This document shows positions 1 through 64,000 of a stretch of DNA of 64,000 bases, one piece after another. Each line of letters starts with the position of its first letter. Position 1 is the first letter of the stretch. The DNA comes from Roseovarius salinarum (GTDB taxonomy: Bacteria > Pseudomonadota > Alphaproteobacteria > Rhodobacterales > Rhodobacteraceae), in the NCBI RefSeq assembly GCF_002834145.1, contig NZ_PHNT01000013.1, positions 1 through 64,000 on the forward strand, in the 5' to 3' direction. The notes beneath the pieces were generated by a model. The model saw nothing but the letters and a program-made list of their open reading frames with translations, ran no database searches and was not told the origin of the DNA. The position numbers were made by a program, and so were the translations under genes.

Positions 1-519
1 CTGCGCGCCGCCGCCGGCCGGGGGCGGCGCGGGCGACGCGGCGGGGGCGGCCTCCGCGACCTGCGCCGCGTCGGATGCGGCGGTGGCGGGGGCCGGCGCG
101 GCGGTCATCGCCATGACCTCGGGCACCTTTTCCTTCAGCTCGTTGACCACGCGCTGCGCCGTCTTGGGGCCAACGCCCCTGGCCGCCTTGATCGAATGCC
201 AGTCGCCCAGCGCGATGGCGCGGCTCACCCCGTCGGGCCCCAGCGCGCCGAGGATCGCCAGCGAGGCCTTGGCGCCCACGCCCTGCACCCCCATCAGAAG
301 GCGGTGCCATTCCTTTTCCAGAAGGGTGGTGAAGCCGTAGAGCTGCAACAGGTCCTCGCGCACCAGCAGGTCGGTGTAGAGCGCCGCGTGCTCGCCCGGC
401 CCGGGCAGCGCCGAGAGCGTGCGATCGGAGCAATAGACAAGGTAGCCCACCCCGGCCACGTCGATCAGCACGTGATCGGCGGCGCGGTAGTCGATCCGCC
501 CGGCCAGCCGCCCGATCAT
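1..519 (-). CDS. ruvA: Holliday junction helicase subunit RuvA (3' end outside window)
   Basis: RuvA binds four-way DNA junctions as a tetramer and recruits the RuvB motor for branch migration. The 173 visible codons show the N-terminal OB-fold (start [11 protein letters not shown]) and the two helix-hairpin-helix segments, [10 protein letters not shown] and [11 protein letters not shown]. An Ala/Pro-rich linker then leads toward the RuvB-binding domain, which lies beyond base 1. The start ATG overlaps the ruvC stop in an ATGA junction, so the two genes are translationally coupled in the usual ruvC-ruvA order. Confidence 0.95.
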
Positions 520-1022
520 GCGCCCGCCCCGCGCACAGCCGCCGCCAGCCGGCCGGCCGACTGCGCCGTGTGCGCATGGCAGATCGCCACGGCCAGCGCA
601 TCCGCCGCATCCGGCCCGGCCAGCGCCACGCCCGGAAACTGAACGCCGACCATGTGCGCGATCTGTTCCTTGGCGGCGTGCCCCACGCCCACGACCGCCT
701 TTTTCACGGCATTCGGGGCGTATTCGCCGACTGCCAGTCCCGCCTGCGCGGGCACCAGAAGGGCGACGCCCCGCGCCTGCCCCAGCTTGAGCGTCGCCGC
801 GCCGTCGCGGTTGACGAAGGTCTGTTCGACGGCGGCCGCGTCGGGGGCATACTGTTCCAGCACCTCGGCCAGCTGGCGGTGCAGCGACAGCAACCGCGCC
901 GGCAGATCGGTGCCGGCGGACCGGCAGATCCCGTTTGCGACGTGGCGCAGCCGGCTGCCATCAACATCGATCAGACCCCAGCCGAGGTTCCGCAATCCGG
1001 GATCGATACCCAAGACCCGCAT
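516..1022 (-). CDS. ruvC: Holliday junction resolvase RuvC
   Basis: RuvC is the RNase H-fold endonuclease that cuts Holliday junctions held by RuvAB. The 168-residue product has the family's acidic catalytic residues: Asp7 in GIDPG, the Glu of AVEQTF and the C-terminal pair in [13 protein letters not shown]. Length is normal. The gene starts at ATG 1022 and is followed without a gap by ruvA (4-base overlap). Its promoter must lie in the 232-base divergent gap to the DUF1127 gene. Confidence 0.96.
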
Positions 1023-1254
1023 TTCCTGCCCTGCCCTTGTTCCGGTTTTGACCCAGCCCTAGCACGAAACGGGAACAGGGACCAAGAAGATTGCATTGCC
1101 GGTCGCCCTCGGCAAGGCGGTCGCCGCGCGCGGCGCCGGCCATGCAGGAACTGCATAAGGACTATGCAAACCGCCCGACTTGTGTGCGATGCGCGGCCCC
1201 ACTAGTTGCGGCTCGACACCCACAGTTCACCACCCACAGCAACGGAGCGGAACC

Positions 1255-1467
1255 ATGGCCGTTTTCGAAACAGATCGCGCGTCCCACGAAAGCCCGTCCA
1301 TTCTTGGCCGTCTCGGCCGGGCGATCACGCGTGCCGCCGGCACCGTCGCCGCCTGGAACGACCGCCGCGTGACGCGCAAGGCGCTGTCGCAGCTCAGCGA
1401 CCGCGAGCTGCAGGACATCGGCCTGTGCCGGGGCGATATCGCCCGGGTCGCGCGCACGGGGCGCTGA
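1255..1467 (+). CDS. DUF1127 (YjiS-like) small protein
   Basis: A 70-residue basic protein with a C-terminal DUF1127 block: a Trp-Asn-Asp-Arg-Arg stretch, then the signature LSQLSDRELQDIGLCRGDI at about residues 42-60. I start at ATG 1255 because GGAGCGG lies just upstream; an in-frame start 75 bases earlier lacks such a site and the family signature needs no extension. Proteins of this family are short Arg-rich proteins, and some members in other alphaproteobacteria have RNA-linked or nutrient-response roles. No function can be read from this sequence. It is transcribed divergently from ruvC and convergently with prmA, 19 bases away. Confidence 0.85.
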   Translation: MAVFETDRASHESPSILGRLGRAITRAAGTVAAWNDRRVTRKALSQLSDRELQDIGLCRGDIARVARTGR

Positions 1468-1486
1468 GCCGCCGACGCGGGCCGGG

Positions 1487-2365
1487 TCAGGCGGTCCCGT
1501 TCCGGCGCAAGGTCAGCGTCGTCCATTCCCCGATGATGTCGCGCTGCACCTCCGCCAGCCCTGCGGTCGCGTAGGCGGCCGCGACCTCGTCGGCCTGCGC
1601 GTTCAGGATCCCCGACAGTATCGCGTGCCCACCCGGCCGCAGCGCCACGGCGATCCGCGGCGCAAGCTCGACCAGCGGCCCCATCAGGATGTTGGCGAAG
1701 ATCAGGTCGAAGGGCGCGGCATCGCGCAGGGCCGGGTGATCGAGGCCCACCGCCTCGATGCAGGTCACGCGCCCCTCCATGCCGTTGGCGGCCAGGTTGG
1801 CCTGCGCCACCTCGACGGCGACCGGGTCGATGTCGCTGGCGATCACCGTGGCCGGCCAAAGCTTCGCCGCGGCCATGGCCAGCACCGCGGTTCCCGCGCC
1901 GATGTCGGCGACGGCGGCAGGCGCCACCCCCTGCCGCGCCAGCCGGTCCAGGGCGCGCAGGCAGCCCTGCGTGGTGCCGTGGTGGCCCGTGCCGAAGGCC
2001 ATCGCGGCCTCGATCAGAAGCGCCTCGACCCCCTCGGGCACCTTGTCCGCATCGTGGCTGCCGTAGACGAAGAAGCGGCCCTCTGCCACCGGCGAGAGTT
2101 CCCGGCGCACCTTGGCCACCCAGTCCTGGTCGGGCAGTTCCGAAACGGCGAAGGGCCGCGCGTCGTGCACCGTGGCCAGCAGCGCGAGGCCGGCCTCGTC
2201 GGGCATCTCGTCGAAATAGCCGCCCACCTCCCACAGGCCCGATCCGTCCTCCAGTTCGAAGACACCCACGCCGGTGGGCGCGGGCTCCAGCGATTCCATC
2301 GCCTCGCCCAGGGCCTCGGCGGCCTCCTTTCCGGCAAGCGTCGTCAGGGCGGTCCAGGTGGTCAT
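1487..2365 (-). CDS. prmA: Ribosomal protein L11 methyltransferase PrmA
   Basis: SAM-dependent methyltransferase that trimethylates ribosomal protein L11 in the cytoplasm. About 292 residues, the usual length. An N-terminal L11-recognition region is followed by the Rossmann methyltransferase domain with motif I ADIGAGTAVLA and the FANIL motif typical of PrmA. ATG 2365 is preferred over an in-frame GTG two codons upstream (2371), because AAGGAG sits six bases before the ATG. It lies 31 bases downstream of the MFS gene on the same strand, so the two probably share a transcript. Confidence 0.93.
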   Translation of the reverse strand: MTTWTALTTLAGKEAAEALGEAMESLEPAPTGVGVFELEDGSGLWEVGGYFDEMPDEAGLALLATVHDARPFAVSELPDQDWVAKVRRELSPVAEGRFFVYGSHDADKVPEGVEALLIEAAMAFGTGHHGTTQGCLRALDRLARQGVAPAAVADIGAGTAVLAMAAAKLWPATVIASDIDPVAVEVAQANLAANGMEGRVTCIEAVGLDHPALRDAAPFDLIFANILMGPLVELAPRIAVALRPGGHAILSGILNAQADEVAAAYATAGLAEVQRDIIGEWTTLTLRRNGTA

Positions 2366-2396
2366 GAGCACTCCTTCGTGGGTCGGTTCGGCACGG

Positions 2397-3629
2397 TCAT
2401 TCCGCCGCGGCGGGCACCGGGCGGGTCAACAGGGTTTCGCCCCCCGGTTCCGGGTGGCGCGGGATCAGCAACGCCAGCGCCAGCGAGGCCAGCGCCATCC
2501 CGGCGGCCAGCGTGAAGACCGACGCGGGCGAGACCAGCCAGAGGTAGCCAAGAAGCGCCGGCAGGAACACCGCGGCGATGTGGTTGATGGTGAAAGCCAC
2601 CGCGGCGGTGGGCGCGAAATCACCCGGGTCGGCGATCTTCTGGAAATAGGTCTTGAGCGCCAGTGCCAGCGCGAAAAGCAGGTGGTCGACGACGTAAAGC
2701 GTGGCCGCGAGCCACACGCCCCAGCCGAACACGTAGATCCCGGCATAGGCCAGGAACACGCCGGCCAGCCCGGCGTATTCGAAAATCAGCGCGGCGCGTT
2801 CGCCGAACCGTGCCACGGCGCGGCCCATCAGCGGCGCGAAGACCATGCTGGCCACGAGGTTGACCATGAACAGCGCCGTGACCTCGTGCACCGCGAAACC
2901 GAAGCGTTCGACCATCATGAAGCCCGCGAAGACAACGAAGATCTGCCGGCGCGCGCCCGCCATGAACTGAAGCAGGTAATACAGCCAGTAGCGCCTGCGC
3001 AGAACCATCCTCTTCACCTGCGGGTCGGGTGCCTCGAACTGCGGGAAGGCAAGCAGGCAGATCACGGCCACCACCGCGGTGATCCCGCCCGCGGCCACGT
3101 AAACTGTGTTGTAGTCCAGGTCGAAGGCCCGCCACGTCATCACGATCAGCACGTAAGCCACCAGCGTCGCGGCCGACCCCGCGGCCACCAGCCAGCCCAG
3201 GACCTTCGGCGCGCGCAGCTTGTCGAGCCATTGAAGCTGCAACGACTGGTTCACCGTCTCGAAGTAGTGGAACCCGATGGAACTGAGCAGCGTGATCGTC
3301 AGGATACCGCCCAGCGTGGGAAACTGCGCCGTCAGCGCGGTGGCCACGCCCAGCAGCACCAGCGAGACGAGCCCGAGCACCTGTTCGCGCATCAGCATCA
3401 GCACGGCGATCACCCCGATCGCGAGGAAACCGGGGACCTCGCGCACGGTGTGCAGCCAGCCGATGTCGGCGCCGTCGAACCCGGCCGCCTCGATGACGAA
3501 GTTGTTCAGCAGCGCCGACCAGGTGGCGAAGGCCACCGGCATGGCCGCGGCCATGACAAAAAGCAGCGTCACCGGCCGCCGCCAGGGCGGCAGCCCGCGG
3601 GCATCCTGAAGGGGAAGCGGCGAATGCAT
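2397..3629 (-). CDS. MFS transporter, substrate unknown
   Basis: A 410-residue polytopic inner-membrane protein with about twelve hydrophobic segments and a central hydrophilic loop (near KRMVLRRRYW, residue ~205), the two-bundle layout of the major facilitator superfamily. No motif identifies a substrate. The start ATG 3629 has AAAGGCG just upstream. It is divergent from the YeeE/YedE gene across a 114-base gap and precedes prmA on its own strand. Export of a small metabolite is as likely as import. Confidence 0.8.
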   Translation of the reverse strand: MHSPLPLQDARGLPPWRRPVTLLFVMAAAMPVAFATWSALLNNFVIEAAGFDGADIGWLHTVREVPGFLAIGVIAVLMLMREQVLGLVSLVLLGVATALTAQFPTLGGILTITLLSSIGFHYFETVNQSLQLQWLDKLRAPKVLGWLVAAGSAATLVAYVLIVMTWRAFDLDYNTVYVAAGGITAVVAVICLLAFPQFEAPDPQVKRMVLRRRYWLYYLLQFMAGARRQIFVVFAGFMMVERFGFAVHEVTALFMVNLVASMVFAPLMGRAVARFGERAALIFEYAGLAGVFLAYAGIYVFGWGVWLAATLYVVDHLLFALALALKTYFQKIADPGDFAPTAAVAFTINHIAAVFLPALLGYLWLVSPASVFTLAAGMALASLALALLIPRHPEPGGETLLTRPVPAAAE

Positions 3630-3743
3630 GCCACGCCTTTAGCCCTTTCGCCGCAGGTTGGCGAGGCCGAATGATCCAGATCAAGGCATGCGCGACCCCG
3701 CCGTGGCAGACAGCGCGCCCATGACACGGCGGAAGGCAACGGC

Positions 3744-4808
3744 ATGGATCTACTTCTGAGCATCGTCGAACGCATCGGGGAGTCGCCCACGGCGGCGCTT
3801 CTCGGCCTGATGACCGGCATGATCTTCGGCATCGCCGCGCAACGCTCGCGCTTCTGCCTGCGTGCCGCGACGGTGGAATTCGCCCGCGGGCGCATGGGTG
3901 ACCGGGTGTCGGTCTGGCTGCTGACCTTCTCGACCGCGGTGGTCTGGGTGCAGGCGGCCGAGCTTCTGGGCTGGATGCGCGGCGCGGACGCGCGGATCAT
4001 GGCGGTGCCCGGAAGCTGGTCGGGAGCGGTGATCGGCGGCTTGCTGTTCGGCATCGGCATGGTGCTGGCGCGCGGCTGCTCGGGCCGGCTGCTGGTGCTG
4101 GCGGCCACGGGCAACCTGCGTTCGGTCATTTCCGGCCTGGTCTTCGCGGTGGTCGCGCAGATGAGCCTCGCCGGCTGGCTCGCGCCCACGCGCGACATGC
4201 TGGCGGGGCTGTGGATTACCTCGGGCGGGCAGAACATGGACCTTCTGGCCACCCTCGGCGTGCCGCAGGCCGGCGGGCTGATATTCGGCATCGCGGTGGC
4301 GGTGCTGGCGCTGGTGATCTCGCTGCGCAACCGGATCAGCGCGCGCACCCTGGTCTTCGCCTCGGGCGTCGGCTTCGCCGTGGCCGTCGGCTGGGTCTCG
4401 ACCTTCTCGCTTGCGCAGATGTCCTTCGAACCGCTCCAGATCGAAAGCGCGACCTTCACCGGGCCGTCGGCCAACACGCTGATGTTCTTCCTGGTCAGCG
4501 ACACCGTGCTGGAGTTCGACATCGGGCTGGTGCCGGGGGTGTTCCTCGGCTCGTTCATAGCTTCGTGGCTGGCGGGCGAGTTCCGTTTCCAGGGTTTCGA
4601 GGACGAGGCCAACATGCGCCGCGCGCTGACGGGCGCCGCGCTGATGGGCTTTGGCGGGATGCTGGCCGGCGGCTGCGCCATCGGCAACGGCGTGACCGGC
4701 GGCTCGATCTTCGTGGGCACCGCCTGGGTCGCGTTGTTCTGCATGTGGCTCGGCGCGATGGCGACCGACCTGCTGGTCGACCAGCGCCGCGTGGCCCAGC
4801 CTGCCTGA
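3744..4808 (+). CDS. YeeE/YedE family membrane transporter
   Basis: A 354-residue membrane protein of the YeeE/YedE (sulfur transport) family. Characterised TsuA-type members move thiosulfate or other sulfur compounds through the inner membrane using conserved cysteines. Three Cys-centred motifs are visible: RSRFCLRAA (Cys about residue 38), ARGCSGR (about 112) and GGCAIGNGVTGGS near the C-terminus (about 312). Hydrophobic segments alternate throughout. GGAAGG upstream supports ATG 3744. No sulfur-oxidation genes are adjacent, so the substrate stays open. Confidence 0.85.
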   Translation: MDLLLSIVERIGESPTAALLGLMTGMIFGIAAQRSRFCLRAATVEFARGRMGDRVSVWLLTFSTAVVWVQAAELLGWMRGADARIMAVPGSWSGAVIGGLLFGIGMVLARGCSGRLLVLAATGNLRSVISGLVFAVVAQMSLAGWLAPTRDMLAGLWITSGGQNMDLLATLGVPQAGGLIFGIAVAVLALVISLRNRISARTLVFASGVGFAVAVGWVSTFSLAQMSFEPLQIESATFTGPSANTLMFFLVSDTVLEFDIGLVPGVFLGSFIASWLAGEFRFQGFEDEANMRRALTGAALMGFGGMLAGGCAIGNGVTGGSIFVGTAWVALFCMWLGAMATDLLVDQRRVAQPA

Positions 4809-4837
4809 CCTCCGCCCGCGCCGCAGCCGCCCCGGTG

Positions 4838-5704
4838 TCAGTCAACCCGGCGCGTCAGGTCCGCCACGGCGTCGGCCAGCGCGCGGCAGGCGGTATCGGC
4901 GTCGCGCGCGCCGCCCAGCGTCAGCCGCGCGCGCAGGAAAAGCGCGTCGCCGTCAACCAGCGCCCGCGCCGCCCAGTCCGCCGGCAGCGCGCGCAGTTCC
5001 TTGGCCAGCGGCTTGAGATCGGGCACCGGGCCGTTCGCGGTTTCCGGCGGGCGCGGGCCGCCGTCGTCGACCATCACGCGCAGCCGCGTGTCGCGCCCGA
5101 GCGGCGCGCCGGCCACCGCGACGAGGGTCGAGCTTTCTCCGTCGGTGGCGTCCAGCGTCTCCATTTCCTGCACCCCCATCCAGACGGGGGTCCCGTCGCG
5201 GGCGGTGCCGCGCAGCACGCCCTCGATGCTCAGGGGCAGCGGCTCGGCGGTGCCCGGAGCGAGGAACCGGCCAAGCCGGCGGTAGGCCGCCACGACCCGC
5301 GGATCGATCCGGTTGCCCGCGTCCCCGGATGCCAGCCCCGGCGCGTCGTTGGTCCAGGGCACCGGCCGGCGGATCGCGGTGAACCCCCAGCCAAGCCGTT
5401 CGGCCAGCGCGCGCAGCCGCGCGTGCCGGCGGGTGTGGCGCCCGCGCCCGCCACCGGGCAGGAACATCAGGCCCAGGCCCAGCACGACGATCGCCGCCCC
5501 CGCGACCGGGAACCCCTCGATCAGGAACCCCGGCAGGAAAAGAGCCTCCACCGCCATCGCGGCGAACCCGGCCAGCATCAACAGCCCGCCTGCCTTGCCC
5601 AGCCACCCCGGCAGCGCCGGGCCGACCGGGGCCTCGACCTTGTCACGGCCGGCCGGTTGCGGCCCCTCGAAGGGGTCCCAGTGGTGCTGCGGTGTCTCGG
5701 TCAC
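4838..5704 (-). CDS. Hypothetical membrane-associated protein
   Basis: A protein of about 288 residues that I do not recognise. Two adjacent hydrophobic segments (about residues 35-60 and 64-83) suggest an N-proximal membrane hairpin, followed by a basic stretch and a soluble domain of about 200 residues. The start is uncertain: GTG 5704 is the most upstream plausible codon and has no clear ribosome-binding site. It lies on the same strand as priA with a gap of about 125 bases and converges with the YeeE/YedE gene. It could be a conserved alphaproteobacterial protein of unknown role. Confidence 0.6.
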   Translation of the reverse strand: MTETPQHHWDPFEGPQPAGRDKVEAPVGPALPGWLGKAGGLLMLAGFAAMAVEALFLPGFLIEGFPVAGAAIVVLGLGLMFLPGGGRGRHTRRHARLRALAERLGWGFTAIRRPVPWTNDAPGLASGDAGNRIDPRVVAAYRRLGRFLAPGTAEPLPLSIEGVLRGTARDGTPVWMGVQEMETLDATDGESSTLVAVAGAPLGRDTRLRVMVDDGGPRPPETANGPVPDLKPLAKELRALPADWAARALVDGDALFLRARLTLGGARDADTACRALADAVADLTRRVD

Positions 5705-5829
5705 GGGATTCGCGAGTGATTGGTGGACACGCGCAAGGAAGCACGCGCGCACAGCGCCTGTCCACCGTTGGCGGCATGACATTGCCGTAACGGCCGTGTT
5801 CCCGCCGATCGGGCGGGTCGGCAGCCCCC

Positions 5830-8025
5830 CTAGAAAAAACTCTGCGGGTCGATGTCCACGGTCAGCCGCAGTTGCGCGGGCAGCTTCACCTGCGCGATCC
5901 AGTCGGCCACCGCCGGCTGCAGTGCCACGCCCCGCGGCGCCTTCACCAGAAGCCGCACGCGATGGCGGCCGCGGATCCTTGCGATCGGCGCGGGCGCGGG
6001 GCCGAACACCTGCGCCCCGGCCCGCCGCAACGGCGCGTCGCGGCGCGCCAGTTCGTTGCCCAGGTCGAAGGCCGCCTGCATCTCCGGCGCCGAGAGAACG
6101 ATACCCGCCATGCGGCCGAAGGGCGGCACGCCCGCCTGCCGGCGCGCCGCCGCCTCCGTGCGCCAGAACCCTTCCTCGTCGCCCGACAGGATCGCGCGGA
6201 TCACCGGGTGCTCGGGCTGGTGTGTCTGCAACAGCGCAACGCCCGGTGCCTCGGTCCGGCCGGCGCGGCCGGCCACCTGGCGCATCAGCTGGAAGGTGCG
6301 TTCCGCCGCCCGCAGGTCGGACCCCTGAAGGCCGAGATCGGCGTCGATCACCCCCACCAGCGTGAGTTCGGGGAAGTTGTGGCCCTTGGCCACCAGTTGC
6401 GTGCCGATCACGATGTCGGCCCCGCCGGCGGCGATCTCCTCGACGCGCGCCTTGAGCGCCCGGGCCGAGCCGAACAGGTCCGACGACAGCGTGGCAAGGC
6501 GCGCCTCGGGAAACAGCGCCTGGGCCTCCTCGGTCAGGCGCTCCACCCCGGGACCCACCGGCGCCAGACGCCCCTCGGCGCCGCAGGCTGGGCACGCCTC
6601 GGGAATGGGGCGGGTATCGCCGCACTGGTGGCAGACCAGCCGTTTGAGGAACCGGTGCTCCACCATGCGCGCGTCGCAATGCTCGCACCCGATCTGGTGG
6701 CCGCAGGCCCGGCAAAGCGTCACCGGCGCGAAACCGCGGCGGTTGATGAACAGCAGCGCCTGCTCGCCGCGCGCCAGCCGCGCCTCGACCGCGGCCTGCA
6801 GCGGCTGCGAGATCCAGCGATCCGATGGCAGCCTTTCGGCGCGCATGTCGATGGCGCGCAGTTCGGGCATCACCGCCGCCCCGTAACGATCCGCCAGCGT
6901 GAGCCGGTCGTACTTGCCCGCCTCGGCGTTGACCCAGGATTCCAGGCTGGGTGTGGCCGAGGCCAGGATCACCCGCGCGCCGCAGATCGACGCGCGCAGC
7001 ACCGCCATGTCGCGGGCGTTGTAAAGCGCGCCCTCCTCCTGCTTGTAGGAGGTGTCGTGCTCCTCGTCGACGACGATCAGCCCGAGATCGCGAAAGGGCA
7101 GGAACAGCGCCGAGCGCGCACCGACGACCACCTCGCAGCCGCCCTGCCCCACCATCTTCCACGCGCGGCGACGTTCGGTCATGGTCACGCCGGAATGCCA
7201 CTCGGCCGGTTTCGCACCGAAACGCGCCGCGATCCGGGTCAGGAACTCGGCCGTCAGCGCGATCTCGGGCAGCAACACCAGGGCCTGCCGCCCCTGGCGC
7301 AGCGCCTCGGCCACCGATTCGAGGTAGACCTCGGTCTTGCCCGAACCGGTGACCCCGCGCAGGAGCGTGGTGCCATACCCCCCCGCGCGCAGCCCGGCAC
7401 GCAGGGCGTCGGCCGCCGCGGCCTGTTCCGGCGTCAGCGGCTTTCCCGGCAACGCCGGGTCGAGCCGCGGATAGGGCCGGTCGCGCGGCGTTTCCTCCTC
7501 GGCCACCGCGCCCTGCTTCACCAGCCCCTTGATGACCGAGGTGGACACGCCCGCCGCCTCGGCCAGTTCGCCCAGCGTGAAGGCCAGCCCGCCGTAATCT
7601 TCCAGCACCGCCAGAACGCGGGCCCGCGCATCCGTCATGCGATCCGGGCGGTGGGCACCGGGGCGATAGACCCGGCGCATCGACGGCGGATCGCCCAGCC
7701 CCGGCGCCCGCGTGGCCAGCCGCACCATCCCCGAAAGCGGCGTGAGCGTGTAATCCGCCGCACGGCGCAGGAAGATCTGCAATTCCTCTCGCATCGGCGG
7801 CACGTCCAGCACGCGGATCACCGGGCGCAGTTTCGCACGCGCCACGCCGCCCTGCCCCGCGCCCCAGACCACGCCCAGCACCTTGCGCGGGCCCAGCGGC
7901 ACCTCGACGAAGGCGCCGGGCTGGCAACCGCCCTCGGGCGCGGCATAGTCCAGCACCCGGTCGAGCGGCTGGTCGGTGACCACCGCGACCGGGTCGCCCG
8001 CGTCGAAGAACTCGGGGCTGGACAT
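5830..8025 (-). CDS. priA: Primosomal protein N' (replication restart helicase PriA)
   Basis: PriA recognises stalled forks and D-loops and reloads the replisome. The 731-residue product has an N-terminal DNA-binding region, Walker [12 protein letters not shown] (near residue 226), Walker [11 protein letters not shown], and a cluster of paired cysteines in the [13 protein letters not shown] to CPACGAEG stretch that forms the two zinc sites. Helicase motifs V/VI ([21 protein letters not shown]) follow. Length and domain order are normal. It is divergent from the aldolase gene over 111 bases. Confidence 0.96.
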
Positions 8026-8136
8026 GGCGAAGGCAGGCTCCTTGACAGGGGTTTCGGGCCGTCACTCTATGGGGTAGAGGATGGACCGAAAACCCGAAAG
8101 CCGCCCGCCCCCGCGACACCCCGAAAGGCCCCGCCG

Positions 8137-8790
8137 ATGAAATTCTTCGTAGACACCGCCGACACCGAAGAGATCGCCACGCTCAACGACCTTGGCATGG
8201 TCGACGGCGTGACGACCAACCCCTCGCTGATCCTCAAGTCCGGGCGCGACATCACCGAGGTGACCCGCGAGATCGCCGGCATGGTTGCCGGCCCCGTCAG
8301 CGCCGAGGTCGTGGCCACCGAGGCGCCCGCGATGATCGCGGAGGGCCGCAAGCTGGCCGGGATCGCCGACAACATCGCCGTCAAGGTGCCGCTGACCTGG
8401 GACGGGCTGAAGGCCTGCAAGGCGCTCACCGACGAGGGCATGATGGTCAACGTCACCCTGTGCTTTTCCGCCAACCAGGCGCTGCTGGCCGCCAAGGCGG
8501 GCGCGACCTTCATCAGCCCCTTCATCGGCCGGCTGGACGACATCAACCTCGACGGGATGGAACTGATCGCCGACATCCGCAGGATCTACGACACCTACGG
8601 CTTCGCCACGCAGATCCTCGCGGCGTCGATCCGCACCGTGAACCACGTGACCGAGGCCGCGCGCATCGGCGCCGACGTGATGACGGCCCCGCCCGCGGTG
8701 ATCCACAAGATGGCCGAGCACCCGCTGACCGACAAGGGCCTCGCCACCTTCCTCGCCGACTGGGAAAAGACCGGCCAGAGGATCGTCTGA
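8137..8790 (+). CDS. Transaldolase / fructose-6-phosphate aldolase family protein
   Basis: A 217-residue single-domain TIM barrel of the small transaldolase subfamily, which includes TalC and E. coli FSA. The Schiff-base lysine is Lys83 in NIAVKVPLT. The family signatures [10 protein letters not shown] near the N-terminus and QILAASIR near the C-terminus are present. Small transaldolases act in the non-oxidative pentose phosphate pathway, while FSA cleaves fructose 6-phosphate; sequence reading alone does not separate them. GAAAGG precedes ATG 8137. It is monocistronic, with 164 bases to the next gene. Confidence 0.9.
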
Positions 8791-8954
8791 CGCCGCAACG
8801 GCGCCGTGAACGGCCCCCGCGCCCCGCGCGGGCGGCGACCATCGGCCGTTGTGCGCCCGCCGCGCAACGCGTCGCTCGTCCCGCCAAAAAAGGGGAGGCG
8901 CGGCCGCGCCGGCTCTGGTAGAAAGGGTAAAACGGCAAGACGACGGGCAGGGAC

Positions 8955-9662
8955 ATGAGCAGCAAGCCCCGGATGGAGGACAAGCTGCGCGAGAAGATCA
9001 TCGCGCAGCCCGACGTGATCCTGGAGGACCAGGACCTGATGCGCGCGCTGATCGCGGCGAACGAACGCGCGATGGGCGGCAACATCGTCGACCTGCGCGG
9101 CATCGCGATGGAACGGCTGGAGGCGCGGCTCGACCGGCTCGAGGACACCCACCGCAGCGTCATCGCGGCAGCCTATGAAAACCTCGCCGGCACCAACCAG
9201 GTTCACCGCGCGATCCTGCGCATGCTCGATCCGCTGGAATTCGAGGTGTTCCTGCGCGACCTCGGCGGCGACGTGGCCCAGATCCTGCGGGTGGACAGCG
9301 TGAAGCTGGTGCTGGAATCGGCGCAGAGCGACGAGGCCGCGGCGGTCGCGCGGCTGGGCGACGTGCTGTCGATCGCCGAGCCGGGGTTCATCGAGGCTTA
9401 CCTGACCGAGGGGCGCGGCGGCCCGGTGCGGCAGGTCACGCTGCGCCAGCTCCACGAGGGCGACATCGCCGTCTACGGAGCGGACGCCGAGTTCGTCCGC
9501 TCCGAGGCGTGCCTGCATCTCGATTTCGGCGAGGGCCGCCTGCCGGGCATGCTGGTGCTCGGCGCCGAGGACCCGCACCAGTTCACGCCGCAGCAGGGGA
9601 CCGACCTTCTGGCGTTCTTCACGGGCGTGTTCGAACGGGCGATGCGCCGCTGGCTGTCATGA
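8955..9662 (+). CDS. DUF484 family protein
   Basis: A 235-residue protein with an N-terminal helical segment (PDVILEDQDLMRAL), a heptad-like stretch at about residues 50-70 and a GAF-like C-terminal domain, the DUF484 layout. Its stop overlaps the xerC start (ATGA), and DUF484 genes often sit immediately upstream of xerC in proteobacteria, so a link to chromosome-dimer resolution or cell division is plausible but unproven. Conserved HQFTPQQGTDLLAFF near the end is typical of the family. Confidence 0.85.
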   Translation: MSSKPRMEDKLREKIIAQPDVILEDQDLMRALIAANERAMGGNIVDLRGIAMERLEARLDRLEDTHRSVIAAAYENLAGTNQVHRAILRMLDPLEFEVFLRDLGGDVAQILRVDSVKLVLESAQSDEAAAVARLGDVLSIAEPGFIEAYLTEGRGGPVRQVTLRQLHEGDIAVYGADAEFVRSEACLHLDFGEGRLPGMLVLGAEDPHQFTPQQGTDLLAFFTGVFERAMRRWLS

Positions 9663-10573
9663 TAAGCCCCGCGGCCCGCGACGCGCTGCAGGGCTGGCTG
9701 GACGCGCAGGCGGCCCTGCGCGGGGCGCCCGCCACCACGATCGACGCCTACGCCCGCGATGTCACCGGGTTCCTGGCCTTCATGGCCGAGCACCACGGCG
9801 GGACGCAGGGCCTGGGCCCGCTGGCACGGGTGACCACCGCCGACATGCGCGCCTGGATGGCCCACGAACGCCGGCGCGGCACCGGCGCGCGCAGCCTCGC
9901 GCGGCGGCTGTCGGCGGTGAAAGGCTTCTACCGCTGGCTGGCCGAGCGCGCGGATGTCGACCCCTCGGCCGTCCTCGCCGCGCGGGCGCCGAAATATGCG
10001 CGGAAACTGCCCCGCCCGCTCAGCCCGGAGGCCGCGCACGACGTCATCGACAGGCTCGAGGGGCAATCGCGCACGCCGTGGATGGCCGCGCGCGACCAGG
10101 CCGTCGTGACACTTCTTTACGGCTGCGGGCTGCGCGTTTCCGAGGCGCTGGGGCTGTCCGGCGAGGCGCACCCGCTGGGCGAAACGCTGCGTCTGACCGG
10201 CAAGGGCGGCAAGGAACGGATCGTCCCGGTGATCGCGCCCGCGCGCGAGGCGGTGGCCCGCTACGCCGCCCTGTGCCCCTGGCCGATGCGGGCGGACACC
10301 CCGCTGTTCTACGGCCAACGCGGCGGGCGGCTGTCGCCGCGGGCGGTCCAGAAGGTCGTGGCGCAGGTGCGCATGCAACTTGGCCTGCCGCACAGTGCCA
10401 CGCCGCACGCCATGCGCCACAGCTTCGCCACGCATCTGCTCAACGCGGGCGGCGACCTGCGCGCGATCCAGGAGTTGCTCGGCCACGCCTCGTTGTCGAC
10501 GACGCAGGCCTATACCGCGGTCGACACCGACCGCCTGATGGCCGTCTACGAAAAGGCGCATCCCAAAGCCTGA
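9659..10573 (+). CDS. xerC: Tyrosine recombinase XerC
   Basis: Site-specific recombinase that, with XerD, resolves chromosome dimers at dif. 304 residues from ATG 9659. The N-terminal SAM-like core-binding domain spans about residues 1-105 and the catalytic domain about 120-300. All catalytic residues are visible: Arg159 (GLRVSE), Lys182 (GKGGKER), His250 and Arg253 (HAMRHSF), His276 (LGHASL) and the nucleophile Tyr285 (TQAYTAV). It is translationally coupled to the DUF484 gene. Position and length point to the housekeeping enzyme rather than a phage integrase. Confidence 0.94.
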   Translation: MISPAARDALQGWLDAQAALRGAPATTIDAYARDVTGFLAFMAEHHGGTQGLGPLARVTTADMRAWMAHERRRGTGARSLARRLSAVKGFYRWLAERADVDPSAVLAARAPKYARKLPRPLSPEAAHDVIDRLEGQSRTPWMAARDQAVVTLLYGCGLRVSEALGLSGEAHPLGETLRLTGKGGKERIVPVIAPAREAVARYAALCPWPMRADTPLFYGQRGGRLSPRAVQKVVAQVRMQLGLPHSATPHAMRHSFATHLLNAGGDLRAIQELLGHASLSTTQAYTAVDTDRLMAVYEKAHPKA

Positions 10574-10631
10574 TTGCGCGCGCGCGCGTTTTGCGTCATG
10601 ACGGTTTCATGACACGACACCACGTTATTCC

Positions 10632-11324
10632 ATGACGACCGGGCTGAAGGCGCTGTCGGTCCACCTGCTGACCGCCACGGGCGCGGTCTTTGCCATGCTG
10701 GCGATGCTGGCCGCGGTGGAGGAAAACTGGAGCCTGATGTTCCTGTGGCTCGTCGTGGCCTTCGCGGTGGACGGTGTCGACGGGCCGCTGGCACGCAAGT
10801 ACATCGTCTCCGAGAACGCGCCGCGCTTCGACGGGGTCCTGATGGACCTCATCATCGATTACCTGACCTATGTCTTCATCCCCGCGTTCGCGCTGTTCAA
10901 GTCCGACCTGCTGCCCGGCTGGACCGGCTGGGTCGCGATCATCCTGATCACCTTCGCCAGCGCGATGTATTTCGCCGACACGAGCATGAAGGCGAAGGAC
11001 AACTCGTTTTCCGGGTTCCCGGGCGCGTGGAACATGCTGGTGATCGTGCTCTTCGCCGTGAAACCGGATTTCTGGCTGATCCTCGCGCTGGTGGCCGTGC
11101 TTTCGGTGGCGATGTTCCTGCCGCTGAAATTCATCCACCCGGTGCGCACGGCGCGCTGGCGCGCGGTGTCCCTGCCGGTGGCCTTCGCGTGGACATTCTT
11201 CGCGGGCTGGGCGGCCTGGGTCGACTTCCACCCCGAAAGCTGGGCGATCTGGGGGCTGGTCGTCTCGTCTCTCTACCTGCTGGGCGCGGGCATCGCACAG
11301 CAGGCGATCCCGGCGCGCCATTGA
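10632..11324 (+). CDS. pcs: Phosphatidylcholine synthase
   Basis: Integral membrane CDP-alcohol phosphatidyltransferase that condenses CDP-diacylglycerol with choline in one step to give phosphatidylcholine. The 230-residue protein has about eight hydrophobic segments. Its active-site motif is the Pcs variant with twelve residues between AR and G: Asp50-Gly51, Ala54-Arg55, Gly68, Asp72, Asp76. This spacing separates Pcs from phosphatidylglycerol- and phosphatidylserine-synthase relatives. The family is typical of alphaproteobacteria. It converges with the GlxA-type regulator, 44 bases away. Confidence 0.93.
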   Translation: MTTGLKALSVHLLTATGAVFAMLAMLAAVEENWSLMFLWLVVAFAVDGVDGPLARKYIVSENAPRFDGVLMDLIIDYLTYVFIPAFALFKSDLLPGWTGWVAIILITFASAMYFADTSMKAKDNSFSGFPGAWNMLVIVLFAVKPDFWLILALVAVLSVAMFLPLKFIHPVRTARWRAVSLPVAFAWTFFAGWAAWVDFHPESWAIWGLVVSSLYLLGAGIAQQAIPARH

Positions 11325-11368
11325 CACGGGGCGCGCCCGCACGGCCGCAACGCGCAATATCCCGGGCG

Positions 11369-12337
11369 TCAGGCCGACCGTGCCGCGCGCAGCGCGCGCG
11401 GCGACCGGCCGTATTCGCGCCTGACCGCCCGCGCCAGGGCGGCTGGCGAGTCGTAGCCGCAGCGCACGGCAACCTCGGCGATGCCGAGGCGCGTTTCGGC
11501 GATCAACCGCCGCGCCGCCGCCAGTCGAAGATGACGATAGACGCGGCCGGGCGGCGCGCCCAGGCCGGCGCGGAAGCGGCGGTCGAGCGTGCGGGGCTGG
11601 CATGACAGGCGCCGCGCCAGCGTGGCAAGCGGCAGCGGCCGCTCGAGATGCTCACGCATCAGCGCGAGCGCACGGCGCACCATAGGGTCGCGCGCGCCCT
11701 CGGCTTCGCCGGGGGCGCCGACCGGCGGCTCGCCGTGAATGAAAAGCGCCTCCACATCAAGGCGCATGGCGGTTCCGAGATGCGCGCTGATCGTCTCCAG
11801 CGTCAGATCGAGCGCCGCCATCGCGCCCGCGCAGGTCATCACGGGGCCGTCGCGCAGATGGTGCGCACGCTCGGCGCGCACCTCAAGAAAGGTCTCCGCG
11901 AAGTCGTCGATCAGGTCCCAGTGCACGGTCGCACGGCGTCCGTCCAGCAGCCCCGCCGCGGCCATCAGCCAGGGGCCCGCGTCGAGGCCCACCATGGTGT
12001 CCGCGCGGGCGGCGGCGCGGACCAGCGCGCGACGCGTTTCAGGGCCGTCGTGACGTTCGTAGTCGTAGCTGGACAGGACGAAGACGTAGTCGGCCGCGCT
12101 CAGCTCCGACAGCGCGCCGTGGGGCAGCACCTGCAAACCGCTGGAACTGTGCACGGCGGCGCCGCCGGGGGTCAGGATCTGCCAGGCGAAGGCCGCGCGC
12201 CCGCCCAGGGTATTGGCTGCCCGCAGGGGTTCCAGGCAGTTGGCGAGGCACAGGTTCGAGAAGCTGTCGAACAGGACGAAGGCAATGCGCACCGGCGCGG
12301 ATGGTGTTTTTGTCCACTTCGGCATGATGAATGTCAT
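11369..12337 (-). CDS. GlxA/CdhR-type AraC-family regulator of carnitine genes
   Basis: A 322-residue regulator with an N-terminal DJ-1/PfpI (class I amidotransferase-like) sensor domain (about residues 15-180) and a C-terminal AraC helix-turn-helix domain (about 218-315; LATLARRLSCQPRTLDRRF and IAEVAVRCGYDSPAALARAV). CdhR of Pseudomonas, the carnitine-responsive activator, has this architecture. The gene is divergent from the carnitine genes across only 65 bases, so it very likely controls them. The start is ambiguous: ATG 12337 or ATG 12325, neither with a good ribosome-binding site. That it senses carnitine is inferred from context. Confidence 0.85.
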   Translation of the reverse strand: MTFIMPKWTKTPSAPVRIAFVLFDSFSNLCLANCLEPLRAANTLGGRAAFAWQILTPGGAAVHSSSGLQVLPHGALSELSAADYVFVLSSYDYERHDGPETRRALVRAAARADTMVGLDAGPWLMAAAGLLDGRRATVHWDLIDDFAETFLEVRAERAHHLRDGPVMTCAGAMAALDLTLETISAHLGTAMRLDVEALFIHGEPPVGAPGEAEGARDPMVRRALALMREHLERPLPLATLARRLSCQPRTLDRRFRAGLGAPPGRVYRHLRLAAARRLIAETRLGIAEVAVRCGYDSPAALARAVRREYGRSPRALRAARSA

Positions 12338-12402
12338 TTACTGCAAACTCGATCCACTGGCCAGCGGTCTAGGGTGCCCACACGCATCACCCGGAGGATC
12401 CC

Positions 12403-13317
12403 ATGCCACTTGCCATGAACCGAGACGTCTTCATCACCTGCGCCGTCACCGGCTCGGGCGGCACGCAGGATCGCAGCCCGCATGTCCCCCGCAGCCCCGA
12501 ACAGATCGCCGAAAGCGCCATCGCCGCGGCCAAGGCCGGTGCGGCCATCGTGCATTGCCACGTCCGCGACCCGGAAACCGGCGCGCCCAGCCGCGATGTC
12601 GGGCTGTTCCGGGACGTGACCGAGCGCATCCGCGCCTCCGACACCGACGTGGTGCTCAACCTCACCGCGGGCATGGGCGGCGACATCACCTTCGGCGGGG
12701 TCGACGCCCCGCTGCCGGTGGACGAGGCCGGCACCGACATGATCGGTGCGAGCGAACGCGTGGCGCATGTCGCGGCCTGCCGGCCGGAGATCTGTACGCT
12801 CGATTGCGGCACGATGAACTTCGCCGAGGCCGACTACGTGATGACCAACACGCCAGGCATGTTGCAGGCGATGGGCCGCAAGATGACCGAGCTCGGCGTG
12901 AAGCCCGAGATCGAGGCGTTCGACACCGGCCACCTCTGGTACGCCAAGCAGCTGGTCGCGGACGGCATCCTGGAGCCCGACGCGCTGGTGCAGCTTTGCA
13001 TGGGCGTGCCGTGGGGTGCGCCGGACGACCTGAACACCTTCATGGCGATGGTCAACAACATCCCCGACGACTGGACCTTCTCGGCCTTCGCGCTGGGGCG
13101 CAACCAGATGCCCTATGTCGCCGCCACGGTTCTCGCGGGCGGTCACGTCCGTGTCGGGCTGGAGGACAACCTTATGCTCGACAAGGGCGTCCTGGCGCAG
13201 AACTGGCAACTGGTCGAACGCGCCACCGAGATCGTCGAGCGCATGGGCGCCCGCGTCATGGGCCCCGATCAGGTGCGCGAGAAACTGCGCCTGACGAAAC
13301 AGGTACCGCAAGGCTGA
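12403..13317 (+). CDS. BKACE (DUF849) enzyme, probable 3-dehydrocarnitine cleavage enzyme
   Basis: Beta-keto acid cleavage enzymes are zinc TIM barrels that react a beta-keto acid with acetyl-CoA. In carnitine catabolism the substrate is 3-dehydrocarnitine and the products are betainyl-CoA and acetoacetate. The 304-residue protein has the metal ligands His51 and His53 (IVHCHVRDP) and Glu254 (VGLEDN), and the family's conserved core. GGAGGATCCC directly before ATG 12403 is a strong ribosome-binding site. It is first in a co-directional run with the carnitine dehydrogenase, which fixes the likely substrate. Confidence 0.9.
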   Translation: MPLAMNRDVFITCAVTGSGGTQDRSPHVPRSPEQIAESAIAAAKAGAAIVHCHVRDPETGAPSRDVGLFRDVTERIRASDTDVVLNLTAGMGGDITFGGVDAPLPVDEAGTDMIGASERVAHVAACRPEICTLDCGTMNFAEADYVMTNTPGMLQAMGRKMTELGVKPEIEAFDTGHLWYAKQLVADGILEPDALVQLCMGVPWGAPDDLNTFMAMVNNIPDDWTFSAFALGRNQMPYVAATVLAGGHVRVGLEDNLMLDKGVLAQNWQLVERATEIVERMGARVMGPDQVREKLRLTKQVPQG

Positions 13318-13346
13318 CGCACCCGACACCGGAAGGGACCAAGCGC

Positions 13347-14108
13347 ATGAGCCAACGCATCGTCATCACCGGCGGGGCGTCGGGCATCGGCCTGACGCTG
13401 GCCCGGCGTTTCGCGGCACGCGGCGACCGGGTCGCACTTTGCGATTCCGACGCGGCCGCCGTCGCCGCCGCGCAGAAGGCGATGCCTGACGCCATCGCGG
13501 AGACCGCCGATGTCACCGACCCCGCCGCGATGGACGCCTTCCTCGGCCGGGTCGAGGCCGCCTGGGGCGGGGCCGACGTGGTTTGCGCCAACGCCGGCAC
13601 GGGCGGGCCGGCAGGCCGCATCGAGGACCTGGACCATGACGCTTGGCGCGCATGCCTGGATGTGAACCTCACGGGCGCATTCCTGACCTGCCGCTGGGCC
13701 GCGCGCGTCATGCGCCGACAAGGTGCCGGGCTGATCCTCGTGACCAGTTCCACCTCGGGGCTGCACGGGGTGCCGCACCGCACGCCCTACGTCGCGGCCA
13801 AATGGGGGCTGGTGGGTCTGACCAAGACGCTGGCGATGGAGCTCGGCCCGGCCGGCGTGCGCGTGAACGCGCTCGCCCCGGGCGCGGTCGAGGGCGACCG
13901 CATGGACAGGGTCGTCGCGATGGAGGCCGCGGCCTCCGGACGGACCGAGGCCGAGGTGCGCGCACAATACGTCGAGGGCGCGAGCCTGCGCAGTTGGGTC
14001 ACGGCGGATGACGTGGCCGATACGGCACTGTTTCTCGCCTCACCGGCCGGGCACCGCATTTCCGGCCAGGTGATGGCCGTGGACGGGCACACGGAGCGGA
14101 TGGTGTGA
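13347..14108 (+). CDS. SDR-family oxidoreductase in the carnitine locus
   Basis: A 253-residue classical short-chain dehydrogenase: cofactor loop TGGASGIG (residues 8-15), the NAG motif in CANAGTG, and catalytic Ser/Tyr/Lys in SSTSG and PYVAAKWG. Asp at the end of the second strand (ALCDSD) favours NAD over NADP. It lies 29 bases after the BKACE gene and 111 bases before the L-carnitine dehydrogenase gene. A role on the D-carnitine enantiomer or on a hydroxyacyl intermediate would fit, but the sequence does not show the substrate. Confidence 0.85.
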   Translation: MSQRIVITGGASGIGLTLARRFAARGDRVALCDSDAAAVAAAQKAMPDAIAETADVTDPAAMDAFLGRVEAAWGGADVVCANAGTGGPAGRIEDLDHDAWRACLDVNLTGAFLTCRWAARVMRRQGAGLILVTSSTSGLHGVPHRTPYVAAKWGLVGLTKTLAMELGPAGVRVNALAPGAVEGDRMDRVVAMEAAASGRTEAEVRAQYVEGASLRSWVTADDVADTALFLASPAGHRISGQVMAVDGHTERMV

Positions 14109-14219
14109 GGCGCGCGCGCGGTCACCGCCCTCTCGCGCGCCCGCTTCGCGACACGCGCAACGGCGCGTTTCGTCATGCGAAAGACGGTGCGCCGAGGTGA
14201 TGAAACAAGGAGCAATACG

Positions 14220-15635
14220 ATGACGAAGACGGCAGCCATCGTCGGCGGTGGCGTGATCGGCGGCGGATGGGCCGCGCGGTTCCTGCTCAACGGCTGGGAC
14301 GTGCGCGTTCACGACCCCGACCCGGAGGCCGAGCGCAAGCTGGGCGAGGTTCTGGGCAACGCGCGCCGCACCCTTCCGATGCTCTACGACTGCGCCCTGC
14401 CCGCCGAGGGCAGGCTCACCCTTTGCGACACCGTGGCCGAGGCCGTCGCCGGTGCCGCCTGGGTACAGGAAAGCGTGCCAGAGCGGCTGGAACTCAAGCA
14501 CGCCGTCTTCGCCGAGATCCAGGCGGACTGTGACCGTGACGCGGTGATCGGCTCGTCCACGAGCGGCTACAAGCCGTCCGAGCTGCAGCAGGGCGCGGCC
14601 CGGCCGGGCCAGATCATGGTCGCCCACCCTTTCAACCCGGTCTACCTGCTGCCGCTGGTGGAAATCGTCGGCTCGCCCGACACCGACGCGGTGGCGCTGA
14701 CCCGCGCCGAGGCGATGCTCACCGGGGTCGGGCTGCACCCGCTGCGCCTGCACAGGGAAATCGACGCACATGTCGCCGACCGGTTGATGGAGGCCGTCTG
14801 GCGCGAGGGCCTCTGGCTGGTCAGGGACGGCGTGGCGACCACGGCCGAGATCGACGACGCGATCCGCTACGGCTTCGGCCTGCGCTGGGGGCAGATGGGC
14901 CTGTTCGAGACCTTCCGCATCGCCGGCGGCGAGGCGGGCATGCGCCATTTCCTCGGCCAGTTCGGCCCGGCGCTGAAATGGCCGTGGACCAAGCTGATGG
15001 ACGTCCCCGAGCTGACCGAGGAACTGGTCGAGACCATCGCGGCCCAGTCCGATGCGCAGTCGGGGCACCTGAGCATTCGCGCGCTGGAGCGCAAGCGCGA
15101 CAACAACCTTGTCGCGATGATCCGCGCGCTGAAGCAGCAGGGCAATGCCGTTGGCCGGCTGGTGCTGGCCCACCAGCAGAACCTCGGGACCATGCAGCCC
15201 GAGGGCGACGCGGCGCCGATGGTGACGCAGGCGCGCACGGTGCCCGTCGACTGGACCGACATGAACGGCCACATGAACGAGGGCCGCTACGGCCAGATCT
15301 TTTCGGACGCGGCCGAGGTCATCATGGCCCACGTCGGGGTGGACGACGACTACGTCGCCGGTGGCATGAGCTATTTCACCGTGGAAACCGACATCAAGTA
15401 CCTCTCCGAGACGCACGCCGGCGAACGCGTCACCGTGGAAACCCGCGTGACGCAGGGCGAGGGCAAGAAGCTGCGCTGCTTCCACGAGATGAAGCGCGCA
15501 AGCGACGGCGAGGTCATGGCGACCTGCGACCAGATGATGCTGCACGTCAGCCTCGAGACCCGACGCACCTGCGTGCCGCCCGGGCACGTGGCGGACCGGG
15601 TCGCGGCACTGGCGCAACTGCACCAAGGGAGCTGA
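14220..15635 (+). CDS. lcdH: L-carnitine 3-dehydrogenase fused to thioesterase
   Basis: A 471-residue two-domain protein. Residues about 1-320 form a 3-hydroxyacyl-CoA-dehydrogenase-like NAD enzyme (Rossmann AIVGGGVIGGGWAARF; catalytic AHPFNP). Residues about 330-471 form a hot-dog thioesterase (DWTDMNGHMNEGRYGQIF). The dehydrogenase oxidises L-carnitine to 3-dehydrocarnitine; the thioesterase is expected to release glycine betaine from betainyl-CoA. In Pseudomonas these are separate cdhA and cdhC genes; fused forms are known in rhizobia. AAGGAGCAATACG precedes ATG 14220. It sits between the SDR and acyl-CoA dehydrogenase genes. Confidence 0.93.
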   Translation: MTKTAAIVGGGVIGGGWAARFLLNGWDVRVHDPDPEAERKLGEVLGNARRTLPMLYDCALPAEGRLTLCDTVAEAVAGAAWVQESVPERLELKHAVFAEIQADCDRDAVIGSSTSGYKPSELQQGAARPGQIMVAHPFNPVYLLPLVEIVGSPDTDAVALTRAEAMLTGVGLHPLRLHREIDAHVADRLMEAVWREGLWLVRDGVATTAEIDDAIRYGFGLRWGQMGLFETFRIAGGEAGMRHFLGQFGPALKWPWTKLMDVPELTEELVETIAAQSDAQSGHLSIRALERKRDNNLVAMIRALKQQGNAVGRLVLAHQQNLGTMQPEGDAAPMVTQARTVPVDWTDMNGHMNEGRYGQIFSDAAEVIMAHVGVDDDYVAGGMSYFTVETDIKYLSETHAGERVTVETRVTQGEGKKLRCFHEMKRASDGEVMATCDQMMLHVSLETRRTCVPPGHVADRVAALAQLHQGS

Positions 15636-15638
15636 GCA

Positions 15639-16799
15639 ATGCACTTCGGACTGACCGACGAACAGGACATGATCGTCTCCACCGTCCGCAGCTTCGTGGA
15701 GAACGAGATCTACCCCCACGAGGCAGAGGTCGAGCGCACCGGCGCGGTCCCGCGCGAGGTGGCCGACGAAATCCGGCGCAAGACGCTCGACCTGGGGTTC
15801 TACGCCTGCAACTTCCCCGAGGAGGTCGGCGGCGCCGGCCTGTCGCACCTCGAGTTCGCGCTGGTCGAGCGCGAGCTGGGCCGCGGTTCCATGGCGCTGA
15901 CGCATTTCTTCGGCCGGCCGCAGAACATCCTGATGGCCTGCGACGCCGAGCAGCGCGAACGCTACCTTCTGCCTGCCGTGCGGGGCGAGAAGATGGACGC
16001 GCTGGCAATGACCGAACCCGAGGCTGGATCGGACGTGCGCGGCATGAAATGCACCGCCCGGCGGCAGGGCGGCGACTGGGTGCTCAACGGCACCAAGCAC
16101 TTCATCTCGGGCGCCGACCACGCCGATTTCGTGATCGTCTTCGTCGCCACCGGCGAGGACCAGACCGAGAAGGGGCCGAAGAAACGCATCACCACCTTCC
16201 TGGTGGACCGCGGCACGCCCGGGTTCACCATCCGAGAGGGCTACAACTCGGTCAGCCACCGCGGCTACAAGAACATGGTTCTGGAATTCGACGACTGCCG
16301 CCTGCCCGACGCGCAGGTGCTGGGCGAGGTCGACGGCGGCTTCGCGGTGATGAACGAATGGCTCTACGCCACACGCATCACCGTGGCCACCATGAGCGTT
16401 GGCCGCGCACGGCGCTGCTTCGACTGGGCGGTGAGCCACGCCGCCGAGCGCAAGCAATTCGGCCAGCCAATCGGCAAGTTCCAGGGCGTGAGCTTCCAGA
16501 TCGCCGACATGATCACCGAGATCGACGCGGCCGACTGGCTGACGCTGGCCTCGGCCTGGCGGCTGGACGAAGGGCTGCCCGCCAACCGCGAGATCGCCAG
16601 CGCCAAGCTCTACGCGACCGAGATGCTCGCGCGGGTGACCGACGCAACGCTGCAGGTCTACGGCGGCATGGGGCTGATGGACGACTTCCCCATCGAGCGG
16701 TTCTGGCGCGACGCCCGCGTCGAGCGCATCTGGGACGGCACCAGCGAGATCCAGCGCCACATCATCAGCCGGGAGCTTCTGCGCCCGCTGGGCGCGTGA
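15639..16799 (+). CDS. Acyl-CoA dehydrogenase, probable gamma-butyrobetainyl-CoA dehydrogenase
   Basis: A 386-residue FAD flavoprotein with the full acyl-CoA dehydrogenase fold: N-terminal helical domain, FAD-binding signature MTEPEAGSDVRG (about residue 125), and a C-terminal helical domain with QVYGGMGLMDDFP and EIQRHIISRELL. It starts three bases after the lcdH stop, with GGGAGC as ribosome-binding site, so it belongs to the same operon. With the CoA ligase and CaiD it would convert gamma-butyrobetainyl-CoA to crotonobetainyl-CoA; that substrate is inferred from neighbours. Confidence 0.88.
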   Translation: MHFGLTDEQDMIVSTVRSFVENEIYPHEAEVERTGAVPREVADEIRRKTLDLGFYACNFPEEVGGAGLSHLEFALVERELGRGSMALTHFFGRPQNILMACDAEQRERYLLPAVRGEKMDALAMTEPEAGSDVRGMKCTARRQGGDWVLNGTKHFISGADHADFVIVFVATGEDQTEKGPKKRITTFLVDRGTPGFTIREGYNSVSHRGYKNMVLEFDDCRLPDAQVLGEVDGGFAVMNEWLYATRITVATMSVGRARRCFDWAVSHAAERKQFGQPIGKFQGVSFQIADMITEIDAADWLTLASAWRLDEGLPANREIASAKLYATEMLARVTDATLQVYGGMGLMDDFPIERFWRDARVERIWDGTSEIQRHIISRELLRPLGA

Positions 16800-16813
16800 G
16801 GCGTCATGCCTGC

Positions 16814-16843
16814 GACGGGGGTATTTGGAGCTAGAAGAGAAGG
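16814..16843 (+). repeat. GTATTTGG-type interspersed repeat, copy 1
   Basis: A short element with core GGGGGTATTTGG followed by an AGAAGAGAAGG-like purine tail, just after the acyl-CoA dehydrogenase stop. A second copy lies near 29.88 kb in the opposite orientation, also just after a gene. I associate this motif with intergenic regions of Rhodobacterales genomes; that part is recollection, the two copies are seen directly. Confidence 0.55.
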
Positions 16844-16949
16844 CGGCGCCGTGGCGGCACCCGCTTCGGAACAGGCCGAACCTTTTCTCCGTGGGCGGTC
16901 ATCGGCGTGCGCGCATCCACGGCATCTCCACCATGACGAAGGACGATTG

Positions 16950-17036
16950 ATGTCACGTTACAAGGTTTTCTACTTGCCTGAGATTTCCACGCCGGATGCA
17001 CCCGGCGGGGCCACCCGGGCTGGCGGGCGCCCATGA
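16950..17036 (+). CDS. Possible 28-residue leader peptide coupled to acyl-CoA ligase
   Basis: A short frame MSRYKVFYLPEISTPDAPGG... of 28 codons. AAGGA lies about seven bases before its ATG, and its TGA overlaps the ATG of the downstream ligase gene (ATGA at 17033). The overlap suggests it is translated and couples translation to the ligase, although chance is possible. The peptide matches nothing I recognise. A GC-rich inverted repeat (CCCGGCGGGGCCACCCGGG region) lies inside its 3' half. Confidence 0.35.
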   Translation: MSRYKVFYLPEISTPDAPGGATRAGGRP

Positions 17037-19075
17037 CGCGCGACCTGTCACGCCTGTTCCGGCCGGATTCCATCGCGGTCGTGGGCGGCGGCGCATGGTG
17101 CGCCTCGGTGGTCGAACAATGCCGCAAGATGGGGTTTGCCGGGGCCGTTTGGCCCGTGCATCCCAACCGCTGCGAAGTCGGCGGTGCCGCGGCCGTGCCC
17201 GCGCTGGGCGACCTGCCGGGCGTGCCCGACGCCGTGTTCATCGGCGTGAACCGTCACACGACCATCGACACCGTTCGGCAGTTGCGCGACATGGGCGCGG
17301 GCGGCGCGATATGTTTCGCCAGCGGGTTTTCCGAGGCGCAGGCGGAAACCGGCGACGGCGCGGATTTGCAGGCCGCCCTGCTGGAAGCCGCCGGCCCCAT
17401 GCCGGTGGTCGGGCCCAATTGCTACGGCGTCATCAACTACCTTGACGGCGCATTGCTCTGGCCGGACCAGCACGGCGGCACGCGCAGCGACAGCGGCGTG
17501 GCGATCCTGACCCAGAGCTCCAACATGGCCATCAACCTGACGATGCAGGCGCGCGGGCTGCCGCTGGCCTACGTTGCCACCGCCGGCAACCAGGCGCAGA
17601 CCGGCCTGGCCGAGATCGGTCGCGCGCTTCTGGACGACGACAGGGTCACGGCGCTGGGATTGCACATCGAGGGCGTGGGCGACCTGCGCGCCTTCGAGGC
17701 GCTCGCCGACCGGGCGCGCGCGTCGGGCAAGCCCGTCGTCGCGCTGAAAGCGGGGCGCAGTGACCAGGCGCAGGCGGCGGCGATATCGCACACGGCCTCG
17801 GTCGCGGGCAGCGACGCGGGCGCGCGCGCGTTGCTCGATCGGCTGGGCGTCGCGCGGGTGGACAGCCTGACGGGGCTGCTGGAGGCATTGAAGCTGCTGC
17901 ACTTCGCGGGGCCGTTGCCGGGCAACCGTGTCGCCTCGATGTCCTGCTCGGGGGGCGAGGCCAGCCTGATGGCCGACACCGCCACGGGCCGCGATATCAC
18001 CTTCCCGCCGCTCCGGGCCGAGCAGCACGCGCAACTGCGCGCGGCGCTCGGGCCGATGGTGGCGCTGGCGAACCCGCTGGATTACCACACCTTCATCTGG
18101 AACGACGCCGAGGCAATGGCCGAGACCTTCGCGGCGATGCTGCGCGGGCCGGTCGATATCGGCTGCCTGATCGTCGATTTCCCGCGCCCCGACCGTTGCG
18201 ATCCGGCCGCCTGGGACTGCGCGATCGAGGCCGCGGCGCACGCCGCGCGCGAGACGGGCAAGCCGCTGGCGCTGCTGGCCACCCTGCCCGAGGCCCTGCC
18301 CGAGGCGCTGGCCGAACGGATCACGGCGGCCGGGCTGGTGCCGCTGGCCGGGCTTGACGATGCGCTGACGGCGATCGAGACCGCCGCATGGCTGGGGGCC
18401 GCCCGACCGCAGCCGGCACCGGTGCTGCTGCCCGGCGAGCCGCCGCAGCCCGAGACGCTGACCGAGGCGCAGGCCAAGGCCGCCCTGGCCGGCCACGGCG
18501 TACCCGTGCCGCGCGCCCGACGGGCCGAGGGGCGTGCGGATCTCGAACGCGCGCTGCGCGCGGCATCCTTGCCCGTGGTGATCAAGGCCGAGGGGCTGGC
18601 GCACAAGACGGAGGCCGGTGGCGTGGCCTTCGCCCGCGCCGGGACGCAAGAGGCGATGCAGGCGGCGCTCGCCATGCCCTGCGACAGCTGGCTGATCGAG
18701 GAGATGGTGGATGACGCGGTGGCCGAGCTGCTGATCGGCGTGGTGCGCGACCCGGCACACGGCTTCGTGCTGACCCTGGGCGCGGGCGGAACGCTGACCG
18801 AGCTGACGGGCGACAGCACCTCGCTGCTGCTGCCCGTATCGGCCCGCGAGATCGACGCGGCGCTGGCGCGTCTGCGAGTGGCGCGGTTGCTGGATGGCTA
18901 CCGCGGCAAGCCGGCGGCAGACCGGGCTGCGATTGTCCGCGCCGTGCTGGCCGTGCAGGATTACGTGGCGGCCAATGCCCCGCATCTCGAGGAAGTGGAA
19001 ATCAACCCGCTCATCTGCACGCCCGACACCGCGGTGGCGGCGGATGCGCTCATCAGGATCGGAGAAGAGCGATGA
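17033..19075 (+). CDS. NDP-forming acyl-CoA synthetase (betaine CoA ligase candidate)
   Basis: A 680-residue member of the acetate-CoA-ligase (ADP-forming)/Pat-like superfamily without an acetyltransferase domain. Order: CoA-binding Rossmann domain (about 1-130; IAVVGGGAWCASVVEQ), succinyl-CoA-ligase-like domains (about 145-450) with the phosphorylated His253 in SHTASVAGSD, and a C-terminal ATP-grasp domain (about 470-680; VVIKAEGLAHKTEAGGV). In this setting it should activate gamma-butyrobetaine, crotonobetaine or carnitine to the CoA ester. The caiD start overlaps its stop by four bases. Confidence 0.88.
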   Translation: MTRDLSRLFRPDSIAVVGGGAWCASVVEQCRKMGFAGAVWPVHPNRCEVGGAAAVPALGDLPGVPDAVFIGVNRHTTIDTVRQLRDMGAGGAICFASGFSEAQAETGDGADLQAALLEAAGPMPVVGPNCYGVINYLDGALLWPDQHGGTRSDSGVAILTQSSNMAINLTMQARGLPLAYVATAGNQAQTGLAEIGRALLDDDRVTALGLHIEGVGDLRAFEALADRARASGKPVVALKAGRSDQAQAAAISHTASVAGSDAGARALLDRLGVARVDSLTGLLEALKLLHFAGPLPGNRVASMSCSGGEASLMADTATGRDITFPPLRAEQHAQLRAALGPMVALANPLDYHTFIWNDAEAMAETFAAMLRGPVDIGCLIVDFPRPDRCDPAAWDCAIEAAAHAARETGKPLALLATLPEALPEALAERITAAGLVPLAGLDDALTAIETAAWLGAARPQPAPVLLPGEPPQPETLTEAQAKAALAGHGVPVPRARRAEGRADLERALRAASLPVVIKAEGLAHKTEAGGVAFARAGTQEAMQAALAMPCDSWLIEEMVDDAVAELLIGVVRDPAHGFVLTLGAGGTLTELTGDSTSLLLPVSAREIDAALARLRVARLLDGYRGKPAADRAAIVRAVLAVQDYVAANAPHLEEVEINPLICTPDTAVAADALIRIGEER

Positions 19076-19857
19076 CGGACACCCCAGTAAGGACCGAACG
19101 CCGCGGCCACGTGCTCGAGGTCACGCTCGACAGGCCCAAGGCGAACGCGATCGACTTGCAGACCAGCCGGATCATGGGCGACGTGTTCAAGGATTTCCGC
19201 GACGATCCCGAGCTGCGCGTCGCGCTGCTGACGGGGGCGGGCGACAAGTTCTTCTGCCCCGGCTGGGACCTTAAGGCAGCCGCCGATGGTGACGCGGTGG
19301 ACGGCGACTACGGCGTCGGCGGCTTCGGCGGGCTGCAGGAAATGCGGGCGATGAACAAGCCGGTGGTCGCCGCCGTGAACGGCATCGCCTGCGGCGGCGG
19401 TCTGGAACTGGCGCTGTCGGCCGACATCATCCTCGCGGCCGATCACGCGCAGTTCGCCCTGCCCGAGATCCGCTCGGGCACGGTGGCGGATGCCGCCAGC
19501 GTGAAGCTGCCCAAGCGCATCCCCTATCACATCGCGATGGAGATGCTGCTGACGGGCCGGTGGATCGAGGCCGAGGAGGCCGCGCGCTGGGGCCTGGTCA
19601 ACCATCTGCACCCCTCCGCCGAGTTGATGGAGCACGCCCGCGCGATGGCCGATCACCTGGCCTCCGGCCCGCCCCTGGTCTACGCCGCGATCAAGGAGAT
19701 CGTGCGAGAGGCCGAGGCGATGACGTTCCGGGACGCGATGAACCGCATCACCAAGCGGCAGTTCGCGACGGTGGACATCCTCTACGACTCCGAGGATCAG
19801 ATGGAAGGCGCCCGCGCCTTCGCCGAGAAACGCGATCCCGTCTGGAAGGGCCGCTGA
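19072..19857 (+). CDS. caiD: Carnitinyl-CoA dehydratase (CaiD)
   Basis: A 261-residue crotonase-fold hydratase that interconverts crotonobetainyl-CoA and L-carnitinyl-CoA. Similarity to E. coli CaiD as I remember it is striking at both ends: LEVTLDRPKANAID near residue 20, FRDDPELRVALLTGAG, GWDLKAAADGDA, and the identical C-terminal AFAEKRDPVWKGR. The oxyanion-hole segment NGIACGGGLELAL is present. It overlaps the CoA ligase gene by four bases and closes the carnitine gene run. No terminator is evident after it. Confidence 0.94.
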   Translation: MTDTPVRTERRGHVLEVTLDRPKANAIDLQTSRIMGDVFKDFRDDPELRVALLTGAGDKFFCPGWDLKAAADGDAVDGDYGVGGFGGLQEMRAMNKPVVAAVNGIACGGGLELALSADIILAADHAQFALPEIRSGTVADAASVKLPKRIPYHIAMEMLLTGRWIEAEEAARWGLVNHLHPSAELMEHARAMADHLASGPPLVYAAIKEIVREAEAMTFRDAMNRITKRQFATVDILYDSEDQMEGARAFAEKRDPVWKGR

Positions 19858-19888
19858 ACGACCCACGTGGAAACGCGGGACTTCATGA

Positions 19889-20128
19889 CAGCGACGATCC
19901 GCGAGCCGGCGCTGCATGCAGGTTCCCTATCGCGCGATGCTGCCAGAGGGCGCGGCAAACCTGCTGGTCGCGGTCCGTGCGGCGATGCGCAACATGGCCC
20001 GCTGCGCGGACGCCGGGCAGGCGGTCGGCATCGCCGCGATGATTCTTGCTGAAAATGTGGGGGCCCAACGGCGGAAAGTTGATGACCTGCAGGGCTCCGT
20101 GACCAAGCAGGAGGCGCGGATCCGCTGA
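19889..20128 (+). pseudogene. C-terminal relic of an FAD-dependent oxidoreductase
   Basis: A short open stretch of about 80 codons reads VPYRAMLPEGAANLLVA, then a degraded middle, then DAGQAVGIAAMILAEN. This matches the C-terminal flavin-binding end of FAD-dependent oxidoreductases (the pattern is IPYR-L-P-NLLVAGR ... MGQAAGTAAALA). The glycine after LLVA and the central SHEA..RVMPT segment have been lost. The frame is closed upstream by TGA at 19886 and no start with a ribosome-binding site is seen. It looks like a decayed gene end rather than an active gene. Confidence 0.5.
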
Positions 20129-20156
20129 CGGCGGAACCACGGTCGTGCAGCCGTCG

Positions 20157-22037
20157 TCAGGGAACCTTCTGGCCGACCGGTGCCCGGCCACCGCCGAAGC
20201 CCTCGACCCAGCGTTCGGCCACGGCGCGCGCGGCATCCTCGTCCGCCGCCGCGACCGCCGCGCGCAACTCGCGCAGCGCGCGGGCCACCTCGATTTCCGA
20301 CAGTCCCTTGTCGCCGGCGCAAAGGATCTTGGGATGCGGCGTGGTCAGCATCCCCTCGCCGATCATCAGTTCCTCGTAAAGTTTCTCGCCGGGCCGCAGG
20401 CCGGTGGTGACGATCTCGATATCGCCGTCGGGGGTGTCGGCGTCACGCACCGTGTATCCACTGGCCTCGATCACCTGGCGGGCAAGTTTCCGGATCGAGA
20501 CGGGCTCGCCCATGTCGAGAACGAAGATCTCGCCACCCTGCGCGAAGGTGCCCGCGCGCAACACGAGGCGGGCGGCCTCCTGCACGGTCATGAAGTAGCG
20601 GGTGACATCCTTGTGCGTGAGCGTGACGGGCCCGCCGCGCGCGATCTGCTCCTGGAACAGCGGGATCACGGAGCCCGACGACCCAAGCACGTTGCCGAAG
20701 CGCACCATGGCGAAAACCGTGCCCTTGGCGCGGTTTGCCAGATCGTGCAGCGTGAGTTCGGCCAACCGCTTGGAGGCTCCCATGATGTTGGCCGGCCGCA
20801 CCGCCTTGTCGCTGGAAATCAGGATGAACCGCTCCACGCCCGCTTCCTCGGCCGCGCGCGCCAGCGTGCGCGTGCCCAGAACGTTGTTGGCCAGCCCGGA
20901 CAGCGGGTTGGATTCCACCAGCGGCACGTGCTTGTAGGCGGCCGCGTGCAGGATGACCTGGACCCCCTGGTCGGCAAGCACCTTGCGCACCAACCGCTGG
21001 TCGGTGACCGACCCGAGGACCGGCACGATCTCGGGCCCGTTGTTGCCCACGAGGTGGCCCAGTTCCTGGTGAATCGTGTAGAGCGCCAGTTCCGAAAGTT
21101 CGTAAAGCACAAGGCGCCCGGGTTTGCAGGCGAGCACCTGCCGGCACAGCTCCGACCCGATGGTGCCGCCCGCACCCGAGACCAGCACGGTGCGCCCTGT
21201 GTAGCTCTCGCACCCGCCTGAGAGATCCTCGTCCAGATGGTCACGGCCCAGCAGCGCCGAAGGCAGGATCGGCGTCAGCTTGTCCAGAAGCGCTTCCTCG
21301 CCGATCAGCTGCGAGAACGAGGGCAGCGCCTGGACCTCGGCGCCGAGCTCGGCCACGCGGCGCGCGATCTGGGTCTGCTTGGGTTGGCTGAGCGAGGGCA
21401 TCGCCAGAAGCACCCGGTCGACCCGGCGATCCTTGATGATCTGTCTCAGATCGCGCGGCGAGCAGACGGGAAGGCCGGAAACCGTCATGCCCTGCAACGC
21501 CGGCGCATCGTCCACGAAGGCGATCGGGTCGATCGCCTGGTGGTTCTTGAGCGCCGAGGCCAGCTGCATGCCCGTCGTGCCCGCGCCATAGATCACCACC
21601 CGGCAACGCGGCCGGGCCCGGCGCAACAGCCACATGTAGAGTTGCAGCATCGCGACCCGGCTGGCGGCGGACAGCAGGAAGAACGTGATCGCAAAGATCA
21701 CGTGCGAGCCCACGGGCAGTTCCAGCTTGGCCAGTTCCGCCAGTGCAGCGCTGGTCACGCCCATCAGGATGGCGAAGATCGCTGTCTTGCCCACGGCCCG
21801 CAACTCGTAGGATTTCAGCCGGATCCGCGGTATTCCCAGCGCCAGTGAAACGACCGCCGCGGTCACCACCAGAAACGGCAGGATAAGCCAGACGTCCGGC
21901 AAGGCGCGGAATGGCGCGATGGTGTTGAACTGAAGCGCGAGAGTGAGAAGCAGGGCGACGGGCACGATCACGAGATCGACGCCCATGAGAACAGCGCTTT
22001 TCGTGGGACGTGAAAGCGACTCGATGAAATTCAGCAT
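20157..22037 (-). CDS. Polysaccharide biosynthesis protein, CapD/WbpM/FlaA1-type NDP-sugar dehydratase
   Basis: About 626 residues. Four to five N-terminal membrane segments (about residues 10-150) lead into a first Rossmann domain (VVIYGAGTTGMQLA) and a second, catalytic SDR domain with VSGAGGTIGSELC and the YKHVPLVE and SDKAVRPANIMGASKRLAE motifs. Members convert UDP-GlcNAc to 4-keto-6-deoxy sugars or epimers for surface glycans. I prefer ATG 22037 to an upstream GTG at 22097, because family members start close to the first membrane helix; the ribosome-binding site is weak either way. It may feed the glycan genes 20 kb downstream. Confidence 0.87.
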   Translation of the reverse strand: MLNFIESLSRPTKSAVLMGVDLVIVPVALLLTLALQFNTIAPFRALPDVWLILPFLVVTAAVVSLALGIPRIRLKSYELRAVGKTAIFAILMGVTSAALAELAKLELPVGSHVIFAITFFLLSAASRVAMLQLYMWLLRRARPRCRVVIYGAGTTGMQLASALKNHQAIDPIAFVDDAPALQGMTVSGLPVCSPRDLRQIIKDRRVDRVLLAMPSLSQPKQTQIARRVAELGAEVQALPSFSQLIGEEALLDKLTPILPSALLGRDHLDEDLSGGCESYTGRTVLVSGAGGTIGSELCRQVLACKPGRLVLYELSELALYTIHQELGHLVGNNGPEIVPVLGSVTDQRLVRKVLADQGVQVILHAAAYKHVPLVESNPLSGLANNVLGTRTLARAAEEAGVERFILISSDKAVRPANIMGASKRLAELTLHDLANRAKGTVFAMVRFGNVLGSSGSVIPLFQEQIARGGPVTLTHKDVTRYFMTVQEAARLVLRAGTFAQGGEIFVLDMGEPVSIRKLARQVIEASGYTVRDADTPDGDIEIVTTGLRPGEKLYEELMIGEGMLTTPHPKILCAGDKGLSEIEVARALRELRAAVAAADEDAARAVAERWVEGFGGGRAPVGQKVP

Positions 22038-22099
22038 GTTCTGTCGCCACCCCGTGAAAAAGCCGGCCGAAACCGGTTTCAAAGCCCACGGTCGCACGT

Positions 22100-23060
22100 C
22101 TCACGCGAACCGGTCGCGCCGCGCCTTCTCCGGGCCGCACGGCCGGGGGTTCTTCGCGTCGCATTCAAAAACTAGGCATGTCTTAAAGGCTCGGGCAAGG
22201 CGTCACAAGTCGGGAAGCCCCCGTTCGCGGGTTTTTGCCTGTTTCGCGCGCGTTGACCGCGCGCCACGGTCAGCGCATTTGACAGTTGGCCGCGCCCGAT
22301 TCCGCCCTTCCAGACCTGCATGTGCTGCGCCCCGGTTGCACATGTTGCGCAGGCACCGCACCGCCGGCGACCTGCCTGAAAAGCGCGGGACAGGCCCGAA
22401 GCGAAAGCGGCTTCGTCGCCCGGCGCACCAATCACGGCGGTCCGCAACCGGTCCCTGTCGAAGGGCGCCTTGAAAGACCGGAGCGAACCGTGACGAGATA
22501 AGACGCGGCCGATACTGCGCTTCGACCGCGTGCTCGAGCGCCGAAAACGCACACCGAGGTGGGATCGCTCACCTCGCCGACCGGCGTCATGCAGCACGCA
22601 CATCGCGCATGTCGCGTCGGGGCGATCTCGTCCCCTGCCCTGCCCGTCGCCGCACAGGCAATCGCGCGCCGTGGCCAGATGGCCAGCACCTCCGGCCGGT
22701 GCAAACCCGCGGAAGGTCGCGTGACACAAGCGCGCAGGCATGGGCCGTCCTGGCCCTGCCCTTTGCCCAATGCGAGAGGGCCCAGGGCCTCTGACGCAAA
22801 GCGGCCCGAGACACGCGCGCGCATGGAAACACGAGAAAACAAGATGTTGGCGCCCTCGCCGTCGCAATCCCGGCCCCAGGCGGCACGGCAACCTGCGCGA
22901 TGAGCCCGCCACGGCGCGGCCCGCAGGCGGTTAATCGCGGGTTGTGCCTTCCCTGCCTTGAGACACTTGAGTTCGTATGGAAATATCACCCTGTTGTCGG
23001 GGCGTATGTCCGGTGGACCATTTTGCAGCCGCTATCGCCCGGAAGAAACGAGACAGTCAC
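22100..23060. other. 960-base stretch without a supportable gene
   Basis: Several overlapping open frames exist on both strands, as expected at this GC. None has a recognisable domain, ribosome-binding site or composition like its neighbours. The left end must hold the promoter of the CapD-type gene and the right end that of the cytochrome c gene. The middle contains Cys-rich readings (for example CRRCGACATCATG on the minus strand at about 22.36 kb), but these do not extend into a protein family I know. Confidence 0.5.
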
Positions 23061-23513
23061 ATGAGGAAAATCATGACCCTGAGAATCGCCACCGCCATCG
23101 CCGCGACCGCCGTCGCCCTGCCCGCCTTCGCTGAAACCCAAGCCAGCGGAGACGCCGCGGCCGGCGAGACCGCCTTCAACATGTGCCGCGCCTGTCACAA
23201 GATCGTCGACGACGAGGGCAATGCCATCGTCAACGGTGGCCCCGTGGGTCCGAACCTCTACGGCGTCACGGAGCGCGGCGCCGGCGGGGTCGAGGACTTC
23301 GCCTATTCCGACGTGATGATGGCCGCCGGCGAGGCCGGGCTGGAGTGGACGGAGGAGACCTTTGTCGCCTACGTTCAGGCGCCGACCAAGTATCTCCAGG
23401 AGCAGTCGGGCGAATCCGGCCGCGGCAAGATGACCTACAAGGTCCGCAGCGAGGAGGACGCCAAGGACCTCTGGGCCTACCTGGTGTCCGTCGATTCCGG
23501 CGGCGATTCGTAA
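23061..23513 (+). CDS. Periplasmic cytochrome c (c2-like)
   Basis: A 150-residue class I c-type cytochrome. The signal peptide has a cut site after AFA (residue 24). The haem motif is Cys42-Arg-Ala-Cys45-His46 and the axial methionine is Met124 in GKMTYKV. The segment GPNLYGV and the overall length resemble cytochrome c2 of Rhodobacter, which carries electrons from the bc1 complex to oxidases. ATG 23061 and in-frame ATG 23073 are both possible; the second has AGGA five bases upstream. A strong terminator follows. Confidence 0.9.
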   Translation: MRKIMTLRIATAIAATAVALPAFAETQASGDAAAGETAFNMCRACHKIVDDEGNAIVNGGPVGPNLYGVTERGAGGVEDFAYSDVMMAAGEAGLEWTEETFVAYVQAPTKYLQEQSGESGRGKMTYKVRSEEDAKDLWAYLVSVDSGGDS

Positions 23514-23540
23514 CGCGATGCCGGCCGGGCCGGCGCACCG

Positions 23541-23573
23541 CGCCGCGCGGGGTGACCCGCGCGGCGTTTTCCT
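23541..23573 (+). terminator. Rho-independent terminator after cytochrome c
   Basis: An 11-base perfect stem (CGCCGCGCGGG / CCCGCGCGGCG) with loop GTGA, followed by TTTTCC. It starts 28 bases after the cytochrome c stop. Confidence 0.85.
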
Positions 23574-23693
23574 GTTGAAGGGTGCGCGCCGCCACCGTCC
23601 GTGCCACGACAGCTGACGGAAATGCGCAGCTGTCGCGCGCACGCGCTTCCTTTCGATCGGTTGCGGACACCCCAGGCCCGGACAACGGGACGA

Positions 23694-25085
23694 ATGCGCA
23701 GATACCTTTTGGTTGCAGGCGCCATCGCCGCCACGCCGGGTGCGGCCCGCGCCCATGCGTCGGAACAGGGCTTCGTGCTGCTGCTGCCGACCGACGCCTA
23801 CATCGCGGCGGGGGTGGCCACGGTGGCGCTGACCGTGGTTTTGCTCGCCTTCCTGCCCGGGTCCACGGCGGCCGCCTGTTTCAGGCCCGCGGCACTGCTG
23901 CGCCTTCCCCGCGGGGGCGGGACGCTGCGGCATCTGGCCAGTTGCCTGTCGGCTTTGCTGCTGATCGCGCTGGTGGGCGCGGGGCTGTTCGGGTCGCGCG
24001 ACCCCATGGTCAACCCGCTGCCGCTGACGGTCTGGACCGTCTGGTGGGTCGCGCTGGTCACCGTGCAGGGGCTTGTCTTCGACCACTGGCGCTGGACGAA
24101 CCCCTGGACGGGACCCGCCGCGCTGCTGGCACGGCTGACCGGCGAAGCCGCGCCGCTGCGTTACCCCCGGGCGCTGGGTCACTTGCCCGGCATCGCGGGC
24201 TTCCTCGCATTCGCCGGTTTCCTTCTCGCCGATCCCGCCCCGGCCGATCCGGGGCGGCTGGCCGTCGCGGCCGGGCTCTACTGGATGGCGATGCTGGCCG
24301 GAACGGCGTGTTTCGGGCCGCGGTGGCTGCTGCGCGCCGAGGCGCTGACAATACTGATGCGCGCTTATCGCCGCATGGCGATGCTCGGCCGCGCGCGCGG
24401 CCGAACGGCCGTCGGCCTGCCCGGCTGGAAGATTCTCGCCGGTCCGTCCGCGGCGCCCGGTCTGGCGGTGTTCATCCTGCTGATGCTGGGATCGGGCAGC
24501 TTCGACGGGCTGAACGAAACCTTCTGGTGGATGGGCCAGCTGGGCATCAACCCGCTGGAGTTCCCCGGCCGGTCGGCCGTGGTCACGCCCAACCTGGTCG
24601 GGATGCTGTCGGCCAACCTGGCACTCCTGGTGGTGTTCATCCTGTCCATCCACCTCGGCGTGCGGATCGCCGGGACCGACATGCCCACGCGCACCGCCTT
24701 CGCGCTTTTCGCGCCGTCCATCCTGCCGATCGCCCTGGGATACCACATCGCGCACTATGTCACCGTGCTGCTGGTGGACGGGCAATACGCACTGGCCGCA
24801 CTGACCGACCCGCTGAACACCGGCGCGGACGTGCTGGGGCTGGGCGAGTATCACGTCACCACCGGGTTCCTTTACACGCCCGGCCCGGTCAGGGCGATCT
24901 GGCTGACACAGGCCGGCGCGGTGGTCGCGGGGCACGTTCTGGCGATCCTGCTGGCCCACGCGCTCGCCGTGCGGGCCTTCGGCAGCAACCGGCGCGCCCT
25001 GCTCAGCCAGGCGCCGCTGGCCGCCTTCATGGTCGCCTACACCTTCTTCGGGCTGTGGCTTCTTGCCTCACCGCGCGGGGTGTGA
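23694..25085 (+). CDS. Polytopic membrane protein of unknown function
   Basis: A protein of about 463 residues with a short signal-like N-terminus (cleavable after AARAHA) and about eleven hydrophobic segments. I do not recognise a family with confidence. Conserved-looking features are HASEQGFVLLLPT after the signal, the aromatic FWWMGQLGINPLEF near residue 280, and GYHIAHYVTVLLVDGQY near 350. The start is chosen at ATG 23694 because a longer frame upstream has no signal peptide. It precedes the substrate-binding protein of an ABC importer by 97 bases and may be co-transcribed with it. Confidence 0.7.
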   Translation: MRRYLLVAGAIAATPGAARAHASEQGFVLLLPTDAYIAAGVATVALTVVLLAFLPGSTAAACFRPAALLRLPRGGGTLRHLASCLSALLLIALVGAGLFGSRDPMVNPLPLTVWTVWWVALVTVQGLVFDHWRWTNPWTGPAALLARLTGEAAPLRYPRALGHLPGIAGFLAFAGFLLADPAPADPGRLAVAAGLYWMAMLAGTACFGPRWLLRAEALTILMRAYRRMAMLGRARGRTAVGLPGWKILAGPSAAPGLAVFILLMLGSGSFDGLNETFWWMGQLGINPLEFPGRSAVVTPNLVGMLSANLALLVVFILSIHLGVRIAGTDMPTRTAFALFAPSILPIALGYHIAHYVTVLLVDGQYALAALTDPLNTGADVLGLGEYHVTTGFLYTPGPVRAIWLTQAGAVVAGHVLAILLAHALAVRAFGSNRRALLSQAPLAAFMVAYTFFGLWLLASPRGV

Positions 25086-25182
25086 CAGGCATGCTCTGGA
25101 CATCCAGGCCGGCATTCGCACACTGTCACGTCTCCGCGGCCGGGGGCCGGCCGCGCAATACGGATACCATGGGAGACACGTC

Positions 25183-26478
25183 ATGACCCGCATCGACGAC
25201 CGCCCCGCCACCACCACCCGCCGCGGCGCGCTGCGCACGCTGGCCGGAGCCGCCGCCGGGGCCGCGTCACTGCCGCTCTGGGCGCGCTACACCCATGCCC
25301 AGAGCGCCGAGCCGATCCGCATCGGTTTTCAGGTGCACCGCACGGGCATCGGCGCGGCCTACGGCCGCTGGTACGACCGCACCACGCAGGCGGCCGCCCG
25401 GCTGATCAACGAGGCCGGCGGCATCAACGGCCGGCCTGTCGAGATCGTCGCCGAGGACGACGGCACCGATCCCAAGCGCGGCGCCGAGGTGGTCGAGAAA
25501 TTCGCCACGCAGCACGGGTGCGACATCGCCTTCGGCACGCTGTTCTCGCACGTCGTGATCGGCTCCGCGCCGCGCGCGGGCGAACTCAAGCTGCCCTATT
25601 TCGTGGTCTCCGAGGGCCACCACGTCGCCAGCGGGATGCTGAACCGCTACACGATCCAGCCGGGCATCACCGACGTGAAGAGCCAGGTGCAGGCGATGGC
25701 GCCCTTCGTGACCGAGACACTGGGCAAGAAGGTCACGCTGGTCTTTCCCGACTACGCCTACGGCCACGATCACCGCGATTTCTTCTCGGCCGCCGTCGAG
25801 GCACAGGGCGGCGAGGTGCTGGCCAAGCTGGCGATCCCGCCGGCGGAAACCTCCTTCACCAAGTACTTCCCGAAGATCCCGCGCGAGACCGAGGTGCTCT
25901 ACCATGTCATGGTCGGCCCCGGCGTGCTGACATTCGTGAAGGAGCTGGGCGAGTTCTTCGGCGGCCGCGGCCCCGAGCTCTTCGGCTTCATCGACAGCCT
26001 CGAGGCGGTGGCCATCGACAGCCCCGGGCTGGAATTCCTCGAAGGGTCGCACTTCTGGGAAGGCATGCCGCGCTACGCCCAGCCCGACCAGAGCGAATAC
26101 GACGCCTTCTACCGCCAGCAGGTCGGCGTGGATGACACCGGCGCCTCCGTGAGCGACCCCACCGACATTTCCACCTACGGTCACATGTTCGGTTGCTGGG
26201 AGACGCTTTACGTGGTCAAGGCCGCGATGGAGGCTTCGGGCTACGCCGGCCCCGAGAACCGCCCCGCGATGATCGAGGCGGTGGAGGCGATGACGGAGAT
26301 GCCGCACAGCCGCCAACACCCGCAGGGTCCGAAGATCTTCAACGGAAAGACCCACCAGGTCTTCGGCCGCCAACACATCTCGCAGGTGCGTGACGGGCGG
26401 CTGGTGAAGGTGCACACCACCTCGATCGAGGACACCTTCTATCCCGACGAGGTCGACTACACCACGCGCCCGTTCTGA
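25183..26478 (+). CDS. ABC transporter substrate-binding protein (branched-chain amino acid/urea/amide type)
   Basis: A 431-residue periplasmic binding protein of the Leu/Ile/Val-binding (type I) fold. The N-terminus has a twin-arginine-like signal (TTRRGALRTLAGAAAG) cut near AHAQSA. The segment ARLINEAGGINGRPVEIVAEDD is typical of this family. It is followed after 107 bases by permease and ATPase genes, so it delivers ligand to that transporter. Ligands of this family range from branched-chain amino acids to urea, amides and aromatic acids; nothing here decides. GGGAGACACGTC precedes ATG 25183. Confidence 0.88.
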   Translation: MTRIDDRPATTTRRGALRTLAGAAAGAASLPLWARYTHAQSAEPIRIGFQVHRTGIGAAYGRWYDRTTQAAARLINEAGGINGRPVEIVAEDDGTDPKRGAEVVEKFATQHGCDIAFGTLFSHVVIGSAPRAGELKLPYFVVSEGHHVASGMLNRYTIQPGITDVKSQVQAMAPFVTETLGKKVTLVFPDYAYGHDHRDFFSAAVEAQGGEVLAKLAIPPAETSFTKYFPKIPRETEVLYHVMVGPGVLTFVKELGEFFGGRGPELFGFIDSLEAVAIDSPGLEFLEGSHFWEGMPRYAQPDQSEYDAFYRQQVGVDDTGASVSDPTDISTYGHMFGCWETLYVVKAAMEASGYAGPENRPAMIEAVEAMTEMPHSRQHPQGPKIFNGKTHQVFGRQHISQVRDGRLVKVHTTSIEDTFYPDEVDYTTRPF

Positions 26479-26585
26479 ACTGACACGGGCGCGCGGCGAC
26501 GACCGCGCGAACCGGTCACGTGCAAGCGCCTTGGACGCGGCGGGGCTTGCCTCGGGCCGCCGGGCGGGGCATTGGTGCCGCTGAC

Positions 26586-27512
26586 ATGGAAATTGGCCCC
26601 TATTTCCTTCTCGCCACGCTGGAGGGCGCGGTCACGGCGGCGGTGCTGGCGCTGACGGCCGTCGGGCTGAGCCTTGTGTTCGGCGTGATGCGGGTGGTCA
26701 ACATCGCGCACGGCGAGTTCTTCATGCTGGGCGCGGTGATCGCGTGGTGGGTGGCGCAGGCGGTGGGCGGCCACCCGGCGCTGGGCTTCGCTGCCGCGCT
26801 GGTGATCGCGCCGCTGATCGTGGGCGGGCTGGCCGCGGCGGCCGACATGACCATCCTCAAGCGGCTCGACTACGACCCCGAGCGCACGATCGTCGCCACC
26901 ATCGGGCTGCTCTACGTGATCCAGCAGGTCACGCTGATGACCTACGGCCCCGAGGCCCGGCCCGTCGAGGCACCGTTCGGCACGCGTTTGGCGATCCCGT
27001 GGATCGAGCACGCCGAAGGTGGCTGGCGCCTGTACTGGCCCTGGGGGCTGAGCACCACGAGCTACAAGCTCGCGGTCATGGCGGCGGCCGCGGCCGTGCT
27101 GCTGGGCGTCTGGGCACTGATGGCACGCACGCGCATCGGGCTGGTGATGCGCGCCACCCAGATGGACCGCGGCATGGCGCTGGCCTTCGGCATCCCGGTC
27201 GAGCGCGTCTACGCGCTGGTCTTCGGCCTCGGCGCCGGTCTGGCCGCGCTGGCCGCCGTGCTGATCGTCCCCATCCGGCAGGCGCATTACCTGATGGGCG
27301 CCGACCCGCTGTTGCTGAGCTTCATCGTCGTCATCATCGGCGGGCTTGGCAGCCTGCCCGGCACGGTGGTGGCCGCGGTGCTGATCGGGCTGTCCGACGG
27401 CATCATCTCGGTCTTCTTCTCGCCCACGCTGGCCAAGATCATCGCCACCCTTCTGGTGGCGCTGGTGCTGGTCTTCCGCCCGCAGGGCCTGTTCGGGACG
27501 CGCGCGGCATGA
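26586..27512 (+). CDS. ABC transporter permease, LivH type
   Basis: A 308-residue inner-membrane permease with eight or nine hydrophobic segments. The LivH signature is visible: GLSLVFGVMRVVNIAHGEFFMLGA near the N-terminus and VVIIGGLGSLPGTVVAAVLIG near the C-terminus. Its stop overlaps the LivM-type gene start (ATGA), and the next genes are coupled in the same way, so these four genes form one operon. I start at ATG 26586, where the family begins; an upstream in-frame start would add an atypical extension. Confidence 0.9.
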   Translation: MEIGPYFLLATLEGAVTAAVLALTAVGLSLVFGVMRVVNIAHGEFFMLGAVIAWWVAQAVGGHPALGFAAALVIAPLIVGGLAAAADMTILKRLDYDPERTIVATIGLLYVIQQVTLMTYGPEARPVEAPFGTRLAIPWIEHAEGGWRLYWPWGLSTTSYKLAVMAAAAAVLLGVWALMARTRIGLVMRATQMDRGMALAFGIPVERVYALVFGLGAGLAALAAVLIVPIRQAHYLMGADPLLLSFIVVIIGGLGSLPGTVVAAVLIGLSDGIISVFFSPTLAKIIATLLVALVLVFRPQGLFGTRAA

Positions 27513-28453
27513 GCGACGGGCGCAAGGTGCTGCTGCTGCACGGCGGCCTGCTGGCGGGGCTCTTCGCGCTGCATTTCGTGCTGCCCGCCTACCACCACGG
27601 CAACCTCGCGCGGATCATGGTCCTGGCCAGCTACGCCGTGGGCTACAACGTGCTGTTCGGCTACACCGGGTTGCTCAGCCTCGGCCACGCGCTGTTCTTC
27701 GCCGCCGGCATGTACGGCATGGCCCTGCCGCTGCACCACCTCGGCCTGCCCGCGGGCTGGGCGCTGCTGACCGGGCTGGGCGCCGGCGCGGGTCTGGCGG
27801 CGCTTCTCGCGCTTCTGGCACTGCGCACCACCGGGGTCGCCTTCCTGATCGTCACGCTGATGTTCGCGCAGGCCGGGCACCTGACGATCCTCTACTTCGG
27901 CGAGGTCACGCGCGGCGACGAGGGGTTCGTCATCGACGCCGCGCAGCGCGTGCTGTGGGGTATCGACCTGAGCGCACCGGACGCGCGCTACCTCGCCGCC
28001 CTCGCGCTGTTCGCGGCCAGCCTTCTGGCCTGCCTCGCGCTGGTGCGTGCGCCCTTCGGCAAGACGCTGATCGCCGTCCGCGAGAACGAGGAGCGCGTGC
28101 GCATGCTGGGTTACGACACCCATCTGCACAAATGGGGCGCGATGGTGATCTCGGGCGCGCTCTCGGCCGCCGCGGGCGCGGCCTACGGGCTGCTGTTCGG
28201 CTACGCGGGGGCGACCTTCGGATCGGTGCAGTACTCCATCTTGCCGCTGCTCTGGGTGCTTCTGGGCGGCGCGGGCACGGTGATCGGGCCGTTCATCGGC
28301 ACGCTGTTCATGTTCTACCTGATCGACCTGTCATCGGACCTGACCACGGCCTACATGCTGGTGGCCGGCGTGGCGCTCATCGCGTTGACGCTCTTCGCGC
28401 CGCAGGGCCTTGCCGGCGAAGTGCGCCGGCGGCTGTGGAGGTGGCTGCCATGA
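27509..28453 (+). CDS. ABC transporter permease, LivM type
   Basis: A 314-residue partner permease of the LivHM pair. Signature segments are AVGYNVLFGYTGLLSLGHALFF (about residue 43) and the cytoplasmic coupling-loop region LIAVRENEERVRMLGYD (about 188), followed by a C-terminal membrane bundle with LLGGAGTVIGP. It overlaps both neighbours by four bases. Heterodimerisation with the LivH-type protein is expected. Confidence 0.9.
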   Translation: MSDGRKVLLLHGGLLAGLFALHFVLPAYHHGNLARIMVLASYAVGYNVLFGYTGLLSLGHALFFAAGMYGMALPLHHLGLPAGWALLTGLGAGAGLAALLALLALRTTGVAFLIVTLMFAQAGHLTILYFGEVTRGDEGFVIDAAQRVLWGIDLSAPDARYLAALALFAASLLACLALVRAPFGKTLIAVRENEERVRMLGYDTHLHKWGAMVISGALSAAAGAAYGLLFGYAGATFGSVQYSILPLLWVLLGGAGTVIGPFIGTLFMFYLIDLSSDLTTAYMLVAGVALIALTLFAPQGLAGEVRRRLWRWLP

Positions 28454-29166
28454 CCCTGCTGGAAACCCGGGGGCTGTCAAAGCATTTCGCCGGGCTTCAG
28501 GCCGTGGCGGGCGTGGACCTCGCGGTGACGGAGGGCGAGGTGCGTGCGCTCATAGGCCCCAACGGCGCGGGCAAGACAACGCTCGTGGGCATGATCTGCG
28601 GCCGCATCGCGCCCTCGGGCGGATCGGTTCGGTTCGACGGCCGCGACATCACCGCCCTGCCCGCGCACAGGCGCATCCGGCGGGGCATGGCCTATACCTT
28701 CCAGATCACCTCGGTCTTCGCGCGCCTGCCCGTGGCCGAGAACGTGGCGCTGGCCGCCCGCCGCCACCGGCGGGGCGCCGACGTCGACCTGGCGGTGCAT
28801 GCGGCCCTGGACCGCGTCGGGCTTGGCGCGCACATCGACCGGGAGGCCGGTGACCTGAGCTACGGCCACCAGCGCCTGCTGGAACTGGCGATGGCGCTGG
28901 CGCAGGAACCACGCCTGCTGATCCTGGACGAACCCACACAGGGGCTGTCAGAGGCCGAGATCGCCGCGTTCAAGGCGCTGGTCCGCGAGCTGGCGGGCAC
29001 CACCACGATCCTTCTGATCGAGCACAACATGAGCGTCGTGATGGAAACCGCCGACCGCGTGACGGTTCTGGACCTCGGCACCGTTCTGGCCGAGGGCACG
29101 CCGCGGGAGATCCACGGCAACGCCGCCGTTCAGGCGGCCTACCTCGGGACGGGCGCGGATGCTTGA
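28450..29166 (+). CDS. ABC transporter ATPase, LivG type
   Basis: A 238-residue nucleotide-binding protein: Walker A GPNGAGKT (residues 36-43), Q-loop in YTFQITSVF, signature LSYGHQ, Walker B LLILDEPTQGL and the H-loop in LLIEHNMSVV. The AYLG end is typical of LivG. It overlaps the LivM-type gene by four bases and the LivF-type gene by eight, so expression is tightly coupled. Confidence 0.92.
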   Translation: MTLLETRGLSKHFAGLQAVAGVDLAVTEGEVRALIGPNGAGKTTLVGMICGRIAPSGGSVRFDGRDITALPAHRRIRRGMAYTFQITSVFARLPVAENVALAARRHRRGADVDLAVHAALDRVGLGAHIDREAGDLSYGHQRLLELAMALAQEPRLLILDEPTQGLSEAEIAAFKALVRELAGTTTILLIEHNMSVVMETADRVTVLDLGTVLAEGTPREIHGNAAVQAAYLGTGADA

Positions 29167-29854
29167 GCTGGACGGGATTTCGGCCGGGTACGGGCGCGCG
29201 CAGGTGCTGCGCGAACTGTCCTTGACCGTCGAGACGGGCGAGATCCTGTGCCTTCTGGGCCGCAACGGCGCGGGAAAGACGACGACCATGCTGGCCACCA
29301 TGGGCCTGCTGCCGCTGACGGCGGGCGCGGTGCGGCTCGACGGCCGGGAAATCAGCCGCCTGCCCGCCCACATGGTGCCGCGCGCGGGACTGGGGTACGT
29401 CCCGCAGGGGCGGCGGCTGTTCGCCGACCTGACCGTCGCGCAGAACCTCGAGATCGGGCTGCGCGCGCGCCGCAGCGGGCCGGAGACGCTGGAGGAGGTT
29501 CTCACGCTCTTTCCAAGGCTGCGCGACCGCTACCAACAGCGCGCGCAGACGCTCTCGGGCGGCGAACAGCAGATGCTGGCGACGGCCCGCGCGCTGTGCC
29601 TTCGGCCCAAGGCGCTGCTGCTCGACGAGCCAACGGAGGGTCTGCAACCCTCGATGATCGAGGCGATCCGCCGCGTGATCGTGCAGATGCGCGAAACCGG
29701 GGTCGCGGTCCTCATGGTCGAACAGCGCGTCGACGCGGTGCTGTCGGTGGCCGACCGCGTCACCTTCATCGAGAACGGGCAGGCACGCGAATCCCTGTCC
29801 GCCGAGGCATTGCGACGCGACCACGCGCTCGTGGAACGTTACGTCGGCGTATGA
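29159..29854 (+). CDS. ABC transporter ATPase, LivF type
   Basis: A 231-residue second ATPase of the importer: Walker A GRNGAGKT (residues 34-41), GYVPQGRRLFADLTVAQNL (the LivF Q-loop region), signature LSGGEQQ, Walker B LLLDEPTEGLQP and VLMVEQRVD. It is the last gene of the importer operon. A repeat element lies directly behind it. Confidence 0.92.
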   Translation: MLELDGISAGYGRAQVLRELSLTVETGEILCLLGRNGAGKTTTMLATMGLLPLTAGAVRLDGREISRLPAHMVPRAGLGYVPQGRRLFADLTVAQNLEIGLRARRSGPETLEEVLTLFPRLRDRYQQRAQTLSGGEQQMLATARALCLRPKALLLDEPTEGLQPSMIEAIRRVIVQMRETGVAVLMVEQRVDAVLSVADRVTFIENGQARESLSAEALRRDHALVERYVGV

Positions 29855-29867
29855 CCGCCCGGACCCT

Positions 29868-29896
29868 TCACCCTGGGCCAAATACGCCCGCCGGAG
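29868..29896 (-). repeat. GTATTTGG-type interspersed repeat, copy 2
   Basis: Read on the minus strand this is CCGGCGGGCGTATTTGGCCC followed by a GTGAAGGG tail, the same pattern as near 16.82 kb but inverted. It lies 14 bases after the LivF-type gene. Confidence 0.55.
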
Positions 29897-30026
29897 ACGT
29901 CCCGGCCGCGCCGTCCGCGCAGGCCGTCGGGCAGGGCACCGCCGGCGCGGCAAATGGCGATCTTTACATCGGCACCGCAACGGCGCGAAGAGGGACCGGG
30001 CCAACCGGGCAAGGAGGATGGAAGGC

Positions 30027-31070
30027 ATGATCGAGGGAACCGTCCTGGTGACCGGGGGGGCCGGTTTCATGGGCATCAACCTGGTGCGGCACCTGCTGGA
30101 CCGCGGCCACACCGTGCGCAGCTACGACATCGCGCCCTTCACCTACCCTGAGGCGGACCGCATCTCGGTGCTGCAGGCCGACATCCGCGACCGCGACGCC
30201 CACGCCGCGGCGTTCGACGGGGTGGACACGGTCGTCCACTGCGCCGCCGCCCTGCCGCTGAGCACGCCCGGGGAAATCCGGTCGACCAACGTCGACGGCA
30301 CCCGCGCGCTGCTGGAAACCGCCGCGGCCGCGGGCGTGCGCCGCTTTGTGCACATCTCGACCACGGCGGTCTACGGCATTCCCGATCACCACCCGCTGGT
30401 CGAGGCGGACCCGATGCGCGGCGTGGGCCCCTACGGCGAATCGAAGGTCGCCGCCGAAGAGGTCTGCGCCGAATTCCGCGAATCGGGGCTGTGCGTGCCG
30501 GTGCTGCGGCCCAAGTCCTTCGTCGGACCCGAACGGCTGGGCGCCTTCGAGCTGCTTTATGATTTCGCCTACGACGGGCACAACTTCCCGGTGCTCGGGG
30601 CCGGCGACAACCGTTACCAGCTGCTCGACGTGGCCGACCTGAACCAGGCGGTGGAGCTGTGCGCGACCGGCGACGCCGAAGCGGTCAACGACACCTTCAA
30701 CGTCGGCGCCGCACGCTTCGGGACGCTGCGCGAGAGCTTCCAGGCCGTGCTCGACCGCGCCGGCCACGGCAAGCGCGTGATCGGGCTGCCGGCGGCGCCC
30801 GCGATCTGGACCCTGCGCGCGCTGGAGGCGGTGGGGCTGTCGCCCCTCTACAAGTGGATCTACGAAACCGCCGGCAAGGACAGCTTCGTCTCCATCGACA
30901 AGATCACCGACCGACTTGGCTTCTCGCCGCGCTATTCCAACGAGGAGGCGCTGGTGCGCAACTACGACTGGTACGTCGCCAACCGCGACAGGATCTCGCA
31001 AGCCGCCGGTGTCACCCACCGGGTCCCGTGGAAGCGCGGGGCGCTGCGGCTTCTGCGGCTGGTGATGTAG
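30027..31070 (+). CDS. NAD-dependent epimerase/dehydratase (extended SDR)
   Basis: A 347-residue extended short-chain dehydrogenase: cofactor loop TGGAGFMG (residues 9-16), Asp at the end of strand two (SYDIAPF), Ser/Thr in HISTTAVYG, and the catalytic Tyr/Lys of PYGESK. This is the nucleotide-sugar epimerase or dehydratase type, or possibly a 3-beta-hydroxysteroid-dehydrogenase relative. ATG 30027 is preferred to ATG 30018 because AAGGAGG abuts the upstream codon but is well spaced for 30027. The last 59 bases overlap the 3' end of the convergent oxyR gene. Confidence 0.85.
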   Translation: MIEGTVLVTGGAGFMGINLVRHLLDRGHTVRSYDIAPFTYPEADRISVLQADIRDRDAHAAAFDGVDTVVHCAAALPLSTPGEIRSTNVDGTRALLETAAAAGVRRFVHISTTAVYGIPDHHPLVEADPMRGVGPYGESKVAAEEVCAEFRESGLCVPVLRPKSFVGPERLGAFELLYDFAYDGHNFPVLGAGDNRYQLLDVADLNQAVELCATGDAEAVNDTFNVGAARFGTLRESFQAVLDRAGHGKRVIGLPAAPAIWTLRALEAVGLSPLYKWIYETAGKDSFVSIDKITDRLGFSPRYSNEEALVRNYDWYVANRDRISQAAGVTHRVPWKRGALRLLRLVM

Positions 31071-31956
31071 CCGCGCCGGGATTGCCCAGGATCCGCGAAA
31101 TCTGCCCAAGCTGATCCGAGAGCGGATTGGTCTTGCGCCAGACCATGCCCACGGTGCGGCTGGGGCGCGGCGCGGGCAGACGGGCGACAGACACCGGGGC
31201 CGACCCCGTCTCGACCGGCACGGCCATCTCGGGGATCAGCGTCACCCCGATGCCCGCGCCCACCATCTGCACCAGGGTTGAAAGCGAGCTGCCCTCCATC
31301 AGGTCGCGCGGCAGCGCCGAGGACATCCGGCAGTACGAGATCGCCTGGTCGCGGAAACAGTGCCCCTCTTCCAGCAGCAGAAGGCGCATCTCGCGCAACC
31401 GCTCGGGTGCCGGCACCGGCTGGTCGGCGTCCGCGTCAGCGCGCACCAGCACGAATTCCTCTTCGAAAACGGGCACTTCCTCAAGCGACGGCTCCGAGAT
31501 GGGCAAGGCCACGATCGCCGCATCGAGGTGCCCCTCGAGCAGATCGTCGATCAGCCGGCGCGTCACCGCCTCGCGCGGACGCACGTCCAGGCCCGGGTAG
31601 CGCGCGGCCAGCGCCTTGACGAATCCGGGCAGAAGATAGGGCGCGATGGTCGGGATCACGCCCAGCCGCAGCCGGCCCACCAGCGGCCCTTCGGACGCGC
31701 GCGCCAGGTCGGCCAGCTCGTCAACGGACCGCAGGATCTCGCGCACGCGCAGGGCCACGGCCTCGCCCAGGCTGGTCAGGCGGACGTGGCGCGGCCCCCG
31801 TTCGACCAGCGGCGCGCCGAGTATGGATTCCAGTTCCTTTATCTGCACCGACAGTGCGGGCTGCGAAATCGCGCAGGCCTCCGCCGCGCGACCGAAATGC
31901 CCGTGCTGGGCGAGGGCCTCGAAATAGCGCAGATGCTTCATCGACAAGCTGTTCAT
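31012..31956 (-). CDS. oxyR: Peroxide-sensing LysR-type regulator OxyR
   Basis: A 314-residue LysR-type regulator with an N-terminal winged helix-turn-helix (FGRAAEACAISQPALSVQIKELE, about residues 21-43) and a periplasmic-binding-like sensor domain. The redox pair is present: Cys200 and Cys209 in EEGHCFRDQAISYC, matching Cys199/Cys208 of E. coli OxyR. Peroxide oxidises them to a disulfide that activates transcription. It is divergent from katG over 179 bases. Start ATG 31956 lacks a ribosome-binding site; ATG 31941 is the alternative. Its 3' end overlaps the convergent epimerase gene by 59 bases. Confidence 0.94.
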   Translation of the reverse strand: MNSLSMKHLRYFEALAQHGHFGRAAEACAISQPALSVQIKELESILGAPLVERGPRHVRLTSLGEAVALRVREILRSVDELADLARASEGPLVGRLRLGVIPTIAPYLLPGFVKALAARYPGLDVRPREAVTRRLIDDLLEGHLDAAIVALPISEPSLEEVPVFEEEFVLVRADADADQPVPAPERLREMRLLLLEEGHCFRDQAISYCRMSSALPRDLMEGSSLSTLVQMVGAGIGVTLIPEMAVPVETGSAPVSVARLPAPRPSRTVGMVWRKTNPLSDQLGQISRILGNPGAATSPAAEAAAPRASTGPGG

Positions 31957-31991
31957 AGGAAAATCGTATCGACATGATTAGAAAAATCAAA
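31955..31991 (+). promoter_or_regulatory. OxyR-type binding site between oxyR and katG
   Basis: Four tetrads spaced by seven bases follow the OxyR consensus ATAG-N7-CTAT-N7-ATAG-N7-CTAT: ATAG (31955-31958), GTAT (31966-31969), ATTA (31977-31980) and a weak CAAA (31988-31991). The site ends right at the predicted katG -35 box, the position of an activator contacting RNA polymerase. It overlaps the oxyR start, which would suit autoregulation. Confidence 0.65.
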
Positions 31992-32020
31992 TTCAAGTTA
32001 TGGCGGGTCTCTGCTATTTA
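31992..32020 (+). promoter_or_regulatory. katG: Predicted katG promoter
   Basis: TTCAAG (31992-31997) and TATTTA (32015-32020) with a 17-base spacer. The -35 box is poor, as expected for an activator-dependent promoter, and sits next to the OxyR-type site. The katG start codon is 116 bases further on. Confidence 0.5.
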
Positions 32021-32069
32021 GTAAGCGGTTTCACCGGACCGCCTTTCGAAGGGCGGTCCGGCCGCATAA

Positions 32070-34313
<2,244 letters not shown>

Positions 34314-34329
34314 ACGGCCGGACATCCCG

Positions 34330-34391
34330 CACGGCCCGCTCCGGGCCGTGCACGCATCGGGCGCGCCATTCGTGGCGCGCCCTTTCGTTTT
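34330..34391 (+). terminator. Tandem-hairpin terminator after katG
   Basis: Two perfect 9-base stems in a row: CACGGCCCG-CTC-CGGGCCGTG at 34330-34350 and GGGCGCGCC-ATTCGT-GGCGCGCCC at 34359-34382. The second is followed by TTTCGTTTT. Confidence 0.85.
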
Positions 34392-34474
34392 CATACCCGC
34401 CGCAACGGCCAAGCGGCATTGACCTTCGCGCCGCAACCGCCATTATCGGGCGCGACAATCAGGGAGGCAGCATC

Positions 34475-35428
34475 ATGAAATTCGTCAAATCCTTCACGGC
34501 GGCCGCGATCCTGGCCGCCGTCGCAGCACCCGCACAGGCCGAAACCCGCGTGACTTACAAGTCCGCGAAATCGACCTCGTCCTACTACCAGATGGGCGTG
34601 CAGATCGCCGAGACGCTGGAAGCGGTGTCCGACGGCGAAATCCTTGTCACCGTCGAGGAAAGCCAGGGCTCGGTTCAGAACGTCATGGAGGCCCGCGCGC
34701 GCGGCGGCGACTACGTCTTCACCACGCCGCCCGTCCTGGTGCGCCTCGCGCAGGGCGGCAAGGCGATGTTCGAGGGCAAGGGCGACCCGGCCTTCGACGA
34801 AATCCGCGCGCTCTTCCCGATCCCGTCGCTGACCATGCATTTCGTCATGGACGAGGATGCGAACGTGGACAGCTTCGAGGACATGGCCGGCAAGACCATC
34901 CTGCTGGGCAAGGGATCGTTCGGCGCGCGGGAGGGCCGCAAGTATCTGGAGATGTTCGGCGTGGCGGACAAGGTCGAGATCGCCGACGTGGAACTGTCGA
35001 ACGCGGTGCCCGCCTTGAAGAACGGGCAGATCGACGGCTTCGTCACCGCCGGCAGCTATCCCGCGCCCAACGTGGTCGAGGCCGCCGCCTCGACCGGCGT
35101 CGACGTGCTGTCGATGACGGACGAACAGGTCGAGGAAACGGGCCGCACGCGGCTGGTGATCCCCGCCGGCACCTATTCCGGCCAGGAGGAGGACATCGTC
35201 ACCACCTCGCTGCCGGTGGTGGCCTATACCACCACGCAGATGGACGGCGACACCGCCTACGCGATGACCAAGGCGTTCTGGGAAAACCGCGACAAGATGG
35301 CCGAGACCGCGCGCTGGTGGGCCGGCGTGAACGAGGGGTTGCTGGACAACATCACCGGCAAGATCCACCCGGGCGCCGTGCGGTATTATGAAGAGGCGGG
35401 CATCGCGCTCTCCGACGCGCAGAAGTGA
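34475..35428 (+). CDS. TAXI-family TRAP transporter substrate-binding protein
   Basis: A 317-residue periplasmic solute receptor of the TAXI type: a Sec signal peptide ending AQAET (about residue 23), then the TAXI core with the KSTSSYYQMGVQIAE ligand-loop region, and VFTTPPVLVRLAQGG. TAXI receptors bind small carboxylates such as glutamate or 2-oxoglutarate; the ligand here is unknown. AGGGAGG precedes ATG 34475. The stop overlaps the permease start (GTGA), so the two are coupled. Confidence 0.88.
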   Translation: MKFVKSFTAAAILAAVAAPAQAETRVTYKSAKSTSSYYQMGVQIAETLEAVSDGEILVTVEESQGSVQNVMEARARGGDYVFTTPPVLVRLAQGGKAMFEGKGDPAFDEIRALFPIPSLTMHFVMDEDANVDSFEDMAGKTILLGKGSFGAREGRKYLEMFGVADKVEIADVELSNAVPALKNGQIDGFVTAGSYPAPNVVEAAASTGVDVLSMTDEQVEETGRTRLVIPAGTYSGQEEDIVTTSLPVVAYTTTQMDGDTAYAMTKAFWENRDKMAETARWWAGVNEGLLDNITGKIHPGAVRYYEEAGIALSDAQK

Positions 35429-37221
35429 AGGCGGCCGAGGCCGACGACCACACCGGGCTGACCCTGCCGGCCCGGGTGCTCTGGCTGGCCTTCGCGCTCG
35501 CCTCGGTGGGCTTCCACCTGGGGCTGGTGTTCTCGGGGCTGGTGCCCAACCTCGTCAGCCGGCCGTTGCACATGGTCCTCGTGCTGCCCTGGATCCTGAT
35601 CTGGGGCCGCACCGGCGCCGCCCTGTGGAGCGGCGTCGCGCTGACCGCGCTGGGCGGTGGCGCGGCGCTCTGGGTGGCGGTCAGCCATGACGCGCTGGGC
35701 GACCAGTACGGCTTCCTCGAGGGGCCGTTCCAGGTTGGGGTGGCCGCCGTGCTGATCCTGACCGTTCTCGAAACCGCGCGCCGCGCGATCGGCTGGCCGC
35801 TGCCCACGATCGCGGCGCTCGCGCTGCTCTACGGGCTGTTCGGCCAGCATATCCCGGGCCGCTTCGGCCACTCGGGCGTGCCGCTGGAAAGCTACCTGGG
35901 CACGCTGACCATCGCCGAGGGCGGGTTGTGGGGCACGCTGACGGCAGTGTCGGTCGGGGTCGTTTCCATCTTCGTGATCTTCGGCGCGGTGCTCAACGCG
36001 GGCGAGGCCGGAGAGGGTTTCATGAACGTGGCCACCGCCGCCGCCGGGCGCCTCAAGGGCGGCGCGGCCAAGGTCTCGCTGGTGTCCTCCGCGTTGTTCG
36101 GGTCGATCTCGGGGTCGGCCTCGGCCAACGTCGCGTCGACCGGCGCGATCACGATGCCGGCGATGGCGCGGCTGGGATACCCCAAGCGGATCGCCGCGGC
36201 GGTGGAGGCCGTCGCCTCGTCGGGCGGGCAGATCATGCCGCCACTCATGGGCGCGGGGGCCTTCGTGATGGTCGAGCTGACCTCGACCCCGTACACCCAG
36301 ATCATTGCCGCCGCCGCGCTGCCCGCGCTGCTGTATTTCGCGGCCGTCTGGATGGGCATAGACGGCTACGCCCGGCGGTTCGGGCTGCGCGGGCTGGACG
36401 CCGCCGACCGACCGGCGGGGCGCGACATCGCCGTGACCTCGGCCTTCTTCCTGGTGCCCTTCACCGTGCTGATGTGGGGCATGTTCGGGCTGGGCGTTAC
36501 GCCGCAATACGCGGCCAGCCTTGCCATCTTCACCGGCGCGGCGCTGCTGCTGTTCGGCGCCGACTTGCGGCTCGACCCCCGACGCGCCGCACGCCGGGTG
36601 GAGCGCGCGCTGTTCACCGCCGCGCGGCAGGTGGCGCTGATCGGGTCGATCATCCTGTGCGCGGCGCTGGTGATCGGGGTGCTGGGCATCACCGGCCTCG
36701 GCGTCAAGCTGACGTCGCTGATCCTTTCGGCATCGAACGGGCTGCTGTGGCCCTCGCTTCTGCTGACCGCGCTGGCCTGCCTCGTTCTGGGGATGGAGGT
36801 GCCGACGACCGCCGCCTACGTGATCTGCGTGTCGGTCGCCGGCCCCGCGCTGATCGAACTGGGGATGGCACCGCTGCAGGCGCATCTGTTCGTCTTCTGG
36901 TACGCGCTGCTGTCCACCATCACGCCCCCGGTGTGCGGCGCGGTGTTCATCGCCGCCGGCATGATCGGCGAAAACTGGCTGCGCGTGGCGGGCACCGCGA
37001 TGATCCTCGGGCTGGGGCTCTACCTGATTCCGCTGGGCATGGTCGTGTCGCCGGAAATCCTCGACCTGGCGGACGCGCCGGGCCGTGCGGCGTTGGCGGC
37101 CGCGAAGATCGCGGCCGGGCTCGGCCTGATCTCGTGGGGCCTGGTGGCCACACGGGGCGTGGCGTTACGAATCGGAGCCGCCTGCCTTGGCACGGCGATC
37201 ATTTTCATCGGCATCGCATAG
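35425..37221 (+). CDS. TRAP transporter fused permease (TAXI type)
   Basis: A 598-residue sodium-coupled secondary transporter subunit with the small DctQ-like and large DctM-like parts fused, the form found with TAXI receptors. About sixteen hydrophobic segments. The DctM signature is seen at FGSISGSASANVASTGAITMP and SSGGQIMPPLMGAGAF (about residues 227-285). It begins with GTG 35425, overlapping the receptor stop. No terminator is visible after it. Confidence 0.9.
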   Translation: MKAAEADDHTGLTLPARVLWLAFALASVGFHLGLVFSGLVPNLVSRPLHMVLVLPWILIWGRTGAALWSGVALTALGGGAALWVAVSHDALGDQYGFLEGPFQVGVAAVLILTVLETARRAIGWPLPTIAALALLYGLFGQHIPGRFGHSGVPLESYLGTLTIAEGGLWGTLTAVSVGVVSIFVIFGAVLNAGEAGEGFMNVATAAAGRLKGGAAKVSLVSSALFGSISGSASANVASTGAITMPAMARLGYPKRIAAAVEAVASSGGQIMPPLMGAGAFVMVELTSTPYTQIIAAAALPALLYFAAVWMGIDGYARRFGLRGLDAADRPAGRDIAVTSAFFLVPFTVLMWGMFGLGVTPQYAASLAIFTGAALLLFGADLRLDPRRAARRVERALFTAARQVALIGSIILCAALVIGVLGITGLGVKLTSLILSASNGLLWPSLLLTALACLVLGMEVPTTAAYVICVSVAGPALIELGMAPLQAHLFVFWYALLSTITPPVCGAVFIAAGMIGENWLRVAGTAMILGLGLYLIPLGMVVSPEILDLADAPGRAALAAAKIAAGLGLISWGLVATRGVALRIGAACLGTAIIFIGIA

Positions 37222-37862
37222 CGCGCCCGATCCCGCCCGGTTTGGTGGACACCCGTTCCAGGCTTTCGAGCGAGCGGACGGTGTTTTCCGGATGAGTTCG
37301 AACGACAGGCCGCGGAGCGCGTGGAGACCGGCAGGGTGTCCATCATGGATGTCGCGGCGGAATCGGGCGTCCATGAGACGCGGCCGCACGCACCGGGCCT
37401 CCGGGATGACTCCGGCGACAGTCTTTGCGTGAACTGAAAACTCGTCATCCTGTCCGTATCCGCACAACCCATGGACGTCGTGTTTCCCGGCGAACAGGCG
37501 CAACTGCGGCCGACGCGCCGGCCGTGACCACGCAGACATGCGCCCGCCTGCAGGGGTGTGGCCGGGCCTCCCGAACGTCTGGATACTGTCAATTCATTGT
37601 TTTTGAATGCTTTTCCGTCCTGCCTTCAAGCGCGCGATCTTGCGGCCTCCGGCCCGATCGGTGCGGCGGCCCTGCAAATCGGTGGCGGACTTGCGCCCGA
37701 ACAGCTGCTGTGAAAGGGCGGCGATTCCGGTGGCCGTTGCGTCGAGAGAGGCGGGGACACGGCGGGCGACGGTTGAACTCGCCAACCATCATTGCCACGT
37801 GTCCCTTCAAGAGAAGCGCCGCATTGCACGGCAACCCGATCGTCGCGAAAGGGGGGCAGCGC
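37222..37862. other. 641-base gap with transposase relic and proV upstream region
   Basis: Apart from the degraded HTH-like relic at 37280-37437, no gene can be supported. An unusually AT-rich patch (CAATTCATTGTTTTTGAATG, about 37590-37609) stands out in this GC-rich DNA and is the best place for the proVWX promoter. I could not assign clear -35 and -10 boxes. Confidence 0.5.
37280..37437 (+). pseudogene. Relic of an IS3-type transposase OrfA (HTH region)
   Basis: In one frame the DNA reads FPDEFERQAAERVETGRVS then DVAAESGVHET, which follows the N-terminal pattern of IS3-family OrfA proteins (DEF+R+AV+LV...VA-ELGV-ET). The frame then loses similarity and stops at TGA 37435. There is no complete start, no OrfB and no inverted repeats that I can see. 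A LacI-type HTH is the alternative reading. It suggests a past insertion between the TRAP and proVWX operons. Confidence 0.4.
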
Positions 37863-39095
37863 ATGACAGCGAAGATCGTGGCCGAGAACGTCTCAAAGGT
37901 ATTCGGGGATGACCCCGAACAAGCCCTAGAGATGATGAAGGACGGCAGGACCAAGGACGAGATCCTGTCCGAAACCGGCATGACCGTCGGTGTGCAGGAC
38001 GTCAACTTCTCCGTAGAACAAGGTGAGATATTCGTGGTGATGGGGCTGTCGGGGTCCGGCAAGTCGACGCTCGTGCGGATGCTCAACCGCCTGATAGATG
38101 CCAGCGACGGCAAGATCATGGTCGATGGCGAGGATCTGCTCGCGGCCAACGCCGAAAAGCTGCGTCAGTTGCGGCTCGAGAAACTCGCGATGGTGTTCCA
38201 GCACTTCGCGCTTTTCCCGCACAAGACGGTGGCCGAGAACGTCGAGTACGGCCTTAAGATCGCCGGGGTGCCGCAAGGAAAGCGGCGCGAGCGCGCACTC
38301 ACCGCGCTCAAGCAGGTGGGTCTTGATGCCTGGGCGGACAGGAAGCCGTCGGCGCTGTCGGGGGGGATGCAACAGCGCGTCGGGCTGGCCCGCGGGCTGG
38401 CCGTGAACCCCGAGATCCTGCTGATGGACGAACCCTTTTCGGCGCTCGACCCGCTGATCCGGCGCGACATGCAGAACGAGCTGCTGGAACTCCAGCGGGA
38501 AATGAAGAAAACCATCGTGTTCATCACCCACGACCTGGACGAGGCGCTGGTCCTCGGCGACCGCATCGCGATCATGAAGGAGGGCCGTTTCGTGCAGGTC
38601 GGCACCGCCGAGGAAATCGTCGGCAACCCTGCCGATGACTACGTGGCCGCCTTCACGCAGGACGTGGACCGTGCGAAGGTTTTCGGCCTCGACAGCGTGA
38701 TGGAAACGCCTCACGCGCTCAACCTGGCAACCGATACGGTTGGCGCGGCGCGGGACCGGCTGGAAGAACTGGGGCGCCATGCGCTGCACGTCGTGGACGG
38801 CGGAAAGCTTGCCGGGCTGGTGACGCACCGCGCACTGTCGGATGCCAGTATCGACGCGAACGCGAGGCTCGGCGATTACGTCCAGACAGACATCCCGACG
38901 GCCCGGCCCGACACCCTTCTTTACAAGGTCTACGACCAGTGCACGACGGGGCTGCCAATCGCCGTGGTTGACGAGAGCGAAACGCTCGTCGGGGCCGTCA
39001 CGCCGGGGGCCGTCTTCAATACACTGGCCCATGAACAGGAAGAGCCGACGGATGACGGCGGCGCAGACAAGACGCCGCAATCCATGTCGGCCTGA
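37863..39095 (+). CDS. proV: Glycine betaine/proline ABC transporter ATPase ProV
   Basis: A 410-residue ATPase of the osmoprotectant importer. Walker A GLSGSGKST (residues 61-69), LSGGMQQRVGLARGL and LLMDEPFSALDP are present, followed by the two C-terminal CBS domains (about residues 285-385) that sense ionic strength in OpuA/ProU systems. The helical N-terminal insert DEILSETGMTVGVQDV is typical of ProV. GGGGGG upstream supports ATG 37863. It is followed by proW after 14 bases. Confidence 0.94.
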   Translation: MTAKIVAENVSKVFGDDPEQALEMMKDGRTKDEILSETGMTVGVQDVNFSVEQGEIFVVMGLSGSGKSTLVRMLNRLIDASDGKIMVDGEDLLAANAEKLRQLRLEKLAMVFQHFALFPHKTVAENVEYGLKIAGVPQGKRRERALTALKQVGLDAWADRKPSALSGGMQQRVGLARGLAVNPEILLMDEPFSALDPLIRRDMQNELLELQREMKKTIVFITHDLDEALVLGDRIAIMKEGRFVQVGTAEEIVGNPADDYVAAFTQDVDRAKVFGLDSVMETPHALNLATDTVGAARDRLEELGRHALHVVDGGKLAGLVTHRALSDASIDANARLGDYVQTDIPTARPDTLLYKVYDQCTTGLPIAVVDESETLVGAVTPGAVFNTLAHEQEEPTDDGGADKTPQSMSA

Positions 39096-39109
39096 CCGGA
39101 GGCAACACC

Positions 39110-40048
39110 ATGTGGCAACCGTCCGACGTATTCGAGCTACCGCTTGATTCCTGGGTCGAAACCGCGATCAAGGGGTGGCTCGTCCCGAATTTCCGCGAAG
39201 TCTTCCAGGCGATGCAGGTGCCGATCACCACGGTCCTCGAGCTGCTCGACATGGGGCTTCAGGCGATCCCGATGGCAATCTTCACCATCGTGCTGACCCT
39301 GATCGCCTGGGCCGTGGCCAGCCGGGGGCTGGCGGTATTCACGCTGATCAGCCTTGTCGTGGTTGACCTGATCGGCGTCTGGACCCAGACGATGACGACG
39401 CTGGCAATGATCCTGACCGCCGTCCTGTTCTGCGCGGTGGTCGGCGTGCCGCTGGGGATTGCGGCCGCACGCAGCGACCGCTTCGCCAACGGCATCCGTC
39501 CCGTGCTGGACATCATGCAGACGATCCCGCCATTCGTTTACCTTGTGCCGATCGTCATGCTGTTCGGCGTCGGGATGACGCCGGGGATCATCGCGACCAT
39601 CATCTTTGCCCTGCCGCCGATCATCCGCCTGACCAACCTCGGCATCCGCTCGGTTCCCGAGGACCTGATCGAGGCGGCCTATGCCTTCGGCTCATCGCCG
39701 CGGCAAGTGTTGTGGGAGGTCCAGCTGCCACTGGCACTGCGAACCATCATGGCGGGTCTGAACCAGACATTGATGCTGGCGCTGTCGATGGCGGTGATCG
39801 CCGCCCTCATCGGGGCGGGTGGCCTTGGCCTGACGGTCTACACCGGGCTGGGCCGGCTCGACGTGGGCGCAGCCACCGAAGGCGGCCTTGGCATCGTGCT
39901 GCTGGCCATGATCCTCGACCGGATCACGCAGGCCCTGGGGAGCGAATCGGAACGCAAGACACCGGGACTTCTGGACACGCTCAGGTCGCTGTTCAGAACC
40001 AGGACGCCGGCAAACTCGTCCGCAAGCGGACAGCAGAGCGCGTCCTGA
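39110..40048 (+). CDS. proW: Glycine betaine/proline ABC transporter permease ProW
   Basis: A 312-residue permease with about seven hydrophobic segments and the binding-protein-dependent permease loop (EAAYAFGSSPRQVLWEVQLPLALRTIM, from about residue 187 on). The MQTIPPFVYLVPIVMLFGVG segment is characteristic of ProW/OpuAB. It lies between proV and proX on the same strand. Confidence 0.94.
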   Translation: MWQPSDVFELPLDSWVETAIKGWLVPNFREVFQAMQVPITTVLELLDMGLQAIPMAIFTIVLTLIAWAVASRGLAVFTLISLVVVDLIGVWTQTMTTLAMILTAVLFCAVVGVPLGIAAARSDRFANGIRPVLDIMQTIPPFVYLVPIVMLFGVGMTPGIIATIIFALPPIIRLTNLGIRSVPEDLIEAAYAFGSSPRQVLWEVQLPLALRTIMAGLNQTLMLALSMAVIAALIGAGGLGLTVYTGLGRLDVGAATEGGLGIVLLAMILDRITQALGSESERKTPGLLDTLRSLFRTRTPANSSASGQQSAS

Positions 40049-40152
40049 CACCAGACCGCGGCCGCGCGCCTTGGCCGGCGCGGCCGCACCTACACCGCAC
40101 GCCCCGCAATGCGGGGGAGCGGTTCACACGAGCGAAAGGGAGGTCTTTCGAC

Positions 40153-41202
40153 ATGATCAAGACGAAGACGATCCTGAAACTGACGGCAAGCGCGGCCACC
40201 GCCGCGATGGTGGCGATGCCCACCGCAGCGGCGGCCGAGGCGCACATGCCCGGCGACGGCACGCAAGTGCAGATGGCCCGCGCGACATGGGACACCGGCT
40301 GGTGGCAGGCCGAGGTCTACAGCCAGCTGCTGGAAAAACTGGGCTTCGAGGTGGCCCGCGTGACCACGCTGGACAACCCGCCCTTCTACCAGTCCGTCGC
40401 ACAGGGCGACATGGACCTGTGGGTCAACGGCTGGTTCCCGCTGCACAACACCTATGAAGACGACTTCAGCGATGGCGCCGAGAAGATCGGCTATGTCGCC
40501 AAGGGCGGTGCGCTTCAGGGCTACCTGATCGACAAGAAGACCGCCGAGAAGCACGATATCAACACCGTCTCGGACATGACCGATGACGACATCCAGAAGC
40601 TGTTCGACTCGAACGGCGACGGCAAGGCCGATCTGGTCGCCTGCCCGCCGGGCTGGGGCTGCGAGACGGTGATCAGCCACCATTTCGAAGCCTACGGCTG
40701 GAATGACGACTTCAACGCGATCAAGGCAGGCTACTCTGCCTCGATGGCCGATGCCGTGGGCCGTTTCGAAGCCGGCGATCCGATCTTCTTCTACACCTGG
40801 ACCCCGAACTGGACGGTCGGCGAACTGCCGCCGGGCGAGGACGTGGTCTGGCTGCAGATGGAGGAAACCAAGCTGCCTGAAGACCAGGCGCACCTCGCCG
40901 ACGAGACCACGGTCGAGGGGCTTGAAGGTTGCCGCGGCGAACAGCCCTGCGATCTGGGCTGGCCGGCCAACGACATCCGGCCCGTCGCCAACTCGGACTT
41001 CCTGAGCGAGAACCCGGCAGCCGCCGAGCTGCTGCGCCAGGTTCGTATCCCGATCGGTGACATCTTCGACCAGAACGCGAAGATGAATGCCGGCGCCGAC
41101 AGCCCCGAGGACCTCGAGCAACAGGCCAGCACCTGGATCGAGGAAAACCAGGGCAAGGTCGACAAGTGGCTGAAAGCCGCGCGCGAGGCAGCGTCCATGT
41201 AA
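40153..41202 (+). CDS. proX: Glycine betaine-binding protein ProX
   Basis: A 349-residue periplasmic binding protein with a Sec signal peptide (cut near AAAAEA, residue 29). Trp-rich segments that form the aromatic cage for quaternary ammonium groups are visible: DTGWWQAEVY, DLWVNGWFPL and YTWTPNW. A cysteine pair near PPGWGCE and two near GCRGEQPC resemble ProX of E. coli. It follows proW after 104 bases and is followed by a terminator, closing proVWX. Confidence 0.93.
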   Translation: MIKTKTILKLTASAATAAMVAMPTAAAAEAHMPGDGTQVQMARATWDTGWWQAEVYSQLLEKLGFEVARVTTLDNPPFYQSVAQGDMDLWVNGWFPLHNTYEDDFSDGAEKIGYVAKGGALQGYLIDKKTAEKHDINTVSDMTDDDIQKLFDSNGDGKADLVACPPGWGCETVISHHFEAYGWNDDFNAIKAGYSASMADAVGRFEAGDPIFFYTWTPNWTVGELPPGEDVVWLQMEETKLPEDQAHLADETTVEGLEGCRGEQPCDLGWPANDIRPVANSDFLSENPAAAELLRQVRIPIGDIFDQNAKMNAGADSPEDLEQQASTWIEENQGKVDKWLKAAREAASM

Positions 41203-41689
41203 GCGCCGCGCGCGCGTGGGCGTCATCCCGGCCTATCCGGGCTGACGCGCCTGCCGGCTGAAAGACGGGGCCGCGTACCGTGACCGAAAGGCCGGTGCGC
41301 GGCCTTTCTTGCGTGCGCCACGACCGCGTGCGCATCGGGAAACCGCGCGATTTCCGCGTCAGGGTCGTATCCGGAACCGGCCGCGGGATCCCCGCCGCTT
41401 GCAACTGGCGCCGATTGTCGGCCAGATACGGGGACGGCAGAGGCGGCAACACGGTTTGGCATGGCATCCGGCACCATCTGCAATTCCTGCGTACCGGACC
41501 CGCTGACGGGGGACGGCGGATGAAGCCCACCCACAACACCTTGCGACGTCTGCGCCGGGCCACCTGCGGCAAAGACCGGCGCAGCGTCGCCCCCCGGACC
41601 TTCGAGGTCGGCGTCGTGAACCCCGACCGGCTGCATGGCCGCGCAGCGCGGTCGAACAGGTTTGCCCGGCCAATGGCACCGTTGTTCGC
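41203..41689. other. 487-base gap with terminator, otherwise empty
   Basis: Apart from the terminator at 41269-41310, I see no gene. A plus-strand open frame across most of the gap has no recognisable domain or ribosome-binding site. The right end should hold the promoter of the glycosyltransferase gene that starts the polysaccharide region. Confidence 0.55.
41269..41310 (+). terminator. proX: Rho-independent terminator after proX
   Basis: A 12-base stem, GGCCGCGTACCG (41269-41280) against CGGTGCGCGGCC (41293-41304) with one G-T pair, followed by TTTCTT. Confidence 0.85.
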
Positions 41690-42682
41690 ATGACCGCCGA
41701 AACCTCCCAACCCGCCAATGCACGCGTGGCCGCCGTGGTGATCGGCCGGAACGAGGGCGCGCGGCTGACCGCCTGCCTCGAGTCGCTCGACGGTGAAACG
41801 GCGCGTGTCGTCTACGTCGACTCGGGATCGACCGACGGCAGCATCGAACGTGCCCGGCAAGCCGGCGCCGAGGTCGTCGCGCTCGACCCCGCGCGGCCTT
41901 TCACGGCGGCGCGGGCGCGCAACGCGGGGCTCGCCGCACTGGGCGCCGACGCGCCCGCGTTCGTGCAGCTGATAGACGGCGACTGCGTCCTGCAACCCGG
42001 CTGGATCGCGACGGGGATGGCCACGCTCGATGCGCGGCCCGACGTCGCGGTGGTCTGCGGCCGCCGACGCGAAGCGCACCCCGAGGTCTCGGTCTACAAC
42101 CGCCTGTGCGACATCGAATGGCGCGGCCCGGCCGGCGAGGTGCGCGCCTGCGGCGGGGACGCGCTGGCCCGCGTGGCGGCCCTTCGTGCGGTCGACGGTT
42201 TCGACGAAGCCCTGATCGCGGGGGAAGAACCGGATCTGTGCGTGCGGCTTCGCGCGAACGGCTGGCGCATCCACAGGCTGGACGCCGAGATGACATTGCA
42301 CGACGCGGCAATGACGCGGTTCGCGCAATGGTGGCAGCGCAACCGCCGGGCCGGCCATGCGTTCGCCGAGGGGGCGGCCCGGCACGGCGCCCCGCCCGAG
42401 CGCCACTGGGTCCGCGAGGCGCGCCGCGCGTTGGCGTGGGGCGCGGGGCTGCCCGTGGCAATCGCACTCGCCGCGTTGATCCAGCCGTGGGCGCTGACCG
42501 CCGTCGCGCTCTACCCCCTGCAGGTCGTCCGCCTCGCGGTCCGGGAAGGCCCGGCACGGCGGGCCGCGTGGGAATGGGCCGCCTTTACCGTTCTGGGCAA
42601 ATTCGCAGAGGCCGCCGGCGCGCTGGGCTACCATGCGGGCCGGCTGCGCGGCCGTCGGAAAGGGCTCATCGAATACCGTTAG
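41690..42682 (+). CDS. Glycosyltransferase family 2, membrane-associated
   Basis: A 330-residue GT-A glycosyltransferase. Residues about 12-215 hold the catalytic domain: VVIGRNEGARL, VYVDSGSTDGS and the Asp96-Gly-Asp98 metal motif in LIDGDCVLQ, with EEPDLCVRLR later as the acceptor-side acid. Two or three hydrophobic segments lie in the C-terminal third. It is the first gene of the polysaccharide region. The donor and acceptor sugars are unknown. Confidence 0.85.
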   Translation: MTAETSQPANARVAAVVIGRNEGARLTACLESLDGETARVVYVDSGSTDGSIERARQAGAEVVALDPARPFTAARARNAGLAALGADAPAFVQLIDGDCVLQPGWIATGMATLDARPDVAVVCGRRREAHPEVSVYNRLCDIEWRGPAGEVRACGGDALARVAALRAVDGFDEALIAGEEPDLCVRLRANGWRIHRLDAEMTLHDAAMTRFAQWWQRNRRAGHAFAEGAARHGAPPERHWVREARRALAWGAGLPVAIALAALIQPWALTAVALYPLQVVRLAVREGPARRAAWEWAAFTVLGKFAEAAGALGYHAGRLRGRRKGLIEYR

Positions 42683-42687
42683 CCCGC

Positions 42688-43449
42688 CTACCGCGGCGTC
42701 ACGAAGCGCTGGCGCGCCGCGCGCGCGATCTGGCCAGGCAGGATGGCGAAGCACCGGGCATAGCGCGGGCCAAGGCGGCGGACATCGCCGCCGAGCCGCC
42801 AAAGCCATTCCAGCGCCAGCCGCCGCATCCAGGGGGGCGCCCGCCGTTGCCGCCCGGCGAGGAAGTCGAGACCCGCGCCGATGCAGGCGAAACCGACGCC
42901 GGGTGCCCGATGGCGGCCCCTTGCGGCAAGACGTTCCTGTTTCGGCGCACCCAGTGCCACGAAACAAAGGCCGATGCCCTGCCCGGCAATGTCGACCAGC
43001 AGACGCTCGGCCGCAGGCCCGTCCGGGTCGAAGCCCATGGGCGGGGCATGACGCCACGCAATGCGCAGGCCCGGCACCCGATCCTCGAGTGCCGCGGCGG
43101 CCCCCGCCAGCGTCTCATCATCGCTGCCCACCAGTGCCACGGAGACCCCGGCTCCCGCGGCGAGTCGGCACAGCGGGACGATCATGTCGGAGCCCGGCAT
43201 CAGTTCCACCGGTCGCCCCGCCAACCGGGCGAGCCACGCAACCGGGCGGCCATCGGCGACCACGAGATCCTGCCGCGCGTAAGCCTCGGCAAAGGTCGGA
43301 TCGGCCCCGATCTTGACCAGGTGATCGAGATTGAGCGTCGCCAGCGCGAACCCCCGGCCCGTTTCGAAGCGGTGCTCGATCTCGTCGCTCAACTGCGCGA
43401 AGCTGCGCATGTTGATCCTCACGCTGCGATTCTTGACGAAGAACTTCAC
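42688..43449 (-). CDS. WecG/TagA/CpsF-family glycosyltransferase
   Basis: A 253-residue GT26 enzyme; relatives add N-acetylmannosamine-type sugars to an undecaprenyl-linked primer (WecG, TagA). Motifs: TLNLDHLVK (residues 38-46), VADGRPVAW (catalytic Asp66) and LGAPKQE (166-172). I start at GTG 43449, since the family needs the strand before INM; ATG 43410, with GAGG upstream, is the alternative. It converges with the first glycosyltransferase and is divergent from the Wzy-like gene. Confidence 0.85.
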   Translation of the reverse strand: MKFFVKNRSVRINMRSFAQLSDEIEHRFETGRGFALATLNLDHLVKIGADPTFAEAYARQDLVVADGRPVAWLARLAGRPVELMPGSDMIVPLCRLAAGAGVSVALVGSDDETLAGAAAALEDRVPGLRIAWRHAPPMGFDPDGPAAERLLVDIAGQGIGLCFVALGAPKQERLAARGRHRAPGVGFACIGAGLDFLAGRQRRAPPWMRRLALEWLWRLGGDVRRLGPRYARCFAILPGQIARAARQRFVTPR

Positions 43450-43635
43450 GGGCGTGCCACTCTTCCGGAACACCGGGAAACCATAGTCACGGCATGGCGG
43501 GGCGTGAAGGCAAAACCGCCCCATTCCCGACAACACGAGGCCACAGCGGCCCTATGAACTGCGCCGCGTCGCAACCATCGCTTTGACGGCTCAGAAGACG
43601 GGAATAGACTGGGCCGGGCGCGGGAACGAAGGTCA

Positions 43636-45051
43636 ATGCCGAACACGCTGTCCTATCTCATGTTGATGCTCTGGCCGTTGGTCTGCATCGGTCTGTTCCG
43701 GCGGCTGGCAATCGAGCGCGCGATCGTCTGGAGCCTTCTCGGCGGCTACCTTCTCCTGCCGGAGCAGGCACAGTTCGATTTCCCGCTGGTGCCCGATTTC
43801 GACAAGGAAACGATCCCCAGCCTGTGCGCATTCGCCTTCTGCCTGCTGACCGCAGGACGCCGGGTTCAGCTTTGGCCTGCCTCGCCGGTCGTGGGGGGGC
43901 TGATGATCCTGTTCCTGTTCGGCGTCGTCCCGACGGTGCTGACCAACACGGATCCGATCATCTTCCGCTCGATTCTGAACACCGAGCCGCTGGTGTTCGA
44001 ATCCGGCAGGCTGCCCGGGCTGCGCTGGATTGACGTTCTGTCGGTCATGTCGACGCAGGCGATCGTGCTCATGCCCTTCGTGCTGGGACGGGCCTTCCTG
44101 TCATCGGCGACGGGGATGCGCGAACTGCTGCTTGCGCTCGTTGTCGGCGGGCTCGCCTATTCGCTGCCTGCACTGTTCGAGATCCGCATGAGCCCGCAAC
44201 TCAACATCTGGATCTACGGCTTCTTCCAGCACGATTTCAGCCAGATGATGCGCGGTGGCGGGTTCCGCCCCATCGTGTTCCTGCAACACGCGCTGTGGCT
44301 CGCGTTCTTCCTGGTGACGGCGGCGATCTCGGCGGCGGCGCTCGCCCGGACGGCCGAAGGGCGCAACCGCCGGCGGTTCCTCGTCGCCGCGTTCTACCTC
44401 GTCGCGGTCGTCTACCTCGGCAAGAGCCTTGCGCCCCTCGCCTATGCCCTGGCGTTGACGCCGCTGGTGTTGCTGGTGCCGCCACGCGCGCAGTTGACGC
44501 TGGCGGTCCTGATGGCCGCGGTCGCTGTCGTCTACCCGGTGCTGCGCGACTACGGCCTGGTGCCGCTGGACACGCTTCTGGCCTGGGCCCGGGCCATCGA
44601 CCCGGATCGCGCGCAATCGCTGGGCTACCGGTTCCGCAACGAGGAGATGCTGCTCGACCGCGCGCACGAGAAATGGCTTTTCGGCTGGGGCGGCTGGGGC
44701 CGCAACCTGGTGCGCGACCCGACAACCGGCGAGGATTGGAGCGTCCCCGACGGTGAATGGATCATCGTCTTCGGCACCTTCGGTTGGCTTGGCTACCTTG
44801 CCAAGATGGGGCTTCTGGCGGTGCCGCTGGCCATGCTTTGGCGGCGCGCGGGTCCGAACGCCGCGCCGCACGCGGCCGCGCTGGCGGTGATCCTCGGGGT
44901 CACAATGGTGGACATGTTGATCAACGCGATCCTCACGCCCTATACGTGGCTGATCGCCGGGGCCATCCTGGGCCATGCGGAGCGGCTCGCGCAGGAAAGG
45001 CCCGATGCCGCGGCGGGACGCCGCCGGTCGGGTGCCCCGATCCTGCATTAG
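43636..45051 (+). CDS. O-antigen ligase/polymerase-like membrane protein (Wzy/WaaL type)
   Basis: A 471-residue protein with about eleven hydrophobic segments and a large soluble loop near residues 330-370 (RNEEMLLDRAHEKWLFGWGGWGRNL). The HEKWLFGWGGWG region resembles the periplasmic loop of O-antigen ligases and Wzy polymerases. With the flippase gene at the right edge of the window this points to a Wzx/Wzy-dependent polysaccharide pathway. Polymerase versus ligase cannot be settled from the sequence. Confidence 0.75.
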   Translation: MPNTLSYLMLMLWPLVCIGLFRRLAIERAIVWSLLGGYLLLPEQAQFDFPLVPDFDKETIPSLCAFAFCLLTAGRRVQLWPASPVVGGLMILFLFGVVPTVLTNTDPIIFRSILNTEPLVFESGRLPGLRWIDVLSVMSTQAIVLMPFVLGRAFLSSATGMRELLLALVVGGLAYSLPALFEIRMSPQLNIWIYGFFQHDFSQMMRGGGFRPIVFLQHALWLAFFLVTAAISAAALARTAEGRNRRRFLVAAFYLVAVVYLGKSLAPLAYALALTPLVLLVPPRAQLTLAVLMAAVAVVYPVLRDYGLVPLDTLLAWARAIDPDRAQSLGYRFRNEEMLLDRAHEKWLFGWGGWGRNLVRDPTTGEDWSVPDGEWIIVFGTFGWLGYLAKMGLLAVPLAMLWRRAGPNAAPHAAALAVILGVTMVDMLINAILTPYTWLIAGAILGHAERLAQERPDAAAGRRRSGAPILH

Positions 45052-45352
45052 GCGCCGGTCCCGATCATTACGGCAGGCGTGATGATTCGCGGCCACTGGA
45101 CCGGGGAAAGACCGATTGTTGACGCTTCGGCATCAGTCCCGGTCACAAAGTCATCCTGTTGATACAAGGCGCAAGACGGCCACCCGCGCAGAACAAAGAT
45201 TATACCACAATATCAATACCTTGCAGAACACCTGCGGCACAGTGCCGGTAGCCCCTAGGCAAGCTGCCCGCTCTGGGGTGAAATGGAAGGCGCTCGCGGA
45301 CTCTTGGGGCGGGGAAAGCCGGGCAGTGAACGAATACAGTAGCTGACCGAAA
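45052..45352. promoter_or_regulatory. Upstream region of the PKS-NRPS operon
   Basis: A 301-base gap with no gene. It contains a clearly AT-rich stretch (TATACCACAATATC, about 45201-45214) in otherwise GC-rich DNA and, just after it, a palindrome at 45235-45247. These are the most likely promoter and operator of the long operon that follows. No convincing -35 box was found. Confidence 0.5.
45235..45247. promoter_or_regulatory. Palindromic operator candidate upstream of PKS
   Basis: CGGCAC-A-GTGCCG is a perfect 6-base inverted repeat with a single central base, 105 bases before the PKS start and just downstream of the AT-rich segment. Such a site could bind a dimeric regulator; none is encoded next to it. 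Confidence 0.35.
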
Positions 45353-48300
45353 ATGCCGGAAGATTTCGCAATCGTTGGGATGTCGCTCAAGGTGCCGGGC
45401 GCGCAGAACGCAGACGCGTTCTGGCGCAATCTTGCTGCGGGCACGGAAAGCATCGTGACGCTCGACGAGGACCGGCTTGCCGCCGCAGGCGAAAGCCGCG
45501 CGCGGATGGCCGACCCCGATTACGTCGCATCCTCCGCGCCGCTGGACCGCTTCGACCATTTCGATGCCGAATTCTTCGGTTTCGGCCCGAAGGACGCAGC
45601 CATTCTTGACCCGCAGCACCGCAAGTTCCTCGAGGTATGCTGGGAAGCGATGGAACAATCGGGGCACGTTCCCGAGCGGTTCGGCGGCGACATCGGCGTC
45701 TACGCCGGCTGCGGCATGGGCAGTTACTTCTATTTCAACATCTGCTCGAACCCGGATCTCGTCGACGATGTGGGCATGTTCCTGCTGCGTCACACGGGCA
45801 ACGACAAGGATTTCCTCGCCACGCGCGTCAGCCATGTCTTCGACCTCAGGGGACCGAGCGTGAACATCCAGACGGCCTGTTCAACCTCGCTGGTCGCCTT
45901 GCACTACGCCTGCCGGGCGCTGCGCGACGGCGATTGCGACATGGCGCTCGCGGGCGGCGTGACGATCGAGCTGCCGCAAGGCCGCGGCTACCTGGCCAAG
46001 GAAAACGAAATACTGTCACCCGATGGTCACTGCCACGCCTTCGATCACCGGGCGCAGGGCACCGTGTTCGGCAGCGGAGCGGGCGTCGTGGCCGTGCGGC
46101 GACTGTCGGATGCCATCGCCGACGGCGATCACATCTGGGCCGTGGTCAAGGGCACCGCCGTCAACAACGACGGCGCGGCCAAGGCGGGCTACCTCGCGCC
46201 CAGCGTGGACGGGCAGGCCGCGGCGGTGGCGCGTGCCCTCGACACCGCGAGGGTCGGGGCTGACACCATCGGCTATGTCGAATGCCACGGCACGGGCACC
46301 TACCTCGGCGATCCGATCGAGGTGGCCGCCCTGACCGAGGCATTCCGGCGCACCACGGCCGAAACCGGGTTCTGCCGCATCGGGTCGGTCAAGACGAACA
46401 TCGGCCATCTGGACACCGCCGCGGGCGTGGCCAGCCTGATCAAGGCCAGCCTCGCGCTGTATCACCGCCAGATCCCGCCCAGCCTGGGCTACGAGGCGCC
46501 AAACCCGGCGATCGATTTCGCGGCCAGCCCGTTCCGGGTGAACGACCGGCTGACGGACTGGCCCGGCGGCAGCCACCCGCGCCGGGCCGGGGTCAACTCC
46601 CTCGGCGTGGGCGGTACCAATGCGCATGCCGTGCTGGAGGAGCCGCCGGAGCGTGGCCCGTCGGAAGAATCGGACTGGCCGTTCCATGCCCTGTGCCTGT
46701 CGGCCCGCGGCAAGGCCGCGCTTGACGCAAATGCCGCGGAACTCGCCGCGCACCTGCGCGCCCATCCCGAGCAACCGCTGGCCGACGTGGCCCATACGCT
46801 CAAGCAGGGGCGCGCGGGCTTCGACGAACGCCGCGTCGTCGTGGCCGAGAGCCAAGCGGAAGCTGCCGATTTGCTGGAGCAGGGCGATCCGCGCCGCGTC
46901 TTCACGCACAGGCGGTTGGGCGCCGACCCGGACGTGGTGTTCATGTTCCCCGGCGGCGGGGCACAATACCCCGGAATGGCGCGAGACCTGTACGAGACCG
47001 AGCCGGTGTTCGCCGAGTGGATGGACCGGGGGCTGGATCACCTCCAGGCGCGGCTGGCTTACGATATCCGCGCGGTCTGGCTGCCCGACCCCGGCGACCA
47101 CGCGGCAGCCGAGGCGCAGCTGCGTCAACCCTCGGTGCAGCTTCCGCTGATCATGATCGCAGAATACGCGCTGGCCCAGCTTTGGCTGTCATGGGGCGTT
47201 CGGCCCACCGCGCTGATCGGTCACAGCATGGGGGAAAACACCGCCGCCGCGGTCGCCGGGGCCATCGGGTTCGAGGACTGCATCGACCTTGTGCTTCTGC
47301 GCGGCCGGCTGTTCGACACCGTGCCGGCGGGCGGCATGCTGGGGGTGGGTCTGCCAACCGACGAACTGGCCGCGGTCATCGGGAACGATCTGGACATCGC
47401 CAGCGTGAACGCCGCGGATTTCTGCACGGTCTCGGGCCCGACCGAGCGGCTGGACGCGCTGCGCGGCCAACTCGAGGCGCGCGGAATCGACTGCCAGCCG
47501 GTCAACATCGACATTGCAGCGCATTCGCGGATGCTCGATCCCGTCCTGCCGGAATTCCGGACGTTCCTCGCCGGTCTGGACCTCGCCGCCCCGCGCATCC
47601 CCTTCGTGTCCAACCGCACCGGCGACTGGATCACGCACGGGCAGGCCACCGACCCGGACTACTGGGTCGGGCAACTGCGCAACACGGTGCAGTTCGCGCG
47701 CGGCATGGCTTGCCTGTCTAACAAGCCCGATCGCGTGTTCCTGGAGGTCGGGCCGGGCCGCGCGATGACATCGCTGGCGCAGATGGATCCGGCCGTCGGC
47801 CCCGAACGCGTGCTCGGCTCGCTGCGCCACCCGGACGAGAAGATCGCCGACGACAAGTTCTTCGTGGGCGTGATCGGCCGGCTCTGGGCCACAGGGGTGG
47901 AGGCCGACTGGAGCCAGATATGGGGAGACCAGCGGCGCAACCGGGTCGTGTTGCCCACCTATGCCTTCCAGTCCAGGCGCTACTTCATCGAGCCGGGGCA
48001 AGCCCGCACCGCCCCCGACGCCGAAGACGTGGCGCGCAACGACGACGTGGGCAACTGGGGCTACCGCCCTTTGTGGAAACCGCGCTACGCCGATTGCGCG
48101 GCGGATGCGCTGCATACCCTGTCGGCCGACGCACCGAAGACGTGGCTGTTCTTCGCCGACGAAACGGGGCTGGCCGAAGCGGCGGCGGAGCGGCTGCGCG
48201 GCGCTGGTCACACCGTGCTCCTGGTGCGCGCGGGCGACAGTTTCGTGCGGCACGACGCCGAGACCTACACGCTTGCGCCCGAGCAGGGGCGCGAAGGCTA

Positions 48301-51300
48301 CGAGGCACTCGTCGAGGCGCTGGTCGCCGACGGGCACATGCCCGACAGGATCGGCCATTTCTGGCTTGTGACCGAGGCGGAGACACACCGCCCCGGCAGC
48401 GATTTCTTCACCCGCAACATGGAGCAGGGCTTTTACAGCCTGATGCACCTTGCCCAGGCACTCGAGGCAGCGGGTCGTCCTGAGGCGCTGCACCTGACGG
48501 TGTTCACCACCGGGGCCGCGCGGGTGACGGACGAGGCCCTGCCTGACCCCGAGAAGGCCACGATCGCCGGACCGGCGGGCGTCATCCCGAAGGAACTGCC
48601 GGGGATGACCGTCACCACGGTCGATCTCGCGCCCGCGCCAGCAGCCCGGCGCCCCGGGCTGCTCAACCGGCTGACGCCCGGACAGCGGGGCCAGGCGTCC
48701 CCGGGGGGCGAGCGGCTGGACAGCGTGCTCGAGGAACTTCTTGCAACGCCATCCAACGCGGTGGCGGCCCATCGCGGCACTCGCCGGTTCGAGCGGGACT
48801 GGACGGCATCGCCCCTTCCCGCGCCGGACACCGCGAACGTACCCGGGGTGCGCGCAGGCGGCACCTACCTGATAACTGGCGGCTTGGGTGGCATCGGCTT
48901 GACCATCGCGCGCGCGCTCGCCTGTGGGGGCGCGGGCGAGATCGTGCTGCTCGCGCGCAGCCCGCTGCCGCCGCGCGACCGCTGGGCGGCGATATCGGCA
49001 GAAGGAACCCCGCAAGGCCCGACGCAACGCCGGATCGCCGCGATCCGCGGGATCGAGGCGGAAGGCGCCACGGTGCGCGTGGAGACAGCGGATGTCTGCG
49101 ACGTCGAGCAGATGGCGCGCATCGTCGCACGCACGCGCACCGAAACGGGTGGCATCGACGGCGTGATTCACGCCGCAGGCACGATCGACGACGCCCCGCT
49201 TCTGGGCAAGGAACCCGCCGACGTCGAGCGGGTCTTCGCGCCCAAGATCAATGGCGTGCGCGTGATCGACCGGGTTTTCGCGGACGGGGAGCTGGATTTT
49301 CTCGTCCTGTTTTCATCGACCAGCACGGTCACGCAACCGGAGGGGCAGATCGACTATGTCGCGGCCAATGCCTTTCTCAACGCCTATGCCGACGCCCGAA
49401 AGGGCGACAAGACGCATGTCCTGGCGCTGAACTGGGGCATCTGGGCCGAGGTCGGCATGGCCGCCGAAGCGCTGGCGGCCCCCACCGAAGCGGCCGACTG
49501 GCAACCGCTGGACCGGCCGCTGCTGCATGAAAGCCGGGTGGCGGAAGATGGGGAGCAGGCGTTCCGGGTCTCTCTGTCGGACAGCACGGACTGGGTGCTC
49601 GACGACCACCGCACCATGGACGGCACGGCCGTCCTGCCCGGCACGGCCTATGTCGAGCTTGCCCTGGAAAGCCATCTCGCAGCGGGTGGCACGCTGCCGC
49701 TGGAAATCCGTGATCTGGTTTTCCTGCGCCCGGTAGTGGCGCAGCGCGACGGGCGCGCCGCGATACAGACGCGGTTGCAGCCTGCGGGCGGGGCAACGGC
49801 ATTCGAGACGCGCAGCCCCCACAGCGTGGACGGTCAAACCGGCACGGTGCTCAATGCGCAGGGGGTGATCGCGCCGGCGGCGTCCGCGGATACCCTTCCG
49901 CCGGTGGACCTTGCCGCGGTGGCGGCGCGCTGCACGACACCCTCGCGCCATGAGGGCGCGGACGGTTTCAAGTCGCCCCAGGAAGCGCACCTGCGGTTCG
50001 GCCCGCGCTGGCGGGTCGTCCACGAGGCATGGCTTGGCGAAGGCGAAGGGATCGCCCGCATCACCCTGCCGCCGGATCATGCCGACGATCTCGAGACCGG
50101 GTTCGTCGCGCACCCGGCGATGCTCGACCTCGCGACCGGGTGGGCCATGGAACTGATCGACGGCTATGCGCCGGACCGGCTCTGGGTGCCCGTCTCCTAC
50201 GGCACGATCCGCCTCGACCGGCCCTTGCCGGGGCGGTTGTTCAGCTGGATATCGCGGCGGGAGGAAACGGACGGGCCGGCCGGCGTCGCCGCCTTCGACG
50301 TGACCCTATGCGACGAGGACGGGGCCGTGGTCGGCCGGATCACCGATTTCCAGATGCAACGCCTCGACACGCCCTTGGCGTTGTCGGACCTTCCCCCGGT
50401 TCGGCCAGACGACCTGGAGCCGGACACGCCCGCCACCTCGCCGCAAACCGACGCGACCCGGCGCATGCAGCGGCTCGTGGCGCTCGGCATCCGGCCCGGG
50501 GAAGGCGCGGAGGCGTTCCGCCGGACGCTGGCCACGCATGCCGCGCAAGTGGTGGTTTCCCCCGTCGCGCCCGCGCAACTGATCGCGCAGGCCGCGCCCA
50601 CCTCCGATGCGGCGGCCACCAGCGGGCCGAGCTTCGAACGCCCCGATCTGGACAGCGCCTACGCCCCGCCCGAAACCGCGATCGAGACGCGGCTTGCGCA
50701 GCTGTGGCAGGAACTGCTGGGCGTCGGAGAAATCGGCGTCGACGACAGCTTCTTCGACCTTGGCGGCCATTCCCTGCTGGCGGTCCGGCTGTTCGCGGCG
50801 GTCAAACGCGAGTACGGCGTGCAGTTCCCGATCTCGGTGCTGTTCGAGGCCCCCACGGTCCGCGCCTGCGCCGCGCTGATCGAGGCACGCACCGGCGGCC
50901 CCGATCCCGTTGCGGACGACGGCCCCGATGACGCGGCCACGGGCGCGGACGACATCTTTCGTCACGCCGTCGCGCTGAACGGGCGCGACGCCGGCCACGG
51001 CACCCCGCTGTTCATCGTGGCAGGAATGTTTGGGAACGTGCTCAACCTTCGCCACCTTGCCCAGCGCCTGCCCCGGCGACCGGTATACGGGCTGCAGGCG
51101 CGTGGCCTGATCGGGGACGAGGCCCCGCACGACACGATCCCCCAGGCCGCCACCGACCACATCGCCGAGATGCGGCGCATCCAGCCTGCGGGCCCGTACC
51201 TTCTGGCCGGTTTTTCGGGCGGCGGCATCACCGCCTACGAGATCGCCCGCCAACTCGAGGCCGCGGGCGAGACGGTGGCGCTGCTGGCGCTGCTCGACAC

Positions 51301-51814
51301 GCCCCTGCCCGTTCGACCGGCGCTTGCGCGCGCCGACAAGGCGATGATCAAGCTGGCGGAATTCCGGCGCAAGGGCGCGCGCTACCTGCTGCAATGGGCC
51401 GCCGACCGCTGGGCGTGGGAAATGCACAAGCGTACTGGCCCACAGGCAGACAACGACGCCGAGGGACAGTTCAACAACCGCCGGATCGAAACGGCCTTCC
51501 GCCGGGCGGTCGCGGCCTACAGGCTGGCGCCGTGGGATGGGCCGGCAGTGCTGTTCCGCCCGCCGCTCGACCGGCACTGGAAGGTCACGGGCGGGAACTG
51601 GGTCAGCCGGCAGCGCGAATACGTCTTCGAGGACAACCAGTGGACGCCCTGGATGCCCAACCTGAAAGTCGTCGAGGTGCCCGGCGACCATGACAGCATG
51701 GTGCTGTCACCCAACGTCCGCGTCCTGGCGCGCCGCCTGTCCGAGGAGATCGAGGCGGCGGAGGCATCGCCCGAGCGGCGCCGCGGTTGGCCCGACAGAC
51801 CGGCGGCGGAGTGA
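45353..51814 (+). CDS. Type I polyketide synthase, KS-AT-KR-DH-carrier-TE
   Basis: A 2153-residue megasynthase. Ketosynthase (about 3-425): Cys176, His312, His352. Acyltransferase (about 528-830): Ser625 in GHSMGE; the selectivity motif reads IAAHS, which is neither a clean malonyl nor methylmalonyl code. Ketoreductase: an N-terminal structural part, then a catalytic part from about 1169 with GGLGGIG and Ser1322, Tyr1335, Asn1339. Dehydratase-like domain (about 1395-1680): His1419 and Asp1592, one extra residue in the His motif. Carrier Ser1807 in LGGHSLL, more like a peptidyl carrier. Thioesterase Ser1955 (GFSGG) and His2113. KR before DH is not the canonical order. The ribosome-binding site is weak. 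It leads a seven-gene chain. Confidence 0.93.
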   Translation: MPEDFAIVGMSLKVPGAQNADAFWRNLAAGTESIVTLDEDRLAAAGESRARMADPDYVASSAPLDRFDHFDAEFFGFGPKDAAILDPQHRKFLEVCWEAMEQSGHVPERFGGDIGVYAGCGMGSYFYFNICSNPDLVDDVGMFLLRHTGNDKDFLATRVSHVFDLRGPSVNIQTACSTSLVALHYACRALRDGDCDMALAGGVTIELPQGRGYLAKENEILSPDGHCHAFDHRAQGTVFGSGAGVVAVRRLSDAIADGDHIWAVVKGTAVNNDGAAKAGYLAPSVDGQAAAVARALDTARVGADTIGYVECHGTGTYLGDPIEVAALTEAFRRTTAETGFCRIGSVKTNIGHLDTAAGVASLIKASLALYHRQIPPSLGYEAPNPAIDFAASPFRVNDRLTDWPGGSHPRRAGVNSLGVGGTNAHAVLEEPPERGPSEESDWPFHALCLSARGKAALDANAAELAAHLRAHPEQPLADVAHTLKQGRAGFDERRVVVAESQAEAADLLEQGDPRRVFTHRRLGADPDVVFMFPGGGAQYPGMARDLYETEPVFAEWMDRGLDHLQARLAYDIRAVWLPDPGDHAAAEAQLRQPSVQLPLIMIAEYALAQLWLSWGVRPTALIGHSMGENTAAAVAGAIGFEDCIDLVLLRGRLFDTVPAGGMLGVGLPTDELAAVIGNDLDIASVNAADFCTVSGPTERLDALRGQLEARGIDCQPVNIDIAAHSRMLDPVLPEFRTFLAGLDLAAPRIPFVSNRTGDWITHGQATDPDYWVGQLRNTVQFARGMACLSNKPDRVFLEVGPGRAMTSLAQMDPAVGPERVLGSLRHPDEKIADDKFFVGVIGRLWATGVEADWSQIWGDQRRNRVVLPTYAFQSRRYFIEPGQARTAPDAEDVARNDDVGNWGYRPLWKPRYADCAADALHTLSADAPKTWLFFADETGLAEAAAERLRGAGHTVLLVRAGDSFVRHDAETYTLAPEQGREGYEALVEALVADGHMPDRIGHFWLVTEAETHRPGSDFFTRNMEQGFYSLMHLAQALEAAGRPEALHLTVFTTGAARVTDEALPDPEKATIAGPAGVIPKELPGMTVTTVDLAPAPAARRPGLLNRLTPGQRGQASPGGERLDSVLEELLATPSNAVAAHRGTRRFERDWTASPLPAPDTANVPGVRAGGTYLITGGLGGIGLTIARALACGGAGEIVLLARSPLPPRDRWAAISAEGTPQGPTQRRIAAIRGIEAEGATVRVETADVCDVEQMARIVARTRTETGGIDGVIHAAGTIDDAPLLGKEPADVERVFAPKINGVRVIDRVFADGELDFLVLFSSTSTVTQPEGQIDYVAANAFLNAYADARKGDKTHVLALNWGIWAEVGMAAEALAAPTEAADWQPLDRPLLHESRVAEDGEQAFRVSLSDSTDWVLDDHRTMDGTAVLPGTAYVELALESHLAAGGTLPLEIRDLVFLRPVVAQRDGRAAIQTRLQPAGGATAFETRSPHSVDGQTGTVLNAQGVIAPAASADTLPPVDLAAVAARCTTPSRHEGADGFKSPQEAHLRFGPRWRVVHEAWLGEGEGIARITLPPDHADDLETGFVAHPAMLDLATGWAMELIDGYAPDRLWVPVSYGTIRLDRPLPGRLFSWISRREETDGPAGVAAFDVTLCDEDGAVVGRITDFQMQRLDTPLALSDLPPVRPDDLEPDTPATSPQTDATRRMQRLVALGIRPGEGAEAFRRTLATHAAQVVVSPVAPAQLIAQAAPTSDAAATSGPSFERPDLDSAYAPPETAIETRLAQLWQELLGVGEIGVDDSFFDLGGHSLLAVRLFAAVKREYGVQFPISVLFEAPTVRACAALIEARTGGPDPVADDGPDDAATGADDIFRHAVALNGRDAGHGTPLFIVAGMFGNVLNLRHLAQRLPRRPVYGLQARGLIGDEAPHDTIPQAATDHIAEMRRIQPAGPYLLAGFSGGGITAYEIARQLEAAGETVALLALLDTPLPVRPALARADKAMIKLAEFRRKGARYLLQWAADRWAWEMHKRTGPQADNDAEGQFNNRRIETAFRRAVAAYRLAPWDGPAVLFRPPLDRHWKVTGGNWVSRQREYVFEDNQWTPWMPNLKVVEVPGDHDSMVLSPNVRVLARRLSEEIEAAEASPERRRGWPDRPAAE

Positions 51815-51818
51815 GATC

Positions 51819-52829
51819 ATGACACCAAGCGTACTGACGATCATCCTGAACTACCGCACGCCCGAGCTGACGCTCAGGGCCGCCGAAGCCGCGGTGCGCG
51901 AGATGGAGGGCATCCGCGGCGAGATCGTGGTCGTCGACAACGGGTCGGCCGACGACTCGGTCGAATGGCTGGCGGCCGCCTTCGACGCGCGCGGCTGGAC
52001 ACGGTCGGGCGCGGTCACCTTCAAGCAGACGGGCCGCAACGGCGGCTTCGGCGCCGGCAACAACTTCGCCATTCGCGCAGGCATGTCGGACGGGTCGGCG
52101 CCGGATTTCGTCTACCTGCTCAATTCCGACGCGTGGCCGCAGCCCGGGGCGATACGGCGGCTGCTCGACCACGTGACGTCGGATCGCGCCTGCGGGATCG
52201 CCGGCAGCTTCATCGAGGGCCCCGACAAGACACCGCACACCACGGCCTTCCGCTTCCCTTCGGCCGCCGGCGAATTCGAGGGGGCCGTGCGAACGGGCGT
52301 GGTATCGCGCCTGCTGCGCAAGTCGGTCGTGCCGCTGCCGATCCCCGACCGGACGACGCGCGTGGGCTGGGTGGCCGGCGCCTCGGCCATGATAAGGCGC
52401 CGCATGCTGGACGAGATCGGTCTCTTCGACGAGACCTTCTTCCTTTACTACGAAGAGACGGACCTTTGCCTGCGCGCCGCACGCGCCGGATGGCAGACAC
52501 ACTACGTGCCCGCCAGCGTGGTCACCCATGTCGGGTCGGCCTCGACGGGAATGAAGCTGTGGCGGCGCACGCCGCGATACTGGTTCGACTCGCGGCTGCA
52601 CTACTTCGTCAAGAACCACGGGCGCGCCTATGCCGCGGCGGCCACGCTGGCGCGCATGACGGGTGCCGCACTTTGGCGGATGCGCGTGGCGGTGTCGTCG
52701 CGACCGCTGGGCGACCCGCCGAACTTCCTTTGGGACCTCACGGCGCATTCGGTGCGTGGCATCCTGCGCCGGCCGTCCGCCGGAAACCGGCCACCGGCCC
52801 CACCAGCCATCGCGGAGAAGACGGAATGA
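51819..52829 (+). CDS. Glycosyltransferase family 2 (rhamnosyltransferase-like) inside the PKS-NRPS operon
   Basis: A 336-residue GT-A enzyme: VVVDNGSADDS, GRNGGFGAGNNFAIR and the metal-binding region YLLNSDAWPQPG, then DETFFLYYEETDLCLRA, the pattern of rhamnosyltransferases and relatives that extend glycans or lipids. It starts four bases after the PKS stop and overlaps the NRPS start (ATGA), so it is made together with both synthases. This suggests the assembly-line product or its carrier is glycosylated; that is inference. Confidence 0.88.
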   Translation: MTPSVLTIILNYRTPELTLRAAEAAVREMEGIRGEIVVVDNGSADDSVEWLAAAFDARGWTRSGAVTFKQTGRNGGFGAGNNFAIRAGMSDGSAPDFVYLLNSDAWPQPGAIRRLLDHVTSDRACGIAGSFIEGPDKTPHTTAFRFPSAAGEFEGAVRTGVVSRLLRKSVVPLPIPDRTTRVGWVAGASAMIRRRMLDEIGLFDETFFLYYEETDLCLRAARAGWQTHYVPASVVTHVGSASTGMKLWRRTPRYWFDSRLHYFVKNHGRAYAAAATLARMTGAALWRMRVAVSSRPLGDPPNFLWDLTAHSVRGILRRPSAGNRPPAPPAIAEKTE

Positions 52830-55800
52830 CCCGGTTCACCTGCATCCTTGTCGGCGACGAGACGCTGCTGATCGGCTGCGGCGACCAGCTTCGCGACTGT
52901 GGTCACGAGATCCTGGCCGTGGTCAGCCGCAACCCTGCCATCCGCGACTGGGCCAGCCACGAAGGCCTGCCCACCTTCGATGACGCAAACGCCCTGCGCG
53001 ACGGCCCACGGGCCGACGGCGCCGACTGGCTGCTGAGTATCGCCAACCTGTCGGTCATCCCCGACGACGTGCGCGCGCTGGCCCGCCGCGGCGCGGTGAA
53101 CTTTCACGACGGGCCGCTGCCGGGCTATGCCGGTTTGAACACGCCGGTCTGGGCACTCATGGCCGGCGAGACGAAGCACGGCGTGACGTGGCACATGATG
53201 GAGGGCGGCGTGGACACGGGCGATATCCTCGTGCAGCGCGAGATCGCCATCGAGCCGGGCGAAACCGCCCATTCGCTGAATTCGAAATGCTATGCCGCGG
53301 GTCTCGACAGCTTCGGTGCGGTTCTGGACGAGCTGGAGACCGGCCAGCCGCATCGCCGCCCGCAGGATCTGACGCAACGCGGCTACTTCGGCGCGCGGCA
53401 CCGCCCGCCCGCCGGTGGTCGGCTGGATTTCGCGCGCCCGTCGGACGATCTGGCACGCACCGTCCGGGCGCTCGATTTCGGAGGCTACTGGAACCCCGTC
53501 GCGCGGCCGCGTTTCACGGCCGGAGGGCGGGCTTTCTTCGTCGGCACAGCCGAGGCAATCGCCCGCACCGACGAGGCCGCGCCCGGGCGCGTTCTGGATT
53601 CCGCGGGTGGCCGGCTGGTGATTGCCACGCAGGACGGTGCCATCGCGCTGTCGTCCCTGACCGACGCGGCAGGCCGCCCGGTGCATCCGCAGGACATCGC
53701 GAAGGCGGGCCAGGTCCTGCCGTGCCCGTCGCCCGACGACGCCGATCGCCTGCGCGCCCTGGCTGCCGAACTGGCCGGCCATCAGGACCGCTGGCGCGAC
53801 CGTCTGGCCGGCATGACCCCGGTCAACGTGCCCCTGGCCGGAGAGGCCGCGCACACGCCGAACTGGGCGGAAACGACCCTGCACTTGCCCCGTGGTTCGG
53901 ACCGTGATGCTCGGATTGCGCTGCTCGCGCTCTGGGCGTTGCAGGGTGCGGGCCAGGTTGCAGCCGACGTTGCGATGGCCCACGCGGCGCTGTCGGAACG
54001 TGCCGCGGCCAGCCCCGATCAGCTCACGCCCTGGGTTCCGCTGCGCGCCGACACGACCGGATGCGCCACTTTCGGGGAACTGCGCGCGGCGATCGCGGCC
54101 GGGCTCGCCGAGACGGGCGGGACGCAAGGGTTCGCCCTGGACTTGCCGTCACGCGATCCGGCGCTCGACCCAGCGCAGATACCGGGCGTCGCGATCTCCG
54201 AGGGCGGGCGCCCCTTCGCCGGCCCCGCCATCCATGCATTCCTGCACAGCGACGGCACATGCAACCTGCACCTCGATCGCGCGCGGCTGTCCGACGCGGC
54301 GATCGAGCTGCTCGTGGCTCGGTTGGAGACGATGGTGACCCGCGCCGAGACGGGGGGCGACACGGATTCGCTCGCGCTCGACACGCTGAACGCGCTGCCC
54401 GACGCGGAACGCGCGATGCTCCTCGACGCCGGCGCAGGGCCGGAGGCCGCGTATGACGCGGCCCTCACCGTGCCACGCGACTTCGAACGCCAGGCCGCGG
54501 AGACACCCGAGGCGGTCGCGCTGGTCTTCGAGGACCGCGCGCTGACCTTTGATGACCTCAACGCGCAAGCCAACGCGGTGGCGTCCCGGCTCCGTGCCGC
54601 CGGCGTGGGTCCCGGGGTGGCGGTGGGCCTGTGCCTTCGGCGTTCTCTGGACCTCGTGATCGGGGCGCTGGCCATCATGAAGGCAGGCGGCGCCTATGTC
54701 CCGCTCGACCCCGAGTACCCCACCGAACGGCTGGCGCATGTCCTTGCGGACAGCCGGGCAACGGTGGTGTTGGCCCACCGGCAGACCGAGGCGTTGCTAT
54801 CGCCGGTCAGCACGGATCGGGTTGTCCGGCTCGAAGACGCTTTGGCCCGAAAGCCCGCCGCGTCCGGAAACGTCGACGGCGGCGCCGGGCCGGACGACCC
54901 CGCTTACGTGATCTACACCTCCGGGTCGACGGGCACGCCAAAGGGCGTCGCCGTCGCCCACCGCAACCTCGCCAATTTCTTCCGCGGGATGGATGACCTC
55001 GTCGACCGAGAGGCCGGTTCCGTCTGGCTTGCAGTCACGTCGATCGCCTTTGACATCTCGGTGCTTGAGCTGTTCTACACGCTCGCCCGCGGCTTCAAGG
55101 TGGTGCTTGCCGGCGGCGAGATCCCGGCGGCCGTGGGCGGAACAAGCGTTCCCGTGTCGGATCGGCCGATGGAGTTCTCGCTCTATTACTGGGGCAACGA
55201 CGACGGGCCGGGGCCGAAGAAATACGAGCTTCTCCTGGAAGGCGCGAAATTCGCCGACGCCAACGGCTTCGCCGCGATCTGGACCCCGGAGCGGCATTTC
55301 CACGCCTTCGGCGGCCCCTATCCCAACCCGGCGGTGTCGGGCGCCGCGGTCGCGGCGGTGACGGGCAACATCTCGGTGCGGGCCGGCAGCTGCGTGGCCC
55401 CGCTGCATCACCCCGCGCGGATCGCCGAGGACTGGGCGGTTATCGACAACCTGACCAGCGGGCGCGCGGGGCTGGCGCTGGCGTCGGGCTGGCACCCGGA
55501 TGATTTCGTGCTGCGCCCCGAGAACACGCCGCCGCGCAACAAGCCGGCCCTGTTCGACACGATGCAGAAGGTGCGGGCGCTGTGGCGCGGCGAGGCGGTG
55601 GGCTTTCCCACCGAGACGGGCGAGATGCGCGAGGTGCGGACGCTGCCGCGCCCCGTTTCGGAGACGCTCGAATGCTGGGTGACGACGGCGGGCAACCCCG
55701 AGACGTGGCGGGACGCGGGCCGGCATGGCGCGCATGTGCTCACCCACCTTCTCGGCCAGACGATCGAGGAGGTCGCCGAGAAGATCAAGATCTACCACGG

Positions 55801-57463
55801 TGCGCTGCGCGAGGCCGGGCACGACCCGGACGACTTCAAGGTCACGGTCATGCTGCACACCTTCATCGCGCCCACCCGGGACGCCGCGCGCGAAACCGCA
55901 CGCGGCCCGATGAAGGATTACCTGCGCAGCGCCGCCGGCCTCATCAAGCAATACGCATGGGCCTTCCCGGCCTTCAAGAAACCGCAGGGTGTGGAATCGC
56001 CCTTCGAGCTGGACCTCGGTGCGCTGGACGAGACCGAGATGGAGGCGATCCTGGACTTCGCGTTCGAGAGGTACTTCGAGGACGCGGGGCTTTTCGGCAC
56101 CGTGGCCGATGGCGTCGCGCGGGCCGAGCAACTCAAGCGCATCGGGGTCGACGAGATCGCCTGCCTGATCGACTACGGCATCGCTCCCGAAACGGTGCTC
56201 GACGGGCTGCGCCCGCTGGCCGAGGTCATGCGCACGGCAAACACGCCCACGCAACCGGCCGAGGACGACCATTCCATCGCGGCACAGATCCTGCGCCACG
56301 GGGTCACACACATGCAGTGCACGCCGAGCATGGCGCGGCTACTGGCGATGAACGACGCCGCGCGCGGCGCCCTTTGGCACGTCAAGCAGCTGTTGCTGGG
56401 CGGCGAGGCCCTGCCCGGCGACCTTGTGGACGACCTGCGCGGTGCGACCAGCGCGCAGATCCTCAACATGTACGGACCGACCGAGACGACCATCTGGTCG
56501 AGCGCCGCGCGCGTGGATGGCGCCGTGGGCCATACCGCCCCCTTGGGCCGCGCCATCGCGAACACCGGGCTTTACGTCCTCGGCCCCGAAGGCGCGCTGG
56601 CGCCGACCGGCGTGCCCGGCGAACTCTTCATCGGCGGCGAGGGCGTGACACCGGGCTATTGGAAGCGCGACGACCTGACCGCGGAACGCTTCGTCGCAGA
56701 CCCCTTCGCGACAAGGGGCGATGCGGCGCGGCTTTACCGCACCGGCGACCTTGTCCGCTGGTCGCCCGATGGCCGGCTCGACTTCCTCGGCCGTGCCGAC
56801 GACCAGGTGAAGGTCCGCGGCCAGCGCATCGAGCTGGGCGAGATCGAAAGCTGCATGAAACGCTTCGCCGGCGTGCAAGAGGCCGTCGTGGTGGCCCGAG
56901 ACAGAGCGGGGGGCGACACGCGGCTTGCCGGGTACTACACCGGCGCCGACCCGAGCGCCGCGGCCCGCCTGCGGGCGCACCTGCAAAGCTGCCTGCCCGA
57001 GGCGATGATCCCGGCCGACCTTGTCGCGCTCGACCGGATGCCACTTACCCCGAACCGCAAGATCGATCGTGCGGCGCTGCCCGACCCGGCCGCGCGGGAC
57101 ACCGACGCGCCGCCGCCGAGGGCGGCCGAGGGCGGATCGGACATGGAACGGACGCTGGCGGGTATCTGGGCCAGTGTGCTGGGCGTGCGCGACATCGCGC
57201 CCGACGACAACTTCTTCGACCTCGGGGGGCATTCGCTGCTCGCCGTGCAGGCGCACCGCGACATCCGCGCCCGCACGGGACACAGCACGCTGTCGATCAC
57301 CGACATCTTCCGTTTCCCGGTGCTCAAGGACCTTGCCCGGCACATCGAGGGCCACGCCGAACCGGCACCGCCAGAGCCCGTGACAGCCGGCCCGGCGCGG
57401 GACACGACGATTTCCAAGCGGCGCGCAATGCGCGCCGGCCGGCGCGGCGGGCGCGGCACGTGA
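52826..57463 (+). CDS. NRPS: formyltransferase - C-like - A (split by flavin monooxygenase) - PCP
   Basis: A 1545-residue synthetase. Formyltransferase domain (about 1-290): Asn92, His94 and Asp130, the catalytic trio of methionyl-tRNA formyltransferases. A region at about 300-520 resembles a condensation-domain tail but lacks HHxxxDG. Adenylation domain from about 535: A3 TSGSTGTPKG (698-707), A4 around Asp743. A luciferase-like FMN monooxygenase of the natural-product type (about 777-1139) is inserted before A5 (NMYGPTE, 1214-1220). Lys1412 is the A10 lysine. Carrier Ser1470. The ten specificity residues read D-I-L-Q-L-G-M-I-W-K, the glycine code. No thioesterase is present. The stop overlaps the PPTase start. 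Confidence 0.93.
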   Translation: MTRFTCILVGDETLLIGCGDQLRDCGHEILAVVSRNPAIRDWASHEGLPTFDDANALRDGPRADGADWLLSIANLSVIPDDVRALARRGAVNFHDGPLPGYAGLNTPVWALMAGETKHGVTWHMMEGGVDTGDILVQREIAIEPGETAHSLNSKCYAAGLDSFGAVLDELETGQPHRRPQDLTQRGYFGARHRPPAGGRLDFARPSDDLARTVRALDFGGYWNPVARPRFTAGGRAFFVGTAEAIARTDEAAPGRVLDSAGGRLVIATQDGAIALSSLTDAAGRPVHPQDIAKAGQVLPCPSPDDADRLRALAAELAGHQDRWRDRLAGMTPVNVPLAGEAAHTPNWAETTLHLPRGSDRDARIALLALWALQGAGQVAADVAMAHAALSERAAASPDQLTPWVPLRADTTGCATFGELRAAIAAGLAETGGTQGFALDLPSRDPALDPAQIPGVAISEGGRPFAGPAIHAFLHSDGTCNLHLDRARLSDAAIELLVARLETMVTRAETGGDTDSLALDTLNALPDAERAMLLDAGAGPEAAYDAALTVPRDFERQAAETPEAVALVFEDRALTFDDLNAQANAVASRLRAAGVGPGVAVGLCLRRSLDLVIGALAIMKAGGAYVPLDPEYPTERLAHVLADSRATVVLAHRQTEALLSPVSTDRVVRLEDALARKPAASGNVDGGAGPDDPAYVIYTSGSTGTPKGVAVAHRNLANFFRGMDDLVDREAGSVWLAVTSIAFDISVLELFYTLARGFKVVLAGGEIPAAVGGTSVPVSDRPMEFSLYYWGNDDGPGPKKYELLLEGAKFADANGFAAIWTPERHFHAFGGPYPNPAVSGAAVAAVTGNISVRAGSCVAPLHHPARIAEDWAVIDNLTSGRAGLALASGWHPDDFVLRPENTPPRNKPALFDTMQKVRALWRGEAVGFPTETGEMREVRTLPRPVSETLECWVTTAGNPETWRDAGRHGAHVLTHLLGQTIEEVAEKIKIYHGALREAGHDPDDFKVTVMLHTFIAPTRDAARETARGPMKDYLRSAAGLIKQYAWAFPAFKKPQGVESPFELDLGALDETEMEAILDFAFERYFEDAGLFGTVADGVARAEQLKRIGVDEIACLIDYGIAPETVLDGLRPLAEVMRTANTPTQPAEDDHSIAAQILRHGVTHMQCTPSMARLLAMNDAARGALWHVKQLLLGGEALPGDLVDDLRGATSAQILNMYGPTETTIWSSAARVDGAVGHTAPLGRAIANTGLYVLGPEGALAPTGVPGELFIGGEGVTPGYWKRDDLTAERFVADPFATRGDAARLYRTGDLVRWSPDGRLDFLGRADDQVKVRGQRIELGEIESCMKRFAGVQEAVVVARDRAGGDTRLAGYYTGADPSAAARLRAHLQSCLPEAMIPADLVALDRMPLTPNRKIDRAALPDPAARDTDAPPPRAAEGGSDMERTLAGIWASVLGVRDIAPDDNFFDLGGHSLLAVQAHRDIRARTGHSTLSITDIFRFPVLKDLARHIEGHAEPAPPEPVTAGPARDTTISKRRAMRAGRRGGRGT

Positions 57464-58179
57464 CCGCCGGCGTGCACGATACCCTTGAGCAGGCCGTGCG
57501 CGGGCTGTTCGGCCCGCACGTCGGAATCGGCGTCACCGATCCGACGGCCCCGCCGGGGCCGCTTTACCCGGGTGAAGGCGCATCGATGGCGCACGCGCGA
57601 AGCCCACGCCGGCGGGAGTTCGCCGCCGGCCGGGCGGCGGCGCGCGCGGCGATGCGCCGGATCGGGCGGTCGCCCGCGCCCGTGCCGCCGGCGCCCGACA
57701 GGTCGCCGGTCTGGCCCCCGGGCATGGCCGGGAGCATCTCGCACAGTGACCGGCTGTGCCTTGCCGTGATCGCGCCGGAATGCGATCACCGAGCGCTCGG
57801 CGTCGATCTCGAACCGGCCGCCCCCCTCGAGGCCGACCTCTTCGCCACCGTCTGCACCGCGGCCGAGCGCGCCTGGCTCGACCGCCAGCCCGAACAACGG
57901 CGCGGGCATTTCGCGCGTGCGCTCTTCAGTGCCAAGGAATGTGCCTACAAGGCCCAGTATCCGATCAGCCGCCAAGTGCTGGATTTCCACGCGTTCGAAA
58001 CCGAATTGGACTTCGCAACCGGCGTGTTCCGGGCCGCTTTCACCGGAGACGTGCCCGGCTTTCCGGCCGGCACCGTGCTTTCGGGGCGTCACACGGTGGC
58101 GGCAGGGCACATCGTCACCGCCCTCGCCTTGCCGCCGGTCGGCGCGGACCGGGCGCGCGTGGCGTGTGTCTCCGGATGA
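57460..58179 (+). CDS. 4'-phosphopantetheinyl transferase (EntD/Sfp superfamily)
   Basis: A 239-residue enzyme that would transfer phosphopantetheine from CoA to the carrier serines of the PKS and NRPS. Motifs: RREFAAGRAAAR (51-62), GSISHSD (91-97), GVDLEP with Asp116 and Glu118 for magnesium, and FSAKECAYKA (156-165) with Lys159/Glu160. It starts at GTG 57460 overlapping the NRPS stop and overlaps the next gene too. A dedicated PPTase inside the operon supports a self-contained biosynthetic system. Confidence 0.93.
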   Translation: MTAGVHDTLEQAVRGLFGPHVGIGVTDPTAPPGPLYPGEGASMAHARSPRRREFAAGRAAARAAMRRIGRSPAPVPPAPDRSPVWPPGMAGSISHSDRLCLAVIAPECDHRALGVDLEPAAPLEADLFATVCTAAERAWLDRQPEQRRGHFARALFSAKECAYKAQYPISRQVLDFHAFETELDFATGVFRAAFTGDVPGFPAGTVLSGRHTVAAGHIVTALALPPVGADRARVACVSG

Positions 58180-59159
58180 GCGCCGGGCTGGAGAAAACGC
58201 GCATGACCGACCGTACCACCCTGCTGATCATCCTCGCGATCCTCGGCGGCATGGCGGCCGTGGCCTGGACCATGATCGCCGCGCGCAGCGGGCCCGACCC
58301 CGAAACGATCCGTCGGGCCTATGCCACGCCGGCGCCGCCGCCCGGCGACGGCTTGCGGGTGTTTCACCTCGGCCACAGCCTGGTGGGGCGGGACATGCCG
58401 GCGATGCTGCAACAACTTGCCGGCACCGGGCATGCCTACGAAAGCCAACTGGGCTGGGGCACCTCGCTGATGCAGCACTGGGAACCCGACGAACCGATAA
58501 AGGGTTTCGATGAGGAGAACGCGCACCCTCGTTTCCGGCCGGCGCACGAGGCGGTGGGATCGGGCGACTACGATGCCGTCGTGCTGACCGAGATGGTCGA
58601 GATCCGCGACGCCATCAAGTACCATGACAGCGGCAGCTATTTCCCGAAATGGGCGGCGTCGGCGCGCGCGGGCAACGCGGAGACCCGCGTCTACCTTTAC
58701 GAAACATGGCCGCGGCTGGACGACCCGGACGGCTGGCTGACACGGCTCGACCGCGACGTCGAACGGTACTGGACGGAGGAGATCCTGCTGCGCGACCTGG
58801 CGGTGAACGCGCCGGAGCGCCCGGCTTACCTGATCCCGGCCGGGCAGGTCATGGCGGCTTTCGTCCGGGCATTGGAGAGCCGCGGCAGCATCGGCGCGGT
58901 GCAGTCGCGCCAAGACCTGTTCCGCCGGACCGAGGCCGATGAACTGGACCCGATCCATGTCAACGACCTTGGCGCCTATCTTGTCGCGCTGACGCACTAC
59001 GCGGTGCTCTATCAGCGCTCGCCGGTGGGCCTGCCGCACGAGCTGCGGCGTGCCGACGGGACGCCGGCCGCAGCTCCGTCCGAGGAAGTGGCACGCTTGA
59101 TGCAGCGCACCGTCTGGGAGGTCGTCAAGGAAGAGGAAATGACCGGAGTGCCCCAATGA
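58176..59159 (+). CDS. Membrane-anchored SGNH-hydrolase-like protein
   Basis: A 327-residue protein with one N-terminal hydrophobic segment (about residues 15-34) and an extracytoplasmic domain. The block FHLGHSLVGRDMP carries the candidate nucleophile Ser68 and DPIHVNDLG the candidate Asp258/His261 of an SGNH (GDSL-like) hydrolase. Such enzymes deacetylate or acetylate sugars. ATG 58176 overlaps the PPTase stop; ATG 58203 would also keep the anchor. It is coupled to the secreted protein downstream, so the two probably act on the same substrate. Confidence 0.7.
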   Translation: MSAGLEKTRMTDRTTLLIILAILGGMAAVAWTMIAARSGPDPETIRRAYATPAPPPGDGLRVFHLGHSLVGRDMPAMLQQLAGTGHAYESQLGWGTSLMQHWEPDEPIKGFDEENAHPRFRPAHEAVGSGDYDAVVLTEMVEIRDAIKYHDSGSYFPKWAASARAGNAETRVYLYETWPRLDDPDGWLTRLDRDVERYWTEEILLRDLAVNAPERPAYLIPAGQVMAAFVRALESRGSIGAVQSRQDLFRRTEADELDPIHVNDLGAYLVALTHYAVLYQRSPVGLPHELRRADGTPAAAPSEEVARLMQRTVWEVVKEEEMTGVPQ

Positions 59160-60877
59160 CGCGATGCCTTCTTGCCGCCATCGCCGTTGCCGCGGCCGGC
59201 CTTCTGCCCGTTGTCTCCACGGCGCAGCAGGCGCCCCGGGCCGATGTGCCGCTGGGCCTGAACCTCGCCCCTGTCAACGACTGGAGCACGCAACAACCCT
59301 TCATCGACGTGATGAAGACCGCACGCCCCTGGATCGGACACAAACCCGGCCAGTGGGGTGGCGTCGACCACGAGGCCTTGGCCGCGCGCGGCATCCTCGA
59401 CGAAAACGGCTGGCCCACCGAGATTCCGCACGACCTTGGCTCCATCGGCACGCTGATCCTGACCGACCTGCCCGAAGACGCGGACATCTATGCCGGCCGC
59501 TACCTTCTGACCTTCCGGGGCGACGGCATTGTCGAGGTCGGCGGGAGCGCGGAAAACGTGCGCTACGGCGATGGACAGCTGCGGTTCGATTTCACCCCCG
59601 GCGGTGGGTTCGTCGGGCTGCGTATCCAGCGTAGCGACCGGCGCGGGACCGGCGACTACCTGCGCGACATATCGGTCGTGAAGATGGAGCACGCGGAGGC
59701 GTGGCGGCGCGGCAAACACTTCAACCCGCATTGGCTGGAGCGGATGCGCGGCGTCTCGGTGCTGCGGTTCATGGACTGGATGGACACCAACAATTCCAAG
59801 CAGGGCCGGTGGCAGGACCGACCGCGGCCCGACGACTACACCTACGCCGAAAAGGGTGTGCCCGCCGAGGTCATGGTCGCGCTGGCCAACGAACTGGGCG
59901 CAGACGCGTGGTTCTGCATGCCCCACCTCGCCGACGACGACTACATCCGCCGTTTCGCCGAGACCGTGAAGGCAAGGCTGGACCGGCCGAACCGGGTCTA
60001 CGTGGAATATTCCAACGAGGTCTGGAACTGGATGTTCGACCAGACGAAATGGGCCGATACCCGCGCCGAGGCCCGCTGGGGCAAGGAGCACAAGGGGGTG
60101 CAGTTCTACGGCATGCGCGCCGCGCAGGTTGCACGGCTCTGGGCCGAGGTGTTCGGTGACGTGCGCGACCGGCTGACCACGGTGGTGGCCACCCACACCC
60201 GCTGGCTGGGACTGGAAACCCAGATCCTTGACGCGCCGCTGTGGGTCAACGAGGCGCCGGAGCAGAACGCCCCACCGGCGCAGGCCTTCGACGCCTACGC
60301 CGTGACCGGCTATTTCGGCCATCCGCTGGGCAAACCCGAACGCCGCGACATGCTGGCGCGCTGGCTGGCGGAAAGCCGCGCTGCCGCGCGCGCGACCGGG
60401 CAAGCCCAGGGGCTGTCCGGCGCTGCCCTCGAGGAGCACGTCGCGCGCCATCGCTACGACGCGGCCGTCGAGAAGGCCACCGAGGAGCTGGCGGACGGGC
60501 GCCACTCGGGACAGGTTGACGGCACGCTGTCCAACCTGCTGGACCATATCCAGCCGCACCACGCGCAGGTCGCGCGTGACCGTGGTCTGGAGCTGATCAT
60601 GTACGAGGGTGGCACGCATGTCTTGGGGCACGGGCCCGTGACAAACGACGAAGAGATCACCGCCTTCTTCACGCACCTGAATTACACGCCACAGATGGCG
60701 CAACTCTACCGCCGCCTCGTCGCCGGTTGGGCCGAAACGGGCGGTGGACTGTTCACCGCGTTCAACGACGTGATGAAGCCCATCAAATGGGGCAGCTGGG
60801 GCCATCTGCGCCACCTTGGCGACGACAACCCCCGCTGGCGCGCGATCCAGACGCTAAAGGACCCGGCGCTGCAATGA
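59156..60877 (+). CDS. Secreted glycoside-hydrolase-like (cellulose-binding-type) protein
   Basis: A 573-residue exported protein: signal peptide to about residue 23 (VSTAQQ), a beta-rich N-terminal part (about 30-180), then a TIM-barrel-like domain. YVEYSNEVWNW puts Asn287-Glu288 where clan-A glycosidases have the acid/base, and LIMYEGGTHV puts Glu484 at the nucleophile position. No glycan specificity can be read. Both ends overlap neighbouring genes by four bases, tying a glycan-active protein to the PKS/NRPS genes. Confidence 0.7.
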   Translation: MTRCLLAAIAVAAAGLLPVVSTAQQAPRADVPLGLNLAPVNDWSTQQPFIDVMKTARPWIGHKPGQWGGVDHEALAARGILDENGWPTEIPHDLGSIGTLILTDLPEDADIYAGRYLLTFRGDGIVEVGGSAENVRYGDGQLRFDFTPGGGFVGLRIQRSDRRGTGDYLRDISVVKMEHAEAWRRGKHFNPHWLERMRGVSVLRFMDWMDTNNSKQGRWQDRPRPDDYTYAEKGVPAEVMVALANELGADAWFCMPHLADDDYIRRFAETVKARLDRPNRVYVEYSNEVWNWMFDQTKWADTRAEARWGKEHKGVQFYGMRAAQVARLWAEVFGDVRDRLTTVVATHTRWLGLETQILDAPLWVNEAPEQNAPPAQAFDAYAVTGYFGHPLGKPERRDMLARWLAESRAAARATGQAQGLSGAALEEHVARHRYDAAVEKATEELADGRHSGQVDGTLSNLLDHIQPHHAQVARDRGLELIMYEGGTHVLGHGPVTNDEEITAFFTHLNYTPQMAQLYRRLVAGWAETGGGLFTAFNDVMKPIKWGSWGHLRHLGDDNPRWRAIQTLKDPALQ

Positions 60878-61719
60878 ACGGTGCGATTGCGCCCGCTGCC
60901 ACGGTCATCGTGCCCGCCCACGACGAGGCGGAATTCATCGCGCCATGCCTCGCGGCGCTGCTGGCCTCGGATATTGCCGCGCCGGTAGAGGTGATCGTCG
61001 TCGCCAACGGCTGCACGGACGACACCGCCCGGATTGCAAAGGGGTTCCACGCGCCCGCCGAGACGCGCAACTGGCGTTTGCAGGTTCTGGAGCGCGAGCA
61101 GGGTGACAAGCTGCGCGCGTTGCAGGCCGGCGACGACGCGGCGGCGGCACCGGTGCGGATCTACCTTGATGCCGACACGCGGGTGAGCGCCGGCCTTCTT
61201 GGCGAGTTGATCGCCGCGCTCGATTCGCCCGGGCCGCGTTATGCCAGCGGGCGCCCGAGGGTCGCCCCGGCACGCAGCCCGGCCACGCGCGCCTATGCCC
61301 GGTTCTGGCAGCGCCTGCCGTTCTTCCGCGCGCCGGCGCCGGGCTTCGGGATCTACGCGGTCAACGCCGCCGGGCGCGCCCGCTGGGATCGATGGCCGGC
61401 GATCATCTCCGACGACACCTTCGCGCGGATGAATTTCGCGCCGGAGGAACGTGTGGCCGTCGGCGCCCCGTACGACTGGCCGATGGTCGAGGGCTTCGGC
61501 CCGTTGGTCCGCGTGCGCCGGCGGCAGGACGCGGGCGTGCGCGAGATCGCCCAACGCTTCCCGGATCTTGCGAAGAATGCCGATCCGTCCGCCCGTTCCG
61601 CCAAGCTGCGGGCGGCGCTGCACGACCCGATCGGTTTCGCCGTGTACGCGGGCGTTGCCCTATGCGTCCGGCTGCCCCTCGGGCGCGGCGGATGGGCGCG
61701 GGGACGCGGACCCGCCTGA
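60874..61719 (+). CDS. Glycosyltransferase family 2, last gene of the PKS-NRPS operon
   Basis: A 281-residue GT-A enzyme: VIVPAHDEAEFI, VVANGCTDDTA, the metal motif LDADTRVS (about residues 96-103) and ISDDTFARMNF (about 178) as the acceptor-side acid motif. A short hydrophobic stretch lies near the C-terminus. It overlaps the preceding gene (ATGA). Its last 60 bases overlap the 3' end of the convergent GT4-type gene. Confidence 0.85.
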   Translation: MNGAIAPAATVIVPAHDEAEFIAPCLAALLASDIAAPVEVIVVANGCTDDTARIAKGFHAPAETRNWRLQVLEREQGDKLRALQAGDDAAAAPVRIYLDADTRVSAGLLGELIAALDSPGPRYASGRPRVAPARSPATRAYARFWQRLPFFRAPAPGFGIYAVNAAGRARWDRWPAIISDDTFARMNFAPEERVAVGAPYDWPMVEGFGPLVRVRRRQDAGVREIAQRFPDLAKNADPSARSAKLRAALHDPIGFAVYAGVALCVRLPLGRGGWARGRGPA

Positions 61720-62925
61720 CCCGGCACCAACCGCACTGCGGAAATGCGCGGCAAGCTTTTCGGCCTCGCGGTGCATGTCGTGACGTTGCAGGACCCTTTG
61801 ATGCGCGGCCCGGCCCATGCGTGCACGCGTCTCGGGCGGGGTGGCCGCGAGATCCTCCACCGCGGCGGCCAGTGCCTGCGTGTCACCGGCGGGCACGAGC
61901 CAGCCGGTTTCCCCGGGGCGAACCAGTTCCGGGATCCCGGCGACATGGGTCGCGATCACCGGCCGCCCCTTGGCCATCGCCTCCATTATGACCATCGGCA
62001 GTCCTTCGGCGAAGCTCGGCATCACCAGCGCGTCCGCCTTGGACAGTTCGTCGCGCACCGCTTCCTCGTCCACCCAGCCGGTCAGCGTCACATGAGACGT
62101 GAGACCTTGGCGGGCGATTTCGCGTTCGAACACCACGCGCAGGGGGCCGTCACCGATCAGCGTCAGGTGGATATCCGGCTGATCCCGACGCAGGCGGTCG
62201 ATGACCGGGATCAGTCCCATCTGCCCCTTCTGCTCCACCAGCCGGCCGATACTGACCAGCCTCAGTCCCGTTTCGGGCGGCGGCGTGGGCGCGGCGTGAC
62301 GCGCCGGGTCGATGCCGCAATGGACGACGCGGACCCTGCCCCAGTCACCGTGGTCCAGCCAGCGGCACAGCTGGCTGCGGCCGAACTGGCTGACGGCGAC
62401 GACGAAGGCCGCATGCCGCATCTTCAGGGCAAGCGACAGCGCGCGTGGGGCGTCGAACTCCTCCGGTCCGTGCACCGTGAAGCTGTAGCCCGGGCCACCC
62501 AGGGCGCGCAGCAGCATGGCGACGGCGGCCGCGTTGGTTCCGAAGTGCGCATGCACATGCTCGATCCGGTGACGGCGGCATGCGGTGAGCAGGTAACACG
62601 CCTCGGCCAGGTAAACGAGGTGGCGCAGTCGGCTCCGCGCGGCCCGGCCGGCCAACCATGCCAGGCGCAGCGCGCGCAGGAACGCGGACGGCCGCCTCGC
62701 GAATGCACCCAGGACGCACCCCGCGAGTGCGCCCGCACCGGCGGCCAGAACGTACCGCGTTCGTTCGGCTTCCGCCACGTCCTGCGGATCAACCAGCGGC
62801 ACGTCGGGCCGGCGCATGGCAAAGCGGTGAACCTCGACACCCTGCTCCTCCAGCGCCCCGAGTTCGCGGCGGATGAAGCTGTGCGAGGGCTGGGGATAGG
62901 TATTCAGAACATAGGCGATTTTCAC
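61660..62925 (-). CDS. Glycosyltransferase family 4 (GT-B)
   Basis: A 421-residue GT-B enzyme. The N-terminal domain starts KIAYVLNTYPQPSHSFIRREL and includes HVHAHFGTNAA. The C-terminal domain holds VSIGRLVEQKG and the donor-binding E-x7-E motif in SFAEGLPMVIMEAMAKG. It probably adds a hexose during repeat-unit assembly. It converges with the preceding glycosyltransferase gene, with a 60-base overlap, and is divergent from the flippase gene. Confidence 0.9.
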   Translation of the reverse strand: MKIAYVLNTYPQPSHSFIRRELGALEEQGVEVHRFAMRRPDVPLVDPQDVAEAERTRYVLAAGAGALAGCVLGAFARRPSAFLRALRLAWLAGRAARSRLRHLVYLAEACYLLTACRRHRIEHVHAHFGTNAAAVAMLLRALGGPGYSFTVHGPEEFDAPRALSLALKMRHAAFVVAVSQFGRSQLCRWLDHGDWGRVRVVHCGIDPARHAAPTPPPETGLRLVSIGRLVEQKGQMGLIPVIDRLRRDQPDIHLTLIGDGPLRVVFEREIARQGLTSHVTLTGWVDEEAVRDELSKADALVMPSFAEGLPMVIMEAMAKGRPVIATHVAGIPELVRPGETGWLVPAGDTQALAAAVEDLAATPPETRARMGRAAHQRVLQRHDMHREAEKLAAHFRSAVGAGSGGSASPRPSAAPEGQPDA

Positions 62926-63090
62926 GTCGTCACCGCGCGCAGGCCCTTTTGCGAATCACGCTAAACGTTGCGCCACGGCTTGAGAAGGCGAAGCCGCGGG
63001 CGTCTGGCCCCACTCACGCGATTGACCGGGCACAACCGCCCCCGTAGCCTGCCAAAACAATTCTCTGGTTCGGGCAGGTCGGGGCGCAGG

Positions 63091-64000
63091 ATGCGCGTCA
63101 TCAATGCATTTCGCGGGACGCAGCTGACGGCGCGCATCCTGCGCAGCACGTCCTGGGTGATCGTGGGTTTCGGCGGGTCGCAGGCGATCCGGCTGGGGTC
63201 CAACCTGATCCTTACCCGCATCCTCTTTCCCGAGGCTTTCGGCCTGATGGCGCTGGTGACAATGGTCAACGTCGGGCTGATGATGTTCTCGGACGTCGGG
63301 CTGGGGCCTTCGGTGGCGCGCAGCCAACGCGGCGACGAGCCCGAATTCCTCGATACCGCCTGGACCGTGCAGGTGATCCGCGGGATCGGGTTGTGGGCCG
63401 TGACGCTGGTGCTGGCCTCGCCGATGGCCGCACTCTACGACGAACCCGACCTCGCGCTTTACCTGCCGGTCGCCGGGCTTTCACTGATTGCCACAGGCCT
63501 GCTGCCGATGCGTGTCCTGACTGCAAGGCGGCACCTGCTGATCGGGCGGATGACCGTGCTTGACCTGACGGGCCAGCTGATCGGCCTGGGCGCGATGGTC
63601 GCTCTGGCGCTGGCGACCCGCTCGGTCTTTGCGCTGGTGGTGGGCGGGGTCATTACGAACGTCGTCACGCTGATCCTCATGTCGGCCTTTTTGTCGGGAC
63701 ATCGCAATCGCTTCAGGATGGAACCGGCCGCGCTGCACGAGCTGATCCACTTCGGCAAGTGGATCTTCCTGAGCACCGCCTGCACCTTCGTCAGCACGCA
63801 GGGAGACAAGGCGGTGCTTGGCAAGATGCTGACGCTCGAGGCGCTCGGCATCTACAACATCGGCTATTTTCTTGCCTATTTCCCGATGCAGATCGGCTTA
63901 TCGCTGGCCAACTTTCTGCTCATCCCGATCTTCCGCGAACGCCCGCCGGGCGAATCCGCCGCCAACCGGGAAAAGTTGCGCAAGATGCGCTTCCTGCTCA
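63091..64000 (+). CDS. Wzx-type oligosaccharide flippase (3' end outside window)
   Basis: 303 visible codons of a polytopic membrane protein of the MATE-like polysaccharide-transport family. Typical features are LRSTSWVIVGFGGSQAIRL at the N-terminus, LTRILFPEAFGLMALV, and FGKWIFLSTACTFVSTQGDK, with about eight hydrophobic segments so far. It would flip undecaprenyl-linked repeat units for the Wzy-like protein. The gene runs past base 64000. Confidence 0.88.
   Translation, partial: MRVINAFRGTQLTARILRSTSWVIVGFGGSQAIRLGSNLILTRILFPEAFGLMALVTMVNVGLMMFSDVGLGPSVARSQRGDEPEFLDTAWTVQVIRGIGLWAVTLVLASPMAALYDEPDLALYLPVAGLSLIATGLLPMRVLTARRHLLIGRMTVLDLTGQLIGLGAMVALALATRSVFALVVGGVITNVVTLILMSAFLSGHRNRFRMEPAALHELIHFGKWIFLSTACTFVSTQGDKAVLGKMLTLEALGIYNIGYFLAYFPMQIGLSLANFLLIPIFRERPPGESAANREKLRKMRFLL

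Follow-up and report, generated by a model that had tools for sequence, protein, structure and literature searches.

Gene organization of the locus

The window (the whole 64,000-nucleotide stretch of Roseovarius salinarum DNA analysed here) carries seven co-directional genes at 45353-61719, encoding in order a PKS, a GT2 glycosyltransferase, an NRPS, a PPTase, an SGNH protein, a glycoside hydrolase-like (GH) protein and a second GT2 glycosyltransferase. As an earlier note on this DNA had described, the first junction is a 4-base gap and the five that follow are 4-base overlaps. The genes of the locus are listed below.

41690..42682, + strand: GTup, GT2 glycosyltransferase at the start of the polysaccharide cassette (PF00535)
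42688..43536, - strand: WecG/TagA/CpsF-family glycosyltransferase (PF03808, E 1e-44)
43636..45051, + strand: Wzy-like polymerase/ligase membrane protein (PF04932, E 4e-4, under cut-off)
45353..51814, + strand: type I PKS, KS-AT-(KR prefix)-KR-DH-like-ACP-TE (Pfam)
51819..52829, + strand: GTa, GT2 glycosyltransferase between PKS and NRPS (PF00535)
52826..57463, + strand: NRPS, formyltransferase-degenerate linker-A (Gly-type code, inserted MupA/Atu3671 monooxygenase)-T (Pfam/NCBIfam)
57460..58179, + strand: 4'-phosphopantetheinyl transferase (PPTase; PF17837, PF01648)
58176..59159, + strand: SGNH hydrolase/acyltransferase-like protein with an N-terminal hydrophobic helix (AlphaFold model, PDB match to SGNH fold)
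59156..60877, + strand: GH-A-type glycoside hydrolase-like protein, probably exported (AlphaFold model, hydrophobic N-terminus)
60874..61719, + strand: GTb, GT2 glycosyltransferase (PF00535)
61660..62925, - strand: GT4 glycosyltransferase, EpsE-like, converging on and overlapping GTb (PF13692/PF00534; NF041876)
63091..64000, + strand: Wzx-type flippase, continuing past the window end to contig position 64455 (PF13440/PF01943; start codon picked manually)
64471-65736, - strand: Wzz, after Wzx on the same contig, just beyond the window (PF02706)

The Wzx flippase scored 149 bits against PF13440 (cut-off 23) and Wzz 27 bits against PF02706 (cut-off 25.5). Two assignments fell under their cut-offs: the Wzy-like protein, which could be a ligase-type relative, scored 20.5 bits against PF04932 (cut-off 31.7), and the GT4 gene scored 262 bits against NF041876 (cut-off 400). 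No priming glycosyltransferase was recognised among the subset of window genes that was scanned; a sugar transferase (Bac_transf) cluster was present in 7 of 116 related loci.

Domains of the assembly line

Active-site motifs were kept across 39 PKSs and 40 NRPSs from related loci. In the PKS, the KS, AT, KR, ACP and TE motifs were retained in at least 90% of the 39 aligned sequences. The DH motif was altered, reading HX4GX4PG in 35 of them, and no ER family was matched with Pfam. The AT domain carries a GHSMGE / IAAHS motif, which does not settle its specificity.

The NRPS scored 462.6 bits against TIGR04020, the MupA/Atu3671 monooxygenase model (curated cut-off 244.45), and its nearest solved structure by sequence was PuwE (6ket, E 7e-93). 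The ten-residue code of the A domain, into which the monooxygenase (MOX) is inserted, was DILQLGMIWK, a glycine-type code read at what we take to be the specificity positions, located by motif. A code was readable in 107 of 120 sources (108 readings). In two genomes the NRPS was found without the monooxygenase, so the product may vary among strains. The linker at residues 298-545 matched nothing in Pfam or the PDB and the HHxxxDG motif was absent from the NRPS in 40 of 40 cases; by eye, this linker was read as a putative remnant condensation domain. The formyltransferase was closer to sugar and Met-tRNA enzymes than to that of gramicidin synthetase, which leaves its acceptor unsure.

The SGNH and GH proteins

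Neither the SGNH nor the GH protein matched any Pfam family. The SGNH protein combines an SGNH fold with a serine and a DxxH motif, and S68, D258 and H261 were invariant among 19 sequences. The GH protein was modelled by AlphaFold as a GH51/GH79-like TIM barrel in which E288 and E484 were invariant among 16 sequences, L019 having been dropped from the alignment. An SGNH domain was fused N-terminally to the GH in 27 of 44 GH-bearing loci, the window locus not being one of them. Nine related loci showed an SGNH-GH interval of 770-911 bases, which is explained not by an extra gene but by another SGNH domain forming part of the GH protein. A PADLOC scan with SGNH, GH and GTa gave no matches, and an IMG/VR scan with GTa gave no relative.

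Conservation with polysaccharide genes

The PKS-GTa-NRPS arrangement was contiguous in 40 of 40 family-genome loci, chosen as strong matches within a set of 53 NRPS genomes (one genome is represented twice). In the 80 named loci, the best 80 of at least 564 confirmed stretches from a GT2-profile scan, the three genes adjoined one another in 75. Proteins of loci sharing this order were about 50-65% identical.

Six polysaccharide markers that are not part of the operon were scored: 107 of 116 loci (120 fetched minus 4 duplicates) had one or more of them, versus 1 of 20 control neighbourhoods. The fraction was 105/107 among loci of at least 17 kb; nine of the 116 had none of the markers, two of which (L044 and L088) span at least 17 kb. 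This count supersedes a ten-marker version in which SGNH, GH, GTb and a 'kinase' ORF of unverified identity were also scored (109/116 versus 2/20). Homologues of GTup were present in 46 of the 116 loci, upstream of Wzy in one of two common contexts, and WecG-family homologues in 41, mostly adjoining Wzy. GTb was found in many related loci. When unlabelled neighbours were clustered, six of the ten largest groups were scanned and corresponded to Wzz, WecG, a ParA-like protein, an epimerase, a sugar transferase and a molybdopterin oxidoreductase.

Co-occurrence was then counted over 149 family genomes, with 53 NRPS-positive genomes (49 full-length and 4 partial). NRPS and GH were both present in 50, NRPS alone in 3, GH alone in 5 and neither in 91. 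For NRPS and Wzy, whose homologues occur in 59 of the 149, the corresponding numbers were 51, 2, 8 and 88. The control pairing of NRPS with KatG gave p = 0.66. Fisher values overstate independence here because the genomes are related. Left out of the NRPS set were G144 (45% identity, a 4565-aa frame, GH-negative) and three genomes holding pieces (G085, G097 and G147); when these three are counted as NRPS-positive, the GH table becomes 52/4/3/90. NRPS and GH were also present together when distant from each other, 586 kb apart in G034 and 165 kb apart in G121. The SGNH gene was absent from 21 of the 53 NRPS genomes and the GH gene from 3. Conversely, an SGNH match occurred in 33 genomes, 32 of them with the NRPS; identity is as low as 32-39% in three of the 33 (G023, G062 and G111), and 29 of the remaining 30 are NRPS-positive. 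A lack of conservation between the glycosyltransferase or hydrolase genes and the PKS/NRPS genes, which the earlier note had named as counting against its proposal, was not seen in the co-occurrence tables or in the gene-order and marker counts.

The assembly line is optional to the cassette

A cassette of GTup, Wzy, a GTa homologue and GH, with no PKS or NRPS in the locus, was found in G077, G104 and Amaricoccus L119. In G077 and G104 the GTa homologue shows just 36-38% identity and could be a different GT2; that of Amaricoccus is 62% identical to the window GTa, and no full NRPS of the window type was found in the Amaricoccus genome. Dedication of GTa to the assembly-line product is not favoured, given this Amaricoccus homologue. 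The assembly line was also found in exopolysaccharide loci of Rhizobiales and Burkholderiales, accompanied by other glycosyltransferases and hydrolases. A match on a Streptomyces plasmid was set aside as a separate pathway, only its A-MOX-T part being similar and its neighbours differing.

The assembly line is conserved with a polysaccharide cassette (GTup, WecG, Wzy, GTa, GTb, GT4, GH, Wzx, Wzz) and is optional to it. Since a similar cassette exists without the PKS and NRPS, the PKS, NRPS and PPTase together look like an acyl module that a Wzx/Wzy-type exopolysaccharide system may have or lack.

Comparison with described systems

The roseobacter PKS-GT-NRPS-PPTase core has been described as a cluster of unknown product (PMC5014874, in the part available, citing Martens et al. 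2007), and the window holds all four genes together. In Leisingera sp. JC1, the genome of that paper, locus L107 reads PKS (cut by the contig end)-GTa-NRPS-PPT-SGNH, the same set as in the window. The available text of PMC4062626 lists a PKS (Inhi_1972) and an NRPS (Inhi_1974) in P. inhibens T5, whose numbering would fit the PKS-GT-NRPS pattern. The available part of PMC5014874 mentions neither a polysaccharide link nor an SGNH/GH/GTb part, unlike the window. The earlier note knew of no described system with this gene set; this does not hold for the core, whereas no paper in the open-licence literature was found to show the SGNH/GH/GTb extension or to tie the cluster to a Wzx/Wzy polysaccharide. 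What is new is the polysaccharide setting.

Several other systems share single features with the locus. In alginate and Psl exopolysaccharide systems, dedicated hydrolases and SGNH acyl enzymes are used, and GH and SGNH proteins are likewise encoded beside glycan genes here; the window substituent is, however, predicted to come from an assembly line and not from acetyl donors. RkpA and WcbR are reducing (ER-containing) type I PKSs of capsule systems, proposed to make a lipid-like anchor or primer. The window PKS is similarly a type I enzyme in a surface polysaccharide locus, but has no matched ER and has an NRPS starter and a TE. MtaG and MelG are Gly-activating A domains with an inserted MOX. 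The identical code DILQLGMIWK with an inserted monooxygenase is reported for such domains in the portion of PMC12283262 consulted, so that glycine is the predicted substrate in the window, and in the described cases the MOX cleaves the glycine backbone and a terminal amide forms (PMC12283262). Unlike these, the window module is starter-like, with a formyltransferase and a PKS as its partner. FbnE of the siderophore fabrubactin likewise places a flavin-dependent monooxygenase in an assembly line (PMC12971057, in part). A siderophore reading of the window locus is not favoured; no siderophore or other metallophore genes were recognised among its annotated neighbours by general annotation alone.

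Proposed function and alternatives

The locus probably encodes an exopolysaccharide system of the Wzx/Wzy type that includes its own acyl assembly line for decorating the glycan. From its domains, the assembly line is predicted to build a short acyl group out of formyl-glycine and a single malonyl-type unit, with the inserted monooxygenase carrying out an oxidation. The PPTase, of the kind that primes such carriers, would act on the carriers of the assembly line. The NRPS would load glycine and then formylate and oxidise it, and the PKS would extend the product by one malonyl-class unit whose keto group is then reduced. Release by the TE would give a short acyl bearing a hydroxyl group, such as 4-formamido-3-hydroxybutanoyl or a more hydroxylated relative, which would then be attached to a sugar of the repeat unit. 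TE and SGNH are the sole candidates identified for acyl transfer from ACP to sugar. Outside the cytoplasm, the SGNH protein may transfer or strip the acyl and the GH may trim or clear the polymer, a role played by dedicated hydrolases in other exopolysaccharide systems. The earlier note had offered two products; an acyl group on an exopolysaccharide is the better supported, and a glycosylated peptide-polyketide less so, because cassettes lacking PKS/NRPS exist and exopolysaccharide loci of other kinds also carry the assembly line.

If the product were instead a free secreted small molecule, whether or not GTa glycosylates it, the cluster would lie near exopolysaccharide genes through a shared role in surface life and not a shared product. 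The PKS ends in a TE, a domain that commonly yields free acids, and an NRPS-PKS pair of G488 (~41% and ~37% identity) has no recognised polysaccharide genes nearby and sits ~3.5 kb from an MFS transporter, so such a pair can stand alone. In earlier papers the core is counted among secondary-metabolite clusters, with its product unknown (PMC5014874 and PMC4062626, each in the part available). We nevertheless regard this as unlikely: no small-molecule exporter was present among the six scanned neighbour clusters (of the ten largest), the NRPS tracks GH and Wzy even when unlinked, and the assembly lines of other lineages sit in exopolysaccharide loci.

Surface-polysaccharide islands gather foreign genes, and some family genomes carry the cassette without the NRPS, as expected if the assembly line sat in a variable island with no action on the polysaccharide. 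Such neutral co-location appears quite improbable against an order held at that level of divergence, the co-occurrence of NRPS with GH and Wzy while the KatG control is flat, and the recurrence of the pairing in Rhizobiales and Burkholderiales. A PKS-made lipid-like anchor or primer for the polysaccharide, as proposed for RkpA/WcbR, would suit a type I PKS inside a polysaccharide locus with an adjoining glycosyltransferase, but is very improbable. It was rejected as the leading explanation for lack of a matched ER and because of the glycine-type starter, which with a formyltransferase suits a short polar acyl and not a long chain; a TE is present as well.

Returning to glycan decoration, a wider proposal has about an even chance of being right: that a class of exopolysaccharides in Rhodobacteraceae and some Rhizobiales and Burkholderiales bears an NRPS-PKS-built formyl-glycine plus malonyl substituent, attached by a TE or SGNH transferase and tuned among strains by loss of the monooxygenase or DH. 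The product would be a hybrid peptide-polyketide-polysaccharide and not a secreted metabolite.

The cluster has been noted in roseobacters since 2007 and listed as a secondary-metabolite cluster, with no product in the latest description found. Its position inside the sugar-coat genes of many relatives suggests a chemical tag for the coat and not a free drug-like molecule. If it decorates an exopolysaccharide, searches for free compounds would miss the product, and polysaccharide hydrolysates would be the place to look. Assembly-line enzymes are rarely seen as glycan-modifying, and the finding, if true, would link two fields and could bear on the attachment of roseobacters to algae and particles.

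Gene order of the locus

The window covers positions 1 to 64,000 of contig C5 (NZ_PHNT01000013.1), in a genome of 3.4 Mb in 59 contigs whose named relatives indicate Rhodobacteraceae sensu lato. An earlier note had described seven consecutive genes from the PKS to GTb, and the coordinates and kinds of gene found here agree with that description. The PKS and GTa are separated by a 4-base gap and the remaining five junctions are 4-base overlaps, again as had been claimed. GTup, GTa and GTb are GT2 glycosyltransferases.

Features of the locus (window coordinates unless marked C5, the contig's own)
41690-42682, GTup
42688-43536, minus strand, WecG-family glycosyltransferase
43636-45051, Wzy-like
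45353-51814, PKS
51819-52829, GTa
52826-57463, NRPS
57460-58179, PPTase
58176-59159, SGNH-like
59156-60877, GH-like
60874-61719, GTb
61660-62925, minus strand, EpsE-like GT4
from about 63091, extending beyond the window end, Wzx
C5:64471-65736, minus strand, Wzz, directly beyond the window

GTb and the minus-strand GT4 gene are convergent, and their 3' ends overlap by 60 bases (61660-61719). A nucleotide-sugar dehydratase-like gene (PF02719; 20157-22097, minus strand), located over 20 kb farther upstream, could be a supplier to the same polysaccharide.

Conservation of the core

The family survey covered 149 genomes, one per genus. Full-length NRPS was found in 49 and partial NRPS in 4 more (counts read by hand). 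The PKS-GTa-NRPS order was kept in all 40 loci from strong family matches, with one PKS truncated by a contig end. GTDB species genomes were also scanned with a GTa profile, a search that by its seed measures only loci containing GTa. Among its best 80 named loci, homologues of the PKS were present in 78 and of the NRPS in 78, and the three genes were contiguous and co-directional in 75. The exceptions to the order were L113, with GTa first, and L133 and L138, with GTa apart; L119 and L134 contained neither PKS nor NRPS. In a class survey of 385 genomes, the NRPS was strongly matched in seven, five of them from the family itself, and the GH in eight, two of them weakly (below E 1e-13 only in part). 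The PKS-GT-NRPS core was also seen on large plasmids of Ruegeria conchae (L203), Paracoccus marcusii (L206) and Parasedimentitalea (L210), amid polysaccharide genes that include sugar transferases and glycosyltransferases, rhamnose genes in L203 and a flippase in L203 and L206.

Association with polysaccharide genes

Six markers outside the operon were scored (GTup, Wzy, GT4, Wzx, WecG and Wzz), excluding matches on GTa or GTb. At least one was present in 107 of 116 non-redundant loci and at least two in 96; seven of the nine marker-free loci lie on 4-14 kb of sequence and two (L044 and L088) on more. In 20 control neighbourhoods of the KatG gene, drawn from NRPS-bearing genomes, one marker was found once and two markers never. 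The largest clusters of unlabelled neighbours were Wzz (41 loci), a WecG-family glycosyltransferase (37), a ParA-like protein (31) and an epimerase (26). Co-occurrence was tabulated across the family; its small p values should not be taken at face value because related genomes are not independent.

Co-occurrence in 149 genomes (both; first only; second only; neither)
NRPS and GH: 50; 3; 5; 91
NRPS and Wzy: 51; 2; 8; 88
GH and Wzy: 53; 2; 6; 88
NRPS and SGNH: 32; 21; 1; 95
NRPS and KatG (control, p = 0.66): 45; 8; 78; 18

GH and NRPS co-occur even where they lie far apart on one contig, at 165 kb in genome G121 and 586 kb in G034.

GTup, Wzy, a GTa homologue and GH occur in loci that lack PKS and NRPS in genomes G077 and G104 and in Amaricoccus (L119), the GTa homologues being 36%, 38% and 62% identical, respectively. 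A full NRPS of the window type is absent from the Amaricoccus genome, and G077 and G104 give weak NRPS matches only. These cassettes argue that the glycosyltransferases and GH belong with the glycan cassette, and that PKS, NRPS and PPTase are the removable part, resembling an optional acyl module of a Wzx/Wzy-type exopolysaccharide system. It follows that the product of the assembly line does not have to be a substrate of the glycosyltransferases. SGNH tracks the NRPS (32 of 33 genomes that carry it; 29 of 30 after weak matches are dropped). In L030 (14671-17229) and 26 other loci, though not in the window copy, a second SGNH domain is fused at the GH N-terminus.

Other lineages

The Shinella locus contains, one after another, a flippase, PKS, NRPS, PPTase, WecB-family glycosyltransferase, GT2 and priming transferase, an arrangement that Neorhizobium and Rhizobium resemble by homology. 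In Aminobacter, PKS, NRPS, PPTase and a glycosyltransferase stand alongside GH9, an O-antigen ligase, an export protein and a flippase. PKS, GTa and NRPS are also present in three loci from metagenome-assembled genomes labelled Burkholderiales (L084, L113 and L124), L113 being the one with GTa ahead of the PKS. In L084 and L124, PKS-GTa-NRPS adjoins WecG- or EpsE-like glycosyltransferases and an XrtA/PEP-CTERM-type ATPase, which scores 281-285 bits, below the cut-off of 324.5. A quick tree placed both within Rhodobacteraceae, and L113 there too at a different position. This placement suggests transfer between classes as a unit; mixing or contamination of the assemblies is a possible source.

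The G430 copy is near-identical to one on a Methylobacterium plasmid; its NRPS is followed by the PKS, and Wzz, GT4 and DegT genes are close by. The clearest counter-case to the polysaccharide reading is the NRPS-PKS pair of G488 (L178/L179; about 41% and 37% identical), in whose neighbourhood no glycan genes were recognised. Some 3.5 kb past that PKS there is a gene for an MFS transporter. The NRPS is upstream of the PKS in G430, G488 and Methylobacterium, which agrees with chain flow from NRPS to PKS.

Relation to described clusters

PMC4062626 lists a PKS (Inhi_1972) and NRPS (Inhi_1974) in P. inhibens, and PMC10608839 reports a PKS/NRPS hybrid common to four genera. One strain of the latter paper, Aquicoccus porphyridii L1 8-17, corresponds to L071, a link made by strain and not by gene tags. 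The genome of Leisingera sp. JC1, which belongs to a paper describing a roseobacter orphan PKS/NRPS cluster (PMC5014874), was also among the matches (L107). Searches of open-licence literature turned up no link of the cluster to a polysaccharide. We rate the core genes as already known and the polysaccharide setting, with its testable role, as new; the chemical product, the sugar attachment and the roles of SGNH and GH are what we infer.

Domain composition and natural variants

The PKS has the order KS-AT-KR-DH-like-ACP-TE, and the domain search gave no match to the ER family in the window PKS. Across 39 aligned PKSs, the KS Cys/His/His, AT Ser, KR Ser-Tyr-Asn, ACP and TE Ser/His motifs are at least 90% conserved. 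The DH motif is altered, reading HX4GX4PG in 35 of 39, so dehydration by the PKS is uncertain. The NRPS comprises a formyltransferase with a retained NxH...D motif, a poorly conserved linker (HHxxxDG in 0 of 40 NRPSs), an A domain into which a MupA/Atu3671 flavin monooxygenase is inserted, and T. KS and the monooxygenase are best conserved relative to the window (mean identities 0.76 and 0.75). In PDB comparisons the formyltransferase is closer to sugar N-formyltransferases and Met-tRNA formyltransferases than to the gramicidin one, a pattern that leaves its acceptor unsettled.

The A-domain code of the window NRPS is DILQLGMIWK, with positions located by motif; 104 of 108 readings, from 107 of 120 sources, fit DILQ[L/M/F/Y]GM[I/V]W. 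A survey (PMC12283262) gives the same code for four glycine-activating domains with MOX. NRPS homologues in G085 (L160/L161) and G097 (L162/L163) have A domains without the monooxygenase insertion, with the codes DILQLGLIWK and DILQMGMIW?, and the G085 PKS match omits the DH region. The two genomes fall in separate parts of the tree, where the G085 row is less than half filled, and repeated loss of the insertion is possible. These natural variants make it likely that the product differs among strains.
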